From Datnioides undecimradiatus (lineage: Eukaryota; Chordata; Actinopteri; Lobotiformes; Datnioididae), in NCBI GenBank assembly GCA_008933995.1, contig WARS01000033.1, positions 11,604,686-11,668,685 of the forward strand: DNA of 64,000 bases, written 5' to 3'. The notes under the pieces were generated by a model. It searched no databases. It saw nothing but the letters and a program-made list of their open reading frames with translations, and was not told the DNA's origin. This document shows, one piece after another, positions 1 through 64,000 of the stretch. Position 1 is the first letter of the stretch; each line of letters begins with the position of its first letter. Position numbers and translations under genes: made by a program.

Positions 1-225
1 TGAACACGCTCTCAGCCAGTTGTATGTGGTGATTATTTACCTGGGTGGAGCTACAGGCTACAGGCTAACAATGTTGTTTTCTAGCTTGAGAGATTAAGGT
101 TGGGCTAAAACTATAGCCCACCATCACATTTACCCAGCAACTAAAACACAGAGGCAAACCAACTCCATCAAACAGTTCAGCAAGGCAACTGCTGAATTAG
201 TTTGTATTGTGTGGCTGATTTGGCT
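1..225. repeat. Dispersed repeat, copy A
   Basis: The stretch around 108-190 shares ordered blocks with 47285-47370: an AAACTATAG block, CAGCAACT after a TTTAC stretch, a GGCAAAC/AGCAAAC block, and a CTCCATCAAACAG versus TTCATCCAACAG block followed by TCAGC. The two copies are about 47 kb apart in the same orientation and clearly diverged, which suggests an old interspersed element. The family is not identified. The element may extend beyond the left edge of the window. Confidence 0.45.
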
Positions 226-1560
226 CTCATGACGACAGAAAAACACAAAATCCACACTCTTCTGTTGTTAATGTCATGCATTGTGGCTTCATTTAAATAA
301 TAATGGTTCATTTGCCCATTTCAAATATTTAAGAGTACTTTATAAGAGTATGAAACTTGCTGACTCTGGATTAAGCTTTCTTGATTTTTGCATTATTCCC
401 TCTGTATTTCCAAATAATGCAAATTAAAATTAATTATTTTGTTGTGGAAGCGGGTTATGACTAGGAGTTCTCAATTAATGTGTCATACAAGTGGCTAAAC
501 TATTGCTTTTTTGAGTATTAATTGTAGAAGCATTATTGTGCTTGTTTCAATTTGCCTGGAACAAATTTTCATCTAATAAGGCAATTTATTCCCACTGAAA
601 AATCTGTCAATTAAAATAGGAACACTGTTTTTCATTTAGCCTTAGTTTATCCTGAAATGTAAATTCAGCATCAGTAGGGGAACATTATCCTCCAGAGAGT
701 CACCTGGACCTCTATGTTAAACTATCTGCTACTTTTTAGGGGTGAAGGAGGAGTAGAGGGACTGATGTGACTGGAGCTCAGCCAAACTGTCTGATTGAAG
801 CACATCTAAAAATGTCAACGTGTTCAAAGATCCTTCACACACTATTCTTGTTCATTTACATGTAATGCAATTAAATAGTGAACGCATGGTACGTGTTGTA
901 CATTAGGACTTATTTACACGGTGTTGTGCTTCACTTGTTGGCATTAGTATAAAACGTTAATCAAGAGACACCCAAATACATACGCACACAGAGTACAGGA
1001 AAAAACAAGAAGCGTAAATTAATCCTTATTTTGTATAAAAATCTGGAAGCCCTGTGGCTCTCTGGCATAATTCCCACTCATGAATGCGCAAAGCAAAATA
1101 CAAGGACATATATTTATGCAAAACATTCAGACAAAAACATGAATGTTGTGTGATAAGTGTAACCTGTGTCATACTGAAGGGAATGTTGTGTTTGCTATCA
1201 CATCCGGAATAGGTTAATGCACAGTATGCAATAACAGCATTCAACATGGTAATAACTTCATAACTCCTTCAACTGTGTGACCCATTTCTCCCTAGTACCT
1301 TAAAAGCAATTTTCTAGGAATTAAGCCATATGAGAATAAATTGGGCAGCCTGTCAAAACACTGTGCAGGTTTGACAGGTGGATATATGCAGGCTGAGTTG
1401 CGGAGCTGCGACACGGCAGATGGTGAGACATCTATATGGGGACTTGAAAGACACTGAGAGTGTCAAAATGAAAGCTGAGGAATCTGTGGAGGTATAAAAG
1501 AGCAGTCTGTAAATGAATTCTCGAGGAACTCTCAGAATAAGTTACATGTTTTTAAAATGC
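226..1560. other. Noncoding, nothing specific seen
   Basis: AT-rich DNA without a convincing exon, RNA gene or recognised repeat. A TATA-like string (GGTATAAAAG, 1491-1500) occurs but no transcript start evidence accompanies it. Confidence 0.5.
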
Positions 1561-1760
1561 ATCATCCAGGACCTTAAAGTCCCCATGAAACAGAAGGTTG
1601 AATGTGATTTGCCCATGCATATTCATGTGTTTCTTGTAAAAATGGGCAGTGAACACATTGTTGGGCCAGATATGTCTGTATAGGTGACGTATAGCACAAG
1701 ACGTATATGATAAAATGCTGCATAGGCACTTAAAGGTGGCTTAATGTTATTTTACAAAAA
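1561..1760. repeat. Possible interspersed repeat fragment
   Basis: Begins with CTTAAAGTCCCCATGAAAC at about 1572, a phrase that resembles the ends of common short teleost repeats, and closes near 1738 with GCACTTAAAGGTGG. No terminal repeat or target duplication was identified, so this rests on resemblance alone. Confidence 0.25.
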
Positions 1761-4086
1761 TTTAATAATGGTTTACCTTTACTACTATATTTCTGTTGGG
1801 ATAAATTAAATTAAATCAAACTTAGGTCTAGATTATTTCTTCTCCATCTGTTGATGTGCAAAAACTATTGACACTTTGTGACAACCTGTTGTCCATGTTT
1901 CAGAACAGGAATCCTTATTTGTTCCGAATTCCAATTAAAGGAATCAAAGCGTGGTTGCTATAGCTATATCTGTCTCTGGCTGGTGTACTGCCTTCCCCTA
2001 GGCGAGCCTGTGATGAGAGAATAAGGGATCGATCCGTTACCAACCTCCTCCTCTTCCAACACTGATTAAGTTGGGTTGGTATGCGTCTCCTCCACTTGTA
2101 AGACAAATAAATTATAGTTGATTCGAATCAGGCAAGAGTGATTGAACAAAGGCCAGAACACATGGAGAGTGTGGGCAGGCGATCGATCCCTAGCAGTGCC
2201 AACATGCTAATGTGAAAGGTGATTAAGGCCGACAGCAACGGGGCTGCTGACCTTAGAAGCAAGGATGTGTCCTTCGGCCCGGAGTCAAGCCACATTTGCT
2301 GCCTGCACAGCTAGAGACTGGGACGAATCTGCTTAGTACACTAGTCCTTTACTTAATTACAGTTTTGAATATTCTCAAGGTTGGTCACCTTAACCTCTGA
2401 TACTGGACCTGTAGCTCAAAAACATCTGGACACCAACACAAAATCAGCAGAATTTGTTTATACATTTTAGCAATTCTTTTAGTTTCTGGCCATTTTAGCA
2501 GCCCCAAACTAAAAGTAAGGTAAGTAGCCTTATTCTGCTGTTCATAGATGTTTTTTTTAAATATGTAAAATATAAATTTTTACAGCTGACAAGAAAAAAA
2601 CAGCCAATTTATTTACTTAAAGAGCTTTTAGGGAAACACCACTAAGTAAATGTAAATTGTTCATATTTGGGGGACTATTTTCAAGAGTGGATCAACACTG
2701 TTGTGACTTTAGAAAGTATTTACAACAGCAGGGTGGTAGCAGCATGTGAGACTGACTCATATAGGACCCCAGTGTCCATTTGCATGTTAATGAAGGAGCA
2801 CGTCACCCAGTTTAACAGTATGACTCACTGATGTGTTTCTACTAGTTTTTTGGCAATACTGGAGCTCTATAGCACAGAAGAATGACCTATACCAGGCTCT
2901 GGTTACAGACCACCCTTGTCAGTAATTCACTGCTGAGTTTGGTCTTCTTGCGCCATAGATGGAGTATATTATTTCCATTTCCAACTTTACCCTTTAAAGC
3001 AACATATATATAAACAAATATACTTAACTAACTTGAGTTTTGGAGTCTTTTCTGCATTGCTAAACATATAATACCAATAATATGGTAATATTACTGCTAA
3101 GGTTTATGGTGTGACCAAAAGACAATCTACATCAGCGACTTTTTCTTTTAAATTTCAGATTTCTGATTAGACAGTCTGTTAAAGACTTGGGTGCCTGCTG
3201 TCCTGTCAGCTCAGCAGGAGCTGTGCTGCACACAGGACAGCTGGTTCATAGGACAGTGATGTTTGTGACTGAGGTTGGCGTCAGTGTGGGTTGAATGGAT
3301 GGATGCTCACGTCTCGCCTCTGGTTTGAATTCAGCAGCTTTGCAGTGAAAGCAGAGGAACTGATGATATTGTACTTTTTAAAAGTAAGCTGAGGAAAAAC
3401 AGAGGTGTATCTGGGCCACAGACATGAGTGTATTGCCTAAGTACCAGTGTATGAGAATATGCATTCATTCAGTATTTCAATCTAAAGCACATTGACTTAA
3501 TTGTTATAGCTAAATAAATTTATAAATATACTACCTACATGAAGTGTTTAGCTAACATAGAAAGATCTGCAAGCTCTGTCCTTCGGTTTCAAGCCACATT
3601 AACACAATACATGTGGAGTACAGATGGGAAATGAGAACCCTTTCTATTTATTGTGTGTGTGAAAAGCCAGTGAGGAGGGGAAATGGATTGATTTGGTCCA
3701 CACATCATTAGACATTCTCTCATATAACCTTCACCCCTGGGCTGTCTTTGATGAAAAACAATGAAGAAGAAGAGAAATGTATGTTGTATTTGTCAGTGGC
3801 AAGTCTCTTGCAATCCTGTAAGCAGCTGGCCTTCTTCTCACTTAATAGGAAAGGTTGAACCGTTTGATTACTCCCACTTTTCATTTATCCCGGATCCATA
3901 CCACTGAACAAAATGACAGTCTAGGTTAGTGTAAGTGTGGGCAGGTATAACACATGTCCGTCGTCACCCATGCTAATCGTCACGTTGTCACTCAGTCAAG
4001 TATCCGTTTTAATTATGTAATTTAATCTTGCACTCAGTCTTAAAATCTTTTCATGTCATATCACTTCAGTTTTCTTTATTGTTCCT
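1761..4086. other. Noncoding, one short internal similarity
   Basis: No supported gene. A more GC-rich stretch lies at about 2150-2330. Within it, 2269-2297 shares TGTCCTTCGG and TCAAGCCACATT, in order, with 3577-3600. The region 3180-3245 is rich in CAGGAC/CAGCTC words and can form imperfect hairpins. An ORF at 1915-2106 (minus) does not look coding. Confidence 0.4.
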
Positions 4087-4109
4087 GTGCGCGCGTGTGT
4101 GTGTGTGTA
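4087..4109. repeat. (GT)n microsatellite
   Basis: Short alternating GC/GT tract (GTGCGCGCGTGTGTGTGTGT), a purine-pyrimidine alternation. Confidence 0.85.
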
Positions 4110-7100
4110 TAGATCTAAAATGTGATTACCTTTACATATGAGGTAACTTGTGTCTTTACAGATTCAAAACAAGTGGATCTGGTTGATTTGTAATCTGTAT
4201 CTGCGATTTATTAGCAATGACAATGCATACAGAATCATTTGCACCTTCCCAGCATGCCCTGTTTGCGAGTTAACTTGCTACGGCAAACCTTTTTTTTATA
4301 ATCTAAAGAAAGTTATGATAGATGGCTTTTCATGTTGTCTTTATATACACATCCTGTTTGGCCGAGCATCTATTTAGGTTGCTCCAAAGGACATTTTTAT
4401 GCAGATGGCTTGAATAGTTAATCCAGGGGTTAGACTCAATTTGATTATGTAAATTTGAAGTGTATTTGGAAAGTGATAAGAGGATCAAGCGACTTGCCTC
4501 GGTATGTTGTTTTACTAGTCAGTACTCGTTCTATCTTAAAAAAATATCCACTGTTACGAGAATATCTGCAATTATTGAGTAATCGATGGCATCCATCAAA
4601 AACTGACTCTGACTGACAGCCACATGCAAGTTGATATTTTGGGCTTGTAAGTTTTGCTGAGGTTTGTAGCATGCCATCTTCTGAGATGTGTTCTTTTCCA
4701 TGATGAATTTGAAGCAAAAATAATAACTTCATGTATGCAGAATGTCAGTGATGTAGGTGCCTCTTTTCTCTGTTGATCTGTTGCTCTAGGCAACACTGAC
4801 ACCGTGCTTTCGAAGGCTCCTACAGGTTGCGTTATAGCAGAGCAGTTGGGTAAACAAGTGATGCAAAATGTGGTAAATTCTCATAAATCCTTGTCTCGTG
4901 TTCACCCTCTGCATGCTGAATCTCCCACCCAGACTGGGACGGAATACCAATGTGGACACACGCTGTAAATAATAAGTTTAGGTGAAACCCAAAGTATAAG
5001 CATTTTCAGTCACAATTAATTAACTGATAACAAAACCACTGGGCCTTTGGACTAAGAAATCAATGTGCAGAGGACTTAGTGTAACATGCAGTGCCTGAGA
5101 AACAGTATCTCAGCAAGTCACTATCATTACTGTGAGCTATAGCATATGTGCCGATGGAACACTGTATATAGTGGGTTCTAAATCAGTGCTCTAGTTAACA
5201 CGGCTTTGATTGAAGCTGGTCTTGAGAGGAAAGATTGTCTGTGAAGAAACTCTTCCTTTGACATGGAAATTCTCAAAACTTTTACCTTGGAGATTTGAAC
5301 AGTATCTGCCTGGTAGAAGATCCTGAGAGACGAAGGAGGCGGGAAGAGAGGCCTTTTGATTAAGGGAAAAAAAGCTTAGAGTACCAACTGGATAAGGAGA
5401 AACAGAAGAAGAAGAAAGCGCCAACGGAGTCAAAGCCTTGAACCAAGTTCTGATTGTTTGTTTTCTTCAACCAGTCATAAAGCATGCTGACACTGAACAC
5501 TAGGGGGTTGATCGGTGTTTTGGAAATGTGTGTTGCAAGTTCGAAAAGGTATGATTACTTTTTCCACTCGTGTGGGTTATGAGTTATGGGGATGTGACAC
5601 AGGTGGATGTCAAATGATTCTCATTCTTCAAGCAATCATAAACACAGTGTTCATAAAGTTGTTGCTGTCCTTTGTGGAGGTTAGCTTGTGTTTGACTGTC
5701 TTTATGGACATGTAAGTGCCAAGCTGAATGCAAAGGTCCAACCTCCTGACTTGACCTACAGACACTACTGAAGGGAATAAAAGACTTGATCATGATGCAC
5801 TCTGAAACTCTTAGAATATTTTTTCTGCAATAAATCTGTGCACAATATCATGCCTCACTGGATACTAGTATAAAATTAGAGGAAAGGCCATCATCCAATA
5901 AATATAGTAGATTTTCGTGTTTTTTTGTATGTTTTCACTATGTTGATATCATTATTTTCATCATTATTACTTTATCATATGCAAAAGTGCTTTTTTCTTG
6001 AATCAGCTGTTGAATCAGACCAATATCCAACCTCCAACACCTTCTCTGATGAACAGTGGTAAAAGAAGGGGAATAAAATATACGTGACACCTGTGCAGTC
6101 AGTGCTGAGCTACATGCTTAACAAGACCACATCTGATGATATATTTATCTGGCAAACAATCTCCCTACATACACAACCAATACAATTAGAAAAGAAAAAC
6201 AACACACATAATATAATAGGCAATTACTTTCCTATTTCTTAATTAGCTAATGCACTGTTATGAGAAACTCAGAAGTTTACTGCATGTATTGCGTGCGGCA
6301 ATTTGTAAATTTATGTTACAATAGACACTTCAATATATTTTCAATATAAGTTTCACCCTTTCTCGAATCACAGTGCACAAAGCCTTGTGACCTCCACTGG
6401 CTCGAAGTTTAGCCCAAACAGTACCCCCTTTCTTTGTAGCACTAAAATGCAGATATACATAATACCTCATTAAAATCTCATTAATGATTGTCAAAAGGAA
6501 TATGATGAAATTTAACTGCATTTCAAATCTTTTCCCCGCTTGTGCTATGGTGGAAGTTCACTCATAACACTACCTCATGGAACTCACTATCTGTGCAGTC
6601 ATATGCTGGCAGGACTGGGAATACTGTGTTTGATGACTGCCATTATGGCAGCTATTTGAGGCTTTGACGTCAACCACAGGACCTCAGTAAGAACTCCAGA
6701 CTTCACAGGTACACACTTGTTACGTATGCAAGTCTGCAAGTGTGAAAAAGTCCAGACGTTTGGTTTCTGCCAGACATTGTGATTGATCAAATAATGAGAG
6801 AAACATAGTGTTCTTCAGAGAGAGCTCCGTCGAGACATTGGTATTTTCATTTATGTGCTTTCTGCATCAAGACTACGAGTGTGAAACTGCTTTTACTGAT
6901 GTGGAATACAAGTGTCAGACTGGATTGCTCATCACTGCCATGAGGAAGTTAAATTTGATAGTCTTAGTCTAAACATCTGTTTCTATGTGAGATTAAACTG
7001 GCACCTTTATGCACTGACATCAGGAAGAAGAGTGACATATCCAGTCAAGGGAAGAACATTTGCATGCCGGTGGCTGCTACAGATCATAGCGTTCTCACTC

Positions 7101-7694
7101 ACTGATGAATTGCCTGGTGCCCCAGTCTCTAGTCCTCTCCCTCCCAGAGGGCCAGTTTTTCAGAGGCTTAGCCCCCTCCCTCACTCCTTCCACCAACCAT
7201 ACCACTATTTTGCTTTGAGATGCCTTCGTCAAACTTTAATTTGTATGTAAATAGACATTCTGTGCTCCAAGATAAAGTCTGCATTTTGCCAAAAAGTTTG
7301 AAGAGGAAAAGCCATAAACAATTTCAGAAGTAAACTGACGGTGTGGAGAGGAGACTGTATTTTGATCTTGTGGGCCATTGAGCAAAATTAGAATGTGGTA
7401 AATGAAATGAACAGAAAGCAGAAGTGTGTGTCGGGAGGGATCATGGATTTTTTTTTTTTTCTGGGAGGAGGGGTGAGAGTGTAAGCTTTAATGTGTGCCA
7501 AGGGCATCACCTGCAGATGGAAATTCAGTGCCCTCTTCTCCAAATCCACTTTAATAGGAATTTGGTGGAGAGGACATAATTCACAACTTTGTCTGTGCAT
7601 ATGAATAAGCTAAGCCCTCCTTTTTTATCTGTGAATTGGCCTTGATATGACTCGGTATTCAAAAGAGCCTCATCGCAATCTCTGTCACGCACAT
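4110..7694. other. Noncoding, nothing specific seen
   Basis: AT-rich DNA with many short chance ORFs. A CACTAGGGGGTTG string at 5498-5510 is a partial CTCF-core resemblance only. I see no exon, RNA gene or recognised transposon. Confidence 0.45.
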
Positions 7695-7730
7695 GCACAC
7701 ACACACACCCACACACACAGATAGACACAC
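7695..7730. repeat. Imperfect (CA)n microsatellite
   Basis: Interrupted CA-rich tract with CCC and ATAG interruptions. Confidence 0.85.
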
Positions 7731-8070
7731 TAACACGGAGAAAAGGATATCAACTGAGATCACCTTGACACAGTTTTATTCTTCAGAAGAAATTCAGAGG
7801 GCCACAGATAAACTACTTAAATGTACAAAGGAAGGACTGTACATGTTTTTAAATGTGAAACTTTCCGGAAATCATTTAAGTCCACTTGGCAAAAAGTATC
7901 AGCAAGTATACTGCTCACTCCAGATAACAGAATGATGTATTCATTATATCAGCATGCCCTTGGGTAGGATAATATAGAAATAGAAGTGAATGCCTTTCTT
8001 TTCTGGCTCATCCCACTGTGAGCTGTGGGCTTTGGAGACAGCTATCCCAAAATACTGGAGGGATAGAGGA

Positions 8071-8075
<5 letters not shown>

Positions 8076-8128
<53 letters not shown>

Positions 8129-8135
8129 ACACACA
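8076..8135. repeat. (CA)n microsatellite
   Basis: Pure (CA) run from 8076 to about 8123, roughly 24 units, then an AG interruption and further CA units. ORFs on both strands here encode only Thr-His or Cys-Val repeats and are artefacts of the tract. Confidence 0.97.
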
Positions 8136-9137
8136 GGCATGCAAATTTACTCATGCACGCTAGTGCATCAACAAATGCACACACACTCCGATTCTCCTGG
8201 ACTTGGCGTGTGAATAAGCATTCTTGTTTTTATCTCCGGAGCACCTTCCTTCTTTGGGGAGTGCTACCCGGTCTCACAGTGCACAGCTGAGCCAGAAGAC
8301 TGGTGTCTGAGCACTGAGGCAGAACAATGATACGACATGAGAAGCTACCATGTCACCTGAAACAGGGACACACAGAGAGACAGCTGCCACCAGACACTGG
8401 AGCCAGTGTACCAGTGGAATGCTTGAAACAGGGTGCTGGGTCCTCCTAGACACACACATATTCATAGAATTTCTAACACACATGCATATGCTCACACGTG
8501 ACACACGGTACAACACGTTAAGACAAGTCAAATCATGTATGCACTCAGTCAAACTGACGTAAACCACAGTTAGATGCAGAGACCCAGGGAAGGGGGTATT
8601 ACTAATGTAAGTGAATATAGTATTAGCAGAATGAAATGACAGTGTAAAGAAAGTTGTCAGATTAAAGAATTAAATCAACAAGAGAGCAAGAGAGGAGCAA
8701 CTAAGATGAACTGTTAAACTGTAGAAATATCACTAACACAAAATTTACCTCCAGTAGTTTACCCACAGTAAGGCTCAGATGGTGAATGCCATAATACATT
8801 TCCACATGAATAATAATGGAAAACACAACTATTTTAACTGAACTTCATCTATGTGCTACAATAATATAGCTGAAACGTCATACGATCTCAAAACTTCAGA
8901 ATAACAGACACAAACCAGGCAACAAAACAAGCAGCATTAAAGCTGAAAGCTACCAATTAAAAGGCAATTAGTTTTGAGCTCGGAGGGAATACAAAGTTGC
9001 TCAGGTTCCTGCGTTTCATCACAATTTGTGATGGCTTATTAGCATCAAACAATTCATTCAAAGTAAACTTGATTTAAAAGTGCATGGCAGTGAAAAATGG
9101 CGGCAAAGCTAGGCGAGGCAAATAATGAACAGAGCTG
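8136..9137. other. Noncoding, nothing specific seen
   Basis: CA-rich flank of the microsatellite followed by AT-rich sequence. The block at 8985-9120, with TTATTAGCATCAAACAATTC and similar words, has the look of constrained noncoding DNA, but nothing decisive is visible. Confidence 0.4.
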
Positions 9138-9177
9138 ACAGAGACAGAGAAAGAGAGAAAGAGAGAGAGAGAGAGAG
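9138..9177. repeat. (GA)n purine tract
   Basis: Imperfect GA-rich run ending in a pure GAGAGAGAGAGAGAGAGA stretch. Confidence 0.9.
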
Positions 9178-10072
9178 TCATAGCAGACAGAATTTAATAA
9201 AGGTCAGCAAGGCACAGAGTAAGAGAGGAGAATATTCCTTACATGCATTTTTATGTGAATTAATTTGAATCTTTTCGGTTTCCTGCTTGAAGGACAAAAC
9301 TTTTCCACTGCTCCCACCATGTATTCTCATTAGCAGCATGAACAGGACAGAGTTGTAAGACCATTGTTCATTACAATGAAAAAGAACAGATTTAAATCAA
9401 GATGACATTTCTCAGAACATGATCCAGCTCAAGTTTGTGCAAAGTATAGAGAACACGTACTCTAAAATGAGATTCCTGCTGCAGGAGCAAACCTAAGGCG
9501 AACTCATCGGAGCAAGAACCTGCATATTGCCTGAAATAGAATTGACAGATTGACTTCAACTGCCATGTACACTTTATCAGCATGAGGCCAATGATTGGAA
9601 AGCTTCTCCCACTAGATCAATATGCTCAGGCTCCATATAATTAGCTTGGCCCTTACCTTTTTCATTCAGGAGGGCCTATAACAGTAATTATGGCATGCTT
9701 TAAGACACCCTTATGAAGGACATTGGCTTATATAGTGTCACAATCTCAGTTTAATGATGATATCATACTCTGTGCTAAACATCGAATTAAAGCCTCGACT
9801 CATGCTGGGATGAACAGGTTGGAATACACTGATGATGGTGACCTTTCTAGTGTGACCTCCTATAACGGATGAATCTGCAGATATAATTGGCCCTGCATGG
9901 CCACAGTCGATTGGCGTTGACCTGCTGAGAAGGATGCATGTTATAAATATAATGTTGCCACTAAAGGCTTGTTTCACAAACCTATTTATTCTTAGTATAC
10001 AATATGTCTGCATGGTCATTTAGTCTACCATTATGCCATCAATCCATTCAAATTCTTACAATGTTTTCATGC

Positions 10073-10395
10073 AAAAAAAAAAAAAAAGAGAGTGTTCAAT
10101 GTGAAATGATTTTGTCAGGCAAAGTCAATTTGTGCTATGGTAATGGCCTGGCCCCTTGCTACTTGCCTATTCTGCAGGAAGGCGGTAGCTGGCCACAGGC
10201 CATTGCTAAGCTTGTAGCTCATTTTCACAGGCCAAGCCAGGGGGAAAATTATGTGCCAACTAATAAAGACTTGAGGTGCCGCAGCAGAATCAATAAAACT
10301 GGACAAATGGCTGCATTTGGATATGCATTAGTCTGGGACGGTGTGACCTCAATCAAGTTTTACAAACATACTGATGGATTTGCAGACATATAACA
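10073..10395. promoter_or_regulatory. Poly-A run and candidate conserved noncoding block
   Basis: A 15-base A run (10073-10087) precedes a more GC-rich block with internal inverted words: TGGCCTGGCC at about 10145, GTAGCTGGCCACAGGCCA at 10187, and CAGGCCAAGCC at 10230. A 129-codon frame on the plus strand spans it, but it starts in poor context, reads Lys repeats from the A run and lacks a recognisable domain. I read it as possibly constrained noncoding DNA by inference only. Sequence comparison with another fish would decide. Confidence 0.22.
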
Positions 10396-13300
10396 TTGAA
10401 TTTCAAGCTACAAACAGTTGTAGTCTTTTCAGGGTTCCATGATAAAACGTTGGCTTTGCACAGAAAATTTCATTTCCTTATGATGAAAATTTAATATGGA
10501 GGCTGAGTCACTGTGCTATTCCAGTTTCAGCCCTCTTGCTTGTCAGTCTTTTTTTTTTTTGAGTACAAGTAGAACTGGGGGCATGAAAGGCATTGAAGAG
10601 CAGTCATTAGAAGAGCTTTACAGTGACTTTGACTGAGAGATGATACATACTTTTAAATATAGCACAGCTGCACTTAAATTCAGTTTTCAACATATTATGC
10701 TAGTTTTGATGAGAGCTTTTCTCACACCCCTATTTTCTAGGGCTATATTCTCCTACTTTGCATTTGGAAATATTAAAAAGAATATCAAAATAGAAATCAG
10801 ATTCCATACTAAAATAACAATTGAATGTGTTGCTTTGAAGAAGAAAATGTTTTGAAGAAAAACACAAACAAATAATAAATAGTTAAAAGTTTCAATATTA
10901 GCAATTTGACTCATCTTACATCACATTACTCACCTTACTAAATAAATACTGACATTTTTGTGGAGCCATTTTTCCTGAAAATGTAAATTATTCATCAGCA
11001 TGTAATTGCCTGAACCCATAATTGGCTCTGCCTTATAGATGACTGGCTTGTCCACAATGTCCTTCCCTTAACGGCAATAATTTGCTGTGTCTCAGATATC
11101 TAATTGTTTTAAAGTGAGCCCTCAGCCACTCAATGAAATCTTGACATTTCTTCCTTAAATCCAGTTACAATCTTACAGCTTGCACACATATAATTGGATG
11201 ATTTACCTCACATGACATTGATATCCAGGTGTTGTTGTGGTGTTTCACTCTACTAGAGACATAAAGATAACAGGATTATTCATTGCTTTAATACAGTGTG
11301 AAATTAAAATGTTGAGTCAAGACCAATGAATATGCTTAGCTTGAGACATCTGGAGTCATGTTCCCCCATAGGGTGGTGGAGCCACAGGAAGCCTGGCTCC
11401 CCTTAATAACACATGAGCTCCCCTAAAAACATGGTCTGTGACATGTTTGCTCTTTTTCATGCCATTTCATCTGCGCGCAAAGTGGCTTTTATTCATTTCC
11501 ATGTTTTGTATTCAACACACATGTTACAAAGAAAATAATGACATTTTGGCAGCTGACCCAAGAACCCTGCGGTCACTTCTGTTTTAGGGGCTATTTCCAA
11601 TTAACCCTATCATTCACTATGTGTACTGTTTTGTATGTAATGAGAGCTGATAAAGACTGAATGCCTTGTTTGTATCCTGGCCTTTTTTTGCTGATATTTA
11701 CATTGTGTGTGTTTATAGGCTTACTATTTGATCTATCTGTGTCTTATTTTCACTGATACACTGTAGAATACAGTACATCACAGAACTTAATATGTCCTGC
11801 TTTACTTGGCTGTATTGTGTAACCTTTCTGTGTAGGTTTGATGTCATCTTGAACTGATTATTGTATATATATTAGATTTGCAAACATAGTGGAAGGAGAC
11901 CTGCATGCTTGCAGCTGTGAAGCTTTGCTTTAGTTCACAAACTAATTCAAAACAAGCACAAAAAATAGGAGTCATTTCATTCTCTGTTAGTACATCAAAA
12001 CTACTCACTGTGTCTTTCCATTAGTGTGAAATCTTAATTAATGCTCATTAGTGTCACTTTCATATTACAGTCTAAAGTGATAAACACTGGATAGATGAAC
12101 AGTGGAGTGTATGAACTTATGAATTTATCATTTTCTTTGTCTCCTAAAAGAACATATCGTTCTACATGCAGCTCGACAAATACTAATTAAAACTAAGGCA
12201 TGATGACAGGTTGGGGTTATTTTTGGTGAGACTTTCTAAACAAACTGGAACTGGCCTGACAGCATTTAATTAATGTTACATTTTCTTATGTGCTGAAATT
12301 AAAAGTTAGAATCTAACATATTTCAGTCTTTTCTTTGTCCTAGAATAAACTCATTTTATCTTCCATTATTTGGTCAACACTTTTGTCATCCATTATTGGT
12401 GCTCCACTAAGGATGATGCTTGTTAGGGTTACATGTGTGCAGCAACTTTTAATCAAATAGAAACAACACTGCTATTTTGCCTATTTTGTGCCACTTTTTC
12501 TCAAAAATAAACCGCAACATACTGTATTGCATATGAATGTGTGTTAGAGTTATCAATGTATTTCTTAGAATATAACCAGCCTGAGACTGGCAGATGCTTT
12601 TCTGCCTCTGTTTGGAGTTGAGTATTGCACATGAGTCTCCAAGGATGTGGGTTTAGAGCCCAAATGAGGTCTAAAGTCATTTGCAGGAATGGGTGGACCT
12701 AGAGACTGCCGAGGGCCATATATATTTGCATTGTTTTATAGCCACTGATGGGCTATTATGCTTTCAATTGTATTTTTTCACCCCATGTTATTTGTCATCT
12801 GGACTGATGAACCACACTGTATGAAGCTGTGGCAGTCAGCCACACTCTCTCTCCTGGCTTTCACTCTTTTTTTAGCTGTCTTTAGTCATTTTTCTCTTTT
12901 TGATGCACAAAATAAAGTGTAAAAAACAGCCTTGAGATGGGTTTTCATGTCTGACTTTCATTTGTAATATTTTATGTGCAGAATCTAATTTTACTCTGAT
13001 TTTTATATTTTACTGTTTTGATGTAATTTATCAATTACACATGTAATATTTATTCTGTGTCGTGTCTAACATTTGTAATCACATTTTAGCTTACTATTTC
13101 CTTTTATTCTTCCACTGCTTTTTAAATATGTACCATCTAATAGTTTTTCAGTCACCTATAATTGATCTGTAAATTGATTGATTTTTACTGTTTTCACCAT
13201 ACATGTGGATGCTATTTAATGCTTGTGGTACTCCATTTAATTTTGAACATGACCTACATTCAGTGAGCTCTGGTGCACATGTTCCCCCTGCCTTCAAAGC

Positions 13301-14698
13301 AGGATCCACAGATGAACACACGCTTTAATTTCCTGCCTGACTGAGGCCTCACCGGACAGCTAGAAAGGTGAAACAGGGTCAGGCCCACACCAACAGAAAG
13401 CTTGGCTTGTTATTGCACTACAGAAAGGATAGGAGCTCTCTTTAAAACACTGTACTGTCCAGCAGTGATGTTGTCATGTGTTTTTGGCTGGTGTCAAACA
13501 ATTTATCTCCTTAAGGTGCATTGCTCAGTGTGATACATCACATAAGCAAAGCATTTGAAGAATTTTATTAAGGAAATGGTATTTTGAGAAGATGACATCT
13601 CAATGTTCTGCCTGACATTAGTGATGCTGCAATGTCTTGTTTTGAGTGGCCGCTTGAGCTAATTTCTTACATGTCTGTGTAATGTCAGGTGGTGTGGTTT
13701 TCATCCTTTGGCCCAAAAGAGTAAAGAGGGCAAAGTTTGATCGAAATATAGTCTGAATGTTACAGTGTGCTATGAAAATTGAAGACTAGACTGAATTTCG
13801 GGTCAACAACAGTGGCTGAGAAAGTGTTGAAGTGAAAGAAATACCACATTATGAAAATATCCCATTGCAAGTTAAAAGTCCTGAATCATAGTAAGTAGGG
13901 GTAGAAGCAAAATAACATTACCAGTGAAATGTACCTTAAAAAGTACTCATTAGGCAGCAGAATACCTTCTCTTCATGAGTATTGCATTACATTATTGTAT
14001 TATTGTTGCTAATGCATTACAATGGTGCTATTAGTGGATATAATTTGAATAGCTGTCATGTGTTTAAGTAGTGAAGTCTACAGTTGCATCACATACCAAT
14101 ATTTTAGAAGTTGATTGAAATTTTTGTGTGCATAAAAGTGAAAAGTGAAAGTTACTCCCTTAGACGCCTCAGAACAGTGCAGTAGCCTTTACATTTGACA
14201 GTCTCATTCTCGGGGACAAATTCTTGGCACAGAACTCCAGGAATGTTATAATATTAGTATAAAAGTATATAGTATAAAATATAGTATAAAACAACTAGTA
14301 TGCTCTCCTGATCTCACAGACATTTACCTACTGACACTGGGGCTTCTCCACTGCTAAGACTGCTGTATGGTCTCTGGGTTGTAGTCGGTGATGATTTGTG
14401 ACATGAAGCTTGGGTCACTTGGAGTGCACCCCATACATTCTTTCTAATTCAGAATACTTTGAGTGAGATAAAGAAAATCTTTTCTTGCATGGTGAGAAAG
14501 TACATGTATTCACAGTGTAAGAATATTCGTATATAATCAAGTCAATTTAAACAGCTCAGAGAAAATTTCCACTTTCATGGAAAACAAATCTGAATTTATG
14601 AGACATTAAAACCATTAAAAATGCTTCTGCAAAATTAACACACTCAAAATATCCCAGAAGATGAGCTGGCTGCCTCGTTACATGTTGCGACTTTGCAA
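10396..14698. other. Gene desert with several enhancer-like blocks
   Basis: No ORF of note in more than 4 kb. Three blocks stand out by motif density. 10980-11215 has repeated ATAATTGG and TAATTG words. 12180-12300 has GATGACAGGTTG and TTTAATTAATG (12265-12275). 13265-13460 is more GC-rich. These are candidates for conserved noncoding elements by inference. The rest shows nothing. Confidence 0.3.
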
Positions 14699-14733
14699 CT
14701 CTCTCTCTCTCTCTCTCTCTGTTTCTCTCTCTC
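14699..14733. repeat. (CT)n pyrimidine tract
   Basis: Run of CT dinucleotides at 14699-14720, interrupted by GTTT, then CT again to 14733. Confidence 0.93.
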
Positions 14734-16789
14734 CTCAGTGCATGGGTGAGCAGATGAATAAGCTCCATGCCTAATTTACAGATGATTTCTCCCATTAATC
14801 TGCAGTCTGCAGATGTTGTTAATTTATTTTACTCCTCTAACCTCCTGTTGTCGCAGCTGTTGGAGGATGGGAAGGGGAACTGTGTGTGTGTGCATGTATG
14901 AGGGGGAGTGTTTTTGTGCGTGTATACATTACATATGTAGTGTCATTGTGAGCATATGCAGGTTTTTGCTCATGCACATGTGTCATTGTATGCGTAAATG
15001 CATGTTTGTGTGTGTTCGTACACGTGGATCCTGTGCCAATGTAGTGTGGTGTTAGGGCAAAAGGAACAGGTGGAGCACGGAGTGAGACATGCACAGCAAG
15101 CAAAGCCAGTTACGTCTCTTTGAACTGCAGCCACTACAGGACGTGACCAGACTCCATCGCTGCCAAATTCTACACACACAACTTTGAGAGTTTGTGTACG
15201 TTTGGGTTGGGGCTGATCAGAGACGACCCGAGTCACAAATCTGATGAGTTGCAAAAAATTATGCTCAAAAAATTATGCTTTCATTTATTGCTTGCCCCTG
15301 AGACCATCACTCTTTACATTATTGCTCATTTGCAGGTAACAGAGGCAGTGTGTTTAGCCATTCGTGGAAACAAAGTTTAGATGTTTCATACTGTTTTAAG
15401 CACTGGAAACTCATTGCCGTACAATATATGATGTCAACAAGGCCTTGTGGCAACAGCACTCCAAGATTTGTTGTCTTGCAAGACTAATTGAATCTTCATT
15501 GTCAATTCAGTGATACATAGTGACATACAACAAAAATTGTTGCTGTTATGTCAACATGATTGTTTTCCTCACCTTATCGTTGCCTCTCGCCCAATGTCAA
15601 CTTCCAGCTTATAAATGAATCAATGAAGACTAAATTTAGTTTTGTGAAGGCCATGTAATGATTTGTAGAAGACTCTGGGTCGACTATGGATGTCAGTGTG
15701 AAGACAGAATTAAGTTGTTACCACCATAAGAAAGAATTTGCATATGTGCATTGTATGGGTGTTTATGTTTATGTATTTCTTGTATATCCTCATGTTGAAA
15801 CTCAGTGTTTGTCAGTCCTCCTGGTTTGAAAGAGGACATACACAGATTGAGTGAAGACAGCTACAGATGGAGAAAACAACGTGTCTGTGTCAGTATGTGT
15901 TTGCACGTGTCTGCATACAGTATTGTTATACTTTCTCCTATTGGATATATACCATTAGATGGAAAGAAAAAGAAACGAACAGTGATGATCTCACTCAGTT
16001 AGTTGAGTTTCATTTTTAGATTCTGCGATTGATATCCCTGAAATGAAAACCTTGTTCATTTCAGAAAAGTTAATTCAGACGGTATCTACTGACAGTGGCT
16101 TTTACTTCTACAAGTTCTTCCTGGATGGGATATTAATGATATCAGCCTTGACTAATATAACAAACACTGCCATTATTCCTAACTTAAAATATGTATCAGT
16201 AAATCACTTTCGGTCTTTGCTATACATATTAATCAGTAATACACATGGTAACATTAAAACAGCTAGCTTACAAGTACTATGAATCTGGCTGGGGATAAGA
16301 AATCACTTGAGGTAGTATTTTTCTGTTTTATTCTGTTAATGTGTTAACTATCTTTAATCAAAATTGCCTATGCGGCATCCAGGAATAGCTTAGTAACTCA
16401 TTGAAGACACAGTGCTACAGAGATGCTAAACAGATGGAATCTGGGAAATATAGTTTCATAATTGTATCACTTATTCAGAAATTATTTACTGAGGTGGCAA
16501 CTAAATGTTTTCAGAAGTTGGAGGGGTTAGTGTCTACCAATCCCCCCACCCAGGTGTAGCTTGTGGCACAGTAAGTGATGTGTTTTATGGCAACAAGAGC
16601 AATGGTAAGAACAAAGGATTAAAAACACTGTATTGGGGTGATGTTTATATGCAGCGTGATTGAATAAATTAACATCAGCTAAGTCAATATGTTTCAGTAC
16701 TGTATTGTTTTGCCAAACTCAAAAGGACATTACAAGGAAGCAAAGAAACTGCTGCATTTCTTAAATTCTAAACACAAACCTCACACATG
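14734..16789. other. Noncoding; GT-rich cryptic repeats
   Basis: 14880-15020 is cryptically simple GTGTGT/CATGT sequence giving overlapping chance ORFs on both strands. The remainder is AT-rich without exons or recognisable repeats. Confidence 0.4.
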
Positions 16790-17160
16790 TGCTCTCATTG
16801 ATCCTCCTCTAAGCTTTCCCAACCTCCAAACTGAAAGGTTAAGAGCTAATCATATTGATAACTCATTGGCTCTATTGATCCTGCTCAGGAGTTAATTGGG
16901 TATTACTCATTAAAGTTTACTCTAATTAACTGAATTAGAAGCATTAGAAGCCTTAGCAGTGGCAGAGACAGTGCTTGTTATTATAGACTCACTAATTGCC
17001 TCTGGTGAAGGTTCCTCATTACCTCTGAAAACATCCATAGAAAATCTGGCAAGGTGTGAGTGAGCTGGGTTGAGAGAAGGGCACCGATCGGTCAAGTCTC
17101 TTTTTATCATCACAATCAACACTGGCTGTTTGTAATCAAAAGGCACAGCATGGGCTCAGC
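16790..17160. promoter_or_regulatory. Candidate conserved noncoding element
   Basis: Dense cluster of homeodomain-type cores: AGTTAATTGG (about 16891), TCTAATTAACTGAATTAG (16921-16938), CACTAATTGCC (about 16988) and repeated ATTGATCCT words. It lacks simple sequence and lacks coding potential. This pattern is typical of vertebrate developmental enhancers, but the call is inference without an alignment. Confidence 0.3.
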
Positions 17161-18084
17161 CAAAGTATGTCAGGACATCCTCTAAATGTGCACTAATTAG
17201 GAACAATGACTGACACGAGGAGAACAGCTTGAGGCTTCATCTCACAGCATGTGCCGATTTTATTGATAGCAGTGCTAGTTTTACCTGCGCTTTCTTCTCT
17301 GGATATACAATGTTTGTTTTCACCTAGGTGTACAGCACATGTCCGTGGCTATATTGACCTCTTAACCATTCCTCCCGCCATGTGGTGCCAATATTCAAAT
17401 GAGCATAAAATGCTTGCAGATGCTCCTGCAGAGTGAGGCTTCCATCAACAGCATTATGTATTTATGCAATAAAATAACATCCAAACAAATGTAATATCTT
17501 GTTTTGTATGTCCATGCTCTTTAAAACATGAATCTCTGTATGAAATGTAAACATCTGATTTTCTTTGAAAATAACTGACTGAAATCTGGGTGAACAATTT
17601 TTACTTTTTTATTTAAAGTGATTGAGAATCCATGAGAATAAGTTAAGTAATAAATGACTATCTTTAGCACTTAGATGACTCGCAAGTCTATAAAGCAGTT
17701 ACACAACATACAGTCAATTTAGGTCAGGTACATTATATTTCATATGTGTAATTGATTTCAAAATATCGTGATCAGTAAAGGAATTATGTTCAGCCTTAGC
17801 AAATAAAGGTTTGGTTTGAAAGGTTTGCTTTCTTTAGATCAAAAGTGAAATGACTTGACCTGAAAGAACACAGATGCTTATGTTGCAGTCATACTGGGCT
17901 TCTTACAGCGCATCTCCGTCATACAGTGTTTCACACCAGTTGCACAACCTGCTGCGGGGCTGACGCCCGAGGCAAATAAACGAAAACATGACAGAAACTG
18001 CATGAGCCAAAACTGCTCAAAAACAACCACAGTTTCCATGCTATCACCAACCTCAGTGATAGTGGAACTGTGGGTGGGTGTTAC
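17161..18084. other. Noncoding, nothing specific seen
   Basis: AT-rich with no supported gene. The minus-strand frame 17878-18204 reads through the candidate exon at 18085-18162, but its remainder shows no domain. Confidence 0.4.
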
Positions 18085-18162
18085 CTGGCAGCGAGCACGA
18101 ATGGCAGCAGTGGCTAGTGTATCATCTGAGCCCAGTGGAGCCAGTGAGGCCATATGCACAGA
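18085..18162 (-). CDS. Candidate 78-base internal exon
   Basis: On the minus strand a C-rich tract ending CCCCCCCTCAG (18163 upward) is a textbook acceptor. It is followed by exactly 26 codons and then CCAG followed by GTAACA, a good donor, at 18084. The exon would be phase 0-0 and encodes a short peptide with a SLAPLGSDDTLATAAIRARC core. No domain or family is recognised. The frame stays open on both sides, so the boundaries rest on splice consensus only. It could be an alternative exon of a large minus-strand gene, or chance. Confidence 0.3.
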
Positions 18163-20699
18163 CTGAGGGGGGGCTGAGCCACAGAACCCTGGTCCTGTGG
18201 TCAACTGCTTGGGCCAAACTGCCAGGCCATATGGAGATGAATAATGTGTGTCCTTTGAAAGAAACTCTGGACTCCCATTGCATGGTTCAGTGGTGTGTTA
18301 ACAAGAATTGATAGCTTAACCCTCTAGGTCCCAGTACAACTCTATACTGCTGCTGCAGTTCACTGAGAGCCATCACTTAAATGAACATCTACTCCATCCA
18401 AACAAACAGCTCTCTCTCTCAAAACCAGAATGAAAGTGACAATCACAAGTCACAGAGATACTGAGCTTTGTGTTAGTAGGCATTCAAAATAACAAAAAGA
18501 AGGTCAGCAGCAGGGGAACAAACAACAGCCATATGGAACAGAAAACAGTCTCTCTCTGGCAGTGAGACATTGATTACACGATGTGATTTTGAAAAACTTG
18601 AACTCACAGTGTCTTCATCACATCACAGAAAACAGACCTTAATGTTATGCGGTGTATTCCCACTTCTGGTTATTGATGAAAACTGCTACAATGGGAAACA
18701 CAATTTTCTGTGTTTTGATAAACTTGGAATGATTTTTCAATGTTTGATGCCTCTGGGTTATAGTGAAATATAGAACATACTATACACAAGAACAGACCTC
18801 ACGCTGTATGCATGGGGTTAATTTGAATTCTGTTGCATGATGGTAATGTCAGGTCTACAACACTGACGCTATACAGAGGTTAAACATTTTATACACACCT
18901 CAGAGGAATGCAATAAAACACAAGCACAAATTGCAGCCTCTACCATTAAGTTAAATAACATGCCTCTAAATCAGTTTCAACAAAAACTAAACACTCTGAT
19001 TTCACCACGTAGGATTTATTATCGGGCTGTTGTATTAGACTGCATTTGGCATGCATGTTGTCAGTATAACTTGGGGGGGTCTGAGAGTTGTTTTTTGTTT
19101 AAATAGAACTACCACTATCAAAGTGGTATTTGTTCTGAACAGCTATATTGGAAGGTGGAGTGAAAAGCCAGATATCATACAGAAGGGAGAGACATGATAT
19201 TCTTTAAATATGGAGATAACAGTCTCTCCTTGATGGCATTGATAGAGATGAATTTAGTGATTCACAATAAAAGTGACAGAAATAGACCTAAAGAGAGAGA
19301 AATTCAAAACTTGGTTTGACATGGGTGAGAATGTCTGATTGTCAGTTTGTGGAAGTTACAGAAATGGTTTGACACATAATCCAATGTCAGAAAGTTGTGG
19401 AGGGAGAATGTTTCCAGATCTATTCACTATCTGACAAGTGCTTCTGCAGAAGCATACTGGCTGCTTAACTGTCTGAAACAAGCAAGAAGCTTCAGGACAC
19501 TTCCAAGGTTATCCAACTCTACAAAACTCAAGACGTAACTTTACACTTTCACAGCACTGCAGTCATTAATTTTGTGTAGCCTTGACAAGTGAACAACCCC
19601 CTTGTGATTTATTTGTGTGACGGACCAGTGCAAGACCTACCACAAGCTGAAGCAGCTCTGTGTTAAGCTATGACATCTAAAAATTAAAAACAGAGCAGCG
19701 AAAGCATTGCATCACAAGGTAAGCTGTTGGACACTACGGCATGAAATGAACGCAAACACCAAACATAGACGGACTTAAAAAGAGTTATATGTTAAGAATT
19801 CATGATATTGACAAGGTAAGAGGTGGAACTCCTTGTCCGAGACAAGAATGCACAGGGAAGGAACTGTTTCTGTCGACCCCTGCATCTGTTTCAAAACTGT
19901 CCATTTATCAAAAGGAAAAATTACAGTGAAAGAAAAAAACAAGATTTTATTGTCATTCTGTGCAACAAAGCACAGCAATCATCTGTGCAGGCCAGTTGAA
20001 CTGGTGTTAGAATACTGCATGATAATAAGTGGCCCATTAGGAGCATAGGCGAGAGGTACCATGCTGTGCCGCTGTAACAGACTGAATAATCAAGATGCCT
20101 GCTCTGGCAGTAATAGAAGCTTTGCTGCACGGTGAAAATAGTCCATTTTGAATGAGATGCTAATCTGTGTGTGCAAGTGTGTATGAATGTGTGTGTATAG
20201 CTGAATAGATAAAATTGCCATTTTGAGCTTTGGGCACCATTTGGATGAATACCGTTGTTAAAGATTGAGTTTCTGGTTATTTTTATGTTGTAATTACTTT
20301 TATTGTTTTTGACTTGCACTGACTATTCTGAGCATGAACCCAGACTGTGAAATATGTTCAGTAGCTTTGTATATATAATCACAAAAATCATGTGAAATGT
20401 ATCCAATTCCTGACTAGGAGAAAAAATTAAATTATTTGATGTGAACCAAGGCTGACAAAAACACATATTGTGTAACTGACATTGAACACAAGCAAGACAA
20501 CTGAGAAATTCCAAACTAAATCAGAAACCTTTACCCTCTGTGACAGAAACAACATAGAGTAATTGAATGTGTTGACCACTATAAAACAGGCCCTGTCATG
20601 GCTTTGCATAAATAGTAACAGCAGTACCGAGTCTAAATGCTGCAAAAGCAAAAGTCAGGATTAACACTTTAAGCGAGGGATTTCAAAGACAAGTGTCAA
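18163..20699. other. Noncoding, nothing specific seen
   Basis: No supported gene. TTAACCC at 18316 and GGGTTAA at 18815 form a loose inverted pair about 505 bases apart (see rejected list). Short ORFs look random. Confidence 0.4.
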
Positions 20700-20960
20700 A
20701 TGTCACAGCATTTAAATAAAATTTAATTGGAGTGCCAGTGAGATGGAGAGGATTAAAGCCATTATTCATGGAAGTGCAAATAAGTTTGAGCTGGAGGTAG
20801 CATGTATTCTTTTGGATTGAACAAGCGCATTATTCTGGGAAAGTAAACCAACCATAGCTGCCATTTCCAGGGGCGATTGAAAGAATCCTATTTCAAATCC
20901 ACAGCCTGTCAGTATTCTGCCTTTGGCTCAGCAGTATCTCGTCATCACACATTTTCAGAC
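20700..20960. promoter_or_regulatory. Candidate conserved noncoding element
   Basis: Complex sequence with no simple repeats, containing TTTAATTGGAG (about 20722), GCCATTATTCATGG (about 20758) and ATTATTCTGGGAAAG (about 20829). It has no open frame. The resemblance to developmental enhancer cores is inference. Confidence 0.22.
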
Positions 20961-21903
20961 AAGAATTTCTACAGACAAGGATCATTTAATATGGAATTTC
21001 AGCTTTCCAAGATGAGTCTGCAGATGACCCTGAGCTGACCTCTATGGAGAGGTTAGAAAACCACAGGAATATGGTCCTCCAGAGATCAATAAAGTAATAT
21101 AATTTTATTGGCATTTATGTAAGTGCTCACACCACTTTAGGCGTTTTGCAATCATATAACTCCCATGTCCAGAGTCAAAGAACAGTATGTTGAAGCAGTT
21201 AAATCTGAACTGCTGACAGTGTTTCTTTCACTTTACTTTACTTTCTCTGCCAGCCACAGCTCAGGCTTCTGAGGATGTAATGAAAATAATATGGTAGCCA
21301 TCATAGACTCCTGTGCTGGATTCATTTTGACCCACTCAGGGTGTTATTTTGCAGTGCATAAACAACTCTGGCATTCATAAATAATACGTCTCCCTGGGTA
21401 AAAGAGACAGGCAGACATGAGGCCGGCTGGCAGATGCCGGCATTTTCATTTGGCACCTCATGAGTGTAGATGTCCCAGCTCTTTCTCTGACACTCTGCCT
21501 CTGACTCCTGCAGCCATCCATTTGTCTGTCAGTCTATGTGCCTGGGTTGTAAAAGGTAAAAGTCATACAACTCCGCCTGATATATATATCATAGCTGTTT
21601 TCATCTCAACACTTTCTTCTTCTAGATTTTCAAACATCTATTGTGGCAGTTGGGGTTGCTAATACTTTTGTGCTCCAGTGTTTGTGCCCTGCATACATCA
21701 CACAGACACAAAAAATGCAATGATTCATGTATGCACCGGAGAGTGTCACACGTCCTCCTCTCTATCTTCTCCTGCTGTGTTTGTCTCCTCACCACCGTAA
21801 CAGCCCCTTGTCAGAGTCAATCAACGACAACATCCCCGAAACTCTGTATTGTTCAAGGAAAGCAAAGGTAAACACCATCATTGGTCATGAATGAGATAAA
21901 CTG
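20961..21903. other. Noncoding, nothing specific seen
   Basis: Mixed sequence. A CTTTACTTTACTTT stretch lies at about 21230 and ATATATATAT near 21580. Short ORFs on the plus strand (21417-21662, 21641-21871) lack coding character. Confidence 0.4.
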
Positions 21904-22125
21904 TCATCGGAAAAAGGGCGATTTGTGGAAATATCTACTTCCAAAGCTACTCTCGTCCATTACCAGTTGCCTGTCATTGTCAGATCCCCACGTCTTGGTG
22001 TTCGCAGGGCTCCTTTCAGTTTTGTAATACCTTGCTCTCTCGCTTTCATCCATATGCATGTCTTGTTCAAAGTAATAAGGTATGACATCCTGAGCCTCTG
22101 CTGCTTTAGTGTCTACGTCAAGCAT
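21904..22125 (-). CDS. Coding-like small ORF, 73 codons
   Basis: Open frame of 73 codons starting at an ATG that directly follows an in-frame TAA and ending in TGA. The peptide is hydrophilic and acidic/basic, with a MHMDESERARYYKTERS stretch and a C-terminal SRYFHKSPFFR. It has varied codons and none of the low-complexity character of nearby chance frames. No signal peptide, membrane segment or known domain is seen. A donor-like AAG/GTATTA and CTG/GTAATG lie inside it, so it could be part of an exon. The product is unknown, and a chance frame is not excluded. Confidence 0.3.
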   Translation of the reverse strand: MLDVDTKAAEAQDVIPYYFEQDMHMDESERARYYKTERSPANTKTWGSDNDRQLVMDESSFGSRYFHKSPFFR

Positions 22126-22324
22126 TTATAGGTGTGAAAATTAAAATCAATGAAAATTTGTTACGGTTGAGCAAGTCAACGTTTGTAATCTTTATTCAAT
22201 GGTGCACTGAGTTTGTCAAAGCAAAGTTGGCTGTATGAAAAAAAAGGCCACTCCTAATTGTACTTCTGTTTGAGGTGATAAATTACAATGAAAAGTGAGT
22301 GGGCACATTTTCTGACTATTAGAT
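22126..22324. other. Noncoding spacer
   Basis: AT-rich DNA with nothing recognised. Confidence 0.4.
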
Positions 22325-22545
22325 AATCTTTTATCAGCTCCAGAAATGCAGAAATCTGCTGCATTGCTCACTTTTCCATCAGCACAACCTGAATACCTTT
22401 GGGTTTTGAGCTATTTATCGGACAAAACTAGCAATTTGTCACTTTGAACGTTGGGACTTCATGATGGACCATTTTTTCTTCATTTTTTGACATTTCACAG
22501 ACCGAACAATTAATCAATTAATAAGAAAAAAATTAATTGCTTTGG
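22325..22545. repeat. Teleost interspersed repeat with ATTAATCAATTAAT end
   Basis: This stretch resembles a widespread short teleost repeat in several ordered blocks: TTTGGGTTTTGAGCT, TATCGGACAAAACTAGCAAT, CTTGATGGACC-like CTTCATGATGGACC, TTTTTTGACATTTCACAGAC, and the terminal ACAATTAATCAATTAATAAG near 22505-22524. Recognition is from memory of fish genomes. No autonomous parent family is named. It is likely an old copy, because several blocks are altered. Confidence 0.6.
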
Positions 22546-24039
22546 AAGTAAGATGCCTCGACGTTATTAATCTCTGGCAGGTCAGAAGCACTGCGCTTTA
22601 ACCTTTCCTTTGGCATCAAACTGCAGAGATGATTACACCACAGAAAGATAGGAATACCTGGCACTACTGGGACGGTTGCATCTGTACTTGAGAGAGTCTG
22701 AAGGCCAAATCCCATCACACTGAACTCCTTTTGTAACCTACTCTTGCTCATACTTGCCAGGAATGGCTGCCAGGTGAGAGACACATCCTGCACTCGTCAT
22801 AAAAGGTCACACAGAGGTCTGCATCACAGATATGAAAGGTCAGCGTGACTTACCGCTGAGATTAAAGTGACCTGTCTCCACCCCAAGGAGAGAGTGATTA
22901 AGACCAAACCGCAGACAGCTTCAAGGCTTGGGCTGCTACAAAGTGGTCATTGATAGACAATGTGTCTATGTGTGGGTGCTCATGCATGCTATTGCTGACA
23001 CCTTGATGATAGTCACAGAAGTGTGAAATGAAATGAGGGCATGGCACACTTTTCACTTTTGAATCCACTGGAATTGTGAATCTCATCTATATCTGTATTT
23101 AAGGAGAAAGGAGAAAATAAAGAACTTGTGTGGTCTGTCATTTGAAAATCTGTCTTATGGTTCAATAATGCAGTCATAGTGGAAATGAAAAATTCTGGCA
23201 AGAGATTTTGCACTTTTGGATTGTATGAAAACAACAATCTTATGTCCTGGAAAGTACATTTGTGCCTTACTAACTTGTCTTCATAATAATATACAACAAA
23301 TATGACAAATATAAATGATGCATTACAACACATTACTTTACTTAGGTACATTAATTAACAACTCTTCCAGAATTTGTTGTTGATAAATGTATTTTTTAGG
23401 TGACAGGGTTGGTGAAGTAACATTGAGAAAAACTGGGTCAAAGCACAATATATGAGGTAAAATGTTGAAAACAGGCTACAAAAGCTATTTCGTAGCTATT
23501 CTGCCCTTGCCTGTGGTGTATGACCTCTGGCTTGACAGAGGGTTTTCCAGCAAACACCAGGGAAGCCGGTTTCTCAGTGTTGTTTGTTTACTGAAAAAAA
23601 TAAATGTGAACTGCAACACAGACTCGTCCTATGTGTCAATTCCATCTCAGCATTAAAATTGAGCTAGTGATTATAGATTAATGTTAAAGTCCCACTGACA
23701 TGCTAACCCAACTTGTACTGCAACATATTTACAACAAGTCTGAAAAGAGCAGCGCGGTCATAAGAGTCAGTGTTGTTTTAATAGCTGTTGTACTGACTTC
23801 AGGTTTTCAATCAAACAATACTGTTGTATCTAACTGGTAAAGACCTCATTAAGATTACAAACAAAAGTAGCCTGTAAGTACTTCATCTGCAGCAAATCTT
23901 CATGAACATCAGCTCAGGATAAAGTATAGGCTCACTTGTTTTTACAAAAATGAAAGTGACATCTGAATGTCTAAATTACGGTAATTAAGCATGACTCAGT
24001 GGGTGAATATACTGTATGAGATGCATCCTGTCACGGTCA
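22546..24039. other. Noncoding, nothing specific seen
   Basis: ORFs at 22533-22793 and 23013-23351 (minus) show no domain. No repeat or RNA gene recognised. Confidence 0.4.
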
Positions 24040-24205
24040 ATGTATCAAATTAAGAGCCATTGATAATTGTGTCAGACATTTTATCCTATTACCATTACCA
24101 TGATTGCCATTTGTTGTATTATTGACAATCTGTCACAAGCTCCATCACCATTTATAATTGACAACGGCTTAGCTTGAGCTTTTAAGCGGAGAATGTACAG
24201 CGTGA
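24040..24205. promoter_or_regulatory. Candidate conserved noncoding element with SOX-type motifs
   Basis: Contains repeated ACAAT/ATTGT cores: ATAATTGTGTC (24063), TTTGTTGTATTATTGACAAT (24110-24129) and TATAATTGACAACGG (24153-24167). There are two ATTACCAT/CATCACCAT words between them. TTGT...ACAA at 24111-24128 forms an imperfect palindrome. SOX proteins bind ATTGT-type cores. Enhancer function is inference. Confidence 0.33.
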
Positions 24206-27200
24206 AAGAATAATGCAGGGAAAGAAACTCTTATACAAAGGAAATAAACATTGTTATCTGTAGAAAAAAGGAAATTAATGTAATTGGTAAAAGCAAAATT
24301 AATAAGAAAAAGATTAATGAAAAAACAACAAATTATGGCCAGGGAAAATGGAAAAAATAAATAACAAGTTCAATTAAATAGATATAATTTTAGGTATGTA
24401 TAGTTTTTCAAGTTGTCTTCCATTCATTTTTACTATGGTTTAGTCAAGCAATGTGGCATTAAAATGCAGAGAACAATTCTATGTTGTCATGCAAATTTGA
24501 AAATCTTATTTATGTTTGCCGAGACCCTTCTAAATCCACGGCAAACATTGCTAGCTTTCATCTAATTGATGCCATTTGAGGTTTCTCATCCAGTCTTGTG
24601 TGACCATGTGCTCAGATCCAAAGCGGTTTGACTGTGATCGGCCAAATTTAAATGTCACTTTCCTGCCGTCTCTAGGACGTCAGGAGGTCTGCTCTGATTT
24701 GCTCTGTCAGTCCGTGGATGCTCGCCAACCACTGTTTCGAAGCCTGTCTCGGTTTGACGGCTGGACACTGAGACGGGTTGCTTTGCATTCAGCACACACA
24801 CACATCATGTTTGTGCCAGAGATGTTTCCATTACCTGACAGAAGACCCAGAGAGCTTGGCTATGATCCCCATGGCAACGTGACACATGGAGAGATTAGAC
24901 CAGATAGGACAATGATGTGAGATAATGTGACATGGAATGCTCTTCTTCCTCTGTATTATCCCTGCGCAAAACTGAAAATACATCTCTGAGCAAAAGAAGG
25001 ATTGTGTTTCTACCGTCCGAATTAAACGCTGCAAATCTCTGAATAGCAAGCCTTGCTGACATACTTTTGATATTCAAAATAATAATAATAAAAATATCAT
25101 TTCATGCACATTTCCCTTTGTTCTAAGATACTGGAATTTAAATTGAGCCATTTCAATTCTGCAGAACTGGAACCATGCAATTCATTTGCCTTTGGGCATA
25201 TTTGCCTTAACATGAATGATATGTATTACACAGCTGTCCTCCTCCTCTTTGTAGTGTAAATAATGTTGTAATTATTTCAACTACAGGGTGTCCAGGGTAC
25301 GTAAAACATATTCAGTTTAGATATGCAGGCTAGTGATTGAAGTGTATTGCTTGAAATATATTGTAAATGTAGCTATATGATGAAAGTGTAAGAAAAAGAA
25401 TAGTAAAAAAAAGAGAAGAAGTTTAAAAGCCAGGTACTTAACTCTACAATTTGCATTTTAATGTGTTAAAAGCAATTTCTATATTTGTGGGAATACCACT
25501 TTCAACATTTATTTTTTTGTTCTCCTGGAGAGTAGAAAATTTGCTGCAAAGCAGAAGCCATTTCACATATAATATACTTTATGCAATCAAAGATCTTTTT
25601 TATTTAAAATGAAGCTGAAAACATTCTTCAAAGAAAAAAAAATATGAGAGAATTAAATTCAAGAATTGCATTAAGTCACAGGCTGGAGGTGTCATTTCAC
25701 AAACCACTTCACCAGCCTCAGGTAGCACTGATATATCAGCGCTTGTTCTTGAGTTTTGTGTGTCAGGCTTACATTACTTACATGACCTTTTCGTGTGTCA
25801 ATCACACAGTTTCATGCCAGTGTATTCATCAGGCAAAAATTGTGGAATGATAAGTGAAGTAAGGCCGGGTAAGCTGGACGGAGAGGAACTTGGAAAACAG
25901 AGAATGGCACAGCAAGCAGTAAGAGGGTGAATGGAAATAGAAATGTGATGCAGAGCAATGACAAAGGATGAAAGAAAAGAAGAAAAAGGGAGGGATAATG
26001 GGCATCATGAAGGTCATAATGTTTCAATCAGGGAGCTGGGCTGCAGCAGATCAGGATGTAAATGCAGAAACAATTAAAATGCAGATCACAGGACTGGGAG
26101 GCTTTGGGAAATGAGGCGTTTTGCCAAGACACACTCTAATAAATTCTATGTGCAACCCCATTGCAGCCTGATGCCTGCCTGCAAACCCCAAACAGCTTCT
26201 ATGGGCTGATTACAGAGTTTGTCCATGGTGAGTGCTTAGACAGACAGTCCATTAGTCCACTTTAACATTAATCTCCATCACAGCACTCCCCCTATCCTTC
26301 TCCTCCTCCCGCTATCCATTGTTCCTAAAATGAAACCACTCACAACATTTTAGTGGATTGATTGGGGCTCACTATCGTCATCTAACAAATTGAGGTTTGA
26401 CCTAGTGATGATCCATCTCTGTTAATAGAAAATGAACCAAAATATAAAGTAGCCTCATAGACTGCCTCCTTCCCTCATCCTGCCTCACTCTCTCTAACCC
26501 GGGCCTTTCTCTACATTTCCTCTCCACACAATCAATTATTAGCCAGTCAGTGCATTATCCTATTGATTTCAGCAATGCAGTCAATATTTTTGCAGTTAAA
26601 CAGAACATCCCACATGGTATTCCTGCCTGACACGGACTACAAAAAGAATAAAAGAAAAAACAACACATCCTCTACATCTCCTTTAAAAAGCTTCTCCTTC
26701 TTGCTACCACTGCATCGCCCTCCTGGTCCACAACCTGCGAGACCTCCTCCAGCCACATTTATCACATCCAAACTGCCAGTATTGCCTTAACATCTAATTG
26801 CTCTCCCATCTCACTTGCTGTCTGCACTTACTCCAAATACTCATGGCTGCTCACACTGCATTGGAAGGTCACTTGCTTGAGCTTAGTCTGCAGGAAAGCT
26901 CGATGTTCTTCCTGCACCAGCCTGGTTAAACTGTCTCTGTGGTAAAGCCAGAGGGACTGTCCAAGTCCACAGCAGTCACTTGCCCAGGTAATTTGTAGGA
27001 AGAAAGATTATTGGTCACAAAGTGCTCTCTTTCCACTGACATACATGCCCTCCACTTTAGTTTATTTGAAATACTCTTCACAGCCAAAATGATAGCATTT
27101 AATAAGCAAAATTACCTATTCCAATATCATTGCAGTACTATTGCCAATCATAAAATGCAGATACAATGAAGAATAATGTCCCAAAAAACCCTATTAACAC

Positions 27201-30200
27201 TTACATAGCTTTAACCCAGACAGTGCGTGCATCAGGTATATCTGCATGTCATATACAGTTATCGATGCTGATTTGTCCTCCCCCACAATATCAGCATTCA
27301 AATAGGCAATTTTTGCACTATGCATTGTGATAGTCATGGGGCAGCCATGGTTTCTTGTTATCATAAAATAACAACAAACTGCAGCTGTGAATGGATAGAA
27401 AAACAAATGTCAATGACTGCCTCATGTTTAATTTCAACTGTCATCCTACATCAACTTCAGTGGTTAATGACCGCTTCGCACAGACACACACACACACAGA
27501 CACTCATTAGACAGCTGAAGTCGGCTGACTTCCCTCCCATCTGTGAACATAATGCTTTCTCTCCATATTTACATAACATTACTGACCATCATTGCGGTGA
27601 ATGCAACACTGTCCCCATACTGATTGCTTTGCTGGGAGGCATTCTGCGCTGTGACCTCTCACGTGCAGCACTGAAAAGAGCCAATCACCTCTCTCATTGT
27701 AAACCATACTGCTGCTCCGAAATCTATTTCACAACATTAATTATTTATCCATTTCACTGGTGGCTTTACCTGAAAACATTCTGTCTGTGTTTAAAGCTAA
27801 AACATTCACCATACTGAGAAAATACTGAGTTTTAGTTTAATGACATCTTACACTTACGATGCAAATCAACTCAACTAAAAATGTTTTTAGGCCTTCTTTC
27901 AGGATAAAATGTCTCGGTGACAGGAGCATCAATGCTGTGAAGCCTAGTCCAGCATGGGAAAAAGTCTGTGTAGGGAAAATGAGCAACTGTCACATGCCCT
28001 GGAGCAAAGCATGTGGTCAGAGACTTGTTCCACCAGAGAACCATTTTATCATCTCATATGCCTAATATTATGTTGCTTTCCAAACACAAGATTAAGCCTT
28101 TTTCAAACCCGGCCATGAACTGAAACAATGCTTGGTTTGTGCAAAGGATATATAAAACACCAACAAAGCAGGATTGTCTGTGCTGTGAAAGGCAACAAGG
28201 CTGGTCGAAAAAGCTAGATGAGACGACTGCAGAGCAGAGCAGCCTAGCACCACAACATATTTAGACCAAATATTCGATTAGAACATTTAATATCATGTAA
28301 AACTGATCTTCAAAACCCACCCACAATCAATCAAGAATAACACATATTATTCAAAACATTTCAAAGTGAGTTAGGTTAAGGTCAGGTTAAGGTTTTGTTT
28401 CTTAAGCTGCTATGAAGGAGAATATGTTAATTATAGAAAACATTCATCAAAGCTTCTGCTGTAAAACAGTCCTTATCGACAGTAATAGTCATCCAAAATT
28501 TAGAGCTCTGGTTGTCAGCATGATAGTATCAATGGAGACTGTGTCCAGAGAGGAGTGGGAGTCCTGTAGGGAAATGTTCAAAGGTGTCCTGCTGCTAATG
28601 AACAGTACTCACAGAAAACACAACCTCCTCCAGCATTTCCAAATGCTAACCACAAATATAATATTCAGCACTTCTGCACCCCACTGAGCTGTGAATAAAC
28701 CGACAGACTGCTTAGCAAGTCTTAAAACTGCTTTAGAGAAATGTTTTTGTCCCATCTTTAACCATGAAAAAAACACTTGAATAAATCCAATTCAGGATTC
28801 CCCAGTGTTTCAGCCTCCTGCAGAAATTGTGAGTTTCTTAAATCAGCATGTCTTCCTATGAGAAACCAAAATCTCACAAAAATCATAACTAAACACAAAT
28901 AGGCTGAGCAACCTATTGGTGGAACATACACAAAATGAAAAAATTAAAAAGATTAAATTCCTGACTTGACATGTACTTTGTAATTGAAGTATGCAGAGAA
29001 ATATGTAGAAATTACAGTGCACTGGTAAGTCGGTGAGAAGCCTCCTATCATGCTTTGAATGTAGGGATATTAGTGGTGCTAGAGCCTCTAGCATGTCATT
29101 ATGGCTTTACCAGCAGCACAAACTTCAAGAACACCAAAACAAAATACCATGCTGTTTTGTGTTGTCTCTTTCAGCCTCTTGGAAAATAATTGAAAGCAGG
29201 TTCTTCACACTAGAAACAGACCACCTTTAGTATCCGCTGGAGCAAATTTCGGCTGTTTGGTCTAGAACTGAGGTTTCACACTTGTAATTTTATTTTGGAT
29301 CAGTCTGAAATGTTTGAAAGTCCAGGGCAAGTGAGTTAGGTGTGAAAGCATGTGATGCTGGCACCTAGCTGCCTAAAGCAAACTGGAGAACCACTGTTAC
29401 TGGAGAACAAGCAGGGCCCCATGAAAGGTCAGTGACCAATACTATCATTCTTCATGCAGAGGCAACATAACGCCAAATGAATGATAATGCTGCTGTATGT
29501 TTGCTGGCTGTGCAAGCAGACAATTGTGTGTCTAAGATAAAGGCTGTGACACCTTCAAAAGGCAGCTTGTTTTGGAGTTTAGCTGTACCCAGGTGACCTC
29601 CCAAAAAAGAGATGAACGCACATTATAGTTGCTTGATTTCTCTCTCCTTCACACATTGTGTATCTCTTGTGCCCTTCGTTCTCCTCCTCTCACACATCCA
29701 AGCACAGTCTTGTCTATTTTCTCCTCCTCACATGCCCGCACATCAAGTTCAGCTATGGGTTGACAGGCTTAACATATTCCAATATAACAAGAGAGAAAGG
29801 AGCAATTAGAAGCTAAATAAAACATCTTGTCATGTGTGAATGTGCATAATGTGTCATTTCTATGTCATCCTCCTATATGTTTTACCACTCATCTGGAAGT
29901 GCTGGTAGCTTATGTTTAGACGTGCATTTGAATTTCAGATATACGGTATATAGGAGTGATGTTTTTCACACTCATTAACACATGGACCAGCTTGCTCATC
30001 ACAGAAAAATATAGGAAAAAAGGCTCATGTGTGACACATATAAAAGAGACAAATATGACATGAGTGTCAGTCCAGGAAGGGATGACACTGTGGGTTGGTG
30101 GTGCGTAAGAATGGTTGTCATTGCTAGCAAAACATGTTTGCAGGCTTGTCAGCACATATGACACACTGGAGCACAGTTTTGCCACAGGCCTTAGTGCAGC

Positions 30201-30582
30201 TGCCATATATAGAATAAACATAGACACATTTCGGAGGCACGCCTTAAGCAGTAAAGTCTGTTCTGTCCCCATTCATCTCCGGGTTAAGTTGCACTGATTA
30301 CCATGACTCACTCAGTGACGTACATGGATATGGTGAATGTTTTATTCATTTGTACCTCATTAAATCAGTCGTAATCACAGAATGACACAAATGTTTATAG
30401 GCAAGAAGGATCATGTGATTAGCTGTTTACGTACAGGATCAACAGACTGTAACTCACCTAACTGAAGAATAAGAATTATGTAATTCCCCTTTTATGTGGC
30501 ATCAAAGCCCAAAGTGTTAAAAATGGATAAACAAAAAAATATAAAGTGTATAGACAATGTATCATACAAGAGTGTGTACACG

Positions 30583-30585
<3 letters not shown>
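24206..30585. other. Long noncoding stretch
   Basis: More than 6 kb without a convincing gene. A plus-strand frame at 24576-24920 (114 codons) is relatively GC-rich but shows no domain. The 165-codon frame at 27320-27817 runs through a short (CA)n at 27484-27498 and is judged spurious. A stretch ending AACTGGAGAACCACTG at about 29395 resembles a hAT-type terminal inverted repeat, with no partner identified. The rest is AT-rich with nothing recognised. Confidence 0.35.

Positions 30586-30624
<39 letters not shown>
30586..30624. repeat. (CA)n microsatellite
   Basis: About 19 pure CA units. Flanking ORFs on both strands are artefacts of the tract. Confidence 0.97.
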
Positions 30625-30626
<2 letters not shown>

Positions 30627-32632
30627 TACTACATGGATGGACAACCTGTCCTCTTCTGACCAGAACAGCACAGCTTCCAAGCACTTCATAACCTTACATG
30701 CCCTGCTGCCAATGCGTGCGTGTGTGTGTTTTTGTCTAAGGGAGTGTTTGCATGCGCGCACTCATGTTGTTTTGTATCCAAAGCCGATGTGAATATGCCT
30801 CAAACCATCTCTTTTGAATAGAAGCCTCATGGAGGAGCTTTTATGCCGTGTCATGTTTAGCTCTCAGTTTTTAAAATGATTATACTTGTAGAATAAAATG
30901 TCTTTGCAATCACTGGTCTGCCTTAGTTGATAATGCACCATTAAGCTACGCAGATGGGACACATTTTATTCTCACTAATGCATTTCATACATTAACATAA
31001 TATTGCAGTTGCTTTAATGTCGTGTATGCACTAGATGTTACAGAAAGGATACTAGACTATATTACAATTTTTTCCTCTTGGGTTATACAGCCATAGATAA
31101 TTTCCATAGAGGATATGGGAGCATGTAGTATTACTACTAATATTGCCTACATGTGACCTGGGATGTTGTTACAAGGTTGATCTAAAGATGTTATTTCAAT
31201 AATATATCAAATATGTAATACTATAATCATTAAACTTAAGGCCTTTGAAGATTTAAATATATAGAGGATTTGGCTAACACAAACATATATTGGGGGAAAG
31301 TAATCATATATGACTGAGCTGAGCATGTATCTAAATTAAGAATTGATCAAATGCTTAAAGTAGTAATGACAAATATGTATTAACTAATATGGATGAACAG
31401 ACAGAATTGTAAATCTAAATGAAAGCCAGAGTTGATCTGAAAAAAGATAAATAGTTGCCTCAGTGCTAATAGTGCTAACATGTTTATAAAACAATAAATT
31501 GTCAGTGTTGTGTTGGAACCAGCCAAATGGTCAAATAAATAAATAATAATCAACACCACTTCATGGTATGACTGATTTTAATTTTACAGTTTGGTGCATT
31601 TTATCATATTTTATTTTGTTCTCCAAATTCTGACCTTAAAAAAACCCCAACATTGTCATTCTTTCCATCTTTTCCATGTCCTTTGCCACATCCTTACATC
31701 CATCTCTACATCCAAATTAAGCAACACACCTGACACTGTATCCTGAGACAAGTGGAAGCTCCAGTGATGCAATGTCAGAAATAAAACTAGACTGCGAGTG
31801 TGTTTGACAGCCTTTGCCACTGCTTGTAGAAGCCTTTCTAGTGTCAGAGACTCGGTGCACTTTGTAGTTCAGGAGTTGAAAATGTCACATACCATGGCTG
31901 AATACTATCAATTTCTTTAAAGTCAACTCAACAAACTTGCAAACTTGTCCCGTTTGAGCCAGTAAGGTTCAATGAAGAATAATGATGAACGGACAAAGAC
32001 AGATTTTTTGCTCACGGTTTCTTTTTCATTTTCGAACTGGAACAGAAATTATGCTTTATTTAAGCCCAAATTCAAACCAACAGAATGGGGATAATGAAGC
32101 CTATTTTGTTAGAGTAAGGTGTAGCAGGATGAGAGATAATTCTGCCTTGAACTATGACAGACATCCAAGTCTGTCATTTCTATGCACAGATATCTTCATA
32201 TGAAATCAATATTATATTGCAGTTAGTTTAGTAGCATGTTAAATGTAACTCTGAAATGTAATCTTAAAATGAATTGTTTCCTTCTAGAGGTTGTTTTGCT
32301 TACTTCTACTTGCACTAAAATAATCATGCCTTATTGTTGGTGGCTGATCTTGAGTGCATTTCAATACAGACAGTGTATTGTGTGTTGTGTACTGTATCAA
32401 TTAACTGAATGAAATGGTTAGGATGCAATTAAACAGGAAAACACTTAATCAAATAAAAAAAAAATGAATCAAAAATGTTATAAATACAGACTGAACGATA
32501 AATTCCACCTATCCTGTGTCTTATGCTTGATTGGATGTGGTATCCTAAATATATATTCAAAATAGGTTAACAATCTTAACTATATTTAATTAGATTAACT
32601 TAATAGTCAAACTAAAAATTAAACTATTCAAT
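30625..32632. other. AT-rich noncoding stretch
   Basis: Very AT-rich from 30960 to 32630, with AAATAAATAAATAATAAT near 31533. No coding or repeat signal recognised. Confidence 0.45.
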
Positions 32633-32878
32633 TTATTCATTAACTTCCCCTACATGCATTTCTACGGTATCTGTGAGTGACTCCCTCTGTATTGTATATT
32701 TTGTCAGGGGGATTATATGGGGTTCTTTAACTGTGCGCTCTCCCTCATGCCTCTTGGTGTATGAAGAGCTGTTTTCTGTGCTTCCCTGCTCCATGCTAGA
32801 CTGTCTGTTTAACACAGCGGTAGATTTTATGATGTTTTCCAGTTCATTCCCTTTGGGACTGTCCTGTCTTTTTGCCAC
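32633..32878 (-). CDS. Coding-like segment, possible last exon
   Basis: On the minus strand, GCGCTCAG precedes 81 codons ending in TAA. The frame is also open upstream to 32920. The peptide is hydrophilic with varied codons, for example AKRQDSPKGNELENIIKST near its start, RHEGERTVKEPHIIPL in the middle and an acidic VEMHVGEVNE end. AATAAA overlaps the stop region (32628-32634, reverse strand). No domain is recognised. The acceptor lacks a strong pyrimidine tract. It could be a cytoplasmic-tail last exon of an unknown gene, or a chance frame. Confidence 0.33.
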   Translation of the reverse strand: MAKRQDSPKGNELENIIKSTAVLNRQSSMEQGSTENSSSYTKRHEGERTVKEPHIIPLTKYTIQRESLTDTVEMHVGEVNE

Positions 32879-33059
32879 CTGAGCGCATGCCCCATGATGT
32901 GCTATTGCACTGTAACACATTGACAGACTATGGACTCGTTATTGATTTCTTGTGTAGTGGATGTGCGTATTGTTAACTCCAGAAACTATTAATTTAAGTA
33001 CAACCTTCCGACCTGTCATTTTAATCAGCTCAAAAAATGCTGTTTTTGATTGTCCAGTC

Positions 33060-33156
33060 TCATTTTAACTGATGCACAAGGAGAGACGGGTGGGATCATC
33101 TCCAAATTTCCCAATTTGGGATGAATAAAGTCTATCTATCTATCTATCTATCTATC
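33060..33156 (+). mobile_element. LINE 3' end with (TCTA)n tail
   Basis: The sequence GGTGGGATCATCTCCAAATT, then CCAATTTGGGATGAATAAAG followed by (TCTA)n at 33131-33156, matches the usual 3' end of L2-like teleost LINEs. These end in an AATTTCCC...GGGAT-AATAAAG phrase and a tetranucleotide tail. The body upstream is too degraded to delimit, though 32880-33060 may belong to it. This is a 5'-truncated, non-autonomous remnant, plus strand. Confidence 0.6.
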
Positions 33157-35070
33157 AAATGAGTGTAGGCTAAAAGTCTTCAGTGCTGCATGAGCAAGGG
33201 ATAAAACCAAATGCGACAGACTTTAAGGGCTATAATTATACCTGTTGGTGTCCAGCATATGTACATGCCTTTCATTTTGTGGCAGCAATGGCCTATGGGG
33301 AAACTCAGTACTGACCCAATCAAGTTCACAGACTTTCATGTTTATAGTTATTGCCTGTACTTTGCTGTGGCTCAAAAAAAGAAAACAGATCCTATAAAAA
33401 AACCCTGAAACAATTTTCTTAAAGAGAGTCAAATAGTCAAGATTTTTACATGGGCCATAGCCACTAATTTGCTCTAAAGGGCCTCACAAACTATGCAGCA
33501 TGACCAGTGATCTCCTCCCCACCATTAAGACCGGCTAAGAGGTAGGTTACACTTAAGATGCCAAACTCAAGGACCCCACTCACACTGAAGGAGTCTAAAC
33601 AAGGACACCATTTACACAGAGGGAGAGGGGGAGTATAAAAACAAAGCTGTTATTCATATTTTAGACTTGCCAATGTTTGGTTGAGGCCTAGAGATTACAG
33701 TGGAAGACAAAATTGAAAAGAATGAGTGGGCGAGGAGATGTGTCACACCTCTAGAGAAACAGCACATTTCTGTGATTTGCATAAATGTATGCAATTATCT
33801 CTAATGAGGCACACAAGAAGCGACATAACATGCTCTTCTTGTGAAACCCACTGGGGTATGGTCATCTTCAGGAAACATTTAGTGGATTTGTAGATGCAGG
33901 TCTATTGATGGAGGACAAATGTAGTGTTAGAGAGAGTCAGCTATGATATTTAAGATCTTTGATGAAGTGTCGACAGTGAAGCATGATTGGGCTTAAAGGC
34001 TGATTCATTTGAATGCTGGAGAAGTACATGTCATAAAAAAAACCATTTGCATGCACACATCACACTTGTAAATTTCCATTCATGATGGCATAAACAAACA
34101 TTGCACCATGTTGCCAGGGCATAAAACACCACTAAATGTTATTGTGTATGCTCAATCATCCAAATATGTCAACATGCTATTCTGGGTGAGAAAGACATTT
34201 TTGATTTTGTTTTGTTTGGCATCAGTGATTTCCATCTTTTGTTGCCACTCGCTGAGTCTTTCAAGTAATTTCCTTAAGAAAAACACAGGGTACTGCTGTA
34301 CTGATATGGTAGCTATGGAGAGGAGATGCTTGTGCATTTTGCTGAGCACAGACAACACTTAAACCTGTAGTTTTCACTGATTCTAGTCTTTCATTATATT
34401 GGACTATTTTTTAAAATATTTTGTTTGTATTCCATTATAAAGATGAACAATCCAATCCAATTAGTCCATTAATCCAAGTTTTTTGACAGGAAAAATCATC
34501 TAATTTAAGAAATGAATCCCCAATAATTATTTATCAACATGTAAGATGTTGTTGAATTGTAATTTTAAGTGTCAACAACTTCCCTGCCTTTAAAAAAAAA
34601 AACATCTTTTGTGATGTAAGAGCATCTTTACAGCGATGGCAATATTTCACACATATTCATTTTTTTGTGCAATGTTACAGAGGAGTGTGGGTGCAAGGTT
34701 GTTGTTTCCACCCCACAGGAATACACAGAGATACAGAGTCTACAGAGTCCCTCATGTCACAACAGTGGAACTTAAAAGCCTGCCATCTTTAATTCCCATG
34801 AGCATTTGCAGCTGTGTCCTCTGAGGGATTTATCAGCACCCATAGCTCCCTTGAGGGTCCTCCTTTTGGATTTACACAGGGAAGTCACCCACTGCAAGAG
34901 ATGTTTTGTGTTACATTTTAATGGAAAACAAGGGATGTTTGGGTGAGGGTTGGGAGGGAATAGTTTTTCAAAGTTAAATTACTGTGTAGGGTTTTTTCTT
35001 TCAGAGATAATATTTAATATTTTTAGCTGACAGAAAATTATTCAGAACAGTTAAATAATAACAAATTCTT

Positions 35071-35073
<3 letters not shown>
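33157..35073. other. Noncoding, nothing specific seen
   Basis: No supported gene. 33480-33830 is less AT-rich and lacks repeats, but no motif cluster is convincing. Confidence 0.4.

Positions 35074-35121
<48 letters not shown>
35074..35121. repeat. (ATT)n microsatellite
   Basis: About 16 uninterrupted ATT units. Confidence 0.97.
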
Positions 35122-35824
35122 GTTATACCAACTTTTTGTCCTCAAATACTAGTGAAAGATGCTCCCTTAAGAGATTTCAGAAAGTGCCATTCATACATCC
35201 ACAAGCACGGTGGCAATGTGTTACACTTGCACCTAGACTGTATTATACCTAAGACTAGACTGAGACCTCTAAACCCCAGCTGAAAATTGCTTTGAAGCAG
35301 AATCCCCGTTTCTAGTTCATCAGTTCCCAATGGGGCCTTGCATAACTGGTGAGAGAACATAAAAAAAAGACATCATTGTTAATGCAACAAATGATGCAGA
35401 TGAAAAGACACACTCAGGACAAACAGAATGTCACTCATGCTTACTGCAATGAGAGGCTCTATTGTTTCTCCAAATCCTGGATTTAGAGTTGGGTCTCATG
35501 CAAGTACAATGAGTGGTTTCACACTGTATTTTATCTACAGACTGTAATATTTCCAGGAACACTGTAATGCAGTTTATCTCTCCAAACTGTGTCAAAGTTA
35601 ACTTCTTTAAATGAAAAATCCAAGGCACCAGAGTGGCTTCCATATTCTGTCATTTAATGATAACTACTAAAAGTTTCATTAACCCATGTGTTGTATTTGT
35701 ATGTATATATGTTGTTGTTTTTTCATATATTGCTTAATATAATAGAAGTTGGAAAGTTATGATCATGGTTTCATAATCACTGCATCTTGTCCAACTGACA
35801 TTGGTTATACATGTTAATCTCTTC
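35122..35824. other. Noncoding, nothing specific seen
   Basis: Short ORFs on the minus strand only, none with coding character. Confidence 0.4.
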
Positions 35825-36045
35825 AACCCATTCATCCACCTATCCATTTCCTCGCACTTCTCTATCCAGTTTGCACTAACAGCAGGCTATGCAAGGCACC
35901 CAAACAAACTTTCCTTCATGTACATGCTCCAGCTGCACCTTTGACTACCGAGATGCCAGGGATGCTCAAGATGCCTCCACTAGCTCCTCTTATTGTGGAG
36001 GAGCAGTGCTAATATGATATGCACACATCCTCAGTTTCTGATGCT
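35825..36045 (-). mobile_element. RTE/Rex-type LINE 3' fragment, degraded
   Basis: Read on the minus strand, this stretch contains CTGCTCCTCCACAATAAGAG, GCATCCCTGGCATCTCGG, GCAGCTGGAGCATGTACATG and GTTTGTTTGGGTGCC. It ends in AAATGGATAGGTGGATGAAT, a decayed (ATGG)-type tail. These blocks correspond to the end of the reverse-transcriptase ORF and tail of a common teleost LINE whose copies end in GGAAGAAAATGGATGGATGG. It is 5'-truncated and substantially diverged. The exact family (RTE versus Rex) is not resolved by eye. Confidence 0.55.
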
Positions 36046-38464
36046 CTTAAATACAACATGGCCCTGTGAAAGGAGAGCAGCAGCTGCTAGCTCTAACCGT
36101 TTTTAGTCTGTATACCAAGTTACATGCACTTTATGTGTAATCACCAACACACCCAGAGATACGGGCAGTGGCAACGTTGCTTGTTTGCCAGTGCACATTT
36201 CTGCTTTGTCACCACTGACCTTAAACTCCAGCAGAGAGTAAGCATCTAAATCAGGGTCAGACCAAAGCTTGTCGCAGATCACCCCGTATGACGCCTTATT
36301 AACTGGTGAATAAATTCTTACCTCCAGTTCTTGCTGAAGAACAAACTGTGTTTACTGGATTTCCTTAACCGTTTTTCAACCGAACTTGTTTTGCCTTCAG
36401 CTTTCTCCCCCCACAACAAAGCATCATAACCACCAAGTTTTTGTACAGTGTAAAAGGATCAATTTGTCCCTTTTGCATTTTAAAAATGTACAGGGTGTAG
36501 TTCACCAATTATCAGTACAATATTATTAACTTTTCATGAGCTAATTTGTGAAATTAATTTATTAAATGTGTACAATGTGCTGATTTCATTTTACTGATAA
36601 TATCAGACTCATTTCCTTATGGTAAATTTTTAAATTGGATGTCTACTCTGCTGCCTTCCCTGTACCTTTTTGGTGCTTTAGCCGTGATCCCACAGGTCTA
36701 AAAGCTTGGCTTGTTGATTGCCAAATAGGTAAACACATCAAGCATGCAACCACTGCTCTGACTTTTACCTCTGGAAATTGGTACACCCTCAGGCCCTTTA
36801 GAAAAGAAAGATCAAGTCTGTGTTGTATTGTTGTTGTTTTTTTTTTAGCTCCACAATAAATGTTAACAAGGCATTCAATTTGATGTCTGGCTGGGTGGTA
36901 CCAAGAAGTGACAAAGTAAATCTAATGAAGACAAACACCATCAACCTCCTGGAAAGAACTACTCTAATGCAGACACACTCTTGAAAGGCACTTTCAACAT
37001 GCACGCACAAAATACACATTAATGCAATGTTATGCATAGACATACACACATGCTCACAAGCTGATCATGTTCACAAGCAATACAAATCATTGTCAATTTG
37101 TAAACCATCTCTCTCAGGCAAAGCAGATTATTTAAATGAAATGGAAAAAATAAACAATTAATAAAACAATACTGACAATAGATGGACAGGATGAGAGACA
37201 CATTATGGCCTGATGGCCAACCAGAGCAGGAGATTTATGGAAAATAAATATTGAAATATTTATGTTACTGGCATTCCTGGTATATTGTGTTTGAGAGAAC
37301 ACAAGGTCACCACAAGAAAATAAATAAATATGACAAATAGGAATATATGACCAGTGAGCGAAAGATCAAATAACAGACCAAGTGATACAACACGACAGAC
37401 TTACAGACACACTGGTCTACTAACCATCATATGAACCAGACCAAAAGATCAACATTTTTGCACGTTTGCCCACAAATACAAAAAAGATTGAAAGAATGTA
37501 AAATAGCTACATTTATATAAATTAAAAATGATATTGCCATAACTTGTTTTGTACAAGCTTATATTGTTAGACAGGTAGATGATAGATGACTGCAGGGAAT
37601 GGAAGTTATAATGTCCCAGAAAAGTTTTTGCTCCAATTAAATTACTCATGTCAAATATGTTTACATCCTTTTTCAAAAATGTGTAATTTTTCCTTGCCTT
37701 GCTATAACAAAAAGTCACCTCGCTACATGTGTAAACCATAAATATATAGTATAAGTACAAGTATATACAGACTTAGCTTAAAAACACAAATTGCATTGAC
37801 TTACCAAGGCATGCACACACCTACACACTGACTTCCAAACTGAACTCAGCTTAAATAGACCCCTCCTCAGCAGGGGTTAGTCAAAGCTGTACCACCTCGG
37901 CAGGTGAATTCAGTGCCTCTGCAGGAAGCATTTAACTTATGAACTCATTCAGGTTTAATAGCTTCCAGGAAGAAACACTCTGACATAAAATATATAATGC
38001 ACTTGAAGCTATGAATTAAAAGATCACAATCAACAAAAATACTGTAGTAATCTAATTTAGCCCCCCTCCCAAAAATGATCTAACCCAGTGCCATCACTGA
38101 TGATGTCACTCAGTGTATAAATACAGGAAGTAGTTGAGTGCCTCTCCCTTTTGTCTCTGGAACACATGGTGTGTGTATGGTAAGTAGCAAAGAAAGAAAT
38201 TTACTAAACATGAAACACAATGTTGTATGCTGTACTAATATGATTAAGATGGGGCCAAATGTTGTGTTATGTCTCACTCAAGAGAGAGGAACACAGGCAC
38301 TCAGATATCCAATCTAGCTTGAGCAAAGGCCAGCCATTTTAAAAGCAGTCCAGTCCAAGCTAATGGAGCCTGACAGAGCATACACAATAGTATAAAGTCA
38401 TAAGACAGAAAAAAGCAGTGGGTGTTGGCAAAAAGAAACTTTCTAGCTGCTAATTAGAATCAAA
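36046..38464. other. Noncoding, nothing specific seen
   Basis: Around 36120-36440 there may be further degraded repeat sequence. 37440-38110 is AT-rich. No gene signal. Confidence 0.4.
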
Positions 38465-38480
38465 CTGCCCCCTGCTCAGT
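38465..38480 (-). promoter_or_regulatory. CTCF-like motif, minus strand
   Basis: Minus-strand sequence ACTGAGCAGGGGGCAGTT matches the vertebrate CTCF core (CCASYAGRKGGCR) at AGCAGGGGGCAGT, lacking the leading CC. Plausible insulator/loop-anchor motif. Occupancy is unknown. Confidence 0.4.
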
Positions 38481-39047
38481 GAATGGGTGTCTTTGGTTAG
38501 TTAAACATAAGGATTGTTTCCCTTGTAGGGTCACAGAAACCCTGAAACAGGAACTTCTACTTCCACTTAGTTTCCTGAAAAAACACTGTATTGGTAAAAT
38601 GCTGCACAAGTGGGTGGAGCTAAAAACTCCAGCCCATGAAATTATCTCACACTTTTTTGGAAAAATATTTCACTGCTCCAATAGGTTTGTTTCAGATTTC
38701 AGAAACCGCTTCATATGGCCTTTTGACTCCGGCTGTGGTGGATGTACCTCTTCCACCTCAAATGTGGTTAAAAAAGACCTTGATGATGCTATGTAGTCAG
38801 GTTTGTGACTTTCATTGAGCACTGTTGTTGTGGCATGTAGGGTCATGGTTGCCTTACACCCCGAGGTGCATTGGGGCACAAGGGCCCAATCATTGCTGCT
38901 TGCAGCTGTAATTTGAAATGTATCTGCAAATATAAATAAGCTGTGAGAGCTGCCACAAACTTGTTTAAAGGTGAAGCATGACATTTAAGCATTCTTCAGC
39001 CTAAATTCACAGGTTATAAAAGACTTGCATCCTCATGTATGTGGGCG

Positions 39048-39048
<1 letters not shown>
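38481..39048. other. Noncoding with overlapping chance ORFs
   Basis: Overlapping frames of about 104 codons on both strands (38479-38796 plus; 38670-38984 minus) do not resemble known proteins. Mutual overlap argues against both. Confidence 0.35.

Positions 39049-39105
<57 letters not shown>
39049..39105. repeat. (TG)n microsatellite
   Basis: About 28 uninterrupted TG units, one of the two longest pure dinucleotide tracts in the window. Confidence 0.97.
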
Positions 39106-39106
<1 letters not shown>

Positions 39107-40569
39107 TGTCATGTTTGCATTATGTGATGTTTGATTGACAAAAAAAACCCGAAGGCCGTCCTGCTCTTATTAATGATACACCTTTGACATGTGATGACAT
39201 CACTGACAGCCTCTGTATTATTTAATATGATGTCCCTGGGAAGAACAGTATGCAACCCTGTGTTTGTGAACCAAGATGCAATAAGGCAGCACTGTCATCT
39301 GTGTCTGTGTTTGTATTTACGTGAAGGTAGAAAATATTACATTTGCAATGATGGATATTCTTTGCAACTGTCCCTTTAAGCTGCTTTTACAACTTACTAT
39401 GCACCTCTTGATTCCCTGGGTGTCACTCTGAAGTGTCCTGAAGGCCTTACCTATCACAGCAGACCGAGCTAAATTTGGAACTAGAACTTTTTGCTGGATC
39501 TTTAGGATAGGACAGAAAACCCAGAACTGAGAAGTAGTTTCCGTATTTCACACAGCACTGAGACTTTTTAACCTAGATAATAAATGAACCAAACCAGGAA
39601 TTATTAGTTTATAGTGTTGGTATGGTGAAGTTGGCATATTTTCATATTTTGCAGATATACATACACATATACATACATAAATATATATACAGATATGGTT
39701 TACTTTGTCCACAAGATATGTGCATGATATAGATTTATTTATTTATTTTCAAGCACTGAAACATCAATTGCAGTTTTGCTACCTATGAAAATCATGAGAT
39801 TAGTTGGGAAGCTCCAGGACAGCTACAGATCTTGTAGTTGGACTGTCTTCTCAAAAACTGTATTTGAGAGCACGAATTAACTTAAGAATGAACTTGTTAC
39901 TCCACAGATTTATCAGACGACTGGGGCTGCCAGTAATTAAGGTTAAAACAGAAACCATAAAGCAAATATAAAGCAGGTATGGTACAAAGATGCCAACGTC
40001 AGTGTTTTCTAACAACAAAGTTAAGTCAATTTGATGGATTTACTGTCCTTCTAATTGTTAAATTCTAACATTGGTGTTAAAAAAAAGAAAATATGAAGAA
40101 GTAAAATAGAAGAGATGGATAATGGCACATTGGGCTTGTCTTTTCACTGTGAACTCTGTCACTTGTCAGTTAGATTATTCTCATTAGCACCCACTGAAAA
40201 GAGATCTGCAGGTGGGGGTCTTGAATAATGCTTCCCATTCAAATCCTTATCAGACACACATTCAAACAGGTCGGCAGAGCGTGCAGTGAAATTGTAAGCC
40301 TCCCAAGCCCTCAAAACCTTTCATGTGCTTCCCAAACCCCGATTTTTTTTGCCATGATGGATTCAGTGTATTAATAATAGACAAGGCCACTATTATTCTG
40401 GGATATCCAATTTAAAGTGATGAAAAAGTAATACACTGAAGCTTGAGTAAAATGAGAAATATGAGAAAAAAGATACAAAGGGGTTTCTTAGACTGAGGTG
40501 ATGTGCAGAATATCATATTAGTCCAGTGTAAATTACTCTTGTGCAATTTACTAAGTGCTCATAGTATTG
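39106..40569. other. Noncoding; possible enhancer block near 40140-40330
   Basis: AT-rich. 40140-40330 is a complex, unrepetitive block with GTTAGATTATTCTCATTAGC and CTTATCAGACAC (GATA-like) words. No coding signal. Confidence 0.3.
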
Positions 40570-41420
40570 AAAACCTTGGCTGGGCTCCTGAGACCAGATG
40601 CATAAAATTTTATGGATTCATGACTAAAAAGCCTGTGTATGCACAAAAGTAGAAATATGCAATATGTGCCAGATTTATGAACCTCTATGTACACAATGGC
40701 CATTGTCATACATCTCAGTCACTGTTTAATCATGCAAACACACATGAGCCTAATGATGCCTACCACAATGCACTCAGAAATGCACCTCTCAAAGCGCCAC
40801 GCCTCTGCTGTAGTTAAGCATATTTATCAGTTAATGTAGATAATGTGATGACTGTTTGAAAGTTAAACACCTCCCCACAATGTGACCATGTAAAGTGATG
40901 ATGTGATTGGTGCTCTGCGCAGGTTGAATATGGCCACCAAACTGCATGCACTGATTTGAATGATCAGGTTGTAATTTGTACCACACTGACAGGTGAAATA
41001 AAGCCAAGAGAGTTTTCAGGCAAATGCTGTCTGTACAAACCCATAAAGACCACAGTAATTAAACTTCCTGTTTGTGTTTTTCACCGTCGTTTACTGAAAT
41101 AAACTTTTCCTGTTTGTAATGGAAGACAAAAAGTTTGATGAGATGTGTAATTTACCATTATCATTGAATAATGTTTGTTGCTTGCTAAAATCTGACAAAT
41201 ATGGATTTAAACAATACCAACAAAACAATTTTAGAAGGGAAAAAATCACAAAGTATCAATATGGCAGGCAATATGGTGAATGTCTGAGTTAAAATGAAAG
41301 AAAATGCGCACCATTTTTTACATGTAAGTGCAGCTTAGGAAGATCAAATATTGGCTGATTGATATGTCTGTCAGCTTCTACTTACTTTCCTGCCAACCCC
41401 CAGTGCTATTTTCTTTTCAG
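40570..41420. repeat. Possible MITE-like interspersed element
   Basis: Begins near CCTGAGACCAGATGCATAAA and TGTGTATGCACAAAAG, phrases I associate with Harbinger-type non-autonomous repeats in fish. It continues through CCTCTGCTGTAGTTAAGCAT, GGTGCTCTGCGCAGGTTGA and GAATGATCAGGTTGTAATTT. Terminal repeats and a TA/TAA-rich target duplication were not demonstrated, so limits are approximate and the family is inference. Confidence 0.35.
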
Positions 41421-42119
41421 CCAACATAGTCAGAACAGCCCTAAAAAATGCTCTGGATGGCATGGTGATGTGCAAACAAATCCATCTCCGTGACAAATAT
41501 GCAAACTTGATGATGGCCAACGTACCCATCAAGGCATATCTGGTGAAATACAGATATGGTTTTACAGTTACAGATAGAAAGTGTGTGAACCATGTTAGAT
41601 TGTTTCCAATGAGGTCCCATTTTATTTTATTTCAAAGAATGATTATTTCACAAATCAGTAGAGTCTCTGCTGTGGTACTGTCCTTCACAAAGTGTAGAGG
41701 AGAAACATGTGTTAGGAAGACACTTGACATTTAAGGGGTTTCTTCACTTGAAGAGATGTAAAATGATGTCTGAGAAATTAGCCAACAAGGGGGTGTCTCC
41801 TAACACATGTATTCAACCCTGTCCCACACTGGGTGGATTAATTGAGCCTATTCATCACAATGACTGGATCAATTTACCCTTTGAGAACCCCAGCCCCCTT
41901 TATACAAAATTAAGTGAATGAAATTTATATTCTGTTTCTTCTTTACTCTCTTCCTTCCCCCTCTCTCTCTTTCTGTGCCATACGCTCTTTTCCCTCTCTC
42001 CTTCTCTCTCCACCTTTTCCATATTGTTCTAAAAGCCTCGGGGGAAGTGTGGGAGAGGAAAAGATAGAGAAAGCATGAAGTATGTAAAAAAAGAAAGGAG
42101 CGCTCACTGCCAGAGAGTG
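41421..42119. other. Noncoding; pyrimidine-rich tract
   Basis: 41935-42025 is a CT-rich tract that generates long Arg/Glu-rich chance frames on the minus strand. The plus-strand ORF 41462-41734 (90 codons) has no recognised domain. Confidence 0.4.
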
Positions 42120-42400
42120 ATGACAAATCCACTCCAAGCTAATGGAATACAAAGACAACGTCTCCCTAATTTTCAATCCAATTACCTTGTGATTAATGCT
42201 TTAAGTGGGGGTTGTTCGTCAATGTGGTCGTCACTCACTTCACCTGATTAAATAGCCAGATCTTTGCCAAAACAATCAGTGACAGACTTGGTGCTGCTCT
42301 TATTGTTACTCAAGAGGCGGACTATGGAGGAGAGAATCAGGCAGATTATAATTAGGTTGTTATGCAGATTAGAGATATTGATTTACGGTTTAAGCATGTA
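42120..42400. promoter_or_regulatory. Candidate conserved noncoding element with homeodomain/NKX-type sites
   Basis: Unrepetitive block with AGCTAATGG (42138), CCTAATTTTCAATCCAATTA (42165-42184), GTGATTAATGC (about 42189), TTAAGTGG (42201-42208, an NKX2-type core) and GATTATAATTAGG (42344-42356). Motif density and sequence complexity suggest a developmental enhancer. Function is inference. Confidence 0.33.
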
Positions 42401-43068
42401 GGTGCATGTAGCCACTCCACCTCACCCAAATTGTCTTTATTTCATTCCTGAGAGTCATCAGACCGGAACCAATAGAAGCATTTAAGGGAAAAGATTGATA
42501 TTAGTGTTCAGGATCATTATCAATGGCAAATACATTTTTTTTTTGCTAGTTGCTGTTTATATTGAACATGCCTGGGTGAGCGTTTTCAGAGATAAGATAT
42601 ACAAATGGAACATGATGAATTATTTTTTCCTCCTTGTTGTTGTACTGTGACGCAGTCCCTGTTTACATTCTCTCAAGGCCCATCAGTGCTGCAATTGACT
42701 TTGTACAGTCGAAACTCGATTTCACCAGGAATGACAAATATGTTGACTAGTTTAATTGCGACAAGGTGTGTGAGTTTGTTAGTGTGCAGTATTTTTGCAT
42801 ATATGCAGTATTTTCTGTGTGTGTTTCCAGGTATCATACTGTGCCTGTATGTTTGAGTGTTTGTTAGTATGACCTTGAGCTGTATGGATTTGCCAGGTTT
42901 ACCCCACGTGCTAATCTTCAAGCTGTTTTTCACTAAAATGTTGCCTCAAGCATAACAATGGAAGCAAATAGAATTGTTTATGGTGATCACAGCAGTGAAA
43001 GCAAGAAATGAACATTTAAAAAACAAAACATCTCTCACTGGGAAAAAAAGATCTCCTTTACTGAGGAT
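42401..43068. other. Noncoding, nothing specific seen
   Basis: Short ORFs only. A T run sits at 42536-42544. Confidence 0.4.
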
Positions 43069-43444
43069 CAGTGGTTCCCAGCCTTTCTTGTTTTTGCTTA
43101 TGAGTTCAGAGAAACTACCTGCAACCCATGGACACATTTTACCTCATTTTACCATAATGATATTTTTTGACGCATAAAGAGGTCAAGCTTCAGAACAGAA
43201 AAATACATATTGGAAGTAAAGAAAATAAAAAAATTATTGATTTGACCTTTATTTGACCTGCAGGTTGGATAATCCTCCTTTTCTTCAAAAGAAAATACTT
43301 CCAATAAAAGTGGCTCACAATGGAGTCTGTGGATTTTCTGGAAGAAGTGGACACGTGTAACAGCTGTCTGCACCTTGTGTCCTGATTCCATGAGGGGTAA
43401 GTGAGAAAATATGGTTTTGTTATTCGGGTGAACTGACCCTTTAA
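43069..43444. repeat. hAT-like non-autonomous repeat
   Basis: Starts with CAGTGGTTCCCAGCCTTTC, close to the CAGTGGTTCTCAACCTTT terminus of Charlie-type hAT elements. It closes with TATTCGGGTGAACTGACCCT and TTAA, a phrase recurrent in teleost repeats. The two ends are not inverted copies of each other, so this may be one element with a lost end or two abutting repeats. The interior carries no transposase. Confidence 0.45.
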
Positions 43445-45969
43445 GGACACTCAACAAACACACAGGCTCACACAGCAATGTTGAGAGCATATTGCTGCAG
43501 GAAACAGACCGCACCTTGCTGAAACAACTGAGACGGACTGTAGATCACCTAGGTGTGCTGTAGTGGAAAGGACAAAAGCAAAGAAAATAAACAGCGAGAC
43601 ATCCCTGCACTGCAATCAAGAGAAAGCAGCCGTAATGGAATGGGATGTTTACATGCCTTGGGGCTGTACTGAAGTGTCATTATATGGAGATAGCGCATAA
43701 TTCTTGAGCCAGGTCTAGGCAGAAAAAGGAAAAAAGAATATGAGGCTTGGCAAGGGCTTGTTGTGGCCTTAGGGCTGATGCCAACCAGCTTGATTGGTTG
43801 TTGTGCTATTACTGTACTTTTTTGCCTCACCACTTGGCACCTACCCTTAATATCTTCTTTTTTTAATTTGCAAAATTAATACAAAAAAGTGATTGCACAG
43901 GTGACACATATAACCTACTATGGTGTGTTTACACCAGAAAGGGGCATACAATGACCACTCTAACTGTACAATTTCTTCTGTAAAAGGCTTTTTGGAAAGT
44001 ATAAATCTTGGCTCAGATTAATCTTGAAATAATGCATGTTGAGCAAGCAGAATCTCTTCCTTTTCTATCTGTCTTTCCTGGTGTAATACATTTCTTTTAA
44101 GTTAAGAATCCGCCACTTAGATAAATTAAAAGGTCCCCCCATTATATGACTTTGTGAAACCTTGTGATGATTAGGCAACAGAAAGCACCTGTCAGCATTT
44201 ATGTACTCATCCATCAAACTGCTGGTGGATGGACATTAATTCATTCAGTGTAGCCCATCGTGACCTGAAACATGCACAACTACCTGGATATTTCATTACT
44301 ACAAGCTTTAACTGGACCAAATAATGTACGTGAAATTATATACATCAGAGATTGTCAAAGTTTTGATCACCAAGTTGTCGGCATATGATTGAGGGCTACA
44401 TAATAAAACTGTAAACTTGTAGGTATATGACTAGTTTTAAAATGGTTTGTAACATTTAAAACTTATGAAGCACTCGCTTCACATGTTTTCGCATATGTCA
44501 GACGACCGTATCTCCTCTGTTGTCCAACAAAGTATCATTCACTCTGCTTTTATTAAAACCTTCTTTTCCCAATAGAGAATAGAGCACTTTCCATCCCACT
44601 TCCACATTAAACTGCTGATTAGCATTGATGATGGAACACTAACCCTGCAACACCTGCAAGGTGCCATTAGTTGTAAAACAACCAGTAGCTTTCAACAAGC
44701 TGACATTCGTGAGCTGCAAGATGCTTGTTAGGGGCACAGTTTGGCTGAGAGGTATAATAAATGTAGGGTATTTCAATTGAATAGTTAAAATATAATGCAT
44801 GTATTTCACATTATGTTCAGGGCTATCACAACATGTTTCTGTGGTCTGCCATTGGTCTGCAAGCCATACTTCAAGAAATCCCCATCTGGGTTTTGCATAC
44901 AGCTTTGTTAATTTTGTGTGTTGTTTCATTGGTCATGAAATAAGACATATTTTGGAATTTGCATGTGATCCACATAAATATTTGACTTTAGAACGAAAAT
45001 GCTGATTGGAAAAGAAGTTTGTGAGAAATTAAATCTGATCAAAGTCTTTGTACCAGCTGTGGAAATAAGACATGAAAACTGATATTTAATATTAAACGGG
45101 GAATCTCTATTTCATGAAAATCATCTGGTGCACAAAGACAGATCTTTACAGTCCAGTGCCAAGGCAGGCTGGCTGTTACATGAAGGTACCTCTTGGCTGC
45201 ATTGCAGATATAAAATTCATATTCTGTGGCCGAAGCTTGATCTTCCTCCTTCTCTCTGCAACAGGGCCTGAACAGAATGTAATCATGGGAGAAAAGGGGG
45301 GATCAGTCTTCTGCTCTACCTGCCCCTCTGTAACTCTCTATTCCTAAGTCTATCTGCAGATTTTAAAGAAATGTATCTGATGTTTGATATTATTATTACG
45401 TTAAAGTGCCCATAAAAGTGGTAAATGTTGGACAGTTTAAGGGTTTACGGTTTATTTTCCTTTGAAGGCAGAACTCTGCCATTGTTGCCGTGGTGACACA
45501 ATTTGCAGTTCTAAATCAAATGTCAGGCATCTGTTCATAAGCACAGATAAGGCAGACATAAAAATAACTCTTAGTAAGCCCAGGGAATGTTAATTTTTTA
45601 GACTCGATACACAGCAGGCTATAAACCTATCTTGTAAAATCTGGCTGGAAGTGTGTGAATTATTCTCTACAGATGTACAAAGCACAAGTCAGGAGTATTA
45701 CTGTCTAAAGAAATAAATGCCTTCTGCATTGTTGTTCTGCTGAAATATCACCGTCACTTGAGGTTGTTTCTGTCCTCGAAAGCACTCAGCAGTTGTTTAA
45801 ACAAGCACTTTTGGCTTTTCACCATGAGGGCTAAAATGAACCGAAGCCAAAGCGAAGTTCTCCAATCGGGGAGGTTTAAGACAAAGAGTAGGTAGGCCTT
45901 GTACATGGATGTTTCAGTGTACAGCAGAGTAAGGGGCGTGAAAATAAAAACAAAAATATTAAAGAAAAA
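43445..45969. other. Noncoding, nothing specific seen
   Basis: AT-rich. ORFs of 70-100 codons on both strands overlap each other and show no domains. Confidence 0.4.
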
Positions 45970-46115
45970 AGATGACTGACTGGGTGAGTAAGTGGCTGAG
46001 CGATCAACCGAGCAATTGAATGAGTAATTCAACAAGAGTGTGAGCCGGGGGACTGATCAGCCGACTGACTGACAGTGAGACAGCTGACTGATTGTCTGAG
46101 TGACTGATGTCCAGG
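45970..46115. repeat. Cryptically simple TGAC/TGAG-rich region
   Basis: Degenerate tetranucleotide sequence dominated by TGAC, TGAG and GACT units, for example GATGACTGACTGGGTGAGTA at the start and CCGACTGACTGACAGTGAGA near 46061. It looks like a decayed tetranucleotide microsatellite. Confidence 0.65.
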
Positions 46116-46163
46116 TGAAGCTTTACCGGTTCTTAGCATACTAATCATGACATTGCACAGGCA

Positions 46164-46204
46164 GTGGGGGGGGGGTGGGGGGGTGAAAGTGAGAATAGAG
46201 GATT

Positions 46205-46237
<33 letters not shown>
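46164..46237. repeat. G-run and (GA)n purine cluster
   Basis: 46166-46183 is ten G, one T and seven G. 46209-46237 is an uninterrupted (GA)n. The plus strand is purine-rich from 46164 to about 46260, so G-quadruplex or triplex formation is possible. Confidence 0.92.
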
Positions 46238-46239
<2 letters not shown>

Positions 46240-46735
46240 GGAAACAGACAGAGATGGAATAGCAGCAGGTGAGCAGAAGGAGCTGTGTGAGGCTTCACTG
46301 GAGTGCAGTTCCAGGTTGCTCTAGATAAGACTCAAACAGGAAATTGCAATATGGAAGCGCAGTGTCTCAAGTGGAATACTAAGAGACTCTCTCTGCCTTT
46401 CCTCTCATAAGTCTTCCGTGGAGGACAGCATGCCATTGAAATCTTTAATGCTTTGTCTTTATGATTATTACCATGGCACTAAACTTTGTAATAGTCATAT
46501 GAAACTATGTAATTGCTCTAATTATGAGGCCTTACTTCCTCTTCATCTAGTACCTACACGCAGCTGGCAGAATGCAGTTCCATAGGAAAACTAGGAGTTT
46601 ATATTAAAGATTACTTAATGAGTTACTGTTAAAATTACTTTACCTTGGAGTTTTCAGTTTAAATCCTTTTTTGTGCCACTGTAGTGTTTCTGAGGCATCA
46701 GAGAACACATTCAGATCCAGCAGATCTACAGAGCA

Positions 46736-46755
46736 GCCAGCAGGGGGGAGTGCTG
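46736..46755 (+). promoter_or_regulatory. CTCF-like motif, plus strand
   Basis: GCCAGCAGGGGGGAGTGCTG matches the CTCF core closely (CCAGCAGGGGG) and deviates only in the 3' half (GAGTG rather than CGC). Orientation is opposite to the motif at 38465-38480, pointing away from it. Confidence 0.45.
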
Positions 46756-47214
46756 ATCTCTGCTAAATGTGACAGATAAGACTCACATACACACACACAA
46801 AATCAGGTATTTGTTTCATAGTTCATTTTTAGAACAACCACATGATCCATTGTAAGCTTTGTACCTCAGATTCTGTTTCCCCAGCAGTTCCACCAACTAC
46901 AGGTGACAGTTTACTATTGTGAGCTGTGACCATCAAAATGCACTCAAACTTTCCTGCCAAACTGCCAACTGAACGTGTTTTCAACCAGGCAAAAGCATCA
47001 CTATCATCATTTGTTGCCAAGCACAATCTCAACTGACACATCTGTGTACCTGCAGCTGCAGCATGGATGAGGTACTCACTGGTACAAGTGGTACAGCACT
47101 GTAAATTACAGACTGTAGGTAAAACTACCACTGCACATGATACTCTGCATGTGCTTCAGTCCCCCCACCATACTGCAGAAGAAGTCCTAAAGAGACAATA
47201 GTGGCTGAGGCAAA
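46756..47214. other. Noncoding; no convincing insulin A-chain exon
   Basis: Searched on the minus strand for the A chain expected downstream of the insulin-like exon. A Cys-Cys-x2-Cys pattern occurs at 47084-47098 behind a CTACAG acceptor, but the A chain requires Cys-Cys-x3-Cys and a second cysteine eight residues later, which is absent. Confidence 0.4.
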
Positions 47215-47400
47215 ATGGCTCTCAGGGCCTCTGTTTATATATCCCAAATTTTGTCCAGCTTAGCGTGCTAAGCTTCAACTCAAACTATAGAAGACAGTTA
47301 CGTTTACTCAGCAACTGAATCACAAAAGCAAACACACTTCATCCAACAGCTCAGCTTGGCCACATATTTAATCTGTGTCTTTTCTCACCAAGCAGAAAGA
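47215..47400. repeat. Dispersed repeat, copy B
   Basis: Partner of the copy at 1-225. Shared ordered blocks include AAACTATAG (47283), TTTACTCAGCAACT, CAAAAGCAAAC, CTTCATCCAACAGCTCAGC. A GTGGCTGAGGCAAAATGGCT phrase precedes this copy and a related GTGGCTGATTTGGCTCTCAT follows copy A, so the two copies may have different internal arrangement. Confidence 0.45.
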
Positions 47401-47868
47401 TCCCATAGAAATCAAAACAAATCAGGATCTGGACAAAAAAAAAAAAGAAAGTTTGAGTTCAACATAATTCACTTCACTTGGTTGTCATCCCCTGTTTTAC
47501 TGCGTAATGCTGAAAAGCCTACTACTTATATGATAGTTACAGTACTGGAATTTTGAAATAAAGCTTTCAGTATTGGGGACAGACATTTTAGTGAGGACCA
47601 CTCCTTATTTGACAAGTTGAATTGCAATGCAATTTGGTGGACTGGACCAGTGGCCAAATTGCTGGCAGCTGCTGCCTTTGGAGGGTGGAAACCTGATGGG
47701 ACAAATAGTTAAGGGCAAAAATCATCAGCTGCTTTAAAGTTGACACAAAGCTTGGAGGGACTGATCAGAGGCCAGAGCTGAGGGATAAACATGCCTGAAA
47801 CATTGTCCTGGTCAATGTTATCAATGTTCCTTCATCATTGGAATTGTATTATATAAACTGTAGCGCAC

Positions 47869-48131
47869 CTCAGTGAGACTATTTTGTGTGTTTTGCAGTT
47901 GGTAGACTCTTGCAGCTCAGGGTCTGTTGTTCCTCCTGGGGTAGAGCGCAAACCTCTGTCCCCACAGACCATGTAAAAGATCAAGACCAGGTTAGCGCTA
48001 CAGAGGTACTGTGAGCCAATGGCCTGAGAGTCCATGCAGAGCAGGACTAGAACTAAACTAACAGAGAGGCAGGATGAAGATAAAGCACTGCTCTGGTGTA
48101 TTTTTGGTGTCATTTCTAAGGAAGGAGCCAT
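47869..48131 (-). CDS. Diverged insulin-family exon (signal peptide plus B chain)
   Basis: Open minus-strand frame with ATGs at 48131 and 48113; a CAG acceptor abuts the first ATG, as in insulin genes whose intron 1 precedes the start. A signal peptide (core CLSVSLVLVLLC) ends near DSQA. Then comes QYLCSANLVLIFYMVCGDRG, aligning gaplessly with insulin B chain residues 4-23: CysB7 (48000-48002) and CysB19 (47964-47966) are 12 residues apart, and LeuB6, LeuB11, ValB12, TyrB16, GlyB20 and GlyB23 are kept. The next residues, P-G-G-T-T-D-P-E-L, match the P-K-R-D-V-D-P-L-L start of fish C-peptides. Oddities: GlyB8 is Ser, HisB10 is Asn, PheB24/B25 are Leu/Arg, and the Lys-Arg processing site is Gly-Gly. 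Exon end uncertain: weak GT after 47908 near the usual intron 2 position, or better GAG/GTGCGC at 47869. No A-chain exon found. It would be a secreted hormone-like peptide if functional. Loss of the cleavage site and GlyB8 favours a decaying paralogue. Confidence 0.6.
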
Positions 48132-48687
48132 CTGTTCCTACAAACTTTAAAGAACACATATTTAAATTAGCATTTTTCCTCCTACTACCCCACCCTTTAC
48201 AGTTAGTAACAGTCCCATGGCATCAGCCATACCCACAACCGTACACATGCCTGCCAGATAGTGGAGCATGATTCATGGGTCTAGACACCATGTGCATCAC
48301 TGATCTCTTCATTACAATCCATTCCAAGTTTATAAATGGAGATTACAGGTTGCAGTGTGCTTGGTTTAATTCACCTAGTTAGCAAAGGCTGTGGCTGAGG
48401 CTGCCATACTCAATATTGACAACTTGCAAACAAGGGGTGAAGCATAAATCATGAATGATAAATATTTTTTGCAACACTGATTTTACAAACCTCATAATTA
48501 ATAAAACAAGACCTTATTTCTGAACTAAGGCTTCAACTTGCAGCACAGCACTTTCCATAATCTTTGAGAGTTATTAAGTGGTAATAGGGCATGAAATGCT
48601 AAATTGATGATTTAAGTAGTGTAAGGCCTGAAGCTTATTATACTCTGTAAGTAATAATGCAGGCACACAATCTGCCAGACAAGGGAC
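48132..48687. other. Noncoding upstream of the insulin-like exon
   Basis: On the minus strand this would be intron 1 or promoter of the insulin-like gene. No TATA box or exon 1 could be placed with confidence. Confidence 0.35.
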
Positions 48688-48688
48688 T

Positions 48689-48734
<46 letters not shown>
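48688..48734. repeat. (GATA)n microsatellite
   Basis: About 11 uninterrupted GATA units. Confidence 0.97.
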
Positions 48735-50159
48735 TCTACACAGTCACAAATATGTATGCAGATCAGCACACTCCCACACTTAACCTACATTTAGCACAAA
48801 AATCCTTAAACAATAACAACTCCTGGCTCTCCTCCCATGTACAGTGTATAAATTAAGAAAAAACATAAACATACTGTAGAGCCGTTAACAGTGTTGCACA
48901 TAATGCACATTATGACACTGTTACAATTATGGCATTGTTTTATAGTGGCTTGTGAAAACACTGGCATAATTAACACACTGCGTATGAGCTACAATAAAGA
49001 TAGATAGACCTCCTGTCAAAACTTGGTAAAATAGCACTTTACTAAGCAGGTCTCCTTGTGGTTGATTTAAACTGTAATCCATGAAGGGAGGGAATTATCA
49101 TTTTAGCTGGTTGAAGCAACACTACTTGGCTCAGTGGAGGTGTATGAGCTCTACGCTTTGTTCTTCATCTTGGTGTAATTTACTGGCCTGGCTGGGTTGT
49201 ATATTTTCCGTCAGTCTCCACGGACCCCAGATCCATCCAACTCACAAAGCAGAGGCAGCAGCGTCAAGCATGACACTGTCATATTGTAACTGACAGCACA
49301 TCCTAAGGTAGACACATATCCATACAATAGGTTGCTCAGTGACTCCTAGGGAGCGCGAGGGACTCTTATTAAAAGACTGACACATAGAAGGGTCATAACA
49401 ACTTTTCTCCTATAAATGAAAACTTATGCACATATAATGCAAAGGCCTTAACACAAACCCAAACCTGGGATATGATGAGGATGACCATGTTGATATTTAA
49501 TTTAAGAGATTGTGATTTTTGTATGCCACTTTATTCAGTCTTGATGGATTAAAATAAAATAATGGGAGATGCAACTGTAATGTTTTCCTATAGCTTATTT
49601 TCTATTGAATCGATGTATCTCCGTATCCCAGTAGGCTTGATGTTCTTTAATAAATTGCCTTTCTTTGCCTATATGCTAGAGGACACACATAATAATGTTT
49701 GATTTAAAAATAACTAAGGTAGCTATTGCAGGTTAGGGATGCTACTACCTTCCCAGGTACGATTTATTTCTTTTCACAGTGAGACCTTAGAAAGCTCTGT
49801 TAACGTTCTGTGAACGTTGCCTGCACAGTAGCATGCGGCAGTGAAGAGTGTGAGGGCTGGCTGGGTTGGCTGTGTTGTTTAAAGGAAGTGTTCTGTTGCG
49901 GGGGCAGGGGTCCATTATCCAGGCTGGCTAATGGCACAGAGCTGCAGGATTTTGCTGGTGAAAGCAGCCTTAAGGTAGTGTTGAGGTATGTCATGTCATG
50001 ACTAGATGTCCAATGTAAACTTTTCAAAACAAAAACAAACAACAACAACAAAAACTGCTCCAGTGTGACCCCAATGTACATTTTGAGGCACAGTGCCATA
50101 CTTTTCTTCCTTGATCACATACAGAGTTTGATATGTACTGAATTCTCCTGGCTTCTTAT
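48735..50159. other. Noncoding, nothing specific seen
   Basis: AT-rich. A GATAGATAGA fragment near 48999 is a minor simple-sequence echo. ORFs at 49800-50099 (minus) and 49810-50001 (plus) overlap and lack domains. Confidence 0.4.
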
Positions 50160-50460
50160 AGTAAAGACAGCCTGTCTATTTTTGGTGACGTATCCCAGGC
50201 CGCAGTCAAGGTGGATTTCCCATCACTTGTAAGACGACTGCATCAGCTCCATGTGAATTCCCTTGGTAGTGGTTGAAATTTTTAGCTCTTTGGCGTGATC
50301 TCCTTTTTTCCCTCACTGATCTTACTGAACTGGTTGCCCACCTGGAGGGTCAGGATGTTGTGGAAATAACTTCGTTGCCAGTCGGAGCTGGGTTTAAAAG
50401 ACTCTATAGTGCAAGAAGAAGGTTGCATCATCCCTTTCAATGTAAACCCAGTAGGTGAAT
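50160..50460 (+). other. Coding-like patch of unknown origin
   Basis: Two neighbouring plus-strand stretches have protein-like composition. One, near 50186-50272, includes a VDFPSLVRRLHQLHVNSLG stretch. The other, 50273-50458, includes TDLTELVAHLEGQDVVEITS and ends at a donor-like AGTAG/GTGAAT. An acceptor-like ATTTTTAG lies at 50278-50285. No family is recognised. It may be a relic of a gene or of a mobile element, or part of a real exon. Confidence 0.25.
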
Positions 50461-50914
50461 TTCAGGGATTCTCGTAAGACACAGAGTCTAAAATCTCATC
50501 GCTCGGGTGTTAGGCATGTTCAGTAATGATGGAAAAAATAACAATGTATAATTATTTAATGATTATGAATTGCTATTGCTAGTTTTTTGCTATTGCTAGT
50601 TTTTTTTTTTATAGCAGCAGTACTAATAATAGTAACTTTTAGTGATTAGTACGTTACCTAAAAGCAAACTATAGTGGACTATATGAAATCACCATTTCCA
50701 AGTTTTTTCCTTTTTCTGATTAATTAGGCTCCAAACATTAGGTCCCTGCAGTAGTTTAGATTTTGTTGTGGCAGGAAAATAAACTCTGCTGTTGGGCACA
50801 GACGTTAACAACATTTTTTCCATCTAAACTAACAAGAAGACATAGATGTCAGCCAAGTAAATTATGTAAACGACTGTACTTGTATGCCACTTTTCTTAAT
50901 GAACAAAGAGCGAG
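50461..50914. other. Noncoding, nothing specific seen
   Basis: AT-rich. A direct repeat of TTGCTATTGCTAGTTTTTT occurs twice near 50570-50610. Confidence 0.45.
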
Positions 50915-51075
50915 GACCTGGCCTGGCCACAGGAACCAGGTCAGTGATGATTTGGGTTGAGTCTGTTGCTCAAGGGCACTTTAACATGTGGATGGAAGGA
51001 ACTAGGGAATGAACCACTGACTTTGCATTTAATGGACAACTTACTCCACCTCCTGAGACACAAATGCTCATATCA
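50915..51075 (-). mobile_element. tRNA-derived SINE-like element, degraded
   Basis: On the minus strand CTCAGGAGGTGGAG (51045-51058) resembles a Pol III A box and GTGGTTCATTCCC (51005-51017) a B box (consensus GGTTCRANNCC), with tRNA-like spacing. Downstream, AGTGCCCTTGAGCAACAGACT, split here as AGTGCCCTTGAGCAA and CAGACTCAACCC, matches the phrase that follows the tRNA head in a common teleost SINE. Diverged, so probably inactive and old. Confidence 0.6.
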
Positions 51076-53535
51076 CATGCTCCTTATAATGAGGAAGATA
51101 AATAACTCTGCTAGGGGCTGCTAGGGGCATTGCTACCAGTAGTACAATGCAAATCTGGCTAGTTGTGACTGCTGTGAAGCCTTCCCCTGTGCCCCTGATC
51201 TCTCCACAGTACAACCTGTTGGCCTCTATCTCAAGAAAAGGTTCCAGTGGCTCTGGGGAACACCAGTAAGACTGCATACACAGGTATAACACACACAATA
51301 TCAGCCATCTGTCCCTGTGTTTGTGCGTGGGCTATTTATGTCGCCTACTCAAGAGTACAACATCAGTGATTAGGTGCTGCTGCGTTGAGGTTAAATTCCA
51401 CTGTTAAACCTGCTCTGTTAGTTAAGGATAGGGCTCACTCTTCAATACACGCTAACAAATAAAATATTAAAGCAAAGGGGGAACACTATCAAAACTGGGA
51501 ACACTTCAGAGACAGACAAAATCATCCCTGACATGTCCCCACTTTCCTGTTCCTAACAAAAAAGGAAAAAAAAACAAAACAGTTGCATTGAAATCTTATC
51601 ACAAAAAAATAGTAAGAAGAACAAAATATATATTAATGGATTTATTATCTCAGCTGTAGAAATTCCTGTTTTAACTTATCGAGTGTGTGTGTGTGTAAGT
51701 GAGAAGATATGTGCGTCGCAGATGAGGAAGCACTGGCTGGAACATCTTTACTTTTTATTATCCTTTAAGACAAGATTTGAGAACATTATTTCATTCTCCA
51801 GGAGAGATAGATGCTATTAACGCTCAAGAATAAATGTCCTGTATCTCAGTCATCAATGTCAAAGATAGCTAAAATACATCCTAATACATTATGGTTTTTT
51901 GAATATTTCCAAGCACCGACCAATCAATAAATCAGAAAATTCCCCTCATTGCTGTCATGTAGCTAAGATATCACAAGTATATATTTTTCTGTAATTAATA
52001 CTGATGCTTTAAAAATATTGTCTGTCTTTATTTCTCCAGCGACAAAATGACCTTTTCTAATAATAAAGATGTGAGACAGATCTCTCCACGCAATGTCACT
52101 CCATACCTGAGAGTGATATTTGCTGCAAGCCCTTACACCCTCGCTGGAAACAGGTTCTGTGTGATATTTTCTTTCATCTAATGAAATCTTGCATTGCCCC
52201 TGCAAGTCTCTTGATAGTATGAATGTTCAAATTCCACAAGTGCACAAATGGGGGAAAAATGTCATGGCACATTGTATACCTGATGAGTAAGATTCCCAAT
52301 CTCTGTGATGATATTTATAGTGCATTTCATGACCTTTTTGAAAGCTGCATTATTTGTATACTCGTCGTGATGATTTTGCATTTTTTTCTTTCTTTGGGCA
52401 CTTTTCAGCAGACAAATCAATTCACAATGAACTTGCAAGGACTTCTGTTGCCCTGATTGAAAAGTTTCTACCTTTGGACCTTTTGTGCTATGGATGAAAT
52501 TGTAAAGGCGTAAAAGAGAGAGTGAGGATTGGAGAAAGGGGGTGGAAAGAACGCAGAGCATTGTTATTTCACCCACAACCAAAAGGCACTCAGCACTTAG
52601 CACTCATAATCAGTTTCCATGGCTCTGTTCTCTTAAAGTGATTATTTTAAAAGCCTTGAGAACAGTATATACATTCTGATTCATTGGACTGTCATTTTAA
52701 TGCTGCTTTTAGCACGACACAAAGGACACTTTACTTTCACCAGCTGTAGTCGCGTCCTTTATTCCAGCCACTTACAGATCTGTTGTCTGTCTGGTAAGTC
52801 TTGTCTCGTGAGTTCTTGTGTTGTAAGAGCTGTGCTGTTAGAAGGACTGCAATTGCTCTGCTCATATTAACGACATTTTTCGGGCAATTAGCTGACATTT
52901 GTCCAGAGCAATGAGTGAACCAACAGCAGGGGTTCACTGATATCCTCATGATGATTCTTTATGAAATTAGCTGGAGCTTGGATCAAGCCTCTGATTACAG
53001 AAGTCAAAATAACTATATTGAGTTCATTATGGAAGTCTTGCTTTGCCTATGCTTTATGAAAAAAAAAAAAGGGAAACCTGCACATTCTTGTTGTCGAAGA
53101 GACACTGCAACACTATTGCTAAATGCGACACTAACCTAATTCTCTCCTGCATCAATAAATTATATAGGCAATTTGTTGTTCTGATTAGCTTGGGGTGTAT
53201 AGCAGGAACTCTGGGAAGCATCTACCATTCTCATTCAGGGCACAGTCTTCATTTCATTATGCAGTGTTCAGCAGCACTGCTGTGAAGCACAACTCCCAAT
53301 GTAATTTTGATTCCAAATGGACACCATGCACTTGCATTTATTCCGAAACTCAATGATTTTTTTCCATGACTGCTCAAACAACAACATCCATCTAAAACAG
53401 CCTCAATAGACGCACATCTGTGCAGACACATGTCAGAGCCCATTGCACGTTTACTGCAAAAATAAGAGGCGGCTCTAAAATAGACTTAAAAATGGTTACT
53501 GCTGTGAACAACACATGGGTCTGCAAATAGGCAAG
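51076..53535. other. Noncoding, nothing specific seen
   Basis: A short (GT) run lies at 51684-51696 and a poly-A run at 53059-53070. Frames such as 52262-52603 (minus, 113 codons) show no domains. Confidence 0.4.
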
Positions 53536-53539
53536 GAGT

Positions 53540-53690
53540 GATTTAAATGTATTACTCGTTGCAAAGTGATTTGATACCGTACCACATTCTCTGAATTGCT
53601 CAACTGTGAGAGAAAACGCGAGGCATAAATAAGGCATGAATAATTATTTGACATTATATGGAAATGGAACTGCAAAACAGAAAAAGACAA
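53540..53690. promoter_or_regulatory. Candidate conserved noncoding block
   Basis: Unrepetitive AT-rich block with GCATAAATAAGGCATGAATA (53624-53643) and ATTATTTGACATTATATGGA. Enhancer nature is inference. Confidence 0.2.
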
Positions 53691-55041
53691 CAACCCTAAA
53701 GCCACTGAATTGGTGTTGTTTTGTACATTTTTTTCATTTCGTTATTCTTTAGCAGAGTCTTTACTGAAAGAGCAAATGAACTAACTATGTTCTACACTCA
53801 TCCTCAATACTAGTCTGTCAGTATCGACATAGACCCTGCCTTCCTGTTTTGTTTTCCCTTTTTATTATCAGTAGATTCCCTGTTTATGTGTAGAACATTG
53901 CTGTAGATTAATCATAGTTAATAACCAGCTAACATTTAGTTATGCAGAAAGCGTACTCACTAGCTAGTTAGTTTTAAACCCACAACAACAATGGTAATAT
54001 TGCTCTTAGATTGCAAAGAAACTATTGCAAATTATGTCTGGAAACAAAATGGCTTTAATCTCCAAATGACAGCAAATCAGACGCCATGAGGTAGTTTGTA
54101 AAACTGCTCTAGAAGCCAAGACACCTTTGGAACTTTGGGAGTATCTAACACAAAACTATAATGCCAAGTCATTGAGTAAAGACTGAACTTATAATTTCAG
54201 GTTGTGTGCAACATTAATCATGAGTATGAGAACAGAACAGCCTTATAAGAAAATGGGGATTATAGCACATAAAAATGTGCAAGCAAAGTGGTGAAAAGCT
54301 GGTTTCAGCTCAGGTCTGATGAATCCTTAGAAAGCCTGTGTAGCAACATATGTTCTTATCTATTTGTCTTTGTACTTTTTGAGTAGAAAAGTTAATTAGG
54401 CTCTCTCTATAAAATAATCTTTTTCTGTTTCCTCAATCAGCGCATATAGCTTCATATACAGATATGTACACACTGGCCCTTATCGCTGTGCTATTCCTTA
54501 ATGTCTCCGATACAGCCTGCTAGTCAAGCAGAGATATTTTTTTCATTAGCAAGCAAAGTACAAAAAAGATAAAGCTGCAGACATGCATGGATATAAAATA
54601 AAAGTCGCATGTAGTGTACAGGGCAGCGAATTAAAATGGATGATGTTCATTACAAACCAATTTAAAAAGAAGACATAATTACAATTATGGCCTCTGGTAT
54701 GGAGCCAAAAAATGGGTTACTACTGACATCAGAGGTAGAACAGTTTCAGTGAGCTTTCTGTGTGATTACCTGTGTTTAGAGCTCCATAAGTGAAATATAC
54801 TTTTTAATTTGTGAAATACTGTACATACCTCAGGGGAGTTTGGTGCATAATACCACAGCCTTTTAAGATGGCCAACTAATTAAACAACTGGCTTTAATAC
54901 ACAGGCAGCTTGTAAATGTAGATAGCTGGCTGGTAGTGTTTTCAACAAGTCCCCCAAGGGTTTGCAGTACAGCACTACATACAGTACATGAAGAAGTCTT
55001 CCTTCTTGCAATAGCCAGCGCTGGCAAGAGGGACTTACTCT
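53691..55041. other. Noncoding, nothing specific seen
   Basis: A CTAGCTAG-containing stretch near 53962 resembles repeat debris. No gene is supported. Confidence 0.4.
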
Positions 55042-55137
55042 GTCAGGTGGCCGAGCGGTCCATCTGTCTAAAAGTGCAAGCAAGTAAAATACTAGTGCTT
55101 GTGCCACTGAGGGACACAGCTTGAAATATTCTGTGAG
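55042..55137 (+). pseudogene. tRNA-Leu-like relic
   Basis: GTCAGGTGGCCGAGCGGTC at 55042-55060 matches the 5' end, A box and D arm of vertebrate tRNA-Leu (GTCAGGATGGCCGAGCGGTC), with one base missing. Further on, TCTAAAAGTGCA echoes the anticodon-stem side. The stretch 55118-55128 (AGCTTGAAATA) sits where the B box should be, but is badly degraded. No complete cloverleaf can be drawn. This is a tRNA pseudogene or the head of a tRNA-Leu-derived retroelement. Confidence 0.5.
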
Positions 55138-58100
55138 TAAGACGGATGGATCACTTTAGCCATACCTCTGCTAAAAGATGCCATACCGAGAGATTGAAGC
55201 ATTTAACTGTGGGTAAGTACTCTAATTACTTTTGCTGTTACCTGCTGCAAACCTGGTCAATATTTAATGCTTAAAGTATTCTCACTATATCACCTTCTTT
55301 TGCTACATGTTTCTGGCCTTCAGACTTCATGGACACTACATGGAGTTTGCAATTATACTTACATGACACAAAAGCAGTCGCTCCACAATAGCGAGCATCT
55401 TCCGCTGTTTTGTACTTTATGTTCTACCTTCCCACAAACAGTATAGGCAGAGCCTTTTGCCTTCCACTGTCAGAACACACTTTGTGAAATTGAAGAAAAA
55501 TCAAATATTAATCTAAGCTAGAACAGGCTAAGCCTTTCTCACACTGAAATTTCATTTTGATGTTCATTTTAATCAGTACGTGATGAAAGACTTAAACCTT
55601 TGGTGAGGTCTGGGCATGATGGGCCTTGGCAAAATTATGCCAGAAATGCACATACTGCAGTAGAATAAAACACTGCTTTTCCCATTAAAAATTGCTAAAA
55701 CAGGTGGTGAAATTGAACTGCATCACCTGATTGGTGTAAAGACAGCTGTGTTACTCCACACCAAACCTTAGAGCCATTGATTGTCAGCTTCTAAAGTATG
55801 TTAACCACAACATCAATCAGTTTGTGATGGGCCTTTGTCATTACATGTCAGATTTTACATCATTATTAAAATTGCAACTGGAAGATTGCACCAGGCTGAA
55901 GTGCTTCCTTTCTCTCCTACTGTGTGCTTGCAACACAACTGGCTGCAACAATTAATTCTAGCAGTGTCCTGTCTGTTGTAATAGAAGCTTGGTTCAGTGA
56001 TGTGCATGGTTTAAGATTTAATTACCCTTAAAAGTAGGAAGGTAAGAACTGAGTATGGGCAAGTGTACGTGTGCTTGTGAGTGTGTGTGCGTGCATGTTT
56101 GCTTACGATGGAGAGAGAAAAACAGAAAGAAAGCACCACCAACAGCATTCACCTGCACTACTATGTGTGTAAACATTTCCCATACACTTCAGCAGTTTGT
56201 AGACCTCTACAGAATATTTGAGACATGTGAGAAGAAAATAGAGTTCAGGAATTAAATTACCTTGCTTTCCGCCTTCTGTGTTGGAGAGCATTCAAGTTTG
56301 CACTCCCTGATTCCACTGAATTACTTCCTCATACTGATTCAGGAACCATAAAACTGTCTCTTGAAATCATTGTGGAGAGCCATGGTGGCAAACAGCAATA
56401 AGGTCACTAAAGGAGCATAACATTGCTATGAACTGTTACATTGGTGCATACAATACGAACCAAACACTATACATCACGAGAAGGCTCTGACAGCAGAACC
56501 CCTGAGGCTCAAGACGTTGTTTAGCAAACTACTGTTATTGAGTTTTTCAGTGCTGTCATCCGTATAATTTCTCCACTGTTTCCGAGCCACCCGGGCTTTA
56601 CTTTAATACAGGGTATTGTGAAGTGTATAATCCAAAGTCATAATTCCCTGTGCTTCATCTACAGTGAAACATTCATACATAGTAAGAATAAAGCAGCACT
56701 TCTCTTCCTATAGCTGTTTTGTTGTGCTTCAAAGAGTAACTCTTATGATAAGCACTGAATTTACACATTTTCAATGACTGCTTTCAACTGGACATACAAT
56801 TAAAGGCCAATATCTTTCCTTTCAGTTGAAAGTGTCTGACCCAGGACCCAAGTATGCCTATGTCAGTGTTTTATTTCTTGTTAGTCTTAATAATAATAAC
56901 CTCAAACACATTCAAAATAAATTTCCAGAGTTCTGACTGAGCAGCTATTTGTATTTTGCTGGCGGTTGCTCAAAAAACCCTAACTCAAATCTCAAAAGCC
57001 TCGCTGTTGCTGTCCTTACCTTTACATTCTTTAAGAAGAGCAGTTACATCAAATATAACCTGTAAAACTGTTATAGTACTGAAAGTTAATCTGCACCATC
57101 CAGCCACTTTGAATCAGGAGTTCATAAGATATATTTCTACAATCTAATGTGATCCCATTCAACAGCTCCGCCACAAATTCTGCCTCATAAACACAATAAT
57201 CTTCAGCATTTGATCGACACCGTCAGACTGGTTTTCATATGAGAAACACCTCAATTTAATATACTCCAGTGCAACACCTCCACCCAGTAAAACTTCAGTA
57301 ATAAACATAAGATTGAATTATTATCTTTCTCACGGTGCAAACCAAAAACCTAAAAATTACAAGTCAGAATTCATACCACAAAACCAGTCTGGGTAAATTG
57401 GGTAACTCTATATTATTATACTATTTGTACAGTAGGTGCAGATGTGAATATTTGTGTTTGTCTATGTGTGTTGGCCCTTTACAAGACTAGGACGTCTCCC
57501 AAGTGATATAGCTATACAGTGTACATGATACCGCAGCGTGTATATGAAATGTGCACATCACTGTAGAAAGTAACTCTTGGCCAGAGCTCCAGAGTGAGTC
57601 ATGTATTAGTCATGTCCTTGGACTGTGCTGCCCGAGTTGAAAAGTTGTGTTTTGCGGCTGTGAGTTGAAAGGCAGTGAGAGCCCTTGAGCAGGAAATGCT
57701 GTAATAGATATGAGAGTGTTAGGCCCAAATACAATGCTATTATCACGTTGTGTGTTTGAGTGTATTTGTGTATATGTGCACATGTTTTTGTGAGTTTGTA
57801 TGTGTGTCCATGAGACTGCCTCCTTGGCAGAGACCAGCTGCTCACAGCAGCTACATCAGTGGCTGTAGGCATGTAATTCTTCACATCAGCAGTTCTTACG
57901 GATGGAAAATGGAAATGAAAAAAGCCCCTGGAACAACATTTGTCTCGCATCACACATGGATGTGTATCTTTTTTATACAAATGTTTCAAATGTGTTTCTT
58001 TTTTCTATTTTTAAGAACTTGGTCAGCTGAGTCTGTAGACGTGAGTTGCTATAGCTTTACACCTCTGCCTTTCTATGTCACTTCACCGTCACAGTTGATA

Positions 58101-58311
58101 ATGATGTATTGTGTGGTGAGGAGTGCTGTGAAAATGAGCTGCAGAACATTGCACTGACATGCTTTGAAAACAACTCCCAGGATTTTGTGTATGCTCATAC
58201 AAAAGTGGGTTGCTATATCAAATACAGTCATTTGTATTTAATGGAAAAGGCTAAAACCAAAGATTACTGAAAACTTAAAAAATTGACACTACACCCAGAA
58301 TCCCAGAGTGT
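55138..58311. other. Noncoding, nothing specific seen
   Basis: GT-rich simple stretches lie at 56064-56100 and 57745-57810. The opposing ORFs 57606-57989 and 57750-58157 overlap and are considered chance. Confidence 0.4.
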
Positions 58312-58408
58312 TTAACGCTTCCCCCAGACCTGAGAGTGAAGGTTTGCCGCATCCTCTTGTGTGGAGAATGGCTGAGTCATAATGGGCTCACGCAAACCTA
58401 AATATCGT
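58312..58408 (-). CDS. Candidate last exon, weak
   Basis: On the minus strand CCCTTGTCTTGTCCCCTAG is a good acceptor. It is followed by about 31 codons reading REPIMTQPFSTQEDAANLHS and ending VWGKR before a TAA stop. The composition is protein-like but short, with no domain. A downstream polyadenylation signal was not fixed. Chance is a serious alternative. Confidence 0.22.
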
Positions 58409-58924
58409 CTAGGGGACAAGACAAGGGATTTAATCAATAACCTGAAATTATTGAAACACTGACATAACAAAAGGAAAGGAGTGTCTTGGTTGTGTTCCAT
58501 TGGCATTTGTCTTTGTGTAAGTTATGATGTAAAGTTACTAATCTTATACTGAAAAATGCAGTCCTAATTATACAGAGTCAGAGCTGATTCTTGACCAGCC
58601 TGTTCGGCTTTCTGATCTGTATCACCTCAAATCAGTTTGTAATCAGAATTATGATCATACATATGGAATTATGATCATTGCATTAGTTTGTAGTGTATAA
58701 AATCTGATATATTATATTAGATCAGTTTTCTATCCCTGCAGACTCACCTTAGACCCATAGCTGTAAATTACAAAAACATGAAGTCAGTGAAGTCAGAAAT
58801 GAACTGTTGGATGGGTCCAGTATTTACTACTGCTCTGTTATGTTATCTATTATCCAAACCTTGTGGCCCCTTTTTTATAGAGCTTAGGACTGTGGACTGT
58901 AACAAACGGTACAGCTGTTGGAGA
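58409..58924. other. Noncoding, nothing specific seen
   Basis: AT-rich spacer with ATTATGATCAT repeated at 58651 and 58669. Confidence 0.4.
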
Positions 58925-59270
58925 GGATGCTAGAAAGCTCAAAGTTTAGTTCTTTATTCATATGCACAACAACTACAGGGAAGCAGTCATTGGCAATTAA
59001 ATTATTAATGTCAGGCTCCCTCCACCAAGCTGCCGTAGCACAATCTGTAAGGAAGAAAACCACACAAATAAAATAAGTACGAAAAAGAGAGTGTAAGTCA
59101 AAGGTATAAATACGGAAGTTGGACTAATGTATCATAAAGTATATGGAAATGTATGAAGTAGTAGAAATGTAAGCTGTAAATAATGTAGTATACAGTATAC
59201 AGTACAATAATGTGGTATACAGGTAACAGTGACATTGGGGATGTATAGACAACATGCCGCTTTGCTCTGT
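58925..59270. repeat. Teleost interspersed repeat
   Basis: Ordered phrases TTTATTCATATGCACAACAA, CTACAGGGAAGCAGTCATTG, GGCAATTAAATT, AGGCTCCCTCCACCAAG and the later GTAGTATACAGTATACAGTA, with TGTGGTATACAGGTAACAGT after it, match the layout of a frequent teleost repeat. That repeat has a TTTATTGTCATATGCAC-type start and a TATACAG-rich second half. The family name was not determined. The (TATACAG)-like section at 59189-59225 is internally repetitive. Confidence 0.5.
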
Positions 59271-59489
59271 CAGCTGGGTGTTGTGCCCCTTTTTTCCATA
59301 TGGCCTAATATTTAGTTGGACTATGTGGAGGAATAAGCATTTTTTTCTTTGCCATTAATTTGCTATGGACACTTATGCTCATGAGTTCTTCATTTAGCAT
59401 CAGTTTTGGGCATTTCAGTGAGAGGTTTTTGTATTTCAGTATTTGTATTTCACCTTTGTGCTTCTCCAGTCTTTTTCTACTTCACCCTT

Positions 59490-59745
59490 GCCTCCTTCCC
59501 CCAAAATAAAAAAGCAAGAAAGACAGTGCGCAGCTAAGCATTGTTAATTGGAGCCTGACCATTTGTGAAAAAACCTGAGCAATTATCTTTCCAGGTGAGT
59601 AGGTGATCGGCAGCATAATGTGATAATTAGGTAACTGCAGTGGAAATGTGCAGCAGCAACTGTCTCGCCGTTTTTATAGAGCTCCAACTCCTAATGATTC
59701 TCACTGGGTTGTAGGGAATAATATCTGCAGAATGTTTTGATCAAA
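59490..59745. promoter_or_regulatory. Candidate conserved noncoding element
   Basis: Contains AAGCATTGTTAATTGGAGCC (59537-59556), GTGATAATTAGGTAACTGCA (59620-59639), GAGCAATTATC and CTCCTAATGATTCTC. Homeodomain and SOX-type cores are combined in complex sequence with no ORF. Enhancer role is inference. Confidence 0.35.
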
Positions 59746-59957
59746 GCTGAACCTCCTAACTAAAAGCAAATATTTAAAGTTGTTTCCCACAAAAGCAGTG
59801 GGTGGTCCCAATCCATCCATCCTGTCTAAAAATCCAGCATAAACACAAGCTCATTACAGCAAACCAAAATATTTTAATTAGTAAAAGAATTTTTAAAGAG
59901 TAGGAGTAGGGAACACGGTTTACCACCAAGCTCCCTCATGCCAGCTGGTTTTCTTAC

Positions 59958-60012
59958 CAGCAGGCGAAATGGTGTTTGGCACACCTGGCAACTCCTGGAC
60001 CACTTCAAGTTG
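59958..60012 (-). CDS. Candidate 55-base exon, weak
   Basis: Minus strand: GCCCACCCACACAG acceptor, then codons reading QLEVVQELPGVPNTISPAG, then a GTAAGA donor at 59957. It starts in phase 0 and ends in phase 1. It therefore cannot follow the exon at 60845-61075 directly, since that one ends in phase 1. Protein-like but too short to assign. Confidence 0.22.
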
Positions 60013-60844
60013 CTGTGTGGGTGGGCAATAACTCATACATGATTGGTTAGCATAAACAAGTTGGGGGCTTGGATGATTATTCAAGATGGAGTCCCAGTAA
60101 AGCAATCAGCTGATATCAGATGAGAACAGAACAGAGGGGAGACTATGACATTAAGCACATATGACAGGTTCAGTTTTTGGTGCATTTTGTAGTGCTGTTT
60201 TGATGTTACATGATACAGTCTCACACCTCATGCAGTACATCTGACGGCTATTAACAAAAAAGAGCCAAAAATGTGTTGGCACTTTCATCAGGTGCACGGA
60301 AATGGTTCTGACTTGGCCACAGAGTGAAAACTGCTGCGTCTGGGAAAGGAAACTGGGCATGACATTGACTGTGCCACAATCAATCTAATGTGAGGCTCGC
60401 CGTGGTGCAGAGTATACAGTGAGCTTTCTCTGAAGTCAGTGGCGAGAGTGGCTCAAAGTATCACTGCCTCCCTGTCTGACACAAATGAATTGCTTTCACT
60501 TATGCCCTGGCAGTTCAGAAAATAAGATCTGTACTTCTGCTCTTGGTGCAAGTCTCCAAAAGATGAAAAAAGTGACTCTTTACAGTAGATTGGAAGGATT
60601 TGTAAAGTCATTCATATTAATAACCTGTCAACTGGATCTGCACACATTCAAAGGAGAGATAAAAAAGAAGGGGACGATAATGAAAGAAAGCACGGTTGTT
60701 ATCTCTAACCATATCTCAGTATAAAAAGCAATTGGAATTCTGTTCCCCTGTTTGTTTTAAAGTGCTGGAACAGTCAGTCCCATTTAAAGGCCAGGACAGC
60801 TGATTGCAACGCCACCTGCACAGAGTGCGGGGAGGACTACTTAC

Positions 60845-61075
60845 CGACGTCAGCTTCCATTTTCCTCATGGGCAGCACTGGCAGGTTATAGGGATGGCTG
60901 ACCTCAATAGTCAAATGGAGGGTGCAGCTAGAGCGGCTGCTTGTTGACTGGTAACGCAGATCGCCACAAGTGGGTGAGCACACATTGTTCGATAAACACA
61001 CACGGCGATGATCGCAGACACAGGCCGGCTCGTGCAAATATTTGAGAGTGTGAACCAAGGGCATGCTGCTGAATG
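60845..61075 (-). CDS. Cysteine-rich extracellular-type exon, phase 1-1
   Basis: On the minus strand CCACTTTTGTGCGTTTTAG is a strong acceptor at 61076. The exon runs 231 bases and ends GACGTCG before GTAAGTAG, a near-perfect donor (60837-60844). Both ends are phase 1, the usual arrangement for shuffled extracellular modules. The 77-residue product has six cysteines within about 40 residues (LHEPACVCDHRRVCLSNNVC, then SPTCGDLRYQSTSSRSSC), followed by a beta-strand-like TLHLTIEVSHPYNLPVL stretch. Other frames in the same interval are interrupted or poor. I do not recognise the family. It is not a standard EGF, sushi, Ig, FN3 or TSP1 spacing. It is most likely an internal exon of a large secreted or membrane receptor gene on the minus strand, most of whose exons lie outside the window. 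Confidence 0.5.
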
Positions 61076-63015
61076 CTAAAACGCACAAAAGTGGAATTAT
61101 TTCCCACCCTCTCTAGTTTTATCTGCCTGCGCAGCATGGTCACACAGGAGCCCACAAGATCCACAGAAATGAATACATCCATATATCCATACATACCCAC
61201 CAGCCAAATATAACAAGCATACCATGCGGAAAGACTCCAATTTGCTGGCACACACGAACACACCTGCATTACTAGAATTTTGAGGATTGTAACACTTAAC
61301 ATTTTACTGTAAGTTACAGAAAAAAATCTTATTCTTTTTGTGAGGATGTTGCTTATCATTTTCCAATAGAGAGAGGAAGTAACAAAAGAAAGGATGAATA
61401 AGAAAAACAGATAGTGGTTGAAGTTATAATCCTTAATCCAATTGTTATCACATGTGTTAGTAAAAATAAGTGTGTTTGTGGAATACAGGTTGCAGAATTC
61501 TGGTGAACTGTCCACTGGGGGCAGTAAACATAGCATGAGCTACATGCAAGAAGAGCAACTGAATCCGTTTAATACCAAATAAACAACTGGAAGACAGGAT
61601 TTATTGTGCCAAATAACTGTTTTTCAGTCTCAGTGAATATGTTTTGTCATATAGGTTTTGTATTGTTATGTATACAAAACTGTGTTGCCTTGCTGTGCAA
61701 GAACATTTTCAGAGAAATCTGGCGCATTTCAGCAAGTTACTGTAATCCAGTTTAATCTATGGAGCTATGCAATGAGCAAATCTCTTGCTGCATGCACAAC
61801 ACAGTTGGTTATACATACAACAGGACAGCAGGGGGTTTGCCTTGATGAAGACTACACAATTGCTTGCAGCTCTTCATTTAACAGCTGTTCTTCCTACCTG
61901 CAATATCTTAAACCGGTCTCTCAACAGAAAGCATCCAGACTGTTCATGTCTTATTATATAGACCTAGCTATACAAAAATCTGGCACTTCTAACAAAGTGA
62001 CATTAACCCTCTGACAAATACAGTGCAGTTTTGTGGCTGCTTTATACATTACACATACATTTTTAATTTGAAGCAGCTACAGGAAATGCACATTATCCAC
62101 AAATAATTTTAAAATGATTGGAAAAACAAAGTAACAAATTCTTACAACACATTTTCTCTCAGATATTTGTATTATTGAAACTTTAATACTCTAGGAAAAG
62201 TCCTCTTTAATTTGACTAAAGAGGTAAAAAAACCCCCCATTCATATCACACATATCACATTTTCTACTTTTTTTCCTTCAATTTCACCCCCATCGTTGTG
62301 CCCAAATACCATAATATTCAGTGTGATCTTAAACTGAACCTGAGATGAAATATGGAAGCATAAAAAGTTCTAATGACTTTTCACTCAAGATTGTAAAGGA
62401 CACAACTGAACTGTGAGAAATATGATTTGTGCAAGACGAGGCACGGAAGAGGTAACAGATGCACCCGACTGCACCTATATAAAGAATTGTCTTATCCTTA
62501 TTCAGAGGTAAAATTCCTTTATTTCAAGTGTACAATTTATCAAACAGTGGAGCTGTGCAGCCCACAGGCATGAGAAGACATGATGAATGCCTAGGATGGC
62601 TGCAAACAGTTCCCTTAGTCTTTCCAATGGTAATTATAACAGCATAATAGATCCCCAGAGACTCGTTGAAATTACTGGCCGGGACGCATGGTGTCAACAA
62701 AACAATCATCTACCATAGATCACTGTTACTACCAGTGCAATGAAGGGAATGATACAAACTCCTCAAAGTCACACTGTTGGGCCAAAGATGGGGAGAGGGA
62801 AGAAAAAGAGGGATTTTGATGAAGTTAATGTGTTTTACATCTGTAAGCATTAATGTAGGAGCAGAAAAAACGTTAGCAACATGTCAAACTCAATGCAAAA
62901 CTGTTGGACTTACTGTGTTCTCTCTCTGAGCAACTTTTCTAAACAGAAGATTCTGTACTACTGAGTCGAGTGAAACTTTGAGGGACACAACAGGGACTTG
63001 GAAGTATAAAAGCCT
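61076..63015. other. Noncoding; CTCF-like motif at 61511-61527
   Basis: TCCACTGGGGGCAGTAA at 61511-61527 resembles a CTCF core (CCACTAGGGGGCAGT) with one base missing. The block 62560-62720 is unrepetitive and could be constrained. The 202-codon frame reaching 61536 on the minus strand overlaps the cysteine-rich exon in another frame and is judged chance. Confidence 0.35.
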
Positions 63016-63186
63016 TTAAAATGTTATGCTTTGTTGCTTCTGAATACCGCTGCAGTGGATAAATGAGTAATCCTCAGAACACAGTGAGCAGTACTGATTT
63101 TTCCCAAAGTCCTTCATTTCTCCCTGTGCTCTTCCTGTGACTCTGTGGACATCATTAGGCTGACTGAGGGATGCCAGGCATCTCCT
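63016..63186 (-). CDS. Candidate last exon, weak
   Basis: Minus strand: a CA/CG-rich stretch ending ACGTACACAG, then 56 codons starting RRCLASLSQPNDVHRVTGRA, with GKNQYCSLCSEDYSFIHC near the end and a TAA stop at 63016. The CxxC plus C spacing is suggestive but short. The acceptor is embedded in CA-rich sequence, which weakens it. No family recognised. Confidence 0.22.
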   Translation of the reverse strand, partial: RRCLASLSQPNDVHRVTGRAQGEMKDFGKNQYCSLCSEDYSFIHCSGIQKQQSITF

Positions 63187-63572
63187 CTGTGTACGTGTGG
63201 TGCGTGTGTGTGTTGTGTTAGCGGCAGCAGTAGTAGTGGAAAGCAAAGCGAAGAGTCGAGGAAATGACAGCAAAAATTGTCAACAATGCAGCAGTTTCAC
63301 AAGAAATTAGATACACAGCTGTGGTGACCGGTTCACCAGTATAATGGCCCCTAATTGATGTCCAATTAACAGTCTTCTTTCAGTGTAGTGCCTGACCTCC
63401 TCCAGGTAGTGTCTCCTGAGATAGAGTAAATGATGTTCACACATCATTTAGCACCAACTGGATAGGTGAATGTGGACTTATAATCAACATGGTGTAATGG
63501 ATCTCCCAAATGCAGCAGTATTTGCATACAGATGGCTGTGCAAACTGTGACGGTGGGGTTTTATGGTGAGAA

Positions 63573-64000
63573 CTGTCACGGCTAGGCTTTGGGGTGAGCT
63601 GGACCCAGACGCAGGCAGGCACAGAGATGCACAAAGATCTTTCAAAAAAAGTTTATTAAAGGGCGTAGGCTTACGCGTGGTCAAGGCAGGCAGGGTCAAA
63701 AACCAAGGTAGTCACTCTGAAACAAGGCGTGGAAGTATAACTTCAAAAACCAAAAAACCAGAAATCCAAAATCTCTATGACTATGGTCTAATCATGGCAA
63801 TACATGGGGTCTACTAAACACAACTACAACTAATGCAAAGACAGAGAACAAAGGCAAAGGCGAAACTTAAATAGGCAGGGAAGGGCAGCAAAACGAGAGA
63901 CAGGTGAAAACAATGGGCTAATCAAGGTAAGGAAACAAGTTGACAACAAAACACCAGGGAAACAACTCTTCAAAATAAAACAGGAAACAACAAAACTCAA
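63573..64000. repeat. Interspersed repeat with CTGTCACGG terminus, cut by window edge
   Basis: Begins CTGTCACGGCTAGGCTTTGG and continues TGGACCCAGACGCAGGCAGG, GATCTTTCAAAAAAAGTTTA and GCAGGCAGGGTCAAAAACC, then becomes A/C-rich with AAACAGGAAACAACAAAAC. This order of phrases is familiar from an abundant teleost repeat. A terminal inverted CCGTGACAG at the other end would be expected but lies outside the window. The superfamily is not certain. There is no coding capacity in the visible part. Confidence 0.55.

Follow-up and report, generated by a model that had tools for sequence, protein, structure and literature searches.

A probable decayed insab-type insulin gene near an sh3pxd2b-like gene in Datnioides undecimradiatus

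Results and Discussion

Features of the locus

The window, i.e., the whole stretch of 64,000 nucleotides analysed here, is the final 64 kb of contig C478 in a genome of 581 Mb. Its minus strand contains the remains of an insulin-type gene, referred to below as the window copy. According to the available part of Irwin (2019; PMC6591164), a percomorph duplication of insa gave insaa, found beside nipal, and insab, found near sh3pxd2b, while insb is located beside hmmr. The features of the window copy are as follows:

47912..48131, minus strand: what remains of exon 2 in an insab-type insulin gene, with an apparent signal peptide, the B chain and the C-peptide start
47937..48011, minus strand: insulin B-chain core QYLCSANLVLIFYMVCGDRGLRSTP, with Ser B8, Leu B24 and Arg B25
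47931..47936, minus strand: Gly-Gly where the intact gene has a Lys-Arg processing site, by comparison with the intact copy
47910..47911, minus strand: AA at the position of the intact gene's donor GT, by ungapped alignment; apparent donor loss
47693..47911, minus strand: intron remnant of 219 nt (197 nt in the intact gene), its start alignable to the insaa intron
47867..47868, minus strand: cryptic donor-like GT (CTGAG/GTGCGC), a candidate only
47660..47692, minus strand: exon 3 start after the acceptor CAG (GTTTCCACCCTCCAAAGGC...), with the C-peptide motif GF-x-PPKA
47536..47604, minus strand: expected place of the A chain, with no significant resemblance; a weak 'GVV...FQYCN' is within chance

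The frame that starts with the ATG at 48131 stays open for 98 codons, ending at 47835, and the exon 2 remnant has a second in-frame ATG at 48113. The translation from 48131 (MAPSLEMTPKIHQSSALSSSCLSVSLVLVLLCMDSQAIGSQYLCSANLVLIFYMVCGDRGLRSTPGGTTDPELQ...) begins with what was judged by eye to be a signal peptide, in agreement with the preliminary description, and continues into a B chain where CysB7 and CysB19 are kept with 11 residues between them, i.e., the Cys-x11-Cys arrangement with an insulin core that is expected of the Insulin family (PF00049). CGDRG is present, and the C-peptide starts with TTDPEL, a motif of the DPxL type; the two cysteines and these motifs, as well as Ser B8, Leu B24, Arg B25 and Gly-Gly in place of Lys-Arg, had all been read correctly in the preliminary description. 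The end of the exon had been placed at 47869, and here the comparison with insaa indicates otherwise: the homologous boundary is 47912/47911, and 47869 precedes the cryptic donor-like GT.

A phmmer search against the PDB found an insulin B chain as the best match (E 1.6e-4, query residues 40-65). The Pfam results speak against the assignment to the insulin superfamily in that PF00049, although the top or only family matched by the frame, scores a weak 15.9 bits (E 0.028), under the cut-off of 23. The window exon was also absent from the 10 matches of a genome-wide PF00049 search (E <= 1e-3, 13 candidates scored). The 601 nt between 47700 and 48300 occur once in the genome.

Relationship to the intact insulin genes

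Searches with PF00049 revealed two intact insulin genes, one on C478 (matches 9753544-9754001) and one on C467 (matches 4535355-4536308), and IGF-type places on C334, C471 and C472, which were assigned to igf1 or igf2 by eye. Near-identical igf1-like exons, also recognised by eye, are found at matching places of C471 (7972025 bases) and C472 (7967159 bases), and these two contigs may be unmerged haplotypes or a recent duplication. The intact gene on C478, insaa (9753544-9754061, minus strand), is situated 1.9 Mb from the window copy on the same contig and has the exon-intron-exon layout in common with it, the intron being 197 nt long versus 219 nt; unlike the window copy, insaa keeps the donor, the Lys-Arg sites and the A chain. 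The C467 gene, insb (4535355-4536368), likewise has an insulin B chain in common with the window copy, but it is more distant and has another neighbourhood.

When the genome itself was searched at the protein level, the best other place was insaa (E 6.1e-6, 38% over query residues 22-79, in an alignment that crosses one TAG of the insaa intron), the second was insb (E 0.041), and the two insulins were followed by three places at E 1.9-5.2. By this pairwise comparison, the window copy is closer to insa than to insb, as expected of insab. At the DNA level, a blastn comparison with insaa gave 72.5% over 120 columns and extended into the intron. The promoter side and the 3' side of insaa aligned with the window no better than with random places (38/60 and 31/60 of which reached the score).

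Splice sites and the A-chain region

The ungapped alignment across the exon end, where insaa reads CTGG/GTGAGTCCACCGACT and the window copy reads CTGC/AAGAGTCTACCAACT, places AA opposite the donor GT; 11 of the 13 bases after this dinucleotide are identical, as counted by eye and with no shuffle control. A longer local alignment with insaa reaches the acceptor CAG and GTTTCC..CCTCCAAAGGC at 47692. Of the phase-1 C-peptide intron with donor and acceptor that characterises insulin genes, the window copy thus retains the acceptor, the donor GT having become AA. As the alignment runs into the insaa intron, the window copy appears to carry intron sequence and hence not to be derived from a spliced mRNA.

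The 33 nt of the exon 3 start were the best of 1652 tiles covering 124 kb on both strands (score 41, next 28). In an earlier random control, this score was reached by 5 of 2000 pieces, possibly including the true site itself; the tiled control was used for that reason. In the ancestral frame, exon 3 reads GFHPPKAAAASNLATG... up to a stop at 47528-47526, and another frame stops at 47607-47605. After a hypothetical splice from 47868 to 47692, exon 3 would be read in a frame other than the ancestral one and would run into the stop at 47607-47605.

The A chain, for which a search downstream on the minus strand had been suggested, is not recognisable in the window or in the 40 kb below it. The CC-x3-C-x8-C pattern, which in the Insulin family follows the B chain via the C-peptide, matched once in this range, counting the two strands together, at an unrelated site 83 kb away; this match (minus strand, C478 ~11568829) lies between exons of the sh3pxd2b-like gene and has flanks unlike GIVEQ. 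When the pattern was relaxed by one cysteine and 30000-50000 was viewed, a single minus-strand string at 42994 appeared and was rejected. The best tblastn match of A-chain queries was one of 8 residues at window position 11452 (E 0.11), with nothing at the expected place. The string 'K*GVV...FQYCN' (47610-47536) occupies the right place in exon 3 and was rejected as evidence on random controls: the exon-tail alignment score was reached at 1214/5000 random places (506/1500 in the free-end version) and the protein score at 2078/5000 (934/2000 with the insb query), and when the exon 3 tail was aligned locally, 672/2000 random pieces did as well. Among the cysteines expected of an insab protein, B7 and B19 are present and those of the A chain were not found.

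Protein constraint

In 25 shared codons, insaa and the window copy differ at positions 1/2/3 in 9/5/8 cases; the counts are 2/1/13 for insaa versus insb and 10/5/16 for the window copy versus insb. The last count has a third-position excess, which the constrained branch of insb itself would produce. A count over 35 codons (15/10/12) includes two codons crossing into the intron, so the 25-codon set and a set of 33 exon codons were used. For the latter, the comparison of the window copy with insaa gave dN 0.448 and dS 0.497, with a bootstrap omega of 0.35-2.37 that exceeded 1 in 40.8% of replicates. Compared with insaa, the window copy shows no indication of being constrained at the protein level, at low power, and the wide dN/dS interval may also accommodate weak constraint. 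A run of 19 identical nucleotides between insaa and the window copy over VCGDRG is longer than a random spread of differences would lead one to expect (23/10000 permutations, post hoc). In a simulation with substitutions only and no indels, 17-21% of 61-codon exons stayed open at 0.30-0.37 changes per site, which makes the open exon 2 frame weak evidence for a living gene.

Gene neighbourhoods

The neighbourhoods were compared after PMC6591164 had been read. A match to the NIPA family (PF05653, 1.9e-22) was found at C478:9744267-9744617, 9 kb from insaa, and a match to HMMR_C (3.4e-34) lies 1.2 kb from insb. On the side of insaa, the open frames of C478:9753001-9783000 include some that were recognised by eye as histones H3, H2B, H2A, H4 and an H1-like protein, i.e., a histone cluster; about 20 kb from the insb-type gene on C467, there is an exon matching the CYFIP family (PF05994, 7.4e-16).

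Near the window copy, the minus strand of C478 carries an SH3PXD2-type gene, of which five exon pieces were located from position 11569833 downwards. With human 2A and 2B sequences as queries, the summed bits were 273 for 2B versus 261.5 for 2A, a modest margin, and 2B was favoured by three of the five exon pieces. With the fifth exon of this gene as a query, four places were found in the genome, and the C478 place had the top single 2B score. In a PDB search with one exon of the gene, the five matches, with E 0.0099 at best, were all to neutrophil cytosol factors 1 and 4, and the gene is not among the 70 matches of a PX-domain search, its PX region spanning several exons. By this modest margin, the neighbour is probably sh3pxd2b rather than sh3pxd2a. 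The three neighbour predictions from PMC6591164 hold, the third with the 2B-over-2A margin just given and at a distance of 82.5 kb from the exon 3 remnant. The comparison of synteny proposed earlier thus places nipal near insaa, hmmr near insb and an sh3pxd2b-like gene near the window copy.

Origin and status of the window copy

In the available part of PMC6591164, intact insab proteins have a signal peptide in 14/14 cases and perfectly conserved cysteines throughout. A B-C processing site is present in 2/14 and not predicted in 12/14, a C-A site is present in 9/14, and a two-chain insulin would be possible from 1/14. The same part of this source gives a dN/dS of 0.48-0.51 for insab, reports its loss in several lineages, mentions further insulin copies in some species and proposes that intact insab modulates insulin release. 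PMC8051583 also concerns insab, judging by its title, and literature searches on insab, insaa and sh3pxd2b turned up no experimental study of insab.

The window copy resembles the insab of that account in its derivation from insa, the sh3pxd2b-like gene nearby and the lost B-C site, and also in the signal peptide, the B-chain cysteines and relaxed constraint. It differs in the lost ancestral donor and the unrecognisable A chain, whereas the published sequences, as far as the available text goes, keep all cysteines. Most likely, the window copy is what is left of an insab gene, now a pseudogene rather than a new hormone. A probability of roughly 0.86 is given to the scenario of a decayed insab in a fish of percomorph type. 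According to this scenario, insaa would have been copied by a DNA-mediated event, as suggested by a gap of intron size that is alignable with the insaa intron at its start, and the copy would have landed near sh3pxd2b and later died; decay would have followed, with the ancestral donor GT changing to AA, the A chain becoming unrecognisable and the differences spreading evenly over codon positions. Any transcript would yield at most a secreted B-chain-like fragment that lacks the pairing partners of B7 and B19, i.e., the cysteines of the A chain. With the ancestral donor lost and no A chain recognisable, the window copy would be unable to make insulin, and the anatomy of the gene points to a pseudogene that presumably makes no hormone.

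The preliminary description offered a decaying fish insulin paralogue or one that changed its function and is no longer cleaved. The former is supported by the homology to insaa, the exon 3 remnant, AA at the donor, the A chain that can no longer be recognised and the sh3pxd2b-like gene nearby, which is expected for insab. The latter resembles what the available part of PMC6591164 suggests for intact insab; as the intact genes described there keep all A-chain cysteines and the window copy has no recognisable A chain, a changed function is unsupported here. The exon had also been titled unexpected. Its B-C processing site is lost, as claimed, but insab and the loss of its sites are already described in that source, so the window copy is less unexpected than the title implied.

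A living gene with a changed product, namely a secreted protein that resembles the B chain, lacks an A chain and could, e.g., compete with proinsulin in the secretory pathway, seems unlikely. Such a product would arise if translation of exon 2 continued into the former intron (98 aa) or if splicing used the cryptic donor at 47868, and it would fit the 98 open codons from 48131, the conserved 19-nt run at VCGDRG, the four cysteines that follow the apparent signal peptide (by eye) in the read-through form, and the modulation of insulin release proposed for intact insab. Against it stand the flat codon-position profile relative to insaa with dN close to dS, the share of simulated exons that stay open anyway, and the missing A-chain partners of B7 and B19. 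Ser B8 speaks against it as well: in the available part of PMC8514764, GlyB8 of human proinsulin is called invariant and Ser B8 is a neonatal-onset diabetes mutation, as the preliminary description had it, though Ser-B8 insulin retains substantial activity. A more particular version appears quite improbable: the window copy would encode a secreted single-chain protein resembling the B chain, whose reading frame has gained part of the former intron and whose VCGDRG turn is kept by selection, and which acts on insulin or its processing without an A chain.

A low probability also applies to a transposition of insaa in this lineage alone, independent of the duplication that gave percomorph insab and followed by decay of the copy after landing. 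The location of both copies on one contig, the extra copies reported for some species in the available part of PMC6591164 and the 82.5 kb to the sh3pxd2b-like gene would suit such an origin; however, the dS to insaa, at about 0.5, points to an old copy, the gene that insab should have nearby is there, and the PF00049 and own-genome protein searches found no separate insab elsewhere, the places at E 1.9-5.2 being left aside. That a random open frame resembles an insulin B chain by chance, for which the sub-threshold Pfam score and the absence from the genome-wide matches might be cited, is opposed by the PDB and own-genome E-values, the DNA homology into the intron and the exon 3 start in its place; the collinearity of exons and intron with insaa renders it very unlikely.

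Interpreted as decayed insab, the window copy would document an advanced stage in the history of a published gene whose function is unexplained. In intact insab, the cysteines were kept while processing sites were lost, and this had been a hint of a function. A lineage without the donor and the A chain would add to the reported losses and suggest that insab is dispensable.

Other features of the window

The surroundings of the exon had been called an apparent gene desert; none of the 10 long ORFs scanned, out of 86 of at least 80 aa, had a Pfam match above the cut-off. Rfam gave 0 matches at gathering thresholds over the whole window. Pieces at 38224-38526 and 57150-57205 are common to the window and the insaa region; they lie outside the gene, look like dispersed repeats by inspection and were set aside. 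At 38224-38526, two short blocks (78% and 87% identity) match C478 ~9765642-9765969, upstream of insaa, in the same order and orientation, and are probably copies of a dispersed repeat. On the plus strand, an open frame of 181 codons at 27272-27814 has no Pfam match above the cut-off, and a strong negative GC skew (-0.210) is found around it, at 26-28 kb of the window.
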